DNA of 50,778 nucleotides, from assembly GCA_030835405.1 (NCBI GenBank), contig JAURPG010000008.1:1-50778 (forward strand). The letters are read 5' to 3'. Made by a program: the position numbers and the translations under genes. Below, piece by piece: positions 1 through 50,778 of the stretch. This stretch comes from Gammaproteobacteria bacterium. Its GTDB lineage: Bacteria > Pseudomonadota > Gammaproteobacteria > Eutrophobiales > Eutrophobiaceae. The first letter of the stretch is position 1. Every line of letters starts with the position of its first letter. Under the pieces are notes generated by a model, which saw nothing but the letters and a program-made list of their open reading frames with translations, had not been told where the DNA came from and ran no database searches.

Positions 1-1
1 A

Positions 2-226
2 AGAAGGTCTTTTTTAAAAGAAGTGGGTGATTTTACCCTCTGGGTTTACCTGGAAGCAGAACCATTACAGGCAGTATCTGCATCTGGAACTACGATATCT
101 GCTGTAGCAGATGAATCTGCCGGTACCGAACCCCAGGTCGCAACCAACCATACATTACTATATAGCCTGGTGGCCGCCGTGCTGGTCCTCGGGGCAATAC
201 TTTTTTTCAGGAGCAAACGTTCCTGA
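2..226 (+). CDS. C-terminal end of a membrane-anchored protein (partial)
   Basis: The open frame runs in from the window edge without a stop, so the GTG at 23 is probably internal and the real start lies outside. What remains is about 74 residues: a soluble segment, a Ser/Thr/Ala/Glu-rich linker, then one hydrophobic helix of about 20 residues (LYSLVAAVLVLGAILFF) and a short basic tail (RSKRS). This fits a C-terminal membrane anchor of a mainly periplasmic protein. The stop at 224-226 lies about 25 bases before the FtsE coding region, so it may be the first gene of the ftsEX transcript. The family cannot be recognised from this fragment. A similar linker-helix-basic-tail layout occurs in the small protein at 23464-23889. 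Confidence 0.55.
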   Translation, partial: RRSFLKEVGDFTLWVYLEAEPLQAVSASGTTISAVADESAGTEPQVATNHTLLYSLVAAVLVLGAILFFRSKRS

Positions 227-251
227 TTAACAAACAAGGGAGTGAGCCGTC

Positions 252-953
252 ATCGAAATTGTATTAGAACATGTATATAAAAGTTATGAGGCCGCCGGGT
301 TTACCGCGTTGGACGACGTGTCACTGAAACTGGAAACTGGTGATTGGGCCTTTCTGGTGGGTGCTTCGGGAATGGGAAAAACAACCTTACTGAAACTGCT
401 ATACAAGGAAGAAGTGCCTGATAAGGGCAAGGTACTGATTGGTGGGATGGATACCAGCACCATCCATGGCAGTCGCCTCAGACGTTCAATGGGGATCATC
501 TTTCAGTCGTTCAGGTTACTGGAAAAAAAGACGGCATATGAAAATATCGCCTATGGTGCAGAAGTCCTGGCTATGCCGCCTGATGAAGTCAGGAAACGGA
601 CCAAGGAGATACTTGAACTGGTGGGACTTGCTGACAAGTCACATAGACTGCCAGGGCAACTGTCGGGTGGTGAACAGCAACGTGTTGCCATCGGCAGGGC
701 ATTGATCAATGAACCAAAATTAATTATTGCTGATGAACCAACAGGCGATCTGGATCCGGAAAATACTGAAAGGGTGCTTAAAATATTTGATCGCTTTCAT
801 CAGGAGCACAAGGCAACGGTATTGTTTGCTACCCATGCTGTTGATGTGGTGAACAGGTTAGGCAGAAGGGTCATTCGTATGCAAAAAGGTCAGGTCGTCA
901 GTGATGCCACCGGTGGTTACTGGTCTGACGATGAAGAGGAGAAAGAGGCATGA
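252..953 (+). CDS. ftsE: Cell-division ABC transporter ATPase FtsE
   Basis: ATPase of the FtsEX complex, which couples ATP hydrolysis at the division site to control of cell-wall hydrolases through the membrane partner FtsX. Walker A (GASGMGKTT), the ABC signature LSGGEQQR and Walker [12 protein letters not shown] are all visible, and the length of about 230 residues is normal for FtsE. The next gene is ftsX, overlapping by the 4-base ATGA. The start is odd. Homology to the FtsE N-terminus ([11 protein letters not shown], matching the usual I-x-F-x-x-V-x-K-x-Y) extends well upstream of the first conventional start, TTG at 309, but no ATG, GTG or TTG is in frame there. The Shine-Dalgarno-like AAGGGAG at 236-242 points to ATC at 252, or less well ATT at 258. 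I give 252 as the best guess. Confidence 0.85.
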
Positions 954-1825
954 ACATGTGGGCAATTTTTTACCGTCTCAGGGAAGCGAGAGAGGGGATT
1001 GCCAGAAATACCTGGGCAAGTATCGCAACCGTAGTACTGTTGACCCTTACCTTGCTTATGTTTGGAGGTTTTCTCTGGTTGAATGCCAATCTTGCACAGG
1101 TGGCCAATCTTCTGGAGCGTCAGGTCCAGGTCAGGGTATTTCCGGCTGAAGGCACACCGGCACAAAACCTGGTTACGTCGCTTGAAGCCCTTTCCGGTGT
1201 TCGCAGTGTTGAGGTTCTGGCCGGTGAGTCTGCTTATGAACGGCTGGCACCGGTTTTTGGACGCAATACCTTGATGAATGCACTACCAGCGGATGCCTTT
1301 TCAGATAGCCTGTCTGTGGAATTGCTAGACCCGGACCAGGCCGATGATGCAGTGAATCAAATCAGGACCCTGGAAGGGGTGGGTGATGTAGTATGGGGTC
1401 AGGGATTTGCCCAGATCCTGTACCGGATATCCAATGGTATACAACGGGGTGGCATCATATTTATTATTGGCTTTTTTATTGCCGCACTTTTGATGAGTCT
1501 GACGGCCATGCAGCTGGCTGTACTTAATCGTGAGGTGGAGATACAGATCCAGCATTTTGTGGGAGTGGGCCCCTGGGGTATACGGGGGCAGTTTCTCATG
1601 GAGGCTTTTCTGCTAGGGCTATTTTCTTCCATCTTGGCCGGCGCAGCATTTTTATATCTGGGTGAGGTCATCCAGCGCATCATCATTTCACTGATGCCTT
1701 TTATGTCCAGCCAGTTAAGTTCACCTATGTTGGTAATAGGTGTCGTACTTGTCACCGGGCCCATTCTGGGACTGCTCGGGGGCGGACTGGCAAGTCAGCG
1801 TGCTATCGCAAAGAGTGATAAATGA
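950..1825 (+). CDS. ftsX: Cell-division ABC transporter permease FtsX
   Basis: Inner-membrane partner of FtsE. The 291-residue protein has the standard FtsX layout. A cytosolic start (YRLREAREGIARNTWAS) leads into TM1 (about 25-45). A periplasmic domain follows, opening with the typical LERQVQVRVF and containing a DP..A...I.....V..V pattern. Three further TM segments lie at about 165-190, 215-240 and 260-285. The ATG overlaps the ftsE stop (ATGA, 950-953), and the last codons overlap the following gene in the same way, so all three genes are translationally coupled. In other bacteria the periplasmic loop recruits a coiled-coil activator or hydrolase (EnvC, PcsB, CwlO); here the downstream gene product is the obvious candidate. 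Confidence 0.9.
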   Translation: MNMWAIFYRLREAREGIARNTWASIATVVLLTLTLLMFGGFLWLNANLAQVANLLERQVQVRVFPAEGTPAQNLVTSLEALSGVRSVEVLAGESAYERLAPVFGRNTLMNALPADAFSDSLSVELLDPDQADDAVNQIRTLEGVGDVVWGQGFAQILYRISNGIQRGGIIFIIGFFIAALLMSLTAMQLAVLNREVEIQIQHFVGVGPWGIRGQFLMEAFLLGLFSSILAGAAFLYLGEVIQRIIISLMPFMSSQLSSPMLVIGVVLVTGPILGLLGGGLASQRAIAKSDK

Positions 1826-2862
1826 TAAAACCTGCCAGTAAAATTATTTTATTCATACTTTTCATCCTGGGAATTTCAGCACCTCCGGTGTTTGCGCATT
1901 TGTCAGGTGTGTTTGCCTATTTTGTGCAGGATATGGATGAGCCGTCTGCCGGCACAAGGTTATTACAACAACAACTTGATAGTGTCGGAGACAGGATCAC
2001 CCGTCTGGAACCGGAGGTGGAACAGGCCAGGACGGATTACTATGACCAGGCGGACACCGCGGTGAGGCGGATGCGTTTTTATGATGTCTATGTGGGTAGC
2101 GCAATCGGAGCATTATGGGCAGGGGCCCAGGATCCTATCGATGTATTAGCTAGCACGGAACTGATGCAAAAACGCCTGACCGAAGACCTTGAGTCATTAG
2201 CGGATCTGCAGGAGTCCTATGTGCAATTACAGGGTAAGGAAGATTCCTTGCGGCGATATGCCTCATTACTGGAACCATTCAAGGTGGCATCCCAGTCCCG
2301 AGATGACAGGATGGCAAGATTACCCGGTGGCCTGGTGTCGCCTTTTGCGGAACCCTATATCGCATATCGGATCGCTGAAGACTGGGAAGTCTTACGTGGT
2401 ACAACGTTCACGTTGTTTTTTAACTGGGCACAGACAAAGATTTCCGGATTAGGGATTAGTGAAGTTTTAAATCAGTCGCAGGAATTTCCCGGCGCCTGGT
2501 TACTGGAGGAGGAGGTCCTCAATGCATTAGTTGGTGGCGATGGGTTTCCTTTTATAGAAGATGCAAAGTTTTACATACGTGCTGACCATGTAAATTTTTC
2601 TGCCAGGATACGATCATCCCGTGATGTCTATAACCTATTAACCGTTGGGCAACTTGAGCGTACCGGCCCTGCCAAATTCCAATATCGTATTGAAGGGATT
2701 TTTATGGATGGAATGCCCCTTGATCCCAACGATCCTGATATTCAACGTGAAGTGTATCGTGGACAATTACTCGGCATAGACTTATCACCACTTATGCCAC
2801 CAGAGGCACAAACTGCATCATTTGAACAACGAAATGGGTATATCGTATTTAGGATCCAATGA
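1822..2862 (+). CDS. Exported coiled-coil protein coupled to ftsEX
   Basis: 346 residues with a Sec signal peptide ending near ISAPPVFA (about residue 25). A heptad-rich helical region follows (about 45-155, with LLQQQLDSVGDRITRLEPEVEQ and a second stretch ELMQKRLTEDLESLADLQESYVQLQ). A predicted globular C-terminal part of about 190 residues completes the protein; I do not recognise it. No LytM/M23, CHAP or NlpC/P60 motif is visible, so it is unlikely to be a wall hydrolase. The start codon overlaps the ftsX stop by ATGA. Known FtsX partners such as EnvC, PcsB and CwlO also carry an N-terminal coiled coil, so an adaptor that binds the FtsX periplasmic loop is a reasonable inference from position and architecture, not from sequence identity. 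Confidence 0.75.
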   Translation: MIKPASKIILFILFILGISAPPVFAHLSGVFAYFVQDMDEPSAGTRLLQQQLDSVGDRITRLEPEVEQARTDYYDQADTAVRRMRFYDVYVGSAIGALWAGAQDPIDVLASTELMQKRLTEDLESLADLQESYVQLQGKEDSLRRYASLLEPFKVASQSRDDRMARLPGGLVSPFAEPYIAYRIAEDWEVLRGTTFTLFFNWAQTKISGLGISEVLNQSQEFPGAWLLEEEVLNALVGGDGFPFIEDAKFYIRADHVNFSARIRSSRDVYNLLTVGQLERTGPAKFQYRIEGIFMDGMPLDPNDPDIQREVYRGQLLGIDLSPLMPPEAQTASFEQRNGYIVFRIQ

Positions 2863-2911
2863 TGTAGATAATTTGTTTGTACATTGCAAATAAACCACGG
2901 GGGGAACATGA

Positions 2912-4255
2912 ATGTCAAACGACCATAGGTCAGATCATTTAAACAGGCGTGAATTTTTAATCAGTTCAACCGCGTTGTCTATCACTGCAGGTATTTCAGG
3001 GTACGCGTCACAAACCTTGGCTGAATCTGTGCCCAGAAGCAATCTGGATATTCCGGGTACTGATGCCCTTATACCGGAAAATATGCCCAAAGAATTTTCC
3101 CTTTCGGAGATACGCAGGCGATGGAAAAAATGCCGGGAGTGGATGGTCCGATATGACTTTGATGCATTACTTGTCCCCATGCGGCCGGAAGGTAATGCAG
3201 ACGTAAAATGGTTGACTGAATCCGGTCCCAACTGGGTGGTCTTTCCTCAAGCCGGCAAACCGACGGCCATCTACCGTTATGGAGATGAGGATGATGATAT
3301 TGTTGATTTTATGCAGGGCGAAATTGAGATAGATGTCGGCTTACTCAATCGTTCCGAGCTTATTGTTAATGCCATGAAGAAAGCAGGTATTACCAGCGGC
3401 AGGGTGGGTGTTGGAAACCTGTCAGGTACATTACGTAATGATGAAGGTGGAGTCAGTTATACAACATTGTCCCGTCTTAAACAGGCGTTACCCCGCATAA
3501 ATTTTGAATCTGCAGCAGATCTCTTAATGCGGGTCAAACTGTCGCGCGGACCTGAGGAAATCGAGGCATTACGCCTTTCCAATAGAATTGGCGAACTGGG
3601 GATTAAGGCATCTGTTGAGACTGCAGCACCTGGTGTACCCCAGCGTGATGTCTGGTTCGCCATAGCCAAGGCCTACCTGGATGCTTCAGGTGAACCACCG
3701 GGCAGGATCACCATACGTGCAGGTGCCGAGGGCAATACCGCCAATGGAAAACCACTGAATGAAATTATACAGCCGGGTCAAATTCTCAGTGAGACTCTAT
3801 CTGCACAGGTATTAGGTTATAACCTTCAGGTGAATCAGACCATGTGTGTAGGTCGTCCGGAGCCCACTAACTGGGAATCTATCTTCAGATACAACATGGA
3901 GCTATTCGATGCCCTGGTGGATTGGGCAAAACCGGGCAGAACATTTGCTGATTACAGTCTTTTCTACAAGGACGAAGTAGATAAATATCTTGCCAGAGTA
4001 GGAGGCAAACCATATATAGGAGTTGTTTTTCATACAGGAGGTGCACTGGGAGATGGTCCCAGGATGGGGTGGTCCCGGGATGATGAAAACAGCGATTTAG
4101 TCCTTGAACCCGGCATGGTGTTCAGTATAAAACCACGTGTGCCTATTCCCGGACTGGCGACCCCCAGCACCCAGATCGGGGATGGTGTATTAATTACAGA
4201 GACCGGAGCAGAACGCTTAGGCCGAAGGATAATTGAACCAATTGTCATTGTATAA
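2912..4255 (+). CDS. Exported M24-fold (creatinase/prolidase-like) protein, metal site degenerate
   Basis: 447 residues. The leader has a Tat-like twin arginine (NRREFLISSTALSITA, about 11-26) and a cleavage-like region near QTLAES. An N-terminal creatinase-type domain (about 65-200) precedes the pita-bread M24 domain (about 215-447). The positions that bind metals in M24 peptidases are mostly replaced. The Asp pair region reads ETLSAQVLGYNLQVNQT (about 294-310), with Thr/Glu and Gln in place of Asp. His374 is kept (FHTGGALG). The two Glu positions are Lys407 (SIKPRV) and Gly423 (QIGDG). A metal-dependent Xaa-Pro peptidase is therefore unlikely; a metal-free hydrolase of the creatinase kind, or a binding protein, fits better. 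It stands alone, with its own G-rich ribosome site just upstream. Confidence 0.75.
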   Translation: MSNDHRSDHLNRREFLISSTALSITAGISGYASQTLAESVPRSNLDIPGTDALIPENMPKEFSLSEIRRRWKKCREWMVRYDFDALLVPMRPEGNADVKWLTESGPNWVVFPQAGKPTAIYRYGDEDDDIVDFMQGEIEIDVGLLNRSELIVNAMKKAGITSGRVGVGNLSGTLRNDEGGVSYTTLSRLKQALPRINFESAADLLMRVKLSRGPEEIEALRLSNRIGELGIKASVETAAPGVPQRDVWFAIAKAYLDASGEPPGRITIRAGAEGNTANGKPLNEIIQPGQILSETLSAQVLGYNLQVNQTMCVGRPEPTNWESIFRYNMELFDALVDWAKPGRTFADYSLFYKDEVDKYLARVGGKPYIGVVFHTGGALGDGPRMGWSRDDENSDLVLEPGMVFSIKPRVPIPGLATPSTQIGDGVLITETGAERLGRRIIEPIVIV

Positions 4256-4817
4256 CTGATAATCAGGGAAGCATTTATATCTGGATTGCAGTGGTTCACG
4301 CCAAAAATGATGGTACGAAGTCCAATTGAATTGGCGTTTGGGGTCAGCTCAGGGTCGTACCACTATTTTCCAATTTGTTGCACATTCAAACATAAAAAGA
4401 TCATACATTTCAGAAAGTTATATAACTTTCGATAATTGCCTTATTAACCATATAATTGTACTATGCAGGAGAATAGCATTAACAGAATTGTGAATGCAGG
4501 GGATCGCGATTCTAATCGATATATTGATAATCTGGTTGAATATATTGTGTGTTTAACCAGGATTATTCATTTATATCGAGAATATATTATAAATATTATT
4601 CCATCTACACTGGTTCGGGGGAGTTTGTGGTCTTTTAGATCAGGAAAAAAACATTATCTGATCTTATCATTGAATTACTTATGATTAGCGACGTAAAAAG
4701 CTACCTTTTTGCAATTTGCACAAACTGCAAAAAATCAATTTGATAAGACACGCATTCTGGACCTGTCTGATTTTTTAATATGATATTTTCTAACATATAT
4801 ATATAAGAGAGAAGAGT
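4256..4817. other. Intergenic region with nested inverted repeats and leader of the first MoxR operon
   Basis: About 560 AT-rich bases without a convincing gene. The only notable structure is at 4299-4362. An 8-base inverted pair (TGGTACGA 4311-4318 and TCGTACCA 4355-4362) encloses a perfect palindrome CCAATT-G-AATTGG (4322-4334). The right half of that palindrome, extended to TTGGCG, can instead pair with CGCCAA at 4299-4304. A 73-codon open frame at 4463-4684 has no ribosome site and an AT-driven composition, and I do not count it. The last part (4760-4817) should hold the operon promoter and ends in a purine-rich ribosome site (AGAGAGAAGAG). Confidence 0.5.
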
Positions 4818-5822
4818 ATGGACTTTGATCGTGCAGTGCAATTAACCCATAACTTGAGGGACAACCTGGGTAAAGTTGTTAAAGGTCATGAAACAGGAGT
4901 GGATCTCCTGGTAATAACCTTAATGGCGAAAGGCCATGTATTACTAGAATCTGTTCCCGGTGAAGGCAAGACGCTTTTATCGACTACCCTGGCTGCTTCA
5001 ATAGACGGAATGACGGCGGGCAGGATATCCGGGCAACCGACGCTTAAACCGTCCGATTTACTTGGAGCGGAAATTGCGTCAGAAGGAGCAGACAAATTTG
5101 AACTTATCAAAGGCCCTATCTTTAATAACATTGTTTTGTTTGATGAATTGAACAGGACAGATCCCAGGACCCAGTCTGCACTACTGGAAGCCATGCAGGA
5201 ACATCAGGTCACTATCGGCAGTCATTCCCATAAACTACCACAGCCCTTTCATGTTATCGCCACCCAGAATCCGCTTTCTCATGAAGGTACCTGGGAGTTG
5301 GATGCTGCTGCGAAACAGAGATTTATGGTCAAAATTGAATGGACTTTTTCTCCTCGTGAAATTGAGTTCCAGATTGCCAGGGAGGCCAAGGCTTCTTTGC
5401 AGGAAAACCTGAAAAAGATTGGTCCGGTAATAACACGTTATGAGTTTGCTGAAATTCAGGACATGATTCAGGAAGAAGTGGAAATATCAGATACCATTGT
5501 ACATCTAATGAATGCAGTTACTGTAGCCACAAGGAGAAGCGACCCGTCATATCCATCAGATGCATTTGATAATTCCGGCCTTGGTAAGGAAGTTATCAGC
5601 CCGGCTGGCGGGGCCAGTTCCCGAACCACAAGTTTTTGGCCACCATTTCTGCGTGCCCATGCATTTTTTCATGGTAGAAAACATGTTGTACCTTATGATG
5701 TTTTCGCTTCGGCTGTGCCAATACTTAATCACAGGTTGGAGACAAGTTACCCGGTAGAGATGTCAAATCTAATAAATACCATTCTTTCTGAAAGAGGCTA
5801 TGCCTACAACTACTCAGCATAA
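4818..5822 (+). CDS. MoxR-family AAA+ ATPase, module 1 (MxaR-like, divergent)
   Basis: 334 residues. MoxR ATPases act as chaperone-like remodelers with VWA-domain proteins; in methylotrophs MxaR serves methanol dehydrogenase maturation. Walker A is PGEGKT (about 47-52), Walker B FDELNR (about 110-115), then SALLEAMQEHQVT and the sensor segment VIATQNP. Compared with the second copy at 33405-34430, this one departs from the family at several normally fixed places. Walker A has Glu where Val or Ala is usual. ADEINR is FDELNR. The LPEAQLDRF element reads LDAAAKQRF. A short insert (about 245-265, SPAGGASSRTTSFWPP) lies in the C-terminal lid region. It is the first gene of a six-gene operon, and its end overlaps the DUF58 gene by 23 bases. 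Confidence 0.85.
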   Translation: MDFDRAVQLTHNLRDNLGKVVKGHETGVDLLVITLMAKGHVLLESVPGEGKTLLSTTLAASIDGMTAGRISGQPTLKPSDLLGAEIASEGADKFELIKGPIFNNIVLFDELNRTDPRTQSALLEAMQEHQVTIGSHSHKLPQPFHVIATQNPLSHEGTWELDAAAKQRFMVKIEWTFSPREIEFQIAREAKASLQENLKKIGPVITRYEFAEIQDMIQEEVEISDTIVHLMNAVTVATRRSDPSYPSDAFDNSGLGKEVISPAGGASSRTTSFWPPFLRAHAFFHGRKHVVPYDVFASAVPILNHRLETSYPVEMSNLINTILSERGYAYNYSA

Positions 5823-6711
5823 GGATGAGCCCTCTGTGGTAGATAGAGACGCACTGTTGGCGTTGGGTGTGTTAATGCCCATCAAGTTGTCTCCGTTAAA
5901 ATTTCTACCAGGCAGACATCCTTTGGGCAGGGCAGGCAGTGGCTTAAGATATTTGCGTACCCGGCCATTCATACAAGGTGAGGATAATCCAAGGGACATT
6001 GATAAATTCAGTCCTCGTGGTGACAGGCAGGTGATTGAGTGGGAAGAGGAGGCACAGTCCTCTATAACGATTCTGGCAGACATATCAGCTTCCATGGGGC
6101 TTCCAATTAAATCGTCCTTAAGGAATGCTTCAATTTTACAATTGACGTACTCATTATGGCGAGCTGGTGATTTGGTCAAAACTATCTTGTTCAGTTCAGC
6201 GTTACATCAGGAGGTCAAGGCGGCAAATCTTAAGACCCAGATGGAACGCCTGGCGACCTCCCTTTCAAATATCGCTACCCAGGATGAAACAGATATCTCA
6301 ACCGTACTTTCAAAATATATGCATACGGTTAATAAGAATGTGCCTGACCTGATATTTCTGGTATCGGATTTTGTCTCCATGCAGACAAATCATTTTCATC
6401 TGGACGCCAAATGGAGGCAGGTATTAAATCGTATGCAACATAATTTAATACCCGTTATTATCAGTTTTGAGGTGGGATCGGGAATCGGCGGTATGCTCAA
6501 GGTTTGGGATCCGGAGCGACAGGCCAGACGGTTAACATGGTTTTCTTCAGCACGGGTAAGAAAGATCAACCATGAGGAACACCTGAGGGTGGAAGCATTA
6601 AAAAACACCTTTAGATCTGCTGGAATGGATTATATGGTTATTAACAGTCAGCGTGATATTTATCCGCAATTGGCACAATTAGCAAGAATCAGAAGACGCA
6701 GGAAAAATTAA
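5800..6711 (+). CDS. DUF58-domain protein, module 1 (MxaS-like)
   Basis: 303 residues, no signal peptide and no clear membrane span. The DUF58 core is present but loose: RPFIQGEDNPRDIDKFSPRGDRQVIEWEEEAQ stands where the family usually has a compact GDDxRxIDWxxxAR. A VWA-like strand with DISAS follows (about 92-96), then ILFSS and LIFLVSDF further on. DUF58 proteins are regular partners of MoxR ATPases; MxaS is the methylotroph version. The ATG at 5800 lies inside the 3' end of the MoxR gene with a purine-rich site (GAAAGAGG) before it. The next gene begins three bases after the stop. The looser motif matches the divergence seen in the module 1 ATPase, as if the two had drifted together. Confidence 0.8.
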   Translation: MPTTTQHKDEPSVVDRDALLALGVLMPIKLSPLKFLPGRHPLGRAGSGLRYLRTRPFIQGEDNPRDIDKFSPRGDRQVIEWEEEAQSSITILADISASMGLPIKSSLRNASILQLTYSLWRAGDLVKTILFSSALHQEVKAANLKTQMERLATSLSNIATQDETDISTVLSKYMHTVNKNVPDLIFLVSDFVSMQTNHFHLDAKWRQVLNRMQHNLIPVIISFEVGSGIGGMLKVWDPERQARRLTWFSSARVRKINHEEHLRVEALKNTFRSAGMDYMVINSQRDIYPQLAQLARIRRRRKN

Positions 6712-6713
6712 AT

Positions 6714-7721
6714 ATGAAATATTTCAAAATCTTACGGGCCCTACCAATATTCTTGATCTTAAGCTCATTTGAGTTGATTGCATCGGAGTATGTACCGGAT
6801 GTCTATGAGGACGATTACATAACCGTTCGTTCTGGAATAGCTGAGGCAGGGAAAAAACCTGTTAATCTAGGTGATAAATTATCATTAATAATTGAGGCAG
6901 AATTTCCCTCTGATGAGGTCATTATTGAAAGCCTTGATGAACAATTATTTGAGCGAAGCTGGGGTTCAGAAAAGGGCATTAACTTAATTGATACACCAGT
7001 GACAAGCAGTATAGAGTTATCTAATGGCAATACACTGGTTCGTAGTACATTTAATTTTCAGGTTCTGGATTGTCCCGGAGATTTAACCAGTTGTCGTGGC
7101 AATAAGCTATATGCACTTCCGGTTATTACGGTGGGTTATCAGATCGTCGATAGTGGTGGCAATGTTGTAAATAATAAATCAATCAGATTCAATACCAATC
7201 CATCACAAATCGTGGTGATGCAGGCGTTGGACATCAGAGGTGAGGGTGGATTGGATGACCTGTCTGCCTATATAGGTGGCAGTGGTTACCCAACTGCCAT
7301 GAGTGTTCCTGAGGATGAAGCTGCAAGCATGTGGCCGGTCCTGACAGGGGGGCTGATTTTTCTCGCAAGTTTTTTCCCTGTGTTACTGACCGGTAATACC
7401 CAACATAGACCCGAAACAAGACGACGACACAATACCCGTTGGGAATCTGTCCTGGAACACTTGAGACATGATGGCGGCAATCTCTCTGATGAAGAATATT
7501 CAGATCTGCTAAGGCGAAGTATGACCTGGTATTGTCAGGACGAGCTGGATGTCAATCCCTATGAATGGCTCGGTCATTTTTATGGTGGCGAAAATCAAAA
7601 AAATATCAGAGAGTTTTTTATTGATGTATTAAATCAGGAAGGGATTGAAAACGATAAACGCGAGGCGTTTTTAGACAGGTTTGTCTCCATTACTGCCGCA
7701 GCAGGATATAAGGCTTCTTAG
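6714..7721 (+). CDS. Membrane-anchored periplasmic protein, module 1 (MxaA-like)
   Basis: 335 residues. A signal peptide (about 1-24) is followed by a beta-rich periplasmic region (about 25-200) that opens with VNLGDKLSLIIEAEFP, as in Ig-like BatD/MxaA domains. One membrane helix follows at about 208-228 (TGGLIFLASFFPVLLTG), then a cytosolic tail of about 100 residues containing DEEYSDLLRRSMTWYCQDELDVNPYEW. The same topology, including an FPV in the membrane helix, recurs in the equivalent protein at 35319-36281. Position after MoxR-DUF58 and before a VWA gene matches mxaA, whose product is needed for metal insertion into methanol dehydrogenase. Sequence identity to MxaA is not something I can measure, so the name is by topology and order. 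Confidence 0.7.
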   Translation: MKYFKILRALPIFLILSSFELIASEYVPDVYEDDYITVRSGIAEAGKKPVNLGDKLSLIIEAEFPSDEVIIESLDEQLFERSWGSEKGINLIDTPVTSSIELSNGNTLVRSTFNFQVLDCPGDLTSCRGNKLYALPVITVGYQIVDSGGNVVNNKSIRFNTNPSQIVVMQALDIRGEGGLDDLSAYIGGSGYPTAMSVPEDEAASMWPVLTGGLIFLASFFPVLLTGNTQHRPETRRRHNTRWESVLEHLRHDGGNLSDEEYSDLLRRSMTWYCQDELDVNPYEWLGHFYGGENQKNIREFFIDVLNQEGIENDKREAFLDRFVSITAAAGYKAS

Positions 7722-7731
7722 GGGAAGAACC

Positions 7732-8784
7732 TTGCTGGACTGGGACAGTTTAACTTTTGAAAGGATATGGCCCTTGTGGCTGGGTGTAGCGGCGGTCGTA
7801 ATTTTTATTTTTTTGTGGTTTTATAAAAAACGCGCACATTTTCCTGACATCATGTTATTGAGTGATACGGTTACAGCAAAAGGTATACTTGACCGTTTGC
7901 CTGTAATCTTCACCGCTATCATTCTTGGGTTGATAATCATTGTATTGATGCAGCCGACCGTTATTCGGAGTATTACCGTTGACCAACGGGCCAGAGATTT
8001 TCTGGTGGTATTTGATACGTCGCGTTCCATGCGCCATGACACTAATGTCAGAAGGGAAGAACTGGAACTAAGGTTTGAGCGCAGGGCGGGGACTTTCTCC
8101 ACCGCAGTAGATGATCCAAATGCACTACCTATGCTCGCAAGGTATGAGCTCGCCCGTGAGAGCCTGTTGGGTTTTTTATCTCAAAGAAAGGCCCAGGACA
8201 GGGTTGGAATGATATTTTTTAATGACAATGCGTTCACCATGTCTGCGCCTACAGCAAACATAGACTTTGTCATCGAGCAACTAGCATCAATGGATGAATA
8301 TGTGAATTGGGGGACTGACATTGCATTGGCAATGGAAACCGGCCTCAATCTTTTTGACCGGTATCCACAACAGAATAAAAAGGCAGTTATTCTCCTCACG
8401 GATGCTGAAGCGGCCTATACCAAAGATGTTGAGCAACAACTTACCAGGCTGGCCAGTATGGGTGTTTCGTTTTACCTGCTATGGATAACGACAGATGAGA
8501 ATGATATGTCTAATGAAGAGGTTGAAAAATTCCTAAATTTTGCCAGGACCGTCGGAACGGTGGTGACCATTGAAAACCTGGATGCCCGAAACCTGGAAAA
8601 TACATTGAGAGACATTAGTCGCCTGGAAGGGTACAGTTATCAGGAGACCAGACGGGAGAGAATCAACCTTTCCGAGCCATTTCTACAAACAGCCCGAATA
8701 ATGATAATCCTGTGGTTGTTTCTTGTAGCAACATTTTTTCATCCGAGCACCGGTCGGAATTTTTTTAAGGGAGGCAATATATGA
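7732..8784 (+). CDS. Membrane-anchored VWA-domain protein, module 1 (MxaC/BatA-like)
   Basis: About 350 residues. Two N-terminal membrane helices (about 10-30 and 55-75) lead into a von Willebrand factor A domain, with a further helix near the C-terminus (about 325-343). The MIDAS metal site is complete: D95-T-S97-R-S99, Thr195 in WGTDI, and Asp224 in LLTDAE. I chose TTG at 7732 because AGGGGAAG lies just ahead of it (7720-7727) and this gives the usual short hydrophobic N-terminus; a further upstream TTG at 7681 would overlap the previous gene by 41 bases. The stop overlaps the next ATG by ATGA. Fourth gene of the module, the place mxaC holds in methylotroph operons. A BatA-type protein is the alternative name. 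Confidence 0.85.
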   Translation: MLDWDSLTFERIWPLWLGVAAVVIFIFLWFYKKRAHFPDIMLLSDTVTAKGILDRLPVIFTAIILGLIIIVLMQPTVIRSITVDQRARDFLVVFDTSRSMRHDTNVRREELELRFERRAGTFSTAVDDPNALPMLARYELARESLLGFLSQRKAQDRVGMIFFNDNAFTMSAPTANIDFVIEQLASMDEYVNWGTDIALAMETGLNLFDRYPQQNKKAVILLTDAEAAYTKDVEQQLTRLASMGVSFYLLWITTDENDMSNEEVEKFLNFARTVGTVVTIENLDARNLENTLRDISRLEGYSYQETRRERINLSEPFLQTARIMIILWLFLVATFFHPSTGRNFFKGGNI

Positions 8785-9698
8785 GCAGTGCGGATAAATG
8801 GGGAAAAGGAATGGGTCCATCACAAGCTGGATTTATTGACCAGTCCTCAAAGTTACTCAGGATACTGGGAATCGTAATTATTATTGCGGGACTCCAGTCT
8901 TACGGCTATTACTCAAATTATGTGCCGCAGGTAAATGCGGCAAACCAGGACCTGGACAGACTGACAGATGAAATTGCCACCAATAGCTTTACCAATAAGG
9001 TTCTGAATGACCTGGGCGATCTCAGGCGAATTTCTGAAGATGAAGCCTATAAAAGAGAAATTGTTCAAATCTATGAAAGGTTTATCGGTGAATTTCTGGA
9101 AGACAGGATCGCCACGATTGATGAATTTGTCAGGATTACCGAGACGTTAGATGCTCCCGAGGGACCATTGGGAGAAGAGTCCCTGGATATGGTGAAGACT
9201 GGAGCGAAGGATTTGCAGAATCTTTATGCAGATCAATATCAGCCAATTATCGATAGCCTGGATAGTCCTCCCTTATATTTGCAACCGACTGCTGCATTTC
9301 TGAAAAGTGGCAGTTCCCTGAAACAGAACCTGATGTTTAATCATGGTGTATATCTGTCCCTCACCGGAGATAGAACCAACGCCAATAAACTTTTTAATGA
9401 TCTTGAAAATATGCAAGTCGATAATGCGTTTCTTACTGTTGTTCATTATGCGCAGGCGAGGATGTTATATGATGCCTTCCAGTCAGAGGGCCAGTTTGAT
9501 TATTATCAACAGGCAATTCAGTCCTTGAAGGAAAGTCTTCGTAGTAATCCGGAGTATGGACAGCCAAAACTCTTCCTGGAATATCTGCTTTCACTGGACA
9601 GGGGATCACAGGAGGTTAATGCCCCTGTGACCGGAGATGGCTCCGGTGAAGCGGAAGGGGAACGGGGAGTCATTTCATCAGCACCACCTAATTTCTAG
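8781..9698 (+). CDS. Membrane-anchored helical (TPR-like) protein, module 1 (MxaK-like)
   Basis: 305 residues with one N-terminal membrane helix (about 27-46, LRILGIVIIIAGLQSYGYY) and a long helical periplasmic part. The C-terminal third (about 190-275) looks like degenerate TPR hairpins: FNHGVYLSLTGDRTNANKLF and AQARMLYDAFQ followed by YYQQAIQSLKESLRSNPEYGQPKLFLEYLL. A Gly/Glu/Ser-rich tail ends the protein. The ATG overlaps the preceding VWA stop. The second module has a shorter relative in the equivalent place (31806-32393), which keeps one clear TPR unit. MxaK of methylotrophs is likewise a small membrane-anchored helical protein placed between the two VWA genes, so this is an assignment by order and layout. 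Confidence 0.65.
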   Translation: MSSADKWGKGMGPSQAGFIDQSSKLLRILGIVIIIAGLQSYGYYSNYVPQVNAANQDLDRLTDEIATNSFTNKVLNDLGDLRRISEDEAYKREIVQIYERFIGEFLEDRIATIDEFVRITETLDAPEGPLGEESLDMVKTGAKDLQNLYADQYQPIIDSLDSPPLYLQPTAAFLKSGSSLKQNLMFNHGVYLSLTGDRTNANKLFNDLENMQVDNAFLTVVHYAQARMLYDAFQSEGQFDYYQQAIQSLKESLRSNPEYGQPKLFLEYLLSLDRGSQEVNAPVTGDGSGEAEGERGVISSAPPNF

Positions 9699-9712
9699 GC
9701 GGGGGAGTCGTT

Positions 9713-10672
9713 TTGATTATCGGTGCCACTATCATCGCAGGCCTGGCGATAATCATCTACTGGGCAGTATTAATTAAGAGCTCCGGGGACAAAAATTATA
9801 ACCATCCATCAGGTTTTATCCTGGTCCTGGTACTGTCAGCAATGGGTTTGCTGGTTTGGTCTACCACCAGTGACCGACCCAGGTACAGTTATAGTTTAAA
9901 TGAAAATCCCGTTGCCATTTCTATCGCATTTGACCTGTCTCCCAGTATGCTTGCGATTCCGGATCCCTCAGTCAGTACCGAAACTCAAACCCGGTTTGAA
10001 CGAGGGCGGGAAAGATTGTCAGAGTTGTTTCGGGAAATGGAAGACCGCCAGGAAAATATCATTGTTTCTATGAGTGGATTTACTGAAAAGGCTCAGGTGA
10101 TACTCGGTTGGGAAAGTAACATCACACAAATTAACGAGATGCTTGATTTTGTGATTTCTCCCGAGTTATTTACCAGCACCGGAACAAGCATAGAGGCCGC
10201 AATCAATGCACTGGCAGGGTCATTTAATACTCTGCCGCAGAACCTGAGGGACAAAAGTCATAAAATTGGTATTCTGGTGTCCGACGGAGAGGACACCTTG
10301 CCGTATTCGTATCTGGAATACGCAGTGGAAAAAGTTGAAACCAGTTCCTTCGATATGATTACTCTCCAGACCGGCTTGCTCGGAGAAAACGAAGGTGTCC
10401 CAGAGTATGGTGAGTTTGGTGAGTTTCTACATTTTACTCCCATGAGTGGCAGGCTATTTACAGTCCCTAATGTCGATACCATGATGCAATTATCTCAAAT
10501 CGATTCACACCGTGGTCTGTATGTCAGGGCAGAATCGCCGGAGTCAGTGGACAGGATGCTGCGTTTTATCGGCGGTGCTGATTCTGGAACAGGCAATATC
10601 GATAAGTCTGCTGCAATTCTGCTGTGGCTGTTCCTGATTATCTCACTGATTTTTGCCCGTCTGATGGTCTAG
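9713..10672 (+). CDS. Membrane-anchored VWA-domain protein, module 1 (MxaL/BatB-like)
   Basis: 319 residues. Membrane helices lie at about 3-20 and 37-50, the VWA domain spans about 65-290, and a last helix sits at about 300-318. MIDAS residues are D74-L-S76-P-S78, Thr in STGTSIEAA, and Asp in VSDGED. The start is TTG at 9713, preceded by GGGGGAG at 9700-9706. This is the sixth and last gene of module 1. Its TAG stop is built into a 16-base-pair palindrome that probably ends transcription. In the methylotroph order R-S-A-C-K-L this is the MxaL place. It shares the fold and MIDAS with the other three VWA proteins of the window but is otherwise distinct in sequence. Confidence 0.83.
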   Translation: MIIGATIIAGLAIIIYWAVLIKSSGDKNYNHPSGFILVLVLSAMGLLVWSTTSDRPRYSYSLNENPVAISIAFDLSPSMLAIPDPSVSTETQTRFERGRERLSELFREMEDRQENIIVSMSGFTEKAQVILGWESNITQINEMLDFVISPELFTSTGTSIEAAINALAGSFNTLPQNLRDKSHKIGILVSDGEDTLPYSYLEYAVEKVETSSFDMITLQTGLLGENEGVPEYGEFGEFLHFTPMSGRLFTVPNVDTMMQLSQIDSHRGLYVRAESPESVDRMLRFIGGADSGTGNIDKSAAILLWLFLIISLIFARLMV

Positions 10673-10704
10673 ACACACCCGGCAGGATTGCCGGGTGTGT
10701 CTAG
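10669..10704. terminator. 16-bp palindrome between convergent genes, overlapping a stop codon
   Basis: Perfect inverted repeat: left arm 10669-10684, loop GGAT, right arm 10689-10704. The TAG stop of the VWA gene (10670-10672) is inside the left arm, and the end of the convergent amidohydrolase gene is 10 bases beyond the right arm. The plus-strand side runs into TTATATTTTATT, so it can serve both directions. Confidence 0.8.
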
Positions 10705-10714
10705 TTATATTTTA

Positions 10715-12676
10715 TTAGTAACCATTTGCACCATTTAGAAATGGTGGTATCTGTGGTGGTTCCGTCCAGCGCCACAGTTCTGTTGGGGTCTGCATATCAA
10801 AAGTCCATTCAGCGGTATCCGTACTGAAGTGCAGGGTATTGCCACGTAAGGCCGGCATTTCATGGGCCACCTTGCCACCGATAAGGGTCAGAACTGATGT
10901 TAATTGATCCAGGTCTTCCACTGGTGTGGACATGTAATCTCCACTTAAGATAACGATGTCTGCAAACTTTCCGGGTTCAATGGATCCCAGGGCATTTTCT
11001 TTCCAGATGGGATAAGCCGCGCGACGGGTCATCATCAACATCAATGTCATTCGATCTGGAATGGCCTCTTCCGGGACTCCCCACGTCTCTCCATTGATCT
11101 TTCGGGTCATCCACATAACACCGTCTTCAAATGCGGATTCGCGTAATTCGCTTTCAATACCGAATTGGCTGATGACGGCATTGACACCGGCATTCATCAT
11201 ACTGGCTACAGGGGCATTCCAGGTTAAATATTCTTCACCATAACCTTCCTTGATCACCTGGGTAGGGACTTCCGTGGCATCACAGGAGAAGGTATGACCG
11301 GTTCGTGTTGCAATCTCAATTTCTTCCGGGGTGACAGAGTGACAATGGTCACTGGTGGTTCGCAACATCCTTATTCGTTCATCTGACATGTGTGCACGGT
11401 AGGTCTTCATCATAATCTCCGTGGCACCATCACCGGCGGAATGCCAGCCCGGAATATTACTGATACGTCCTTCTGCAGCCAGTTCCGCCAGGGTCACCAG
11501 GTGTTCTGTACGTCTGCCACGATTCACAGCGATACTGCCATCTTCAACAGATCGTCCCTTCCAGGCATTGAGTTCAACACCTTCTGGTGCAGGGGGACAT
11601 TGTTCGCGTTTTTTGATCTCTTCATTTTTAGCAACCATAGCAGTACACCAGCCCACACCACCCGCATCAATGCCACCCACACTGCTGCCGGTACTGAAGA
11701 ACATATCAGATCCATGGCCTAAAAAATCACCAATCCTGCGATAGGATTCCTTAATGCTATTGGAGAACGGTTGTAGCCAGCGATGGTCCCAGGCCATGCG
11801 GATGGGCATCATGTCATTGCGGTCCATGTGATTGGTAGCACTGAATCCTGCCTCACACTGGATATGGCTTTTGTAGGTGGTCACACCGATCTGGGCATTG
11901 GCCTGCATGACTTCAAAATAACCCTGTATGTACTTGTTATAGGTTTCCTGGTCTTGCATGCCGATGAGATCCAGGCTGGAGCACCTGCCAAAGTCGGTAT
12001 ACTCACCGGACCAGCCACGGTCTGCGTCCACCATCCAGTAATCGTCTGGTAATTCATTACCGTAATAATGCGCAAATTCCTGTTGGGCTTTAGTATTTAA
12101 TATGGTTCCACCCCGGGTGGTGACATAGGTGGGATGGTTTGGAGCGACCTCATCAAGTCTGGCGCGATTGAGAATATTCCCGTTCATGATTGGGACCGCG
12201 ATCTGTGGCGGTCGCATATTAATCCTTATCCACTTTCCTTCTGGTATCTGACTTGCCCTGGCGCGGATGGCATTCAGTGCATTTTGTGCCATCTCTTCGG
12301 GATTCGCCCCCCCCACTCTGACTTCCAGCAGGTCGGGGATATAGTTGACTACCCAGGGAAAGCCAGTGGATGTTTCATATATATGGTTATGGGTATCGAT
12401 ATATCCAGGGGTGACTGATAAGCCTTTGGCATCGATCACTTCAGTCCAGTCAGCAATGAGCGCCTGGATTTCAGTATTACTGCCAACCGCCATGATCTTG
12501 TCACCCTGGATCGCCACGGCCTCTGCAATGGTGATCTGGTTTGGATCATTGGAGTCAGCCGTGATGACCTGGCCGTTAATAATAACAGTGTCGGCATAAG
12601 GTGCCTTGCCTGCATAACTTTGACCACTTAACAGTAATAGCAGTAGTGTAATGGTAATATTGTTTAATCGTTTCAT
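10715..12676 (-). CDS. Exported YtcJ-type amidohydrolase, copy 1
   Basis: 653 residues with a Sec signal peptide (about 1-22). It belongs to the amidohydrolase superfamily (Amidohydro_3, YtcJ-like), metal-dependent hydrolases of amide or cyclic amide bonds. Visible family marks are the first metal motif GYIDTHNH, the conserved CEAGFSATNHMDRNDMMPIRMAW region, IPGWHSAGDGA (the family's HAxGD element), SDHCHSV, and the C-terminal LGSIEPGKFADIVILSGDY that closes the small beta-sandwich. It ends in FLNGANGY, shared with the copies at 12862 and 21423. Export to the periplasm is unusual, because most characterised relatives are cytosolic. The GGGAGAGGA ribosome site is well placed before the ATG. 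It lies downstream of copy 2 on the same strand, but a terminator at 12823-12852 suggests separate transcripts. Confidence 0.87.
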   Translation of the reverse strand: MKRLNNITITLLLLLLSGQSYAGKAPYADTVIINGQVITADSNDPNQITIAEAVAIQGDKIMAVGSNTEIQALIADWTEVIDAKGLSVTPGYIDTHNHIYETSTGFPWVVNYIPDLLEVRVGGANPEEMAQNALNAIRARASQIPEGKWIRINMRPPQIAVPIMNGNILNRARLDEVAPNHPTYVTTRGGTILNTKAQQEFAHYYGNELPDDYWMVDADRGWSGEYTDFGRCSSLDLIGMQDQETYNKYIQGYFEVMQANAQIGVTTYKSHIQCEAGFSATNHMDRNDMMPIRMAWDHRWLQPFSNSIKESYRRIGDFLGHGSDMFFSTGSSVGGIDAGGVGWCTAMVAKNEEIKKREQCPPAPEGVELNAWKGRSVEDGSIAVNRGRRTEHLVTLAELAAEGRISNIPGWHSAGDGATEIMMKTYRAHMSDERIRMLRTTSDHCHSVTPEEIEIATRTGHTFSCDATEVPTQVIKEGYGEEYLTWNAPVASMMNAGVNAVISQFGIESELRESAFEDGVMWMTRKINGETWGVPEEAIPDRMTLMLMMTRRAAYPIWKENALGSIEPGKFADIVILSGDYMSTPVEDLDQLTSVLTLIGGKVAHEMPALRGNTLHFSTDTAEWTFDMQTPTELWRWTEPPQIPPFLNGANGY

Positions 12677-12822
12677 AGTCCTCTCCCGTTTAAATTATAT
12701 ATATCCCTTATGGAATTGTTCCTGTAAAAAGTTGATGAATACCTGAAATGAGTAACAATAAAACTAACAGAAATACTACAGGTAGTTTGTTTATCATCAG
12801 GGGTTGGATTTTCTGGAATGGA

Positions 12823-12852
12823 AAACGGGAGGAACAGAAATTCCTCCCGTTT
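12823..12852 (-). terminator. Terminator after amidohydrolase copy 2
   Basis: Perfect 12-base-pair inverted repeat (12823-12834 with 12841-12852, six-base loop) just past the stop of the minus-strand gene. On the minus strand it reads into a short T run. Confidence 0.75.
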
Positions 12853-12861
12853 ATCTGGTAC

Positions 12862-14835
12862 TTAATACCCGTTGGCGCCCTGTAGAAATGGTGGCGCGAC
12901 GGGGGTTTCGGTCCAACGCCACAGAGTGGTTGGGGTTTGCATATCGAAGGTCCAATCTATGGTATCGGAATTGAACCTGAGGGTATTACCCCTTAACAAG
13001 GGATCTTCAAAATTCACCTTGCCGCCAACCATGGTGAATATGGAGGTAAGCTGGTCCAGGTCCTGCACCGGGACAGACATGTAATCACCGTTTAATATAA
13101 CGATATCGGCAAGCTTGCCTACCTCAATAGAACCAATGGCATTCTCTCTCCATAATGGGTGACCACCAAATCGGGACATCATCAATAACAGGGTAAGTCG
13201 ATCAGGTACAGCTTCATCCTTCAGACCCCAGGTATCACCGTTTTCATCCTCGCGGGTAAGCCAATGCACACCGTCCTCAAAAGGCGAAAAACGCAGTCGC
13301 CCATAAGTCCCGAAGGAACCCAGGACAGTGTTCACACCGGCCTTTAACATACTGGCAACCGGTGCATTCCATGCCAGGTACTCCTCGCCATAGTCTTTTT
13401 CAATAATACGGGTATTCTCGGTATCGAAATTACAGGCGAAGGTCTGGCCCATCCTGGCCGCCATCTGGATCTGATCGGGCCGGATCCCAAAACAATGGTC
13501 TGCCTGGATTCTGAGGTTTCTGATGCGATCATCGGACATGTATTTGCGATAGGTTTTTTGCAGTACTTCAACCGCACCATCACCGGCCACGTGCCAGCCG
13601 GGAATGCCGGACAATCTGCCTTCGCCGGCCAGTTCAGCCAGGGTATCCAGGTGTTCTAGCCTGCGTCCACGGTTAGGGACAATATTAGCATCGGTAATAT
13701 CTTCGATTTCAATATCGTTGATAAGTGGAGGACATTGTTCACGGTTTTTGATGGAGTCAGCGGCGGGTATGGTACTGCACCAGCCCACACCACCGGCATC
13801 AATACCACCTACGCTGCTGCCGATACTCCAGAGGAAGTCCGAACCGTATCCAGTAAAGTCACCAATACGGCGGTACATCTCGTGGATGTTAGAAGAGAAG
13901 GGTTGCCACCAGCGATGCCCCCAGGCCAGCCGAATGGGCATGAGATCATTTCGGTCCAGGTGTGATGAGGCACTGAATCCCCCCTCACACTGCAAGTGGG
14001 TTTTATACGCTGTGACACCAATCTGGGCATTGACCTGCATGGACTGCATGTAGGCATTGATATAACGGTCAAAGGTGCCAAACTGGGTATTGATAATATC
14101 GATCTTGGCACAACGGTCAAAGTCGTTATATTCACCGGATGTTCCAAGTTCCCGGGACACCAGCCAGTAATCTTCCGGCATGCGGGTACCGTAGAATGCC
14201 TCGAATGCCTCGATGGTCTTTGTGTTGACTACAGACCCGCCACGGGTGGTGATATATGTTGGATGGTTTGGGGTGAGATCATCCAGGATGTCACGGGTTA
14301 TGGTGGTACCGAATGCCTTGACTGCAACATCGGGAGGTCTGGCGTTAACTCTTATCCAATGGCCTTCGGGCAGTTTTGTTGTCATGGCCTTGATTGCACT
14401 GAGGACAATGTTGGTGAATTCGTCAACGGTCATACCCTCATCTTCACCTTTGGCGCCAATACGGATTTCCAGCATTTCCGGGATTTGTTTCAACGACCAG
14501 GGAAAATCCAGGGTATGTTCATAGAGGTGATTATGTGAATCAATCAGGCCAGGGATGACAGTATTGCCTTTGGCATCAACAACCTCGGTCCAGTCCGCCA
14601 CTAACTGCTGGATTTCTTCATTGCTTCCAACCGCCATGATTTTGTCACCACGTACCGCGACGGCCTCTGCCATGGTTATGAGATCAGGATTGTCATTGTC
14701 AGCTGTAATGACATTACCATTGATAATGACACTGTCCGCATAGGGCGCAACATCTGCCAGTACCGCTGTACCAAGTGTATAAGTTAAAAGTACTACAAGA
14801 ATATGTGCTACCAGAGAATGTTTGGATCCAAACAT
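12862..14835 (-). CDS. Exported YtcJ-type amidohydrolase, copy 2
   Basis: 657 residues, signal peptide ending near GTAVLADV. Same family and layout as copy 1: GLIDSHNH metal motif, CEGGFSASSHLDRNDLMPIRLAWGH, IPGWHVAGDGA, ADHCFGI, and IGSIEVGKLADIVILNGDY near the end. It differs where the other copies have CHSVTPEQIEIA (here CFGIRPDQIQMA) and in CNFDTENTRIIEKDYGEEY instead of CDATxVPxxVIKEGYGEEY. Such changes near the active-site barrel suggest a different substrate. It has the least typical sequence of the FLxGANGY-ending group. The start ATG is preceded, four bases away, by an uninterrupted run of nine G on the coding strand (14840-14848). Confidence 0.87.
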   Translation of the reverse strand: MFGSKHSLVAHILVVLLTYTLGTAVLADVAPYADSVIINGNVITADNDNPDLITMAEAVAVRGDKIMAVGSNEEIQQLVADWTEVVDAKGNTVIPGLIDSHNHLYEHTLDFPWSLKQIPEMLEIRIGAKGEDEGMTVDEFTNIVLSAIKAMTTKLPEGHWIRVNARPPDVAVKAFGTTITRDILDDLTPNHPTYITTRGGSVVNTKTIEAFEAFYGTRMPEDYWLVSRELGTSGEYNDFDRCAKIDIINTQFGTFDRYINAYMQSMQVNAQIGVTAYKTHLQCEGGFSASSHLDRNDLMPIRLAWGHRWWQPFSSNIHEMYRRIGDFTGYGSDFLWSIGSSVGGIDAGGVGWCSTIPAADSIKNREQCPPLINDIEIEDITDANIVPNRGRRLEHLDTLAELAGEGRLSGIPGWHVAGDGAVEVLQKTYRKYMSDDRIRNLRIQADHCFGIRPDQIQMAARMGQTFACNFDTENTRIIEKDYGEEYLAWNAPVASMLKAGVNTVLGSFGTYGRLRFSPFEDGVHWLTREDENGDTWGLKDEAVPDRLTLLLMMSRFGGHPLWRENAIGSIEVGKLADIVILNGDYMSVPVQDLDQLTSIFTMVGGKVNFEDPLLRGNTLRFNSDTIDWTFDMQTPTTLWRWTETPVAPPFLQGANGY

Positions 14836-14839
14836 ATTT

Positions 14840-14848
14840 CCCCCCCCC
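14840..14848 (-). promoter_or_regulatory. G9 tract acting as ribosome binding site
   Basis: Nine C on the plus strand, hence G9 on the coding strand, four bases before the amidohydrolase ATG. No other Shine-Dalgarno sequence is present. A mononucleotide run of this length is prone to slippage. A G10 run precedes another amidohydrolase at 26066-26075. Confidence 0.6.
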
Positions 14849-14961
14849 TTTAAATAAATTCAAATACCGCAAGTATCCCGGATTTCTACCGGTAAAAAGA
14901 CCTTATGCGTCAATCTGCAAATTGTCAATAAATATAGAAATTAGCGTAAATATTGCAAAAA

Positions 14962-15933
14962 TTATGGCCAACTGAGCTGGAGAAAATCCGCCCAGGAGAC
15001 AGGTAACAGGGCGATGACAATATCCGTACTCATGGCCAGTAAAATGGCACCAAACATGGAGAGGAAGATGCCAAACAGGACCCAGAACCCAAAAAATTCA
15101 TGGTCACGATTGATTAGCCAGCCAAAGATAACCCGAAATACGGGTGATAGCCGCTGGATAGGAACCACCACGGTAACCGGTGCTACTGCCAGGGACATGT
15201 AACGGAAGATTTGTGAGAAAAACACTATGAATCCCGATAGTGCAAACCATTTTGGTGCGGATTCACCCATCCCTGCCATGTATTTCCGGCCTCCCAGAAT
15301 CATGATCAGGGTGATGATAACCAGGGTGGCTGCTGAATATGAGATCAGGCCTCCTGCAATACTATCTATGATTGTGGGGTTAGATTGCAGTCCCATCATA
15401 ATAAACAATGGACTGGCACCATAGGCAACTGCACTAACACCTCCCCAGAGAAAACCCTCGGCATAATGTGGTTCAAAACCAGATTTTGTTTTTCGGGGTC
15501 CCGCGCCCTTTTTTTGTTTCAGCATAATAGTGGGACCCAGCATCACCAGGATGAACCCAAATACCCTTGCAGGTGTAATAACCTCACCTAAAAAAATAAT
15601 TGCCAGGATGATCGAGATAGGGACACTTAACTGCTGGATAGGACTGGAGAGATTGGCCCCCATCGCCCGGATGGAACGGTAGTTGCTATATCTACCAATG
15701 ATAAAATGGACCATGCCGGCACTGGCCATCCACCACCATTGTGATGATGAAAACCCTGCCAGAGCATGAAACCCACCGAATAACAGGCATGTCAGCAAAA
15801 ACAAGGGCACACCCATGGGAACGGTAATGGCCATGGCCTGTAACACCGTTGCGGTGAGCACGCCACGCCTGACGGCGGCGTTGTTCAGGCCAAAGGTGGC
15901 GGCTGAGGCAAGCGCTAACAGGGCTCCCAGCAT
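14962..15933 (-). CDS. EamA/DMT-family transporter
   Basis: 323 residues, almost wholly hydrophobic, with about ten predicted membrane helices in two related halves, as in drug/metabolite transporters with two EamA domains. Typical family stretches are visible: the first-helix start LGALLALASAATFGLNNAAVRRGV, the loop YRSIRAMGANLSSPIQQLSVPISIILAIIFLGE closing the first half, and YMSLAVAPVTVVVPIQRLSPVFRVIFGWLINRDHE in the second half. These proteins export or import small metabolites; the substrate cannot be told. It lies 44 bases downstream of the second small cupin on the same strand and so probably shares its transcript, suggesting that it moves a pathway intermediate. Confidence 0.85.
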   Translation of the reverse strand: MLGALLALASAATFGLNNAAVRRGVLTATVLQAMAITVPMGVPLFLLTCLLFGGFHALAGFSSSQWWWMASAGMVHFIIGRYSNYRSIRAMGANLSSPIQQLSVPISIILAIIFLGEVITPARVFGFILVMLGPTIMLKQKKGAGPRKTKSGFEPHYAEGFLWGGVSAVAYGASPLFIMMGLQSNPTIIDSIAGGLISYSAATLVIITLIMILGGRKYMAGMGESAPKWFALSGFIVFFSQIFRYMSLAVAPVTVVVPIQRLSPVFRVIFGWLINRDHEFFGFWVLFGIFLSMFGAILLAMSTDIVIALLPVSWADFLQLSWP

Positions 15934-15977
15934 GGACTAGACCTCAGGCCGACTTTTAATCCTAACCTTGTTCCGGA

Positions 15978-16583
15978 TTAACCCTGATCTCCGCGGAGAA
16001 ATGCGCGGACCAGTTCAGGTGTCAAGGTCACACCTGGTTTATATTCCGGTGCGTCTTCAATTTGCTCCAGGTCATTTAGACCACATTGTTTGAAGATACG
16101 ATTGGTGGATGAGATTAACCTTGCTGGGCGATCAGGGTCGCCATTGAAATGCTGGTGAATGGTGTTAGGTGGTACATAAATAATGTCACCCGCCTCCCAC
16201 TCAAATCGTTTTACTTCTTCCTGTGGTTTCCAGAAATATTCGTCTGTAATTTCAATATCGCAGTCCTGGTGCATATCGTAGCCATGGCCTTCAAGTACAT
16301 ACAGACATTCTTCTGCAAGATGACGGTGTTTTCCGGAATGACTGCCCGGCGGAATGATCTGCATATAGGCATCCACAGTTTCCATGCGAGTATTCATCTG
16401 TTCATTGAGCAGGTGTTTTAACAGGCCTTGACGCGACATCTCCCAGGGCATCTCTTCCGGGGTAACAACCTTTTTGCGTTTGGCATTGCGTTCGGGTGCT
16501 GTGCTGGCATCGTCCAGCATATTCTGATAAAGCTGGTCATTGTTCTCGCCGGTTATCCAGACTGAAGTTTCATCCCAAGCCAT
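15978..16583 (-). CDS. Single-domain cupin (cytosolic)
   Basis: 201 residues with no signal peptide. Both cupin motifs are clear. Motif 1 is PGSHSGKHRHLAEECLYVLEG, giving the ligands His-x-His and Glu. Motif 2 is GDIIYVPPNTIHQHFN, giving the last His. A 2His-Glu-His metal site (Fe, Mn or similar) is expected, as in ring-cleaving dioxygenases and related enzymes, but the reaction is not evident. The HQHFN ending of motif 2 is shared with the neighbouring cupin and with the two-domain cupins at 37454 and 40733. An Arg/Lys-rich segment lies near residues 30-40. The ATG is only two bases past the stop of the upstream cupin gene, with GGAGG just before that stop, so the two are co-transcribed. Confidence 0.82.
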   Translation of the reverse strand: MAWDETSVWITGENNDQLYQNMLDDASTAPERNAKRKKVVTPEEMPWEMSRQGLLKHLLNEQMNTRMETVDAYMQIIPPGSHSGKHRHLAEECLYVLEGHGYDMHQDCDIEITDEYFWKPQEEVKRFEWEAGDIIYVPPNTIHQHFNGDPDRPARLISSTNRIFKQCGLNDLEQIEDAPEYKPGVTLTPELVRAFLRGDQG

Positions 16584-16585
16584 GA

Positions 16586-17209
16586 TTAGTATCCTCCCTC
16601 TGGATGGTTAAAATCTTCTTCCTCTTCACGTACCTCGAAGTCTTCTCCTCCAGGTGCCGGTTCCGTCTGTCTTGGAATAACAGTCTTCTGGAATAACATA
16701 TTCATAAACATAAACATGGGTTTGGTCTTGATAACCAATGCCCTGGCTGGTTCTGTATCGCTGGCGTTAAAGTGCTGATGCACGCAATTATTATGGACGA
16801 TGGCTACATCACCGGCCTTCCAGTCATACTTTATCTGGTCATGAATTTCATAACCTTCGCCATCAAGGATGTAAAATGCAGCCTCATTCACATGCCCGTG
16901 CTTTTGTGATTTCCCACCCGGACCATATTCTTCCAGATGTAGATGAAATGTCTGGGTAATGCCATCTTTCGGTTCAACATAGTGACGACTATAGGCCTGA
17001 GGGCCATCGACAAATTTTATATCTTTTGCCTTACGGACCCGGGGCATGGCACGTAGCCTGTCGAGTTCCTCGGTCATGTTGTAGGCGCCCTGTATGGCGC
17101 GCACGAAGATACGGTCTTTCTTGCTATGGTAATAACCGGCAGGTTGGTCGTTATCTGTCTCCGCCTGTTTTGCGGAATCGACCGTTTGGTCCATATTGTC
17201 CTGTTTCAC
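16586..17209 (-). CDS. Single-domain cupin (cytosolic), paired with the next gene
   Basis: 207 residues from a GTG start at 17209, with AAAGAGG seven bases upstream. There is no signal peptide. Motif 1 is GPGGKSQKHGHVNEAAFYILDG (ligands His-x-His, Glu is shifted to the AAFY context) and motif 2 is GDVAIVHNNCVHQHFN. The tail is acidic (GGEDFEVREEEEDFNHPEG). Paired cupins from one family in one operon may form a heteromer; the two are similar in size and in motif 2. A Met/Phe-rich stretch (KPMFMFMNMLF) follows the barrel. It is the first gene of the minus-strand cupin-cupin-EamA set and is divergent from the TonB receptor gene, with 306 bases between them. Confidence 0.8.
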   Translation of the reverse strand: MKQDNMDQTVDSAKQAETDNDQPAGYYHSKKDRIFVRAIQGAYNMTEELDRLRAMPRVRKAKDIKFVDGPQAYSRHYVEPKDGITQTFHLHLEEYGPGGKSQKHGHVNEAAFYILDGEGYEIHDQIKYDWKAGDVAIVHNNCVHQHFNASDTEPARALVIKTKPMFMFMNMLFQKTVIPRQTEPAPGGEDFEVREEEEDFNHPEGGY

Positions 17210-17515
17210 ATCAATACCTCTTTACTTGATTTAGCTTGAGAATTTTATCAGATTTCGCGGGATTGGGATATTTCTGATTACATACTGGTCACAGGTTTAC
17301 ATTGATTGAACCAGTCTAACCGCATGGTTTAGAACCACAAGTATCCGGATATTTTTATTGAATGATATTAGCTTAGGGGGTGGTATACAGGTAATTATAC
17401 ATGATTTTTGCTTGTTTATGTGTAATGATAGTCCGCTTTTTTTAGAATGGTATTCGGGGGCGGAATCTTTGAATCTTCCAAATTTTAACCACACTAAATT
17501 GACGTTGGAGTCATT
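17210..17515. promoter_or_regulatory. Divergent intergenic region between cupin operon and TonB receptor
   Basis: AT-rich, 306 bases, with no gene. It must hold both divergent promoters, but I cannot assign -10/-35 pairs with confidence. A loose dyad around 17314-17333 (CTAACC/GGTTTAG) could be an operator. The receptor start has GGAG eight bases before its ATG. Confidence 0.4.
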
Positions 17516-19666
17516 ATGAAAATCAGGATTATATTTGCACTAATAATCGCACTCGGGATGAACGCAGGCGTAAATGCTCAACAGCGTTCTGCTGCAGGTG
17601 CTCAAAGAGGCGCAGATGCGTCTTCCTCCTCTGAAGAGATTGTCAATTACCCGGCAAGTTTTTTTCAACAATATAATCCCAACAATGCCCTGGATATGGT
17701 CCAGCAGATCCCGGGTTTTGTTATCAGTGATTGTCTCAGTTGCCTGAACGCTCAACAGGAAGGCAGTAGCAGAAGGGGATTTGGTGCTTCCCTGGGTAAT
17801 ATCCTCATTAATGACCGGCGCCCCAGTGCCAAGCAGGACTCCCCATCCGCCATATTAACCCGTATTCCGGCGGCCAGCGTGGATCATATCGAGCTGATTC
17901 GCGGCCAGGTCCGTGGTATCGACCTGCAGGGACAAACGGTTGTTGCCAACATCATCCTAAAGACAGATGTCCCGGCAACCGTACGCTGGGAGACCTTTGT
18001 GAGGCAGACATTCGGGCATGGATTGGCCCCGGGTGGAAGCATTTCCATGATCGATCGAATAGGTAATATCGAATACAACATTGGTGCCGATGCCAGGTAC
18101 AGTAACTTTGGAGATGGCGGTCCGGAAAATATCTTCGATGCCAATGGTAATCTCACCGAGGCAAGGTTTGATGATGATGGCGGTCCCGGCTTTGATGGTT
18201 ACGACTTTAATACTTATCTCAACGGTTCAACGTATCTCGGTGAAAATTATGTCACGCTCAATACAAAACTCAGTGCAGTTGTCAGGGATGAACTGCTGGA
18301 ACGATCCATTACCCCGGTAGGTGGTGAAACCAGTACCACCGTTATCGATACCGAGCGTCGCAATCTGTCATTTGCCCTGGGGTTGGATGCTGAAAGACTA
18401 CTTAGTGAAGACCTGATTGGAAAGGGTATATTTTTGTTGTACTACCTGGATCAAGGACCTTCCAATGGCAGGCGGGACTTTAACCCGGATGGCGACATGG
18501 AACTGTTAACGGTTGACGATATCGACAAGAAAACACTTGAGGCCATTACCAGGCTGGAATTTACCTACGCGGGATGGGACAACCATTCAGTGCAGTTCAA
18601 CATGGAAGGCGCGTTTAATTCCCTGGATAGTGCTTTATTGCAGACCGAACATGCCGGTGGGGTTGTGACCATAATTGATGTCCCTGGCTCAGTCAGCAAG
18701 GTAGAGGAAATCCGCGGTGATTTTCTTTTAAATGACACCTGGAACAAGGATGCGTTCAGCGTGGAATTCGGACTTGGGGCCGAGGTGTCCGATATCTCCC
18801 AGACCGGCGATACGGAGCTGGATCGTAATTTCTTCTTCATGAAACCTTACATCAACCTTACCTATTCCCCCAGCCAACAACAACAAACCCGGTTACGTTT
18901 TGCCCGGGACGTATCACAGCTCGACTTTAATGATTTTGTGACCGCAGTGACTCAACGTGATGATGATCTCACTGGCGGTAACCCTAATCTCAAGCCCCAG
19001 GCCACCTGGCAGGCCGAGGTCTCACATGAACGTCGTTTCGGGGACCTGGGTGTGGTGACTGTCTCCCTGTTTCATGACTGGATTGATGACGTCCAGGACC
19101 TTTTGCCCTTAAGTCCTACCCTTGAGGCGCCGGGTAATATCGGCAATGGGCGGCGTTGGGGTACGGACATTGAAGCTACCATCCCACTGCACTGGATTGG
19201 ATTACAAGACGCGCGAATTGATGCCCGGTTGAGGTTGCAGGACTCTACGGTAACCGATCCGGTCACCGGTCAAAATAGAGTCCTTTCAGGCGTGGGTGGT
19301 CTGGATCCAGGCTTTAGTTTTGCCAATGAGAATAACTGGTCGTACTTGATAAAGTTCCGTCAGGACTTCAAGGAGGCCCAGGTCTCATGGGGTGGCGAAG
19401 TGGGTGAACAGGCGGAGCGTCCCAGGTTCAAGGTGGACGAACTTGATGTACGTTCAGAAGGGGTCTGGTTTAATGCCTTTGCGGAGACCACGCGCTGGTT
19501 TGGTCTAAGAATCAGGGTGGAAGGGATCAATATCCTTAACTATAACGAGAACCGGGTGCGGACATTCTATGTGGGTCAAAGGGACCTGACAGCGGTGGAC
19601 AGTAGCCTGGTCCAGACCTTTAATAATGGCAGGAGGATTAACCTCTCCATCAGCGGTAGTTTCTAG
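17516..19666 (+). CDS. TonB-dependent outer-membrane receptor
   Basis: 716 residues with a signal peptide ending at VNAQ. A TonB-box-like EEIVNYP lies at about 40-46. The plug domain (about 50-155) contains LDMVQQIPGFVI and RRGFGASLGNILINDRRPS, with VDHIELIRGQ and VANIILKT near its end. The beta-barrel follows, and the protein ends with a terminal Phe (INLSISGSF), as outer-membrane proteins need for assembly. The barrel carries the usual acidic surface loops. One oddity is a Cys-x-x-Cys (DCLSCL, about residues 70-75) in the plug, uncommon in this family and a possible metal or disulfide site. It heads a plus-strand run of exported hydrolases, so it probably takes up their substrate or a product. 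The ligand is unknown. Confidence 0.88.
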   Translation: MKIRIIFALIIALGMNAGVNAQQRSAAGAQRGADASSSSEEIVNYPASFFQQYNPNNALDMVQQIPGFVISDCLSCLNAQQEGSSRRGFGASLGNILINDRRPSAKQDSPSAILTRIPAASVDHIELIRGQVRGIDLQGQTVVANIILKTDVPATVRWETFVRQTFGHGLAPGGSISMIDRIGNIEYNIGADARYSNFGDGGPENIFDANGNLTEARFDDDGGPGFDGYDFNTYLNGSTYLGENYVTLNTKLSAVVRDELLERSITPVGGETSTTVIDTERRNLSFALGLDAERLLSEDLIGKGIFLLYYLDQGPSNGRRDFNPDGDMELLTVDDIDKKTLEAITRLEFTYAGWDNHSVQFNMEGAFNSLDSALLQTEHAGGVVTIIDVPGSVSKVEEIRGDFLLNDTWNKDAFSVEFGLGAEVSDISQTGDTELDRNFFFMKPYINLTYSPSQQQQTRLRFARDVSQLDFNDFVTAVTQRDDDLTGGNPNLKPQATWQAEVSHERRFGDLGVVTVSLFHDWIDDVQDLLPLSPTLEAPGNIGNGRRWGTDIEATIPLHWIGLQDARIDARLRLQDSTVTDPVTGQNRVLSGVGGLDPGFSFANENNWSYLIKFRQDFKEAQVSWGGEVGEQAERPRFKVDELDVRSEGVWFNAFAETTRWFGLRIRVEGINILNYNENRVRTFYVGQRDLTAVDSSLVQTFNNGRRINLSISGSF

Positions 19667-19788
19667 TAGAAATAAGGAATTTGTGCCGATTTGACAGCCT
19701 TTAGGGAGGCGATATATGCTCAATTGTCACGGTATTTTTCGCGTTAATTAACGTCTTAATATTATATTATTGAAAGGTGAAATTTGTT

Positions 19789-21264
19789 ATGAATATCTAC
19801 TCCAGACCCATTGAGTCGTTCAAATATTATCTTATTGGCATACTTTTAACATGGTCAGCGGTGACTTTTGCTGATTATGTTCCTCCCTCTGATATGCTAG
19901 AGGAAGAGATCGTTGCCATGATCCGTAATTTTATGAGCAAGCCTGACATACCTTTAAAAGGAGAACGCGGCTACGTTGAGGACATTATGCGGATCAATGC
20001 GGTGGATATGGAGTGGGACATCGGTATGTCAGTCCATGAACCGGTGGATCCTTCGAAGGTCGCCCGGGATGCAGACGGTAAGAAGATCGGTATTTTCCTC
20101 TTGCATGGTGGTAGCGGTGATTTCAAGACCATGCACAAGCGTGCGGACTTGATGGCAAAAAAACTGGGTTACAAGGTCATCAGTATGAGTTACCCGGGTC
20201 GTCATGCCTTTCATACCCCGGATCGTATCTGGCCGGGGCGTAATGTCACCGCCTATGACCACCATAAGTATTCCCTGGAAGTTCGCACACCTATCTGGCT
20301 GCGTGGCGAGCATATTACCCGTGATCAGTACGATATTATAAAGGACCATGGACAACGCCCACGCTATGGCATTCGTACCCTGGCCAGGGCCAAACCCGGG
20401 ACCACCTTTTATTATCGTATGGCAGGCTGGCCCATGGCATTTGAAAAAGGTGGTGTCGAGGCCATGAAGAAACATTTTCCAGAGGACGAATATTCCATAT
20501 ATGTACACGGGCATTCCACTGGTGGGCCATTCACCATGATGTTGTCGCAGCGGGTGCCGAATATTCGCGGCATACTGGCCATTGAAAATTCATCCTTCGG
20601 ATACATATACCGGGCCCAGGCCGCCTGGGGTGGACAACTCGGGAAAATAGAAGGGTTTACCCGGGTAGAAGATGAAGACATATTATTGCCGTCCCGATCA
20701 GATCCCTTTAATGAACTCTACATTCGTAGCTGGCGAGACAGTGCCAGGTATAAAGGACCTGAACTCCTGGGGCAGGAAGGGCCGGAGGCCCTGATGCGTC
20801 TGCCCATGATCATGGAAGACATTCTCGAGGACTGGGGAGATACTCAGCGGTATGCATCTTTCAAGGCCGAATATATTGTGACCCATGGGATAGAAGACTC
20901 ATTGCGCCAGGCCGCCGAGGTAACGGCAAAGCGAATGAACCTTGGTAAGGAAGAGACTGAAGAGCTGGTAGACCGATATATTGGATTGACACGCGAATTG
21001 AAGGGCAGGGGTGTGAAACCGGTGCCGCCAGTCATGTTTCAGATCACCGCCCATAGCCGGGACCACAGCCGGGAGGTATACGAGGAAGTGGTTATCCCTA
21101 TGTTCGGGAAAATGCGACCGGCCCCCAAAGTTTCGTTGACGCAGTTCGATCTTGGTACTCACGGCTATATGAATGGTGAACACGTAGAAGGTGTCCCATT
21201 CGGTGTGGGTCCGGCAGTATTTCAACAATGGGACGACGCCATAAAAGGCGGATATTTCCAGTAA
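19789..21264 (+). CDS. Exported alpha/beta-hydrolase-like protein, copy 1
   Basis: About 491 residues from ATG 19789; a GTG at 19777 is possible but would overlap the ribosome site GAAAGGTG. A signal segment ends near TFADY. The fold is suggested by FLLHGGSGD (oxyanion-hole HGG, about 100-108), the nucleophile elbow GHSTGG with Ser243, and a late His458 in GTHGYMNG. Asp/Glu of the triad is not certain. It is longer than typical esterases, with a helical insert (about 335-410) before the last strand. A paralog at 28038-29456 keeps all these points. Each copy lies just upstream of an exported amidohydrolase gene, which suggests that an ester or amide hydrolase works together with the amidohydrolase in the periplasm. 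Confidence 0.75.
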   Translation: MNIYSRPIESFKYYLIGILLTWSAVTFADYVPPSDMLEEEIVAMIRNFMSKPDIPLKGERGYVEDIMRINAVDMEWDIGMSVHEPVDPSKVARDADGKKIGIFLLHGGSGDFKTMHKRADLMAKKLGYKVISMSYPGRHAFHTPDRIWPGRNVTAYDHHKYSLEVRTPIWLRGEHITRDQYDIIKDHGQRPRYGIRTLARAKPGTTFYYRMAGWPMAFEKGGVEAMKKHFPEDEYSIYVHGHSTGGPFTMMLSQRVPNIRGILAIENSSFGYIYRAQAAWGGQLGKIEGFTRVEDEDILLPSRSDPFNELYIRSWRDSARYKGPELLGQEGPEALMRLPMIMEDILEDWGDTQRYASFKAEYIVTHGIEDSLRQAAEVTAKRMNLGKEETEELVDRYIGLTRELKGRGVKPVPPVMFQITAHSRDHSREVYEEVVIPMFGKMRPAPKVSLTQFDLGTHGYMNGEHVEGVPFGVGPAVFQQWDDAIKGGYFQ

Positions 21265-21422
21265 TGCCTAAGACTGGTTGTAATAGAGGTTATATTGGCT
21301 GTATTTATGGATAAAATAAGAATTTTAAAAATTATCAGCTAGACGCTTACCGGATATAAAGTAAAATATAGGATGTTTTTAAATTTATTGATGTATTTGT
21401 TTTCTAACTTAAGGAAGGGGGT

Positions 21423-23390
21423 ATGATGAAAATCGTATTAGCACTTTTATTAACTTTCGCATTTGCCAGCCAGGTAGTAGCAGGCACATCACCATATGCG
21501 GAAACTGTCATTATCAACGGACAGGTCATCACGGCGGACAATGATGATCCCAGCCAGGTCACTATCGCTGAGGCCGTCGCCATACAGGGAGACAAGATCC
21601 TGGCAGTAGGTAGCAATGCCGAAATTCAGGCGCTGGTGGCTGACTGGACCGAGGTCATTGATGCCAAGGGGAATACAGTGACCCCCGGTTATATTGACAC
21701 CCATAACCATATCTATGAAACGGCAACGGGATTCCCATGGGTAGTGAATTCGATTCCTGATCTGTTGGAACTCCGTGTTAATGGTGATACGCCAGAGGCG
21801 TTGACTGATAATGTAATCAGGGCAATTGAGGCCCGGGCCAGGCAAGTCCCTGAAGGTAAATGGATCAGGGTCACAATGGGGCCACCCCCCGTTTCTGTAC
21901 CGGCCATGAATACCAACCTCATCAACCGTGCCAAGGTGGATGCCGTCGCCCCCAATCACCCGGTACTGATCACCACCCGTGGTGGTTCGATACTCAATGG
22001 GAAGGCAATTGCGGACATTGAAGATTACTACGGTAATGAATTGCCTTCAGACTACTGGATGGTAGATAAAGAGCGTGGATGGTCAGGGGAATACACGGAC
22101 TTTGGTCGTTGCACCAGCCTGGACCTGATCGGTACCCAGGATCAGGAGACCTTTAACAAATACATTAAGGGCCTGTTTGAAGTGATGCAGGCCAATGCCC
22201 AGATTGGGGTGACGTCCTACTCCAGTCACATCCAGTGTGAAGGTGGATTTTCTGCTACCAACCACCTGGACCGAAATGACATGATGCCCATCAGGATGTC
22301 CTGGAACCATCGCTGGTTACAGCCTTTCTCAGACAGCATTACTGAATCCTATCGCCGTATCGGTGACTGGGTAGGCCATGGTTCCGACTGGTTTTTCAGT
22401 ACCGGTAGTAGTGTGGGTGGTATCGACGCCGGTGGTGTAGGCTGGTGTACCTCAATGCGTGCCCAGAATGCAGATATCAAGGCCCGCGAACAGTGCCCAC
22501 CGGCACCGGAAGGTATTGAACTTGACGCCTGGGAAGGCAGGACTGTAGAGGGTGGTGGAATCGACGGTGGTATTACTGCCAATCGCGGCAGACGTACCGA
22601 ACACCTGGTGACACTGGCCAAGCTGGCCGCAGAAGGTCGTATTTCCAATATTCCTGGCTGGCACTCCGCCGGTGATGGCGCAACCGAGATCATGATGAAG
22701 ACCTACCTGCATTATATGGAGCCAGAGCGTATCCAGATGCTTCGAACCCAGAGTGACCACTGCCATTCGGTGACGCCGGAACAGATTGAGATCGCAGCCA
22801 GAACGGGCCATACCTTTTCCTGTGATGCAACGGACGTTCCCACCAGTGTCATTAAGGAAGGTTATGGAGAAGAATACCTGACTTGGAATGCGCCGGTAGC
22901 GAGCATGATGCAGGCCGGTGTCAATACCGTCATCAGTGAGTTCGGTATCCAGGGCGAACTGCGGGAGTCTGCTTTTGAAGATGGTGTCATGTGGCTGACT
23001 CGTAAGATCGACGGCGAGACCTGGGGTGTCCCGGAAGAGGCAGTACCGGACCGTATGACCCTGCTTCTGATGATGACCCGTTGGGGTGCCTATCCATTAT
23101 GGAAAGAGAATGCACTGGGTTCCATTGAAAAGGGCAAGTTTGCCGATATCGTCATACTAAGTGGTGACTACATGACCACGCCGATTGAAGATCTCGATGA
23201 GTTAACATCTGTCATGACCTTCATTAATGGCAAGATCTCTCACGAGATGCCCGCACTGCGTGGTAACACTCTGCATTTCAATACTGACACGGCACAGTGG
23301 ACCTTGGATATGCAGACTCCAACCACCGCCTGGCGCTGGACGGAAGTCCCGCAGATTCCACCGTTTCTTAATGGTGCAAACGGTTATTAA
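21423..23390 (+). CDS. Exported YtcJ-type amidohydrolase, copy 3
   Basis: 655 residues, signal peptide about 1-20 (ASQVVAG). This is the closest relative of copy 1: both share GYIDTHNHIYETATGFPWVVN-like sequence, the VIKEGYGEEYLTWNAPVASMM stretch and the FLNGANGY end. Metal-site His94 and His96 (THNH), the HAxGD element at His414 (WHSAGDGA) and the closing LGSIEKGKFADIVILSGDY are present. An extra Gly-rich insert (VEGGGIDGGI, about 378-388) separates it from copy 1. The ribosome site is AAGGAAGGGGG, and two ATGs lie side by side (21423 and 21426). It follows the alpha/beta hydrolase gene by 158 bases and is ended by the hairpin at 23409-23441. Confidence 0.88.
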   Translation: MMKIVLALLLTFAFASQVVAGTSPYAETVIINGQVITADNDDPSQVTIAEAVAIQGDKILAVGSNAEIQALVADWTEVIDAKGNTVTPGYIDTHNHIYETATGFPWVVNSIPDLLELRVNGDTPEALTDNVIRAIEARARQVPEGKWIRVTMGPPPVSVPAMNTNLINRAKVDAVAPNHPVLITTRGGSILNGKAIADIEDYYGNELPSDYWMVDKERGWSGEYTDFGRCTSLDLIGTQDQETFNKYIKGLFEVMQANAQIGVTSYSSHIQCEGGFSATNHLDRNDMMPIRMSWNHRWLQPFSDSITESYRRIGDWVGHGSDWFFSTGSSVGGIDAGGVGWCTSMRAQNADIKAREQCPPAPEGIELDAWEGRTVEGGGIDGGITANRGRRTEHLVTLAKLAAEGRISNIPGWHSAGDGATEIMMKTYLHYMEPERIQMLRTQSDHCHSVTPEQIEIAARTGHTFSCDATDVPTSVIKEGYGEEYLTWNAPVASMMQAGVNTVISEFGIQGELRESAFEDGVMWLTRKIDGETWGVPEEAVPDRMTLLLMMTRWGAYPLWKENALGSIEKGKFADIVILSGDYMTTPIEDLDELTSVMTFINGKISHEMPALRGNTLHFNTDTAQWTLDMQTPTTAWRWTEVPQIPPFLNGANGY

Positions 23391-23408
23391 TGAGGGAGTT
23401 ACATTCCA

Positions 23409-23441
23409 GTTAAAGAGCGGCCCTTATGGCCGCTCTTTAAC
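23409..23441 (+). terminator. Hairpin after amidohydrolase copy 3
   Basis: Perfect 14-base-pair inverted repeat (23409-23422 with 23428-23441, five-base loop) directly after the gene. Only a weak T tract follows, so it may be a partial terminator or an mRNA 3' stabiliser. Confidence 0.65.
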
Positions 23442-23463
23442 TATTTGATTAAGAGGAAATCCT

Positions 23464-23889
23464 ATGAACAATATAATCAGGACAACACTTCATATATTAA
23501 CCTTATGTCTGGTTTGTTTTCTGCCAATGTCATCAGTCTGGGCTGCGGACGAGGACATGATTTCCCAGGTGTATCTTGAGTTTGACCCGGAGACAGGAGA
23601 ATTCAAGACAGCACTGGATCCCATGGCGCAGCAGAAAAATGAACATATGCAGGCCCAGCAGATACAGGAAATTCAACAGAGCCAGGAACAACTTGCAAAC
23701 CAGCAGGCGGGTTCAGATCAGCAGGCTACATCTGTTACGGCAGCGCCAGCCAGTCAGCAAAATGTTGCTGCATCAGGCAATGATGATGCAGGAGGTGGTA
23801 ATAATATGATGCTGGTCGGAGGTGTTATTGTGCTCCTGATCGTTGTTGGTGCCGTAGTAATGATGAGAAAAGGTCAGCAAACAGCATAG
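23464..23889 (+). CDS. Small Q-rich exported protein with C-terminal membrane helix
   Basis: 141 residues with a signal peptide ending at SVWAAD. A short soluble part (MISQVYLEFDPETGEFKT) is followed by a long Gln/Ala/Ser-rich helical segment (about 55-105, QQIQEIQQSQEQLANQQ), a Gly/Asn/Asp linker and one membrane helix (about 113-134) with a short basic tail. Type I topology, with the Q-rich region outside the inner membrane, is expected. No known family is recognisable. It lies alone between two hairpins, with AAGAGGAAA before its ATG. The linker-helix-basic-tail end resembles the fragment at 2-226. A structural or scaffold role in the periplasm is only a guess. Confidence 0.65.
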   Translation: MNNIIRTTLHILTLCLVCFLPMSSVWAADEDMISQVYLEFDPETGEFKTALDPMAQQKNEHMQAQQIQEIQQSQEQLANQQAGSDQQATSVTAAPASQQNVAASGNDDAGGGNNMMLVGGVIVLLIVVGAVVMMRKGQQTA

Positions 23890-23917
23890 ATATTAATTTA
23901 GATTATCAGTACACTTT

Positions 23918-23948
23918 AAAAAACGGACGTCTTTGATGTCCGTTTTTT
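23918..23948 (+). terminator. Rho-independent terminator
   Basis: An 11-base-pair stem (23918-23928 with 23938-23948) with a nine-base loop and a T6 run on the right side, directly after the small Q-rich protein gene. Confidence 0.85.
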
Positions 23949-24016
23949 ATTTGCCTGCAATTTTTTTTTAATTTTATACTCTAACAAATCAGGTTAAGAA
24001 ATATTTCATCAAAAAA

Positions 24017-25087
24017 ATGAAAACAAGATTTTATTGGATACTATCTAGTACTGTTTTTTTCTGCTTATTTTCCAGTATTGTAAATTCTCATCCACTAAGT
24101 GTCAGCTACGCTGAATTTACTGTCAGTGGTCAAACCCTAAATGCAATCTATCGATTACCCATGGATGATATGGATCTATTGTTGGGACTGGATAGTGATC
24201 TGGATGAAATCGTTTCAGAAAATGAAATTTCAGACACAAGAGACAGTATAAATAACTATATACTTGAACATGTCACTGTACAGGTAAATGATTCGGTTAC
24301 CAGTCATTCGCTAATTTCCATGGGCACCTGGCTGGATAGTGATGATTTTCCCTATCTGGAACTGGTCGTAGAATATCCTACGGACGCTTTAATTCAGTAT
24401 GCAAAGATTCAACTGAGGTTTTTATCAGACCTTTATCCTGACCACAGAACACTGGCCTCCCTGACATCAGGTGAAATCAGTAATCAGTTTGTCTTTCAGC
24501 ATTCCAATACCTGGGAACCTGAGTTAACAAAACAATCTGCGTTAACCAGCGCCATTGAGTTTTTTGCGTTTGGGTTGGAACATATTGTTACAGGTTATGA
24601 CCATCTTTTATTTTTACTTGGACTGCTAATTGTGTCCAGGGGATTAAAAAATTTGGTAATCATCGTCACATCTTTTACCGTCGCGCACAGTATTACTCTG
24701 GCAATGGCTACCCTGGGCCTGGTCCATCCGGTAGGCTGGATTGTTGAATCCGCTATTGCGCTTAGCATCCTCTATGTCGGGGTTGAAAATATACTGGTGA
24801 AGGAAGTCAAATATCGATGGCGTTTAACATTCGCATTTGGCCTCATACATGGGTTTGGTTTTGCCGGTTTGCTACAGGGAATGGACCTGGAAAATGCCGG
24901 ATTAATCCTGAGTCTTTTTTCCTTTAACCTTGGTGTTGAAGTTGGGCAGATCGCAATCGTTGTATTAGCATGGCCTATGCTAAATAGCATAGCCAGGACA
25001 AAGTACAAAAGAACTATTGTAAATGGCGTATCAGGTGTGATATCCATATTTGGCCTGATCTGGTTTATACAGAGGGCGATATTATGA
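24017..25087 (+). CDS. HupE/UreJ-type membrane protein
   Basis: 356 residues: a signal peptide (about 1-25, ending VNSH), a periplasmic domain (about 26-170), then six or so membrane helices forming the HupE/UreJ_2 domain. The family hallmark is clear: EFFAFGLEHIVTGYDHLLFLLGLLIVSRG, with two His and an Asp that could bind metal, then FTVAHSITLAMATLG and GLIHGFGFAGLL. HupE and UreJ relatives are linked to nickel or cobalt uptake. Here a metal role would suit the many metal-dependent exported enzymes nearby, but the metal is unknown. The stop overlaps the next gene's ATG by ATGA. The first residues after the leader (HPLSVSYAEF) put a His at the predicted mature N-terminus. Confidence 0.8.
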   Translation: MKTRFYWILSSTVFFCLFSSIVNSHPLSVSYAEFTVSGQTLNAIYRLPMDDMDLLLGLDSDLDEIVSENEISDTRDSINNYILEHVTVQVNDSVTSHSLISMGTWLDSDDFPYLELVVEYPTDALIQYAKIQLRFLSDLYPDHRTLASLTSGEISNQFVFQHSNTWEPELTKQSALTSAIEFFAFGLEHIVTGYDHLLFLLGLLIVSRGLKNLVIIVTSFTVAHSITLAMATLGLVHPVGWIVESAIALSILYVGVENILVKEVKYRWRLTFAFGLIHGFGFAGLLQGMDLENAGLILSLFSFNLGVEVGQIAIVVLAWPMLNSIARTKYKRTIVNGVSGVISIFGLIWFIQRAIL

Positions 25088-25821
25088 ATAAAATTACTTA
25101 TGATTCAGGTATCCAAATTCTTATTTATCTGGTATTAATTTTGCCCCATATTGCTAATGCAGATATCTTTCTAACCTCCGAAAATTTGAATACTGCACTA
25201 AAACAGATACAACGCTCGCAACTGCAGATACAAAACCAGGATGATCCTGAATCCGCACTCTATTCCCTGGGAAAAACAGCAGATGACCTGGCAATACTAT
25301 TATCAGATGAAGTCGAGGCCCACGGGGCAGAAAATGAAAAGTTGATAGAGCTGGCCTTGGACAGGACTCAAAGACTACAGGTCAATATTTCCTGGTTTGG
25401 CCGACACTCGAAATTTTTTTATGATGGTAAGGCTTTGTATGAGTATTTAGACTTGTACCCGGATGGCGAATACAAAATGGACAGCCAGTTCAGGACCATA
25501 ACCCAGGAATTTTTTCTGTCCGTTCCTCAGGGTGAAGAAGGGTTGCTGAATGCAATAACAAAAAAGGAGACTTTCATAAAGGATTTCCCCAATCATAATG
25601 ATATTTCAGAAATAGAATTTTACCTGGCCATAGATTACCGGGACCTATGGCGGCATTATCATGGAAGTTCAGATAACCAACAGTCCAGTCAGGCAGCTGA
25701 CGCCACCCGCAAGCAACTGGAGCACATCATCGAGAAATACCGGGACCGGGATGAAGGGGAAATTGCCAGGCGGTTGCTGGAGAGGTTCCTTGTCGAGGCA
25801 GCGACTGACACCTCACGTTAA
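25084..25821 (+). CDS. Exported helical protein coupled to the HupE-like gene
   Basis: 245 residues with a signal peptide (about 1-26, ending IANAD). The rest is predicted mostly alpha-helical, with TPR/tetratrico-like spacing in places: LNTALKQIQRSQLQIQN, SEIEFYLAIDYRDLWRHYHG and QLEHIIEKYRDRDEGEIARRLLERFL. It is charged and has no Cys. I recognise no family. The ATGA overlap with the HupE/UreJ-like gene makes a functional partnership likely, for example a periplasmic accessory of the transporter. No clear terminator follows; the next 255 bases lead to amidohydrolase copy 4. Confidence 0.65.
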   Translation: MNKITYDSGIQILIYLVLILPHIANADIFLTSENLNTALKQIQRSQLQIQNQDDPESALYSLGKTADDLAILLSDEVEAHGAENEKLIELALDRTQRLQVNISWFGRHSKFFYDGKALYEYLDLYPDGEYKMDSQFRTITQEFFLSVPQGEEGLLNAITKKETFIKDFPNHNDISEIEFYLAIDYRDLWRHYHGSSDNQQSSQAADATRKQLEHIIEKYRDRDEGEIARRLLERFLVEAATDTSR

Positions 25822-25999
25822 TTGGCATAACTCGAAACTACTCATTTTCAGCTATATAATTCACGGAAAAAACTGGAATTTTTCTGGTTTTAGAAACTAT
25901 TATGAAAATGGGGTAATTTGTTTGCACCAATGAATAAACCTCAGTAATGTAGTCTAAAATAAGCGGTAATTATGGATGTTTCATGATTGATAGTATTAA

Positions 26000-26021
26000 G
26001 TTTAACTGGTTAAACAACCAG
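26000..26021. promoter_or_regulatory. Overlapping palindromes upstream of amidohydrolase copy 4
   Basis: GTTTAAC-TG-GTTAAAC (26000-26015) overlaps CTGGTT-AAAC-AACCAG (26006-26021). Both are perfect and lie about 55-75 bases before the start codon. This is a plausible regulator-binding site. The second resembles GntR-type operators in having CTGGT and ACCAG arms, but the spacing differs from FadR. Confidence 0.35.
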
Positions 26022-26065
26022 CCATAATAAGCATCAATAAATGTAGATAATAATATCTCACAATC

Positions 26066-26075
26066 GGGGGGGGGG
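26066..26075 (+). promoter_or_regulatory. G10 tract at the ribosome binding site
   Basis: Ten consecutive G end one base before the ATG of amidohydrolase copy 4, and no other Shine-Dalgarno is present. A run of this length may vary by slippage. It mirrors the G9 run before copy 2. Confidence 0.6.
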
Positions 26076-26076
26076 T

Positions 26077-28005
26077 ATGAGAGCGATGTTATGTAGTGAT
26101 AGGTATTATTCAGGTATTAAAGTGCTCCTGGTCATATTTTTGGGGGCATTGATGATACAGCCAGCCAATGCCGGACAATCACCATATGCCACCACCATTA
26201 TTATTAATGGCAAGGTGATCTCGGCAGATTCTGATGACATCAACAGCATTAGTATGTATGACGCCATTGCCATTCGAGACAATGAGATCATTGCTGTCGG
26301 TGCTAATGCAGATATGCAGCAATATGTGGCCGACTGGACCGAGACCATAGATGCAAAAGGCAATACGGTCCTGCCCGGTTTGATAGATACCCATAACCAC
26401 CTGTATGACACCACACTGTCCAACTTTCCCTGGGTAGCAAAGGCCATACCTGAGGTCCTGCAGGTGAGGTTTTCCGGCAATAGTCAGGATGATCTGTTAA
26501 ATACCCTGACTGCGGGTATCAAGGCCAGGATACAGCAGATCCCACAAGGCCAGTATATTCAGATCCAGATCAACCCTCCCTCAGTGGCCGTGCCCATGCT
26601 GGGGACATCGGTGACCCGTCAGTATCTGGATGAACTTTCGCCGGACAATCCTATCGTCGTTTATACCCGTGGTGGATCCGTTTACAGTACCCGGGCCATT
26701 AATGCCTTCGAGCAACGTTACCGCAACCCTGTTCCGGATGATTTCTGGATTGATGAACACCTGGGTTTTTCCGGTGACCAGACTGACGGTACCCGTTGCG
26801 CCCGCGTCGATATCATTGTTCCCCAAAGTGGCAGATTAGATGAATATAACAAGGCCTATCTGGAAGTTATGCAGCTTAATGCCCAGACGGGTGTCACCAC
26901 CTTCAAGACCCATATTCAATGTGAGGGTGGATTCAATGCTACCGTTCACCTGGATCGAAATGATCTCATGCCTATCCGCCTGGCATGGGGACATCGTTGG
27001 ATGCAACCATTTAACCCGTACATCGTTGAGAATTACTGGCGTATCGGTGATCTGTTGGGTTACGGTACGGACCATTTCTGGGCCATAGGCAGCAGCGCCG
27101 GGGCACTGGACAATGGTGGTGTGGGCTGGTGTACCACTATTCCTGCCACCACAGATGAGTTCAAGGCCCGGGAACGCTGCCCCACCATGGAATCCAGCCC
27201 TACCAATGTCAGACGTCTGGAACACCTGGAAATACTTACTGATCTTGCCAGGGAGGGTAGACAAACGGGTATCCCTGGTTGGCACGTGGCCGGTGATGCG
27301 GCATTGGATGCCTGGTTTGATGTGGTGTTGAATTCCGGTATCCCCGTAGAACAGTTGCGCACCATGCGCCTGGAGGTAGACCATTGTCACGCTGTGCGGC
27401 CAGACCAGATAGAGAAGGCCGCCAGGATCAACATGGCGTTTTCCTGTGATGCCACCCGTGTCCCGAGTCAGGTCATAGAAGAGGCCTATGGTGAAGAGTA
27501 CCTGACCCTCAATGCCCCCGTGGCCAGTATGCTCAAGGGTGGGGCCCGTGCCGTGGTCAGTGAATTTGGTAGCCAGAGTGAAATCCGACATTCTCCCTTT
27601 GAGGACGGAGTCATGTGGTTAACCAGGAAGATAGATGGTAAAAATTTCGGTGTGCCAGAAGAGGCAGTCCCGGATCGCCTGACATTATTGTTAATGATGA
27701 CCCGTTGGGGGGCTTATGCCTTATGGAAAGATGACAAGGTGGGTTCAATTGAACCGGGCAAGTGGGCCGACATCATAATTCTCAATGGTGATTACATGGA
27801 TGTAACGGTAGAAGATCTGGACACCTTATATCCCATCATGACCATGGTGGATGGTAAAGTGGTATATGAAAACAAGGAGCTCAGAGGTAACCTGTTGAAG
27901 TTCAATACCGATCCTGATGTTGCCACCTGGGAGATCGAAAAGAACACACCAACGGATCTGTGGAGATGGCCTGACACAGGGCCGCAAATACCGACGGTCG
28001 AATAA
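26077..28005 (+). CDS. Exported YtcJ-type amidohydrolase, copy 4
   Basis: 642 residues, with a longer leader than the other copies (signal ending PANAG near residue 33). Family marks: GLIDTHNHLYD, CEGGFNATVHLDRNDLMPIRLAWGHRWMQPF, IPGWHVAGDAA, VDHCHAVRPDQIEKA, and VGSIEPGKWADIIILNGDYMDV. It forms a subgroup with copy 5: both have SNxxRRLEH, GSQSEIRHSPFEDGV and a C-terminus of the type DVAxWExEKNTPTDLWRW, instead of FLNGANGY. WHVAGDAA has Ala where the other four have Gly. The gene opens a three-gene run of amidohydrolase, alpha/beta hydrolase, amidohydrolase with gaps of only 32 and 37 bases, so the three are very likely one transcript. Confidence 0.88.
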   Translation: MRAMLCSDRYYSGIKVLLVIFLGALMIQPANAGQSPYATTIIINGKVISADSDDINSISMYDAIAIRDNEIIAVGANADMQQYVADWTETIDAKGNTVLPGLIDTHNHLYDTTLSNFPWVAKAIPEVLQVRFSGNSQDDLLNTLTAGIKARIQQIPQGQYIQIQINPPSVAVPMLGTSVTRQYLDELSPDNPIVVYTRGGSVYSTRAINAFEQRYRNPVPDDFWIDEHLGFSGDQTDGTRCARVDIIVPQSGRLDEYNKAYLEVMQLNAQTGVTTFKTHIQCEGGFNATVHLDRNDLMPIRLAWGHRWMQPFNPYIVENYWRIGDLLGYGTDHFWAIGSSAGALDNGGVGWCTTIPATTDEFKARERCPTMESSPTNVRRLEHLEILTDLAREGRQTGIPGWHVAGDAALDAWFDVVLNSGIPVEQLRTMRLEVDHCHAVRPDQIEKAARINMAFSCDATRVPSQVIEEAYGEEYLTLNAPVASMLKGGARAVVSEFGSQSEIRHSPFEDGVMWLTRKIDGKNFGVPEEAVPDRLTLLLMMTRWGAYALWKDDKVGSIEPGKWADIIILNGDYMDVTVEDLDTLYPIMTMVDGKVVYENKELRGNLLKFNTDPDVATWEIEKNTPTDLWRWPDTGPQIPTVE

Positions 28006-28037
28006 TCAGGATTAGTGTACTAACACGGGATACGAAT

Positions 28038-29456
28038 ATGAGTAAGTTATCACAAGTAAATTATATTCCACTGACAATTACTTTATTTTTGAGTATGTAT
28101 ATGAGTCCTGCATACTCACAAACGGCAGAAATGGTTAGCGGCTATGAGTGGCACAAGGTTTCAAGGCCGGAACTGGTAAGGGGTTCAAAGGAAATACTTT
28201 CCCGACCTGATATCCCCATTGAATCAAAACAGGTGGTTCATAGGGTCAATGTGGTGGACATGGATTGGGATATCGCAGCCAGTATCCACCAGCCCGTGGA
28301 TCAATCTAAAATACCCATAGGCCCGGATGGACGCAAGATAGGGTTATTTTTATTACATGGTGGTTCAGGTGACCATCGCAGCAAGACCAGCTTTGCAAAA
28401 ATGCTTGCTACCAAGTTCGGTGTCAGGGTAGTCAACATGTCTTATCCGGGAAGATATAACCTCCAGGCTGAAAATGGAGATTGGCCGGGCGATACAATCA
28501 AGTCTGACACCGTTGTGCGCACCCCTATATGGAAAAAAGATGAAGAGATCACTCCCGATCAATATGAAGTCGTTCAGGACAAAGAATTAGAAAGAAGAAA
28601 ACGTTGGGGAACCTTATTCCTGGCTTGTGCCAAAGAGGGAACGACTTTTTATAATCGCATGGCCGGTTGGCCCATCGCCCATGAGAAGGGTGCAACAGAA
28701 TTGGCACGGATCTATTTTCCCCAGGATGAATTTTCAATCTATAGCCATGGACATTCCACCGGCGGCCCCATGACCATGATGTTGACCCAGCATATCCCCA
28801 ATATCGTCGGGGTTCTGGGGATGGAGAGTTCCCCCTTTGGTGCCCTGTATGGAGTCATGACCCGGGAGATTCAGGGTATCAGTGAACCCTGGGCCATGCC
28901 GTTTAATTGTCTGCGCATTCGTTCCTGGCGGGACCATGCCAGGTATTACGGTTATGAATTAATCCAGGAAGAGGGCGTGGATGCCCTGGCCAGGCTGGCC
29001 ATGGTGATGGAAGAAGTCCACGATAAATGGCAGCGTGGCACGACACAGCCACATTTTAAAGCGGAGAATATTCTGCACTTTGATAACCCGGAGCAGATAG
29101 AAGCAGCCGCCAGGGCCACCGCAGAAAGGATGGACATGACCCCCGAAGATACCGAAGGCATGGTGTCACGCTATCTGGGTTACTTGAGAAGTCTGTCTGG
29201 TCCCGATGTTAAGCCTGTTCCGCCATTAGTGTTGATTATTACCAAGAACAGCCGGGACCATGCCCCGGAAATATATCGGGATGTTTACTTACCGGGCTAT
29301 GCGGCGATGAGGCCGGCTCCGGAAATAAAGGTTTATCAACTGGATGCAGGTATTCACGGTTACAGTGCCCCGGAGGAAGGTCTTCCCCAGGGTGTAGCGC
29401 CTTATGGCATTAATATATGGTTTGATGCAATTATGAATGGTTATTTTACAAATTGA
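28038..29456 (+). CDS. Exported alpha/beta-hydrolase-like protein, copy 2
   Basis: 472 residues, signal peptide ending at PAYSQ (about 28). It is a paralog of the protein at 19789-21264, with matching stretches throughout: DMDWDIAASIHQPVD, LFLLHGGSGDHRSK, YNRMAGWPIAHEKG, GHSTGGPMTMML with Ser240, IRSWRDHARYYG, and GIHGY with His440 near the end. A conserved NSRDH motif (KNSRDHAPEIYRDV) precedes the last strand in both and may carry the acid residue. No family with a known substrate is recognisable. It sits between amidohydrolase copies 4 and 5 in what looks like a single operon. Confidence 0.75.
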   Translation: MSKLSQVNYIPLTITLFLSMYMSPAYSQTAEMVSGYEWHKVSRPELVRGSKEILSRPDIPIESKQVVHRVNVVDMDWDIAASIHQPVDQSKIPIGPDGRKIGLFLLHGGSGDHRSKTSFAKMLATKFGVRVVNMSYPGRYNLQAENGDWPGDTIKSDTVVRTPIWKKDEEITPDQYEVVQDKELERRKRWGTLFLACAKEGTTFYNRMAGWPIAHEKGATELARIYFPQDEFSIYSHGHSTGGPMTMMLTQHIPNIVGVLGMESSPFGALYGVMTREIQGISEPWAMPFNCLRIRSWRDHARYYGYELIQEEGVDALARLAMVMEEVHDKWQRGTTQPHFKAENILHFDNPEQIEAAARATAERMDMTPEDTEGMVSRYLGYLRSLSGPDVKPVPPLVLIITKNSRDHAPEIYRDVYLPGYAAMRPAPEIKVYQLDAGIHGYSAPEEGLPQGVAPYGINIWFDAIMNGYFTN

Positions 29457-29493
29457 ATATTGTTGTACTAAACAACTGAATTGGGAGGAAGTA

Positions 29494-31398
29494 ATGAATA
29501 GAATCAGTAAAGGGTTTTTTGTATTAATTGGATTATTGATTGGCAGCGTTGCCCTGGCCGCACCTTCTCCGTATGCGACCACGGTGATTATCAATGGCAA
29601 GGTCATCACCATGGACTCTGATGATGTTAATAATATCAGCTTTGAAGAGGCCATTGCCATACAGGATGACACCATCATGGCAGTAGGTAGCAATGATGAG
29701 ATCCAGCAGTACATTGCTGACTGGACTGAGGTGATTGATGCCAAGGGCATGAGTGTATTACCAGGCTTGATCGATACCCACAATCACCTGTATGAAAATA
29801 CCTTGACGGCCTTCCCATGGGTGTTGAATGCCATTCCGGAATTGATTCAGATCTCCATTACTGCAGGTAATCCCGATGAGATGATGGAAAAGTTACGACA
29901 AGCTTTACCGGCGAGGGCGAGACAGGTTCCGGATGGTCAGTGGATCCAGGTACGCCTTGGGCCGGCACAGGTTGCTGTACAGGTCATTGGGAAGACCGCG
30001 ACCAAACAGGTCCTCGATGAATTATCCCCAGACAACCCAGTGGTCATTAGTACCCGTGGTGGTGCGGCTTATAATTCTTCAGGCATTAAATCAATTGAAG
30101 ATCGCTTCAGGAATCCAATACCTGATGACTTCTGGATCGATGAGAGTGTTGGCTGGTCAGGTGACTATACCGATGGTCCCCGATGTATCCGAGGTGACAT
30201 TATTGTCGGTGCTGCAGGAAGAACGGATGAATATACCAAGGGATATTTCGAGGTGATGCAGTTGAATGCCCAGAATGGCCTGACTACCCACAAGACCCAT
30301 ATTCAGTGTGAAGGTGGATTCAATGCATCAGTACATTTACTTCGAAATGATCTGATGCCCTTGCGCCTGGCCTGGGGACATCGCTGGATGCAACCCTTTA
30401 ATCCACGAATCACCGAGACCTACTGGCGAATCGGTGATTGGGTTGGATACGGTTCACCCATGATGTGGAGTATCGGCAGCAGTGCCGGTGCATCTGATGG
30501 AGGTGGTGTAGCCTGGTGCACCTCTATCCCTGCCAAGACCCCTGAACTCAAGGCCAGGGAACTGTGTCCCACTGCGGAATCCAGTACCGCAAACCTGAGA
30601 CGTCTTGAACATTACAAGGTCCTGGTGGAGCTGGCAAAGGAAGGTCGACAGACTGGTATACCCGGATGGCACATGGCCGGTGATGGCGCCCTCAAGTTTT
30701 ATCAGGACGAATTACTGCAGTCAGGGATGTCCCTGGAAAAAATGCGTTCCCTCAGGTTACAGACCGATCATTGCCATTCCGTGACACCTGAGCAGATCGA
30801 GATTGCTGCCAGGATCGGACAGACATTTTCCTGCGATGCCACTGAAGTACCAAGCCAGGTCATCATGGAGGACTATGGTGAGGAGTACCTGACTATGACC
30901 GGGCCGGTAGCCAGTATGATGAAGGCAGGGGTCCGTGCATTAATCAGTGAGTTTGGCAGCCAGAGTGAGATCCGGCATTCACCGTTTGAAGACGGTGTGG
31001 CCTGGATGACCCGCATGATCGATGGTGAAAACTTTGGTGTCCCGGAAGAGGCCGTGCCCGACCGTTTGACCCTGCTGGCCATGATGACCCGCTGGGGTAG
31101 CTATACCCTGTGGAAAGAAGACAAGATCGGTTCCATCGAACCCGGCAAGTGGGCGGACATCATTATCCTGAATGGAGACTATATGGAAGTCGAGGTAGAA
31201 GACCTCGATACCCTGTATCCATTAATGACCCTGGTGGGTGGTAAGGTTCAGTTTGAATTGCCGGCACTGCGTGGAAACTTACTCCGGTTTAATACCGATC
31301 CTGACGTTGCAGCATGGGAAGTGGAAAAGAATACTCCGACAGATCTATGGCGTTGGGACGAATATCCACCCAGTATTCCCAGCCGGGTAATGCAGTAA
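29494..31398 (+). CDS. Exported YtcJ-type amidohydrolase, copy 5
   Basis: 634 residues from ATG 29494, which has a strong GGGAGGAA seven bases ahead; starts further upstream would sit inside the previous gene. Signal peptide ends at VALAA. Motifs: GLIDTHNHLYE, CEGGFNASVHLLRNDLMPLRLAWGHRWMQPF, IPGWHMAGDGA, TDHCHSVTPEQIEIAARIG, IGSIEPGKWADIIILNGDYMEV. It is closest to copy 4 over most of its length, but its SDHCHSV-type region matches copies 1 and 3, which suggests mosaic evolution among the paralogs. One normally conserved Asp in the LDRND stretch is Leu (HLLRND). It is the last gene of the amidohydrolase/hydrolase run and is followed by a good terminator. Confidence 0.88.
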   Translation: MNRISKGFFVLIGLLIGSVALAAPSPYATTVIINGKVITMDSDDVNNISFEEAIAIQDDTIMAVGSNDEIQQYIADWTEVIDAKGMSVLPGLIDTHNHLYENTLTAFPWVLNAIPELIQISITAGNPDEMMEKLRQALPARARQVPDGQWIQVRLGPAQVAVQVIGKTATKQVLDELSPDNPVVISTRGGAAYNSSGIKSIEDRFRNPIPDDFWIDESVGWSGDYTDGPRCIRGDIIVGAAGRTDEYTKGYFEVMQLNAQNGLTTHKTHIQCEGGFNASVHLLRNDLMPLRLAWGHRWMQPFNPRITETYWRIGDWVGYGSPMMWSIGSSAGASDGGGVAWCTSIPAKTPELKARELCPTAESSTANLRRLEHYKVLVELAKEGRQTGIPGWHMAGDGALKFYQDELLQSGMSLEKMRSLRLQTDHCHSVTPEQIEIAARIGQTFSCDATEVPSQVIMEDYGEEYLTMTGPVASMMKAGVRALISEFGSQSEIRHSPFEDGVAWMTRMIDGENFGVPEEAVPDRLTLLAMMTRWGSYTLWKEDKIGSIEPGKWADIIILNGDYMEVEVEDLDTLYPLMTLVGGKVQFELPALRGNLLRFNTDPDVAAWEVEKNTPTDLWRWDEYPPSIPSRVMQ

Positions 31399-31422
31399 GT
31401 CACTAATAGTCTATGATTGATT

Positions 31423-31452
31423 AAATGGAGAATGTGAACTCATTCTCCATTT
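31423..31452 (+). terminator. Rho-independent terminator after amidohydrolase copy 5
   Basis: A 12-base-pair stem (31423-31434 with 31441-31452), six-base loop and a T8 run. Confidence 0.88.
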
Positions 31453-31460
31453 TTTTTGAT

Positions 31461-31670
31461 AGCCACAGAGGACACAGAAGAAAACAAGACAGATAATAAA
31501 AAGGGATTTAAAACTTTAATAACCGATAATATGATAGGTCGTCATTCTGGTACCCTGGAGGGCATAAACTTCAGCCAGAATCTAATCTAATAATTTATCT
31601 ACAGGTGCTTTTAGGCTAATACAAGGCAGGTTATTAATAAATTAATTTTATTCTCTGTGATCTCTGTGTC
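31461..31670. repeat. Composite intergenic repeat, copy A
   Basis: Part of a roughly 400-base gap without a gene (31399-31805). It contains AGCCACAGAGGACACAGAAG (31461-31480), a dyad that begins with TAGGTCGTCATTC (31535-31547) and closes with CCAGAAT (31575-31581), and TTCTCTGTGATCTCTGTG (31651-31668), which is nearly the reverse complement of the first piece. The same 13-base start and the same CTCTGTG double motif occur together at 43905-44014. The rest of the gap is AT-rich and holds the promoter of the second MoxR module. Confidence 0.55.
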
Positions 31671-31805
31671 CCAACTAAACATTTATAATGGTTTTTTCTC
31701 TAAATCCTCTGTAGCTTAAACGGCTTTTCGTTTGCCCGTTTTTGGCATTTAAGCTACTATCCATAAGTTAAAAATTGATATTTAATCCAGTCATTTGGGG
31801 GAATC

Positions 31806-32393
31806 TTGAACCAGTTTTTAAAACAACCGGCAGTGGTATTGTCACTGTGCTTAATATTCATTCTAGGTGTTTGTCTGTTAGTAATTTCTATCTGGTTAAG
31901 ACCATATCACCAGGCAATGGATAGTCTGCAGGCCGGTGAAATGGAGCAAAGTCTTGAACACTTTGCCACAGTTGAATCGAGATTTGATTCCATTACTGTG
32001 GCCAGACAGGTATTCCCTGAAGTTTACTCTGACAGTATTGCCAATCAATTTTACATACTTTATACCATGCGTCGTCACGATGAACTGCTTGAAAAATCGG
32101 CCACCAGTCCGGTATTGGCTGATGTTCACTTCTGGACGGGTAATACATATTTTCGTCGCACTGGAAATCTGGATGACCCTCAGGAACAGGTGGCATGGTT
32201 AGAGCGCGCAAGTGATGAATATCGTAAGGCCATTGAACTTGCGCCAGATGACTGGAATGCAAAATTTAACTATGAGCTGACAAATAGATTGATCGACGAA
32301 CTCAAGGAAGAAAAAGAAACCCCTCCCCAGATGATGGAAATATTAAGGCCCAGGCCGCAACAGGGAGAACAACCGTTTCAGCAAACGGGATAG
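31806..32393 (+). CDS. Membrane-anchored TPR protein, module 2 (MxaK-like)
   Basis: 195 residues from a TTG start with GGGGGA a few bases upstream. One membrane helix at about 11-32 (LSLCLIFILGVCLLVISIWL) is followed by a periplasmic helical domain. A recognisable TPR-like unit lies at about 135-165 (WLERASDEYRKAIELAPDDWNAKFNYELT), and a Pro/Gln-rich tail ends the protein. It is first in the second module, immediately before a VWA gene (four-base gap), the K-L order of mxa operons. The module 1 equivalent (8781-9698) is longer but has the same single anchor and C-terminal repeats. Confidence 0.7.
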   Translation: MNQFLKQPAVVLSLCLIFILGVCLLVISIWLRPYHQAMDSLQAGEMEQSLEHFATVESRFDSITVARQVFPEVYSDSIANQFYILYTMRRHDELLEKSATSPVLADVHFWTGNTYFRRTGNLDDPQEQVAWLERASDEYRKAIELAPDDWNAKFNYELTNRLIDELKEEKETPPQMMEILRPRPQQGEQPFQQTG

Positions 32394-32397
32394 TATT

Positions 32398-33405
32398 ATG
32401 CTGGATTTAGCCATCGTGAGATTTGTACAGCCAAGTATGGTGTTCTGGTTTGTTGTCGTTCCGTTGGTAATCGGATTCGCCTGTTTCCATATCTATAAAA
32501 AAAACCGGTTTAGAGAACACGCGGGATATGGTAATTCACTCCGGCGCATATCGAGTTTCACTACCAGAGGAAGTGATAAATTTGTTGTAGTGACCATAGC
32601 CTTTGTAGCATTGATTCTTGCATTTTCATTATTACGACCACAACTTCGTATCGAACAGGTCACACCGGAGTATGAAAAGCAGGATCTGATCCTTATCCTG
32701 GACAGATCGGTCTCCATGCAGGCCACCGATGTATCTCCATCCAGATTTACCAGGGCAATAAGGGAAATAAAATCTTTTTTATTGTCCAAGCCCGATGCGA
32801 TAAACAGGGTGGGCTTGATTGGATTTGCGGGTACATCAGTCGTGTTGTCCCATCTTACCAGTGATAATGATGCGTTGTTCTTTTTTCTGGACTGGATTAG
32901 TGAAGATCAGAACGTTTATTTTGGAACAAACTTTTCAGGGGCCATCAGTTCGGCCCTGGAAATGGTAAACAAGGACGGTTCTGAGTCAAACAAAACCTTC
33001 CTGTTATTGTCAGATGGTGACGATGAAAGCACCGAGTTATATGAATATCTCAATCAATTAGATGATGCAGGCATTAAAGTGCATACTGTTGGTATTGGTT
33101 CCAATGAATCTGTGCCTATACCATTATTTTCTGGTGGAGACATGGCTGAATTCCTGACAGATGATGAAGGTAATCAGTTATTTACCCGGTTTAATGAGTC
33201 CACTATGCGCCAGGTGGCGGCAATGACCAATGGGACTTTCTTCCGATCAGAAAGTGGACATAATCTTTCTGAATCTCTCAGTAGAATTGTTACCGGTGAC
33301 TTAGAACTCATAGGTTACCAGCGATTGGTTGATTATCGTGATATCTATGCCCCACTGCTCCTCTCAGCTGTTTTTATATGTTGGATTTTATCGATAAGGA
33401 TTTAA
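32398..33405 (+). CDS. Membrane-anchored VWA-domain protein, module 2 (MxaL/BatB-like)
   Basis: 335 residues. Membrane helices at about 17-33 and 60-80 and a last one at about 316-333 bracket a VWA domain. MIDAS: D102-R-S-V-S (LILDRSVSM), Thr in YFGTNFSG, Asp in LLSDGDD. The ATDVSPSRFTRA stretch after the MIDAS motif is typical of BatA/BatB/MxaL proteins. It follows the MxaK-like gene by four bases and ends in TAATG, shared with the start of the MoxR gene. The domain content is certain; the mxaL label rests on gene order. Confidence 0.85.
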   Translation: MLDLAIVRFVQPSMVFWFVVVPLVIGFACFHIYKKNRFREHAGYGNSLRRISSFTTRGSDKFVVVTIAFVALILAFSLLRPQLRIEQVTPEYEKQDLILILDRSVSMQATDVSPSRFTRAIREIKSFLLSKPDAINRVGLIGFAGTSVVLSHLTSDNDALFFFLDWISEDQNVYFGTNFSGAISSALEMVNKDGSESNKTFLLLSDGDDESTELYEYLNQLDDAGIKVHTVGIGSNESVPIPLFSGGDMAEFLTDDEGNQLFTRFNESTMRQVAAMTNGTFFRSESGHNLSESLSRIVTGDLELIGYQRLVDYRDIYAPLLLSAVFICWILSIRI

Positions 33406-34430
33406 TGAAGATGCAGGACCAGACACGCATAGACCCCGCAGATGCCCATAATCTGATTACAGTTATCGAAGCTGAAATCAGTAAGGTTATTGTTGGCCAG
33501 CATAAGATGGTCCGCCGGTTGTTGACTGGTCTGTTGGCGGCCATCCCTTATTCTTTCACTGATGGCCATGTGAAGACCGGATGTGGACATATCCTGCTGG
33601 AAGGTGTGCCCGGCGTGGCCAAGACCTTAACGGCAACTACACTTGCCCACACTATTTCAGCAGAGTTTAAGCGAATCCAGTTGACCCCTGATATGCTACC
33701 GGGTGATATCGTGGGGACTCGAATTTACAACACCGACACCACGAGCTTTGATATCGATAAAGGACCGGTATTTACCAACGTTCTATTGGCCGATGAAATC
33801 AACCGGACTACGGCAAAGACCCAGAGTGCCCTGCTTGAGGCCATGCAGGAGCGGCAGGTGACTATTGCCGATACGACCTTTGAGTTGGCCGATCCCTTTT
33901 GGGTACTGGCAACACAGAATCCTGTAGAACAGGAAGGTGTTTATACCTTGCCGGAAGCCCAGCTGGATCGTTTCAGTATGATGTTAAGGGTTGACTATCC
34001 CGGTATGGAGGAGGAGATCGAGATGCTCCATCACCGGTTTGAAAAACTTGACCTGGATAAACGCATCTCCACAGAACAGGTGACCGGGATACGTGGTCTG
34101 ATTTATGAAGAAACGCATATCGATGACAAGGTCATGGAGTATATTGTCGCACTTGGCAGGGCAACCAGGGCCCCCCATGAACTCGGCCTGGATGAATTAA
34201 AAGAAATGGTCTTGCTGGGCATGTCACCGCGTTCCTATCAGCATGTATTAGCATTATCTCGAGTCAATGCATTTCTAAATGGCCGGGATTTTATCTTGCC
34301 TGCCGATGTGAAGGAGATCTTTCCCGATGCTGCCAGGCACCGAATTGCCAGGACCGTGAGGGCAGAGGTTGAAGGGCTGAGTACTGATGCGATTATCAAT
34401 AAAATCCTCGAAACAGTCCCCATACTCTGA
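33405..34430 (+). CDS. MoxR-family AAA+ ATPase, module 2 (MxaR-like, canonical)
   Basis: 341 residues from ATG 33405, which overlaps the previous stop (TAATG) and has AAGGA six bases upstream; an earlier in-frame ATG at 33378 lies inside the VWA gene and is less likely. The sequence is a textbook MoxR: VIVGQHKMVRRLL, Walker A GVPGVAKT (about 68-75), LTPDMLPGDIVGTRIYN, Walker B LADEINR, TQSALLEAMQERQVT, VLATQNPVEQEGVYTLPEAQLDRF with sensor residues, and the C-terminal lid GMSPRSYQHVLALSRVNAFLNGRDFILPADVKE. Such ATPases remodel protein partners with VWA proteins; MxaR is the version tied to PQQ methanol dehydrogenase. Unlike the module 1 copy it keeps every family motif. Confidence 0.92.
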   Translation: MKMQDQTRIDPADAHNLITVIEAEISKVIVGQHKMVRRLLTGLLAAIPYSFTDGHVKTGCGHILLEGVPGVAKTLTATTLAHTISAEFKRIQLTPDMLPGDIVGTRIYNTDTTSFDIDKGPVFTNVLLADEINRTTAKTQSALLEAMQERQVTIADTTFELADPFWVLATQNPVEQEGVYTLPEAQLDRFSMMLRVDYPGMEEEIEMLHHRFEKLDLDKRISTEQVTGIRGLIYEETHIDDKVMEYIVALGRATRAPHELGLDELKEMVLLGMSPRSYQHVLALSRVNAFLNGRDFILPADVKEIFPDAARHRIARTVRAEVEGLSTDAIINKILETVPIL

Positions 34431-34440
34431 CAGATAGACC

Positions 34441-35322
34441 ATGTTACCTGACCATTTAATTCACGAACTGCGTTATATTGAGATAACTACCCGTCGGCGG
34501 TTTCCCAACCTGCGTACCGGTACATTTCAAAGCCGGCTTCGCGGTCCCGGGTTTGAATTTGATGAACACAGGTTATATCGGGCGGGTGACGATGTGCGAA
34601 GAATTGACTGGAATGTCACGGCAAGGATGCAGACCCCTTATGTGCGTGAGACACACGCAGATCGTGAACTAAATGTTGTTATAGCCGTGGATGTTTCCCG
34701 CAGTATGGAATATGGTACCTCGCTATACACAAAAAAAGAAAGGCAGTTATTACTTGCCGCCAGCCTGATCTATTCTTCCCTGGCAGATCAGGTCAATACC
34801 GGATTTATGATGTTCTCTGATCATGTGCATAATTATCACCCCCCGCGTCACAACCGTTCCAGGGCCTGGAAGTTTCTCGAAGAGTTATGGGCTTATGAAC
34901 CCAAGAAAGGCGAGTCGTGCCTGTTACCTGTGATAGATTTTCTTGGTAATCATTTTAAGCAGGAAGGCGTGATATTCCTGATATCAGATTTTATGACAAA
35001 TGAGGATCTGGCCAACTCAAAGGCACTGAGTATGCTGGCACTTAAACATGACATTATCGCAGTAGTCGTGGAGGACCCCAGGGAAACCCAACTGCCCCAG
35101 GGTAATGCCAGTATTGACATGATGGATGTGGAGTCCGGCAGCCGTAAACTGGTGGCCCTTGGCAGGGAGCAACGTGAGCGATTTTCCCAGGCAATGGATA
35201 AACATCATAAACAGATGATCAATGCCTTTTACCGGGTGCCAATGGATTATGTCTTTGCCAGGTCAGATAAATATGTAGTTGAACCCTTACTAAAAATGTT
35301 TTCGGCGAGAAAGCGGGCATGA
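34441..35322 (+). CDS. DUF58-domain protein, module 2 (MxaS-like)
   Basis: 293 residues, cytosolic, without a membrane span. The DUF58 signature is intact: FQSRLRGPGFEFDEHRLYRAGDDVRRIDWNVTARMQTPYVRE (about 22-64), followed by a VWA-like strand with VDVSRSMEYG and LISDF. It begins 10 bases after the MoxR stop and ends in an ATGA overlap with the next gene. The intact signature contrasts with the diverged copy at 5800-6711. The pairing with MoxR is one of the most regular gene neighbourhoods in bacteria; its biochemical role remains poorly defined. Confidence 0.9.
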   Translation: MLPDHLIHELRYIEITTRRRFPNLRTGTFQSRLRGPGFEFDEHRLYRAGDDVRRIDWNVTARMQTPYVRETHADRELNVVIAVDVSRSMEYGTSLYTKKERQLLLAASLIYSSLADQVNTGFMMFSDHVHNYHPPRHNRSRAWKFLEELWAYEPKKGESCLLPVIDFLGNHFKQEGVIFLISDFMTNEDLANSKALSMLALKHDIIAVVVEDPRETQLPQGNASIDMMDVESGSRKLVALGREQRERFSQAMDKHHKQMINAFYRVPMDYVFARSDKYVVEPLLKMFSARKRA

Positions 35323-36281
35323 TAAAAATCTTCTATTTTTTACTAATTTTATTTATCAATACACTATCAGCGCAGGAAAATTCTACTGCTGAAATGGATC
35401 CCGGTATTTTGATAAATAACTATGTGAATAAGACCGCGTTGTTCCCTGGTGAACATATAAGCTACACCATTGAAGTTATCTGTGATGCCAATGTTGATAT
35501 CTTGTCAGAAGACCTGGCAGGGGATGAGCTGATATTAAATGGACTGGAACTGATCTCCTCAATCGTTGAGATAGATAATTCCGGCAACCGTACCCGGTAT
35601 ACCTTTAGTTATATCATGACGACCTTTGAAGCCAAAGACACTCCCCTGAGTATTGATGAGCTAAGGGTCAGGTATTATTTCAAACGACCCGGACAGCGAA
35701 TAGAAGATGTCGCAACGGTTGGTAATGTGGTTATACCGCCTGTTGATCTCGTTTTAGCCAGCACCTTGCCGTCAACCCTGGAAAATCTTCAACTCAGGGA
35801 TATGCAGGGACCTGTCGCCACCTCGACAGATATTAACTGGATAGGAATGACAGGCATACTGTTAGTATTAATCTCAATGTTTCCTGTGGGTTCAGCAGGC
35901 TATGCCTATATGCAAAAGCGAAAGCTGGAGTTGGAAGCAGAACAGGCAAAAGAAACTGTGACCGTCACCACAAATGTATTCAATGAACTAAGGGCGATAG
36001 ATACCACTGATGATTTAAACAGGCGTCAGGCGTTTCAACAACTCGAAACTATCATCAGGGAGTTTATCGAGCAGACAACCAGACAAAACTCTGATGCACT
36101 GACAGCCAGTGACCTTGCCAAACATCAACTTATTTGTGATTCAGCATTACCCGTGGAAGGTCTGGTCAAGGTTTTAAACCATTGTGAGTACGCGCGATAC
36201 GGGGCTGATAGAAATCTCCCGGGGATGGAGGAATTTAACCTGGGTGTCCAGTTCACAGAAAGGCTAGTTACCGGGAGCTGA
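35319..36281 (+). CDS. Membrane-anchored Ig-like protein, module 2 (MxaA-like)
   Basis: 320 residues. A signal peptide (about 1-19, ending LSAQ) is followed by an Ig-like periplasmic region (about 25-170, ALFPGEHISYTIEV and later YTFSYIMTTFEA), one membrane helix at about 174-195 (WIGMTGILLVLISMFPVGSAGY), and a cytosolic tail with a helical DUF4381-like segment (FQQLETIIREFIEQTT, HCEYARYG). Topology and membrane-helix FPV match the module 1 protein at 6714-7721. It starts within the DUF58 stop (ATGA) and ends in TGATG with the VWA gene. The classical Bat operon would have a longer BatD here; the shorter form agrees better with MxaA. Confidence 0.72.
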   Translation: MIKIFYFLLILFINTLSAQENSTAEMDPGILINNYVNKTALFPGEHISYTIEVICDANVDILSEDLAGDELILNGLELISSIVEIDNSGNRTRYTFSYIMTTFEAKDTPLSIDELRVRYYFKRPGQRIEDVATVGNVVIPPVDLVLASTLPSTLENLQLRDMQGPVATSTDINWIGMTGILLVLISMFPVGSAGYAYMQKRKLELEAEQAKETVTVTTNVFNELRAIDTTDDLNRRQAFQQLETIIREFIEQTTRQNSDALTASDLAKHQLICDSALPVEGLVKVLNHCEYARYGADRNLPGMEEFNLGVQFTERLVTGS

Positions 36282-37291
36282 TGGAGCTCATATTTCTCAA
36301 GCCACACCTGGCGTGGTTAATTCCAGTATTGTTTTTCTTGTCCCTGGTCTGGTTTAAGTTCAAAAAAACCGGATATGTTGCATCAACCACACTAAATTTA
36401 TCTTCAACTGCATTTGTACGTCCGTCATTAGTGCGGCAACTTCCCGGGATATTAATCGCCGTTGTTATAGTTCTTCTGATATTGGCCGCCATGCAGCCGG
36501 TTATACCCCTGGCAGAACAGGAGGTGGAGTCCCAGGGCCTGGATATCGCCATAGTGCTGGATCTGTCTGAAAGTATGCAAGAGCTCATGGACCGTGAGAA
36601 CCAGGTAATTGAAGAGCCCGAAGAAGTAGAAATGATGACAATAGCACCCCAGGGTATCACCCGCTTGATGACTACCAAGGAAGCACTTCGTAATTTTATT
36701 GTCAGTCGCCGGGATGATCGGATTGGAATGGTTGTGTTTGCAGATAATGCCTATATTGTCAGCCCGTTGACCATGGACCATGATTTTCTGCTTCACTACC
36801 TGGACATGGTAGATTCAAATATCCTCAGAAATGAGCGCAAGACAGCTATTGGCGATGGGATCTCATTGGCAAATACCCTGTTGTTAAGGCAACAGGGCGA
36901 TGAACGCCGAGGGCAGGTCATCATGGTGTATACCGACGGTGAGCATAACCAGGGGGTAGACCCACTGGAAGTACTGGAACAACTCTACCTCTCCAGTGTA
37001 AAAGTACACCTGGTGGGCGTTGACCTGGAAGATCGAATCAAGGAAAGGGAGAATGTTAAATTATTGATCAATAAGATCGTTGACCAGGGGGGTAATTATT
37101 TTGATGCCAATACCCGTGAAGATATGTTCAGGGCATCTGCCGGGATTGATGAGCTGGAAAAGGGCCGGGTCATTACCCGGGAATACGTGCAACAGGTCCC
37201 GGTTTATCACTGGTTTGTGATCCTGGCATTGGTCTTGATTATTTTGGCGCTGGGTCTTAGAACATTTCCATACTTTTCCAATTATTCATAA
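36281..37291 (+). CDS. Membrane-anchored VWA-domain protein, module 2 (MxaC/BatA-like)
   Basis: 336 residues with two N-terminal helices (about 10-26 and 45-68), a VWA domain and a last helix (about 307-325). MIDAS: D94-L-S-E-S (IVLDLSESM), Thr in RKTAIGDGI, Asp in VYTDGEH. An acidic insert rich in Glu and Val (NQVIEEPEEVEMM, about 107-120) follows the first MIDAS strand, in the place where the module 1 counterpart also carries a charged insert (VRREELELRFERR). That shared feature supports their pairing as C-type proteins. It is the last gene of module 2; 162 bases separate it from the exported cupin. Confidence 0.85.
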   Translation: MELIFLKPHLAWLIPVLFFLSLVWFKFKKTGYVASTTLNLSSTAFVRPSLVRQLPGILIAVVIVLLILAAMQPVIPLAEQEVESQGLDIAIVLDLSESMQELMDRENQVIEEPEEVEMMTIAPQGITRLMTTKEALRNFIVSRRDDRIGMVVFADNAYIVSPLTMDHDFLLHYLDMVDSNILRNERKTAIGDGISLANTLLLRQQGDERRGQVIMVYTDGEHNQGVDPLEVLEQLYLSSVKVHLVGVDLEDRIKERENVKLLINKIVDQGGNYFDANTREDMFRASAGIDELEKGRVITREYVQQVPVYHWFVILALVLIILALGLRTFPYFSNYS

Positions 37292-37453
37292 ACCACTGGT
37301 CGTGCTTGCCAGGGACTGTTTAATCATAAATAACATTAGAATCAATAGGTTATTTGAATGTGGAACAATTTCGAAATCGGTTAACAGGTCAATATAAGTG
37401 ATGTTACACTGTAAGGTTCTAGAATTATGGAATTTTTCTCGGAGAAAAGAATA

Positions 37454-38599
37454 ATGAATATAAAATCAATCGTATTATCTACCGTGCTGTTATGCATGTG
37501 CGTGGTTACGGGGCTTAGTGCTCAGGAAAAACGTACCCCGCCTAATTCGAACCCTGAAAAGGAGCGAGTTGGTCATACCATGTTCAGGGTCAAGCCCACG
37601 GATACCCCCTATGAGCGCTGGTTTGCCGACAACAAGGCTACTATGCCCAGCTTTGAGGGCCTGGTGATCCAGGACGCCAGGACTGAGCCACTGGAGCACT
37701 GGGAGCAGTTTGGGGTGGACGGCCTGTATATCAAGATGGCCGACTATCAGATCACTGATGGATGGATTCTGGAGATCCCCCCAGGTGGCTCCATCAAGCC
37801 ACAACGTCATTTGTTTGAGGCCGGTATGTATTTCTTTGGTGGCCCAGGCCGTATCATCCTTCAGCAGGAAGGCCGCCGGCCACAACAGATTGAATATGGT
37901 CACAGGGCACTGTATTCCGTGCCACCTAATGTCCGTTACCAGATTTTCAATGACAGTGACGACGTGGTCAGGATTGTGGCGGTCACCTCATTCCCGTTCG
38001 TGATGAACTCGTTCGACAATGTCGACTTTGTCTTCGATAATGATTTCACCTTTACCGACCGCTATGATGCGGAGGAAGATTACGCCAGCTATAGCGAGCA
38101 TACCGGTGATAATGACACGGTAACCAACTTTGTCCCAGATGCTTTGGAATTTGAGCTGGATTCCTATGATCACAGGGGAGAAGGCACTACCAATATGCAC
38201 TGGAAGATGTCCGGTAACTCCATCATAGATATGCACGTATCGGAAATGCCCGGTGGTCTATACAAAAAGGCCCACCGCCACAGCAGTGACGCCTTTATCC
38301 TTCTGACCTCAGGAGAGGGTTATTCTTTGACCTGGCCGGAAGGACGATATGAGGACCGTATTCGCGTAGACTGGACGGAAGGTACCATCTTCGTGCCGCC
38401 TATATACTGGTACCATCAGCATCTGAATCCGCATCCAACGGATTCCGCCCGTTACCTGGCCATTAATGCACCACCTATCGTGGTCTCACTTGGTCTGCGA
38501 TTCAATGATCAGCTGGAAGAAGACCTGCCTGAAATCGAGCAGGAATTCAGAGATGAGGTCGCCAAGGCCGCAGCTAAAGCTGGTATGTCTGGAATGTAA
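37454..38599 (+). CDS. Exported two-domain cupin
   Basis: 381 residues from ATG 37454, chosen because CGGAGAAAAG lies just ahead; the ATG at 37427 would add a charged stretch before the leader. A signal peptide ends at GLSAQ. Cupin 1 (about 95-185) has IPPGGSIKPQRHLFEAGMYFFGG and PPNVRYQIFND, missing one His of the usual HxH. Cupin 2 (about 250-350) is complete, with GGLYKKAHRHSSDAFILLTSGEGYSLTWPEG and PPIYWYHQHLNP. Only the second domain therefore looks able to bind a metal in the standard way. The same family occurs without a signal peptide at 40733-41845, on the other side of the PQQ enzyme. Periplasmic cupins of this kind have no known reaction that I can name. Confidence 0.82.
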   Translation: MNIKSIVLSTVLLCMCVVTGLSAQEKRTPPNSNPEKERVGHTMFRVKPTDTPYERWFADNKATMPSFEGLVIQDARTEPLEHWEQFGVDGLYIKMADYQITDGWILEIPPGGSIKPQRHLFEAGMYFFGGPGRIILQQEGRRPQQIEYGHRALYSVPPNVRYQIFNDSDDVVRIVAVTSFPFVMNSFDNVDFVFDNDFTFTDRYDAEEDYASYSEHTGDNDTVTNFVPDALEFELDSYDHRGEGTTNMHWKMSGNSIIDMHVSEMPGGLYKKAHRHSSDAFILLTSGEGYSLTWPEGRYEDRIRVDWTEGTIFVPPIYWYHQHLNPHPTDSARYLAINAPPIVVSLGLRFNDQLEEDLPEIEQEFRDEVAKAAAKAGMSGM

Positions 38600-38618
38600 T
38601 GTTTGTGTGTTGTTAATT

Positions 38619-38646
38619 AAAAGGCCCGAGAAATCGGGCCTTTTTT
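38619..38646 (+). terminator. Rho-independent terminator after the exported cupin
   Basis: An 11-base-pair stem (38619-38629 with 38634-38644), GAAA loop and T run. Confidence 0.88.
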
Positions 38647-38718
38647 GTTTTATTGCTGCGTAAATGTATTTTAGTAATACTATGAGATAAATAAATATGG
38701 TCACGGGGGAGATCAATT

Positions 38719-40482
38719 ATGCTTTGTAATTTTATTAAGATTTTATTCGGCTTATTTGTAATCCACGCGGTTCCGGTCTTTGCCCAGTTACAATCCTATG
38801 AGCCGGTAACGGACGAGATGTTACTCAATCCCGATCCCGGTGACTGGATGATGTACAGTCGTACCTACGATAGTCAGCGGTTCAGTCCCCTGGACCAGAT
38901 TAACAAGGGCAACGTTAACCAGTTGCAGCTGGTCTGGTCCAGACCTATGCATGAAGGGACCCAGGAAAATATTCCACTGGTCTATAACGGCATCATGTTT
39001 GTTGCCAACCCCAGGTCTATTATCCAGGCGGTGGATGCCTCCACCGGTGAGTTGATCTGGGAATATATCAGGGAGCTCCCGGACGATATCGATGATCATC
39101 AGAACGCAGTGGGCAGGGCCAGGACCCTGGCCATTTATCATGACATGGTGTATCACTCTGCTGCAGATGGTTACGTGATTGCCCTGGATGCCAAAACAGG
39201 AGAACTGCGCTGGGAGGCCTTTGCCCATGATTTCAGAACCGGTACCCAACACACTACCGGGCCATCAGTCGTTAAAGGCAAGGTGATCACCGGTCGAAAC
39301 TGCGGTGATACCAGGATTTATTGCTATATCCTCGCCCATGATGCCCTGACTGGCGAAGAGGCCTGGCGTTTCCAGACCACTGCAGCTGAAGGTGAGCCCG
39401 GAGGGGACAGCTGGGGAAGCATGCCGGACGATATTCGCCTGGCCTCTCCCTGGGGCCTGCCAGGTAGTTTTGATGCGGACAAAAACCTCATTTACTGGGG
39501 GACCGCTAACCCGTCTCCCCATACCCGAATTTTGCGGCATGATGGCAGGCCATTTGATGTGCCGCTGGAGGCACCATCGGAGCTTTACAGTAATTCCACC
39601 CTGGCCATCAACCCGGATACCGGTGAATTGGCCTGGTATTTCCAGCACCTGCCTGGTGATGATTGGGATTCTGATCACACCCATGAACGGATACTGTTTC
39701 GCTCTAACTTTAATCCCAATGCAAATGAGGTGAAATGGATCAATCCCGGTATATCCAGGGGAGAAGCAAGGGACATGGTGGTTTCAGTAGGTGAGCCCGG
39801 TGGTCTTTGGGTGCTGGATGCCAAAGACGGTACCTTTTTATGGACTATCCCGTTCCCGCATGACACACCGGACTTTCATATTGATGATATCGATGTGGAG
39901 ACGGGCGTTACAAAGATAGCCCGTGACAAGGTGCTTACCCGGGAGGGGGAGGAACACACCACCTGTTTCCAGAATACCAAGGGTTACTGGCCCATGGCCT
40001 ATCATCCTGGCAAGAATGCCCTGTATGTCCCCTATCATGATGCCTGTGTCAGCCGGGTAGGCCGGTTGAATACCGTCAATGGTCATGCCCGTACATCGCA
40101 CCTTCGGGAAGGCGCAGATCCCAATGCCTTTGCCGGCCTGGCAAAGGTCAACATGTCCACTGGTGAAGTGGAGCACATACACACTCAACGTGCCCCCGGT
40201 AATGGGGCAGTGCTTTTAACTGCAGGAGATTTGTTGATCTGGGGTGACATCACTGGGACCTTGCATGCCTTTGATGCGGACAATGGCGAGATCCTCTGGG
40301 ACACCAGACTACAAGGGGTCATACAGACCAGTACCATCACCTTTTCCGTTAATGGTAAGCAGTATCTGGCGGTATTGACAGGTGATGGCTTATCGGCAAC
40401 GTCCAGTGTGGTTGGTATGGTGAATGATGTGGATGTGGTGCGAGGCCATAATTCAATCAATGTCTTCGCGCTGCCGGACTAA
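38719..40482 (+). CDS. Exported PQQ-dependent dehydrogenase-like quinoprotein
   Basis: 587 residues: signal peptide (about 1-22), then an eight-bladed beta-propeller with repeated tryptophan-docking stretches (VDASTGELIWEY, LDAKTGELRWEA, HDALTGEEAWRF, INPDTGELAWYF, FDADNGEILWDT). It matches type I quinoproteins that oxidise alcohols or aldehydes in the periplasm; no CxxCH heme site is present, so a separate cytochrome must take the electrons. Metal-site positions: Asn264 in WGTANP, the presumed base Asp317 in DDWDSD, and Asp319 two residues on, the place where lanthanide-dependent enzymes (XoxF, PedH) have an extra Asp. The vicinal Cys-Cys of methanol dehydrogenase is absent; instead C195 and C202 could form a disulfide. 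It lies downstream of the second MoxR module. Confidence 0.85.
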   Translation: MLCNFIKILFGLFVIHAVPVFAQLQSYEPVTDEMLLNPDPGDWMMYSRTYDSQRFSPLDQINKGNVNQLQLVWSRPMHEGTQENIPLVYNGIMFVANPRSIIQAVDASTGELIWEYIRELPDDIDDHQNAVGRARTLAIYHDMVYHSAADGYVIALDAKTGELRWEAFAHDFRTGTQHTTGPSVVKGKVITGRNCGDTRIYCYILAHDALTGEEAWRFQTTAAEGEPGGDSWGSMPDDIRLASPWGLPGSFDADKNLIYWGTANPSPHTRILRHDGRPFDVPLEAPSELYSNSTLAINPDTGELAWYFQHLPGDDWDSDHTHERILFRSNFNPNANEVKWINPGISRGEARDMVVSVGEPGGLWVLDAKDGTFLWTIPFPHDTPDFHIDDIDVETGVTKIARDKVLTREGEEHTTCFQNTKGYWPMAYHPGKNALYVPYHDACVSRVGRLNTVNGHARTSHLREGADPNAFAGLAKVNMSTGEVEHIHTQRAPGNGAVLLTAGDLLIWGDITGTLHAFDADNGEILWDTRLQGVIQTSTITFSVNGKQYLAVLTGDGLSATSSVVGMVNDVDVVRGHNSINVFALPD

Positions 40483-40732
40483 CCCCGGTTTGATGGCTTA
40501 TAAGGGGCGGTAAATACCCATTTTACTTAAAATATAAAGGAAAGACGCTGATTTATCGGTTTTGGTTTGTTGCCGCAAAATGGCTCAGAAGTTATAATTG
40601 CCGGGCAGAGCATTACTTCTAGTGTGCCAGCACGCTTACAGTCCCACCGGGGAATAAACACTAATATAAATAATCAGGTGTGAATCCAGGAAGGGATATC
40701 CGCACCCATCATATTTAAAGAGGAACATAATA

Positions 40733-41845
40733 ATGGCAAAAGATGCAATAGTTTCCGAAGAAACAGCCAAAAAATTTGCTAAGGAAAAAGAGACGCCTTA
40801 CACCCGTTGGGTAAAACAAGAAGGTCTGGAAATCAAGGATGGTATCTACCAGGAAGATTTAAATACCATCGAGCTAAAACCCTGGGCCAGTCGAAATGGA
40901 CATGGTGTCTTTCTCAACCACGATGCGTCGCGCACCTCTAATGATTGTTATGTCTGTGAGATCGATCCTGGTGAAAAGCTCAATCCCCAGCGCCAGCTTT
41001 ATGAAGAGATGATCATGATCCTCAGCGGCCGTGGATCCACAGAGGTCTGGAATGAAGCCGGGCAAAAGGTTTCGTTCGAATGGCAGGCCGGTGCCCTGTT
41101 TTCCATACCATTAAATACCATGCATCAGCATTTCAATGGTTCAGGCACAGAAAAGGTGAGGTTTGTTGCCGTGACCAACCTGCCGCCAATCATGAATGTC
41201 TATGAAGACCCGGACTTTATTTTTAATACGCCTTATGACTTTAAGGGCCGGTTTTCAGGTGAACCAGATTATTTTGCTCCCAAGGAAGATGTTGATGGTT
41301 TGATGTTACTCACCAACTTCGTGACCGATGCAGTAAACCTGCCATTAATCGAGGCCAAGGAGCGTGGTGCTGGTGGCGGACATATCCGTTTTAACCTGGC
41401 CAAGAGTTCCATGAATACTCACATCTCCCAGTTCCCGGTTGGAACCTACAAGAAGGCCCATGCACATGGTCCGGGTGCTCATGTGATTATCCTGGCCGGT
41501 GAGGGTTATTCATTGATGTGGCCAGAAGGTGAAGAACCCAAGGTCTATCCATGGAAACCTGGCACTCTCATTACCCCGCCGAATATGTGGTTTCATCAGC
41601 ACTTTAATACCGGTACAACACCTGCCCGCTACCTGGCATTCAAATATGAAGGTGTTGCGATACGAAATGCACAAGGTGTTCCCAAGGCTTGGATCAGCCG
41701 CAGGGTGGGTGGCCATCAAATCGATTACGCAGACGAAAGCCAGCTGGTACGTACCATGTTTGCCGATGCACTGTCAGAAAAAGGTCTGGAGTCTCAGATG
41801 AGTGACTCATATGAGGCCGAAAAAGCGACCTTACCACCACTTTAA
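40733..41845 (+). CDS. Two-domain cupin, cytosolic
   Basis: 370 residues, no signal peptide, with AGAGGAA before its ATG. Cupin 1 (about 80-150) has DPGEKLNPQRQLYEEMIMILSGRG and PLNTMHQHFNGSG; the HxH of motif 1 is replaced by QRQ. Cupin 2 (about 230-310) has PVGTYKKAHAHGPGAHVIILAGEGYSLMWPEG and PPNMWFHQHFNTG, with His-x-His kept. It is the cytosolic relative of the exported cupin at 37454-38599 (shared YKKAH, EGYSL.WPEG, HQH). Having a compartment-specific pair on either side of the quinoprotein suggests that the two act on the same kind of molecule before and after uptake. A 250-base leader precedes it; I see no known riboswitch in it. Confidence 0.83.
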   Translation: MAKDAIVSEETAKKFAKEKETPYTRWVKQEGLEIKDGIYQEDLNTIELKPWASRNGHGVFLNHDASRTSNDCYVCEIDPGEKLNPQRQLYEEMIMILSGRGSTEVWNEAGQKVSFEWQAGALFSIPLNTMHQHFNGSGTEKVRFVAVTNLPPIMNVYEDPDFIFNTPYDFKGRFSGEPDYFAPKEDVDGLMLLTNFVTDAVNLPLIEAKERGAGGGHIRFNLAKSSMNTHISQFPVGTYKKAHAHGPGAHVIILAGEGYSLMWPEGEEPKVYPWKPGTLITPPNMWFHQHFNTGTTPARYLAFKYEGVAIRNAQGVPKAWISRRVGGHQIDYADESQLVRTMFADALSEKGLESQMSDSYEAEKATLPPL

Positions 41846-41864
41846 GATTAGTAGTTTGAGGTAT

Positions 41865-41896
41865 AAAAAACCGGGATTTATATCCCGGTTTTTTTT
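41865..41896 (+). terminator. Rho-independent terminator after the cytosolic two-domain cupin
   Basis: A 12-base-pair stem (41865-41876 with 41883-41894), six-base loop and T8 run. Confidence 0.88.
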
Positions 41897-42145
41897 GAGA
41901 TGGATCAACATATTGGCTATCCAGTTAAATATACTTTTTCCTGAACGTTTTAGTTTTATCATTACTTGGCCCAGTAATTTACTCGCTATGGATCAGGATA
42001 AAAATAAACGCCACACTTTCATTCTGGTAAAAGCCAGAATCTGGTCATTGTCACTAAATACTGAATGTTGGTATTCGCCGGTGTGACAAAGTGCAGTGAC
42101 ACATTTAAGGGTTCGTTTTATAAAGGCAAGTTAAGATAGATTGTT

Positions 42146-43759
42146 ATGAATGATACACGGGTAATTATTGTTGGTGCCGGGCCGGTGGGTCTGACCCTGT
42201 CCCTTGCCCTGGCCGATCTGGGAGTTAACTGCATATTACTTGAGAAGAATGATACCCCGTCCGGGTTGCCCAAGATGGAACGATGTAACGCCCGTACCAT
42301 GGAGATCTACCGTCGCCTGGGGATTGTTGATGACATTCGGGCCGCTGGTCTTCCGGAAGAATGCCCCATGGATGTTTTTGTAGTTACCCGCCTGGTGGAC
42401 GAACCTATCCTGAGATTGCCTTATGGATCAGTCAAGGAGTGTAAGGCAGACATAGCCGCCCATAACGATGGGACACGTACCCTGGAGCCTTACCAGTTGA
42501 TATCCCAATACACACTGGAGCCTCTGTTAAAGAAATTCGCAGAACAGAGTGAATACATTGATGTCCGGTTCGGACATGAATTTATCAAGTTTGATGATAA
42601 GGGTGATCACGTTTCGGTCCAGGTTAAAAAAACAGATGGTACAGATATCACCCTGACCGCAGATTACCTGGTGGGTTGTGACGGTGGTGCCAGTCCAGTC
42701 CGTAAACAGTTGGGGATTAAGTTAAATGGTGATGGCGAAATGCTGTCTCTGCACCAGGCACTGTTCCGTTGCGATGACCTCTATGAGCGTATCCCTATCG
42801 GCAAGGGCCGGCATTATCATGTCTGCGATGAAAAATCGGGGTTTGTCATTGTGCAAGACGACACCAAACATTTTACCTTTCATGCTGTGGTGGACGATGA
42901 GTCCGATATGACTAAACGATTTGAGGAAGTGGTGGGTATGCCCATTGAATTCGAGACCTTGTATATCGGTAAATGGACGCAACGACTGCTGGTGGCAGAC
43001 AGGTATGGTGAAGGTCGGGTGTTGATTGCTGGTGATGCGGCGCACCTGGTAATACCCACCGGAGGATTGGGCATGAATACCGGAGTGGGAGATGTCATTG
43101 ATCTCGCCTGGAAACTGCAAGGGACCCTGGCAGGTTGGGGTGGTGAACAACTCCTGAAATCCTATCTTAGTGAACGCCGACAAATCGGTGCTCGCAACGT
43201 GGCGGCATCGGGCCGGGCTAATGCCGGGCGATACCGCTGGCGGTCACAGTGGAAACCGGAAATTCGGGACAGGACACCAGAGGGCGCGGAGATCCGCCGC
43301 AAGGTAGCAGAGATTGCCGATGTGGAACAGCGTAAGACCAATGAGATCCTGGGAATTGAAGCGGGCTACCGTTATGTGGACTCACCACTAATCTGGTCTG
43401 AACCAGGCGAGGGCCCCGATCCGGACCGCCAGGACTACATCCCCACCACCTGGCCGGGATTTCGTCTGCCCCATGTCTGGCTCAAGGATGGCTCCGCCAT
43501 TCAGGACCGTATCGGCAAGGGCTATACCTTGCTCAGGTTTGATAATGAAGAGATAGATTTATCAGAATTGATTAACCAATTCGAAAATTCCGGGGCACCT
43601 TTTGATGTCTTATCATTGGATGACCCTCACGCTGTTGAAGTTTATGAAGGCTATAAACTATTTTTGCTCCGTCCTGACATACACATCATCTGGCGTGGCA
43701 ATGCACCGCCGGATGATCCAGCCTTGTTGATATCCATAGCGACTGGTCATAACAACTAG
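42146..43759 (+). CDS. FAD-dependent aromatic-type monooxygenase (hydroxylase)
   Basis: 537 residues. Class A flavoprotein monooxygenase of the PheA/TfdB/MhpA type. The N-terminal dinucleotide motif is VIIVGAGPVGLTLSLALADLGVNCILLEK (about 4-32), the middle DG motif is DYLVGCDGGASPVRKQLGI (about 172-190), and the FAD-ribityl GD motif is GRVLIAGDAAHLVIPTGGLGMNTGVGDVIDLAWKL (about 290-325). A thioredoxin-like C-terminal domain (about 430-535) is present, as in phenol-type hydroxylases. Enzymes of this family add one oxygen to an activated ring with NAD(P)H. The substrate is unknown, but together with cupins and an aldolase-like protein it points to breakdown of an aromatic or ring compound. No signal peptide, so it acts in the cytosol. 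Confidence 0.88.
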   Translation: MNDTRVIIVGAGPVGLTLSLALADLGVNCILLEKNDTPSGLPKMERCNARTMEIYRRLGIVDDIRAAGLPEECPMDVFVVTRLVDEPILRLPYGSVKECKADIAAHNDGTRTLEPYQLISQYTLEPLLKKFAEQSEYIDVRFGHEFIKFDDKGDHVSVQVKKTDGTDITLTADYLVGCDGGASPVRKQLGIKLNGDGEMLSLHQALFRCDDLYERIPIGKGRHYHVCDEKSGFVIVQDDTKHFTFHAVVDDESDMTKRFEEVVGMPIEFETLYIGKWTQRLLVADRYGEGRVLIAGDAAHLVIPTGGLGMNTGVGDVIDLAWKLQGTLAGWGGEQLLKSYLSERRQIGARNVAASGRANAGRYRWRSQWKPEIRDRTPEGAEIRRKVAEIADVEQRKTNEILGIEAGYRYVDSPLIWSEPGEGPDPDRQDYIPTTWPGFRLPHVWLKDGSAIQDRIGKGYTLLRFDNEEIDLSELINQFENSGAPFDVLSLDDPHAVEVYEGYKLFLLRPDIHIIWRGNAPPDDPALLISIATGHNN

Positions 43760-43872
43760 ATCAGCAATTTAATATCATCATACTTAATTAGTTTGACTAA
43801 TAAATAAACCTTGCATAATATTTTATTCACAACTTAAATCTATTAGGGGAAGAAGTTGTATCGTGGGGAATG

Positions 43873-43899
43873 AAAGGGGCGCGTAAGCGCCCTTTTTTT
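43873..43899 (+). terminator. Rho-independent terminator
   Basis: Stem 43873-43882 with 43887-43896, containing one bulged G, GTAA loop and T7. It lies about 115 bases past the flavoprotein stop. Confidence 0.75.
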
Positions 43900-43904
43900 A
43901 TATC

Positions 43905-44014
43905 TAGGTCGTCATTCCCGCTTCCGCGGGAATGACGGCCTTGTACTATTTCTTAATTACGGGGATGACTCAGGAAAAATGATTGGATTGAATCTTTCTC
44001 TGTGCTCTCTGTGG
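43905..44014. repeat. Composite intergenic repeat, copy B
   Basis: It starts with TAGGTCGTCATTC (43905-43917), continues as the near-perfect palindrome GTCATTCCCGC/GCGGGAATGAC up to about 43937, and ends with TTCTCTGTGCTCTCTGTGG (43996-44014). The opening 13 bases are identical to copy A, and the closing motif differs from copy A in two bases. It reaches to a few bases from the stop of the class II aldolase-like gene. Confidence 0.6.
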
Positions 44015-44021
44015 CTAATAC

Positions 44022-44753
44022 TTATTGACTTCCAGGGGCCGATTCGTAAGGTCGGTTGGCGCGCATGCACCAGCGTTCCCAGGCACGCTCAAAGGTGTAT
44101 GGCCCACGGCGTTTTAATATGGCCTCTACCTCACCATCACTTAAAAAGGTAATATCACCCAGGGTATTGGATTTGAACTGTAGCTCTGCATTGATCTCAA
44201 GATAGATGGAGCTGAATACTGCTTCTCTCACAGATTTTCCCAGTACCACGCAGCCATGGCCCCGCATTAAAGCGGCGCGGTGATCTCCCACCATGTTGGC
44301 AAGGTCCCGGCCCATTTCCATGGTGGTTACCAGCAGGGTGGTGTCACCGAAATTAGTCCTGGAATCCCAGATTGGCATGTCGCTACCCATCCCTGCCGCC
44401 ATGTGCATCAGTGGTTTTAACGGGCAACCTGTGACACCAAACGGAATCACATTGGGACTGTGGTTATGGACCACGGACATGATCTCCGGCCGTGCTTCAT
44501 AGATAGAACCATGTATGGCCCGCTCCGCATAGGGATCGCGTCCCTTCGGATCTACCGGTTCACCATCGAGCTTGAATTCCATGATGTCCTCATTCTTGAT
44601 ACATTCCGGTGCCCGTGAACATGAGAGCAGGTAATGTTCCGGGTTTTCCGGGTGGCGGATACTGATATGGCCAAAAGAATCCACCACGCCTTCTTTGGCC
44701 AGGATGTGATTGGCGGTGACCAGTTCATTGATAGAGTCTTCTAATAACGGCAT
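44022..44753 (-). CDS. Class II aldolase/adducin-family protein
   Basis: 243 residues, cytosolic. The family's metal-binding and catalytic pattern is visible: DSFGHISIR near the start (about 25-33), ERAIHGSIYEARPEIMSVVHNHSP (about 77-100, with Glu and the His-x-His pair), and MRGHGCVVLG (about 163-172, third His). Relatives include fuculose-1-phosphate aldolase, ribulose-5-phosphate epimerase and several decarboxylases of aromatic or hydroxy acids. Here the pocket residues do not point to a sugar phosphate. It is divergent from the cytochrome c/ThDP gene pair and convergent with the flavoprotein hydroxylase. Confidence 0.87.
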   Translation of the reverse strand: MPLLEDSINELVTANHILAKEGVVDSFGHISIRHPENPEHYLLSCSRAPECIKNEDIMEFKLDGEPVDPKGRDPYAERAIHGSIYEARPEIMSVVHNHSPNVIPFGVTGCPLKPLMHMAAGMGSDMPIWDSRTNFGDTTLLVTTMEMGRDLANMVGDHRAALMRGHGCVVLGKSVREAVFSSIYLEINAELQFKSNTLGDITFLSDGEVEAILKRRGPYTFERAWERWCMRANRPYESAPGSQ

Positions 44754-44917
44754 GATTTTGTCCTGTTTATTATTGAGTTATATGCGTAAAAAAAGTAAAG
44801 GTTTTATGGGTACAGCTATTACATTAAATAGCTAGAATTAATATTGTATCTAATTTAACCCCTGACTATACTGGATTCAATAAAAAGAAATTATAACGTT
44901 CAATATAAGGAGATGTG

Positions 44918-45214
44918 ATGAAGTTACAAAGCATAAAACACCTTTTTCAGATTTTTCTGTTCACATTTTCAGGCTTATATTTTCAATCAGGATTAATGGC
45001 CCAGGAGGCCTTTCCGGAAGGCGAGGGTAGAAATGAAATCTTTGTGGCCTGCACACAATGTCATGGACTGGGTCATCTTACCCGCGTAAACCTGAATGCA
45101 CAGGAATGGGAAAATGCAGTCTATGACATGGTGGCCAGGGGTGCGTCTATTGATGTTGATGACCTGGACAGCATAAAGAATTACCTAATTAATAATCTGT
45201 CAACAGATAGATAG
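44918..45214 (+). CDS. Small exported monoheme cytochrome c
   Basis: 98 residues from ATG 44918 with AAGGAGA five bases ahead; a GTG directly before it (44915) would shorten that spacing. Signal peptide about 1-27 ending LMAQE. One heme site C45-T-Q-C48-H49, and a possible distal Met in YDMVARG about 28 residues later. The mature part is about 70 residues, as in the smallest class I cytochromes. Twenty-four bases separate it from the Tat-exported ThDP enzyme, so the pair is co-transcribed and the cytochrome is a natural electron acceptor for a periplasmic oxidation. It could also serve the quinoprotein upstream. Confidence 0.82.
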   Translation: MKLQSIKHLFQIFLFTFSGLYFQSGLMAQEAFPEGEGRNEIFVACTQCHGLGHLTRVNLNAQEWENAVYDMVARGASIDVDDLDSIKNYLINNLSTDR

Positions 45215-45238
45215 CCAGAAAATATATAGGGGGCAAAT

Positions 45239-47146
45239 ATGCGAACATTAGTTAAAGACCTAATCAATGCAAAGATTTCCAGGCGGGGATTCCTCGCCGG
45301 CATGGCAGCGGCAAGTTACGGGGCAACAGCAGCTAAGTCGGCACTGGCCGCAGTGGAACCGTTTATCCCGGGATCGCCCATGCCTGAAGGTTATATGCGC
45401 TCAGTCACTGGAACTGGCTCTGATCTGATGGTAGATCAGATGCTGGAGACCGGTGCAGAGTACCTGTTTATTGCCAACGGCTCCGGTTTAGGCCCCATAT
45501 GCGATTCTCTGGTTAGCCGACCCGGTAAGCTCACCTTGATACAGGCCACTCATGAGGGGCAGGTGGTGTCAATTGCCGACGGTTATGCCAAGGCATCGGG
45601 TAAAACGGGATACTGCATGTTCAGCAGAGTGGGTTCTCCCAATGCCAGCTCCAATATGTACAACGCCATGAAGGACAGGACGCCGCTGGTGATCATTGCT
45701 GACCATGCAGACTCCCGGTCCGAAGGCCGCGATGGCCACGAAGACCTGGATGATTGGGCAGAGGGGGTCAAGCCTTATTCCAAATGGCAATGGGTGGTAC
45801 ATGATCCCAGGCGCATGCCTGAATGGATCCGGCGTGCCTACAAACTCTCAAATGTCATGCCAGGCGGTCCTACGCATATCCGCGTCCCGCGTGATCACCT
45901 TTATGCGGCGGATGTCACATCCACCATCTATTCAAAGGAGGCTGTTAATGTATCCATGGATTTGAGGGCAGATCCTGGTGAAATTGAAAGGGCTGCAAAG
46001 TTTCTCCTGGAAGCAGAGTCTCCCCTGATGGAAGTGGGTTTTGAGGTGAGTCAGTGCCATGCCACGGAATCGGTTGTTGAACTGGCAGAATTGCTGGCCA
46101 TTCCGGTGGCCCAGCATTCCAGGAGCTTTCATTGTGATTTTCCCAACTACCATCCGTTACACATAGGGTATTTATTGAACCTGCCAAGTTACCATCAGCA
46201 TAATCCCAAACAGATCGATTGTGTCATCAGCCTTGGCACCCGTGCCCAGCAGGGTATGGAAGGATTTATGCGCGGCAGACGCATTCCTTTAATTCATGCC
46301 AGCGTGGACCCTGAAAAGATAGGCCGCAACGTCCCAACGGCGGTGGGGCTGGTGGGTGATATCGACCTCATTGCCAAAGACCTGGTTCAGGCCATCAAGA
46401 GTATGGCCAGTGACCGCCAGATCAGACGGCGCACGGAGGATCGCAGGACAAAGGTTGCCACCTACTCTACCGGCAAGCATGCCGGCACCCTGGAAGCCGG
46501 CAGGCGCAGCAAGGGTGACCCGGTACCCTGGCAGAAGCTCCTGTATGAGTTAGACCAGATGATGGATCCCGATGCGGTGGTGGTTGAAGAACTTGGCCGG
46601 GGCGAACGCACCGTCAGTCATATTAACTTCAGTCCTAATGGACGCCTTAAGATCGGTCGTACCACCGGTATGGCCCTGGGCTGGGGGGTAGGTGCCTCCA
46701 TCGGTGTGAAACTGGCATTACCGGACAGGCAGGTGGTCTCCATCCAGGGAGATGGTGGATTCATGTTTGGCCAAACGGATTCCTTATGGTCCATGTCCCG
46801 TTATGATGTCCCGGTACTGACAGTCATTTTAAATAACCGCAGTTATGAGGCGACTCGTTACCGGATCATGGGCGGTGGCGATGCTGGATCTGCTAACCGT
46901 GATTATGTTTCCTATCTGGGTGACCCCGATATGGACTTTGCTATTCTCGCTTCGGTATATGGCATCAAGGGAGAGGTGGTATCCAACAGTGACCAGGTCA
47001 GGCCCGCTATAGAGCGAGGTTTCAGGACCCTGGCGGATGGCCGGCCTTATATCATCGATGCCCGGACCGCCTCCTGGGGTACTGGCGCCGGTTTGACACA
47101 GTACCAGAAGTTTTCCGTTGCCGATCTTCGCAGCCGCAAAGTTTGA
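45239..47146 (+). CDS. Tat-exported thiamine-diphosphate-dependent enzyme
   Basis: 635 residues. The leader has the twin-arginine motif SRRGFLAGMAAA (about 14-25) and an Ala-rich stretch to KSALAAV. The three ThDP-enzyme domains are present. The pyrimidine-binding part carries catalytic Glu106 in ATHEGQVVSIADGYAKASGK. A central domain spans about 240-400. The pyrophosphate-binding part has GDGG at 504-507 and NN at 532-533, the normal spacing. It is of the acetolactate synthase/benzoylformate decarboxylase kind. An exported member is very unusual, since these enzymes and their cofactor normally stay in the cytosol; Tat export of the folded holoenzyme would solve that. Pairing with a cytochrome c gene suggests oxidative decarboxylation of a 2-oxo acid in the periplasm. 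Confidence 0.85.
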   Translation: MRTLVKDLINAKISRRGFLAGMAAASYGATAAKSALAAVEPFIPGSPMPEGYMRSVTGTGSDLMVDQMLETGAEYLFIANGSGLGPICDSLVSRPGKLTLIQATHEGQVVSIADGYAKASGKTGYCMFSRVGSPNASSNMYNAMKDRTPLVIIADHADSRSEGRDGHEDLDDWAEGVKPYSKWQWVVHDPRRMPEWIRRAYKLSNVMPGGPTHIRVPRDHLYAADVTSTIYSKEAVNVSMDLRADPGEIERAAKFLLEAESPLMEVGFEVSQCHATESVVELAELLAIPVAQHSRSFHCDFPNYHPLHIGYLLNLPSYHQHNPKQIDCVISLGTRAQQGMEGFMRGRRIPLIHASVDPEKIGRNVPTAVGLVGDIDLIAKDLVQAIKSMASDRQIRRRTEDRRTKVATYSTGKHAGTLEAGRRSKGDPVPWQKLLYELDQMMDPDAVVVEELGRGERTVSHINFSPNGRLKIGRTTGMALGWGVGASIGVKLALPDRQVVSIQGDGGFMFGQTDSLWSMSRYDVPVLTVILNNRSYEATRYRIMGGGDAGSANRDYVSYLGDPDMDFAILASVYGIKGEVVSNSDQVRPAIERGFRTLADGRPYIIDARTASWGTGAGLTQYQKFSVADLRSRKV

Positions 47147-47164
47147 TATTCCCTTTATAGCTTA

Positions 47165-47193
47165 TAGACGGGTCCGTTAACCGGACCCGTCTA
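47165..47193 (+). terminator. Hairpin after the ThDP enzyme gene
   Basis: Perfect 12-base-pair stem (47165-47176 with 47182-47193), five-base loop, short T stretch. Confidence 0.75.
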
Positions 47194-47212
47194 TTTCCAA
47201 TATATATTTTGT

Positions 47213-48089
47213 CTACTGACCAGTAACCACTTCAGTTCTATCTATAAAGTTAGAGTAGTAATGGATGGTCGTATTCGTTATGACTGGGATATTTTCCGCA
47301 ATGACTTCAGTGACCTGCAGACGGTAGGTGCCGCTATAGTGGGTAACGTTTAGGACCAGAACTCAGTGAGTTTGAACGCCGGTAAACAGCATGTAGACGG
47401 TATTGAGATCAGCTTTCAATATGCCGCTACAGAATACTTGACATTAAATATGTCGATTTCTTTTCTGGATGCAAAGTTCCTGCAGTTTGATGGGGATGAT
47501 TGTTCTAGCAATGAAATTTATGCTGCTGCCATCGAAGTTCTAGCTAATCCGGGGGCATATGGTGGTGCAAGGATCCAGGCCGCCCAGGCCCGTATATATG
47601 CATTGGAAGATGACATTCAGGCATTGCTTCCATCTCGCAGTGAAATTGATCCGGTATACTATGAAAATCAGATTTTTTTGCCTCGTGGATACCGATGCAT
47701 TTTGTGCTGGCACCATCAACCGTAAGGGTGTGGTTCCTCAGGATGCCCCGGACTGGAAATTTGTGCTGGGTGCCAATTATGTCTACCCGGTATTCGATAC
47801 TGTAGAGGCCTTCGTAAACGTCAAGGGCTTTATCTCCGACGATTATCGTACCGGCCGTGCCGCGAATCCGGCAGATACCACATTCTTTTATCGTGGTGGT
47901 GACATGAACCTGAGCTTTGGTCTGAATTCCTCTGATGGCTCATAGCGAGTAGCGGCCTATGTTCGTAATATCTTCGCATTCAAGCCGTCTTATTATCCTG
48001 AGAAAGAAGTATTGCCTAGCGGAACTGTTACTACACCATTGAGTAATAACAGTTTTACTTCCTATGGATTACGCCTGGAGTATAATTAA
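47213..48089 (+). pseudogene. TonB-dependent receptor, C-terminal barrel relic
   Basis: Reading through gives a continuous C-terminal receptor barrel of about 290 residues in pieces. Frame 1 carries MDGRIRYDWDIFRNDFSDLQ, an amber stop at 47351-47353, then LNAGKQHVDGIEISFQYAATEYLTLNMSISFLDAKF to about 47670. A frameshift follows near the T7 run at 47673-47679. The second frame gives FCAGTINRKGVVPQDAPDWKFVLGANYVYPVFD and FFYRGGDMNLSFGLN, another amber stop at 47945, then VAAYVRNIFAFKPSYY and a normal barrel end, YGLRLEYN, with TAA at 48087-48089. The plug, signal peptide and first barrel strands are absent. It is therefore a decayed gene, not a functional receptor. It is not close to the intact receptor at 17516. 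The preceding hairpin may mark where the rest was lost. Confidence 0.8.
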
Positions 48090-48118
48090 CAGTAAGGCTT
48101 AGCTTTAATAATAGAGTT

Positions 48119-48144
48119 AAGGGGCACAATTGCGCCCCTTTTTT
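48119..48144 (+). terminator. Terminator surviving after the receptor pseudogene
   Basis: Stem AAGGGGC/GCCCCTT (48119-48125 with 48134-48140) followed by a T run, 30 bases after the relic's stop. Confidence 0.7.
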
Positions 48145-48325
48145 ATTGACGGTTGCCTTGTCTCATCGGTACCCATGGTTTATATTGTGAATCAGGCCAT
48201 ATTTCAGGAAAACTAAAGCTGGCAGTTTTTTCGGTTAAACCATAACCGACTGAAATACCTACGAAAATGGCGAAAAGCCGTCATCAATAATTAAAAATTC
48301 ACTGAAATCTACAGGAGAGAGAACT

Positions 48326-49531
48326 GTGAAGGTAACCGATCTACCCAGAGATAAATTCTGGACCACCGAATTAAACGAAGCCGACAATGTTCAGGACGGT
48401 TTTGACCGTTCCAAACCGGTCAGGTTTTACGATACCACCCTGCGTGATGGAGAGCAGTCCGTAGGTGTGTGTTTTTCCGCTGAAGACAAGTTTCAAATCG
48501 CCTGCAAGTTATCTGAGCTTGGTATTGGTCGGATTGAATCCGGGTTTCCTCGTGTATCCGATGAAGACACCCGGGCGGTCAAACGCATCCTCGAAGCGGA
48601 TCTTGAGGCCGAGATCTGGGGTTTTTCCCGTGCCGTGCAGGCAGATATAGATGCCCATTTGGAGCTGGGTACTGAATTTCTTCTCATTGAGATCACCACC
48701 AGCGACCGAAAGATGAAGGCCTTTGGGTTTACCCGTGAAAAGGTCATGCAGAAGGTGACTGATGCAGTGAAGTATGCCAAGGACTCTGGAATTAAAAAGA
48801 TTAATTTCTTTGCCGTGGATTCCACCCGAAGTGATTTGGGATATTTAAAAGATGTCTATGCCGCTGCCATTGAGCATGGTGCCGAAGAGGTCTCCATCGT
48901 GGACACCATTGGTGTCTGCGCCCCTGAGACAGTGAGTAACCTGATCCAGGAAGTGAAAAGCTGGGTGGGCCCGGATATTGACATTCACTGGCATGGACAT
49001 AATGATTTTGGTCTGGCGACGGCCTCGGCCATTGCCGCCGTGCGTGGTGGTGCCAGCTGGGTACAGGGCACCATCAATGGGATGGGAGAACGCGCTGGTA
49101 ATGCTGATATCTGTGAAGTGGCATTGGCACTGCAGGGCTTGTACCACGTACCGGTGGAAATGGACCTAACCAAGGCTAGGGAGATATCCAAACTGGTGCA
49201 GCAGGCAGGTCAGTACACTGTTGAGGGTTGGAAACCGGTAGTGGGAGAGTTCCTCTACACCCGTGAAAGTGGTGGCGTAGTGAGCCAGTTCCATGTCCCC
49301 GATTCCATAGAACCCTACTCCTCAGAGGTAGTGGCTGCCAAACGCAAGATCGTCCTGGGTAAAAAGAGCGGTCTGGCCAGTATCGATATGAAAGGCGAGG
49401 AGTTAGGTTTGACTATACCCGAAGATAAACGCGGCGAGATCCTGGCCGAGGTCAAAGAGATTGGTACCAGCAACAAACGCCTGGTAACCGATGATGAATT
49501 TCGTGCGGTAGTGGAGAGAGTGGTTAATTAG
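48326..49531 (+). CDS. Homocitrate/isopropylmalate synthase-like enzyme (HMGL family)
   Basis: 401 residues from GTG 48326 with AGGAGAGA seven bases upstream. A TIM-barrel acyltransferase of the LeuA/NifV/HMG-CoA lyase family: FYDTTLRDGEQSVG (about 32-45, catalytic Arg and metal-binding Asp), HWHGHNDFGLA (about 215-225, metal-binding His-x-His) and NGMGERAGNADICEV. The C-terminal LeuA regulatory domain is absent, as in homocitrate synthase (NifV type) and related short enzymes. They condense acetyl-CoA or a similar acyl-CoA with a 2-oxo acid. In this setting an enzyme of a degradation pathway (acyl-CoA-condensing or lyase direction) is as likely as amino-acid synthesis. No leu or lys genes are nearby. 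Confidence 0.85.
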   Translation: MKVTDLPRDKFWTTELNEADNVQDGFDRSKPVRFYDTTLRDGEQSVGVCFSAEDKFQIACKLSELGIGRIESGFPRVSDEDTRAVKRILEADLEAEIWGFSRAVQADIDAHLELGTEFLLIEITTSDRKMKAFGFTREKVMQKVTDAVKYAKDSGIKKINFFAVDSTRSDLGYLKDVYAAAIEHGAEEVSIVDTIGVCAPETVSNLIQEVKSWVGPDIDIHWHGHNDFGLATASAIAAVRGGASWVQGTINGMGERAGNADICEVALALQGLYHVPVEMDLTKAREISKLVQQAGQYTVEGWKPVVGEFLYTRESGGVVSQFHVPDSIEPYSSEVVAAKRKIVLGKKSGLASIDMKGEELGLTIPEDKRGEILAEVKEIGTSNKRLVTDDEFRAVVERVVN

Positions 49532-49565
49532 TAAGACGTAATGTGTGAAACGTTAAACGTAAATT

Positions 49566-49597
49566 AAAAAAAGACCGCCATCAGGCGGTCTTTTTTT
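49566..49597. terminator. Strong bidirectional terminator
   Basis: Perfect 14-base-pair stem (49566-49579 with 49584-49597), ATCA loop, A7 on the left and T7 on the right, so it can stop both the HMGL gene and the convergent asparaginase-like gene. GTAAGACG (49532-49539) and CGTCTTAC (49628-49635) flank it as a further inverted pair. Confidence 0.9.
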
Positions 49598-49677
49598 AAT
49601 TAAACCGATGTTACATTTCACTTCTCTCGTCTTACTTTTTACATTTATATTTTCCTTCTTGTGCCCTTCGTGGCAGA

Positions 49678-50715
49678 TCAATAGTTCATAAACACTTCTT
49701 CCATCCTGTCCAACGGCATTTTGTTTGCCAATGCCATCATCAGCAATATCCTCGCCTTCTGCGGGGTGAGGTTGTCTGCAGAAATAAATTCTCGGTTGGT
49801 CTGGATTCGGCCGCGGCCGCCGCGGTTGCCCATTACAATCGCGGTCCCCTGTCTTTCCAGTTCACGTAATTTTTCTGTCACAACAGGTGGCGTTCCACCA
49901 GTTGGGAACCCGGCAACCACAATACCCTTGGCCCCGGCATCCACCGCAGCCTGGACCAGTTCCGGGCCGGCATCGGCATATGAATAAAATATATCAACCC
50001 GGGGGAGTTGATCAGCACGGGCAATATTTCCTAAACGAAGCTCACTTGTTGTGGTATGGCGATACTCCGGACGATGATAAAACCGGATTATATCGGTATC
50101 AGTCAGGCCAATGGCACCTAGGTCGCCTGAGTTCCAGGTTTCAACGCGATAACTCAATGTTTTGGTCACATCCCGTACCGAATGAACCATTTCATTGACC
50201 ACCAGCATCACGCCTCTACCGCCTGCGTCTGGATGGGCAGCAACCCTGACAGCATCTATAAAATTTCTTGAGCTATCTTCACTATACATCGTCCTTTGAC
50301 GTTGGGCAGCAGTCAGCACAATAGGTTTATCAGTGTCCAGAACCAGACTTAAAAAGTAACCGGTTTCTTCAGAGGTATTGGATCCGTGTGTGACGACTAT
50401 GCCGGCGATATCAGGATTATTATTTAATTCCTCGGTAATGATTCCGGCAATATCGATCCAGTTCTGAAGTGTAATCTCTGAACTCCCTACCCTGATATAA
50501 TCATGTATTTCAATATTAGCAATATTCCGGATTTCCGGGATGTCTTTTAATACGTCATCTACACTTAATCGTCCCTGGGCAGTATTGGCGATGGTTCCAC
50601 CGGTGGCGATTATCTTGACCAGCGGCAGGTTACTCATGCCTTGTGCCTGTGCATTAATTGACACTAAAAATAATCCCAGGGTAATGATGAGTGTCAGGTA
50701 AATAAATCTTTTCAT
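49678..50715 (-). CDS. Exported asparaginase-like protein with altered active site
   Basis: 345 residues, signal peptide about 1-24 (ending NAQAQ). It has the overall sequence of type II (periplasmic) L-asparaginases: KIIATGGTIA with the first catalytic Thr41, IVVTHGSNTSEETGYFL, and VHSVRDVTKT with Lys185. The second catalytic block normally reads THGTDT; here it is THGSNT, so the Thr is Ser112 and the substrate-binding Asp is Asn113. The flexible-loop Tyr, which normally follows TGGTIA within about 13 residues, is not evident (NTAQGRLSVDDVL). Asparagine hydrolysis is thus doubtful; another amide, an ester or a cyclic imide is possible. It lies alone on the minus strand at the window's end, with GGAGAG before its ATG. 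Confidence 0.82.
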   Translation of the reverse strand: MKRFIYLTLIITLGLFLVSINAQAQGMSNLPLVKIIATGGTIANTAQGRLSVDDVLKDIPEIRNIANIEIHDYIRVGSSEITLQNWIDIAGIITEELNNNPDIAGIVVTHGSNTSEETGYFLSLVLDTDKPIVLTAAQRQRTMYSEDSSRNFIDAVRVAAHPDAGGRGVMLVVNEMVHSVRDVTKTLSYRVETWNSGDLGAIGLTDTDIIRFYHRPEYRHTTTSELRLGNIARADQLPRVDIFYSYADAGPELVQAAVDAGAKGIVVAGFPTGGTPPVVTEKLRELERQGTAIVMGNRGGRGRIQTNREFISADNLTPQKARILLMMALANKMPLDRMEEVFMNY

Positions 50716-50778
50716 TATTGCTCTCCTGATAGGTCATTCCAGTTTAAATATAATTCGTATTATATCTTTCAAAAAATG

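Follow-up and report, generated by a model that had tools for sequence, protein, structure and literature searches.

A Tat-leader ThDP enzyme encoded beside a small monoheme cytochrome c: a candidate periplasmic ThDP:cytochrome c oxidoreductase

ThDP chemistry is treated as cytosolic. In a 50,778-nt stretch of a gammaproteobacterial genome (contig JAURPG010000008.1 of assembly GCA_030835405.1, referred to throughout as the window), a gene for a ThDP enzyme with a Tat-type leader stands directly behind a gene for a small exported cytochrome c, which raises the question of whether thiamine chemistry could take place outside the inner membrane and be linked there to respiration. An exported ThDP holoenzyme with a cytochrome of its own would bring a further cofactor class to the exported enzymes, and would let 2-oxo acids or aldehydes be oxidised on the outer side of the inner membrane with no need for uptake, possibly with direct transfer of electrons from ThDP to haem.

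The gene pair and its ThDP enzyme

The pair lies within positions 44918-47146, and its small span of ~2.2 kb makes it amenable to direct testing. The cytochrome ORF comes first (ATG at 44918, stop at 45214), has an AAGGAG Shine-Dalgarno sequence 5' of its ATG, and encodes a Sec-type leader with an LMAQ end and a single CTQCH motif. The ThDP ORF begins 24 bases past its stop (ATG at 45239, stop at 47146), with an AGGGGG ribosome-binding site 5' of this long start. The coordinates, the 24-base gap, the SRRGF leader and the monoheme cytochrome had all been part of the original prediction, and were borne out to the base.

44918..45214, + strand: exported monoheme cytochrome c, 98 aa, of the SorB / quinohaemoprotein amine dehydrogenase haem-domain type, putative electron acceptor (ORF, homologues and structure match)
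45050..45064, + strand: haem-binding CTQCH, residues 45-49 (C45, C48 and H49 invariant in 16 homologues)
45128..45130, + strand: Met71, probable sixth haem ligand (invariant; ligand role putative)
45239..47146, + strand: ThDP enzyme with Tat-type leader, 635 aa, benzoylformate-decarboxylase-like, predicted exported (Pfam, structure model and fold search)
45239..45352, + strand: Tat-type leader, residues 1-38 (conserved motif; Tat HMMs below cut-off)
45281..45286, + strand: twin arginine R15-R16 (invariant in 28/28 aligned proteins)
45554..45556, + strand: catalytic Glu106, ThDP activation (28/28 rows)
46748..46759, + strand: GDGG, beginning of the ThDP/metal motif (D505 and G506 in 28/28)
46832..46837, + strand: NN, close of the ThDP/metal motif (N533 in 28/28, N532 in 27/28)

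Three Pfam domains were recognised above their cut-offs in the 635-aa protein (PF02776, 7.8e-21; PF00205, 6.4e-19; PF02775, 1e-25), and these domains, together with the activating Glu and the GDG...NN motif, place it in the ThDP superfamily (POX/BFD/ALS group). An AlphaFold2 model based on the 28 aligned proteins had a mean pLDDT of 88.5, and the nearest solved folds were HKA synthase and benzoylformate decarboxylase (Z ~45, rmsd ~2.6 Å; against 8x3x, Z 45 and rmsd 2.6 Å over 507 residues). The three-domain ThDP fold originally claimed for the protein is thus retained, while its assignment to the acetolactate-synthase type gives way, by a small margin, to the benzoylformate decarboxylases and HKA synthase; the fold search itself cannot split FAD-binding from non-FAD members (Z of 43.9 for acetohydroxyacid synthase vs 44.8 for benzoylformate decarboxylase). 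The best NCBIfam model was PRK08327, 'thiamine pyrophosphate-requiring protein' (NF006203), matched nearly over its full length with 225 bits, far under the curated cut-off of 456 bits. The benzoylformate decarboxylase equivalog PRK07092 was not reached (216 bits vs a cut-off of 493), and neither were the equivalog scores of acetolactate synthase or pyruvate oxidase.

Known members of the benzoylformate decarboxylase / HKA synthase (BbmA) group are cytosolic and non-oxidative. The window enzyme resembles them in its three-domain fold, its catalytic Glu and its GDG...NN motif, both are without FAD motifs, and its invariant His305 falls, on our reading of the alignment, in the region of the second catalytic histidine of benzoylformate decarboxylase. 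However, identity to the group is only ~24%, the catalytic His70 of benzoylformate decarboxylase is replaced by Arg147 (Arg in 24/28 rows), and the known members have neither a Tat leader nor a cytochrome.

The original prediction had raised the possibility of an FAD site like that of oxidase-type relatives. When it was looked for by sequence, the motifs GM.G, G.(R/Q)F and ID(I/V), which are common to E. coli IlvI, Gcl and PoxB (acetolactate synthase, glyoxylate carboligase and pyruvate oxidase) and which we take to mark the FAD site, were not retained in the window enzyme. A flavin relay therefore appears unlikely, and for an oxidative reaction the likely first acceptor would be the cytochrome rather than a flavin. 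We rejected an acetolactate synthase identity because of the low equivalog scores, the missing FAD motifs and the presence of a separate ilvI-like gene (L003), which groups with E. coli IlvI. PoxB, a cytosolic, membrane-associated and FAD-dependent enzyme of the same superfamily, also feeds respiration with electrons; in the window enzyme its FAD motifs are not kept and a cytochrome gene stands in their place.

The leader and the family tree

Residues 1-38 of the ThDP enzyme, MRTLVKDLINAKISRRGFLAGMAAASYGATAAKSALAA, contain the pattern S-R-R-x-F. Across an alignment of 28 proteins, in which relatives are 29-86% identical to the window enzyme, both R15 and R16 are invariant (28/28) and S14 and F18 are each present in 27/28. 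The leader combines the conserved S/T-R-R-x-F-L of Tat substrates with a mildly hydrophobic stretch and small residues at the cleavage site. Of the Tat leader as originally predicted, presence in every homologue of the clade was confirmed, but the curated Tat models scored the window leader below their cut-offs (TIGR01409, 10.7 vs 16.7 bits; PF10518, 9.6 vs 22.7 bits); leaders of a second clade, described below, exceed that of TIGR01409. HMM support for the window leader is thus weak, and it is the invariant motif that speaks for Tat. TatC was found in the window's genome. On this evidence the predicted Tat export of the ThDP enzyme is well supported, and we infer that the protein is actually translocated.

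A scan of GTDB genomes and relatives provided 80 loci as well as genus relatives. The window enzyme fell, in the resulting tree, inside a monophyletic group of 41 rows (clade I, SH-aLRT 99), all 41 with the leader, including L033 and L051, whose frames had been mis-picked by the automatic caller and which both carried it when read separately. Its sister is a Tat-less group of 25 rows, none of which has a leader. A second Tat-bearing clade (clade II, 7 rows) lies elsewhere, beside five Tat-less proteins, so that Tat status changes twice on the tree; this was a quick tree with some long outgroup branches, and its deeper joins are uncertain. As Tat changes only twice, few independent events lie behind the link between Tat leader and cytochrome, and an independent-pairs comparison of this link comprised 2 pairs only, which gives it no power.

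The full-length clade I gene is rare in the class, being present in 3 of 369 sampled genomes, the window's own included. Of the four pairs in that genome, two belong to clade I (one in the window, one on contig C42) and two to clade II (on contigs C3 and C2), and the clade I leader occurred in no other proteins of the genome than its two clade I ThDP enzymes.

The cytochrome and its pairing with the enzyme

Conservation of the cytochrome beside the enzyme, on which the original prediction depended, was upheld by the genome survey. A homologous cytochrome adjoins the ThDP gene in 17 of 18 loci with at least 57% identity (genus relatives counted), spread over Gammaproteobacteria, Alphaproteobacteria and Acidobacteria; the exception is L025, and the second copy in the same assembly, L024, has the cytochrome. 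When neighbouring ORFs of 47 Tat-bearing loci were clustered, one cytochrome family was shared by more loci than any other neighbour (17; L018, which also has the cytochrome, was not in this run), lying within 300 b in 16 of the 17 and ~1 kb away, with one gene between, in L029. Its side varies by lineage, either 5' or 3' of the ThDP gene, the 3' position being possible in Acidobacteria. An automatic search for a same-strand ORF with a signal peptide and CxxCH within 300 b returned 16/43 Tat-bearing clade I loci vs 0/30 Tat-less homologues, counts which are not independent as the loci are kin; the farther flanks of the Tat-bearing clade I loci held just 2 such signal-peptide and CxxCH ORFs in 360 kb. 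A relative at 70% identity retains the pair in an otherwise different neighbourhood, and L019 and others are without the synteny of the window's neighbours. Many remoter clade I members (Woeseia/Chromatiales and Kordiimonadaceae branches) have no adjacent cytochrome, and no consistent substitute neighbour was found in these branches. We noticed no ThDP-haem gene fusion in the loci gathered. Judged by gene neighbourhood, a dedicated pairing of the cytochrome with the ThDP enzyme is well supported.

C45, C48, H49, W64 and M71 are invariant among 16 homologues of the cytochrome. Its nearest structures are SorB (2blf_B, profile 1.9e-6) and the haem domain of quinohaemoprotein amine dehydrogenase, both of which serve as immediate acceptors of exported enzymes. 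The SorB fold match had an rmsd of 1.5 Å over 64 columns (Foldseek E 0.038, probability 1.00), and the NCBIfam SorB model was not reached (20.4 bits vs a cut-off of 93); the window cytochrome is a SorB relative rather than an orthologue. PF09098 was matched in 7/16 cytochrome members. In Acidobacteria the partner may have two or three haem modules or a helix-hairpin-helix tail; L024 has three haem modules within one protein, and helix-hairpin-helix-like tails were noted in L022 (2964-3449), L030 (10013-10516) and L038 (7427-7933). PF12836 was matched in 3/16 cytochromes, for which the tool gives no member names.

The haem domain of quinohaemoprotein amine dehydrogenase is of the same cytochrome type as that of the window pair, but sits inside a multi-subunit enzyme with another catalytic cofactor. 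SorAB sulfite dehydrogenase (cf. SorT, PMC4760952) has the layout proposed here, an exported cofactor enzyme with a small dedicated monoheme cytochrome; its catalytic subunit is a molybdenum enzyme, whereas that of the window pair is a ThDP enzyme.

In clade II, an unrelated small cytochrome with a conserved D-(I/V)-P-L-L at its C-terminus lies 3' of the ThDP gene in 6/7 loci. Nothing argues more strongly for a redox link than the presence, in two lineages, of different cytochromes beside Tat-leader ThDP enzymes. On contig C2 the clade II pair adjoins a Tat-type molybdenum (molybdopterin) oxidoreductase with its own cytochrome, in a like layout. This stretch (L107, 1811-8843) encodes, besides the two enzyme-cytochrome pairs, a Tat-leader MmgE/PrpD protein and an NMT1-like binding protein, and a SoxC-like neighbour on this contig suggested a sulfonate role, a lead we set aside as it was seen in one clade II locus only.

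Proposed function and alternative readings

We read the two genes, at a probability of roughly 0.5, as a cassette encoding a periplasmic ThDP:cytochrome c oxidoreductase that acts on a 2-oxo acid or aldehyde. The ThDP enzyme would fold in the cytosol with ThDP and metal and be exported by Tat as a folded protein. In the periplasm it would attack the 2-oxo acid (or aldehyde), and loss of CO2 (or a proton) would leave the enamine (Breslow) intermediate; the dedicated monoheme cytochrome c from the preceding gene would oxidise this to the acyl state, one electron at a time, the acyl group would be hydrolysed to the acid, and the electrons would pass onward to a terminal oxidase. Since the cytochrome is nearest to SorB and the quinohaemoprotein amine dehydrogenase haem domain, and since the FAD motifs are missing, oxidation of the enamine by the cytochrome in the periplasm would be the simplest reading. 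We infer complex formation, electron transfer, the substrate class and the reaction. These bacteria probably carry out thiamine chemistry outside the inner membrane and link it to respiration.

A more far-reaching form of the proposal, which we advance tentatively and with the odds somewhat against it, is that flavin-free and iron-sulfur-free periplasmic ThDP oxidoreductases, with the Breslow intermediate as direct reductant of a c-type haem, have arisen in two lineages with unrelated cytochromes. If true, this would be a third way of taking electrons from thiamine, next to the FAD of pyruvate oxidase and the Fe-S clusters of PFOR. The components are of known kinds; in the open-access literature, searched by titles and abstract openings and with most subscription papers outside its scope, we found no description of the combination or of any exported ThDP enzyme with a cytochrome.

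The enzyme may instead be exported and non-oxidative, a periplasmic decarboxylase or carboligase making an aldehyde or hydroxyketone, with the cytochrome serving a separate exported dehydrogenase (e.g. a PQQ enzyme) that oxidises the product. We regard this as unlikely, though a serious contender: its closest folds (benzoylformate decarboxylase, HKA synthase and benzaldehyde lyase) are all non-oxidative, some Tat-leader ThDP enzymes are without an adjacent cytochrome, and an exported PQQ dehydrogenase lies 5 kb 5' in the window and directly 5' of the ThDP gene in L048/L049. Yet it is the ThDP gene that the cytochrome adjoins, most loci are without a conserved dehydrogenase beside the pair, and pairing recurs in clade II with an unrelated cytochrome. 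No co-conserved substrate gene was found among the neighbours. Cupins, the PQQ dehydrogenase, an FAD hydroxylase, an aldolase and IPM-synthase-like genes were considered as substrate clues and dropped; their synteny extends to the 86% relative L017 alone, and they therefore provide no evidence on substrate.

Less probable again, and in our view improbable, is a reading in which the N-terminal segment does not serve as a cleaved Tat signal, and the enzyme either stays on the inner membrane face or is Tat-inserted with the segment kept as an anchor or docking helix. In its favour is the conservation of the leader, which in close relatives equals or exceeds that of the mature part (97 v 85%, 86 v 69% and 81 v 57%), whereas the Sec leader of the adjoining cytochrome drifts (0-25% vs 30-77% for the mature part). 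One would hardly expect such conservation of a signal that is cleaved off, and the segment may be retained as an anchor or docking element; it is also modelled as helices (pLDDT about 70-85), and its Tat HMM scores fall under cut-off. This is countered by the exact S-R-R-x-F with its invariant twin arginine, by a partner cytochrome c that is necessarily periplasmic, and by the standard Tat leaders of clade II relatives and the lack of any leader in Tat-less ones. Finally, chance proximity of an unrelated cytochrome gene to an ordinary ThDP enzyme whose N-terminal extension is spurious has nothing in its favour beyond the view of a single window, and is already contradicted, to the point of being very improbable, by the ribosome-binding site at the long start, by conservation across Gamma- and Alphaproteobacteria and Acidobacteria, and by the empty result in all 30 control loci.

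Several other features of the window were recorded. Downstream of the pair, 47366-47945 contains fragments resembling the C-terminus of a TonB-dependent receptor in two overlapping frames; fragments of such a receptor also occur in the 86% relative L017, and the region is possibly a broken gene retained in both genomes, or a sequencing frameshift. Five similar amidohydrolase-like proteins, all long and with signal peptides, are encoded at 10715-12676 (-), 12862-14835 (-), 21423-23390 (+), 26077-28005 (+) and 29437-31398 (+), two of them adjoined by genes for exported alpha/beta-hydrolase-like proteins (19777-21264 and 28038-29456), and contig C42 carries four further tandem amidohydrolase-like genes (Pfam run on one). 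Exported hydrolases thus look strikingly expanded here. The window also has, judged from ORFs alone, two copies of a MoxR ATPase / von Willebrand A domain cluster (4818-10672 and 32398-37291), and an M24-peptidase-like protein at 2912-4255, judged from sequence only, begins with a Tat-looking leader, LNRREFLISSTALS.
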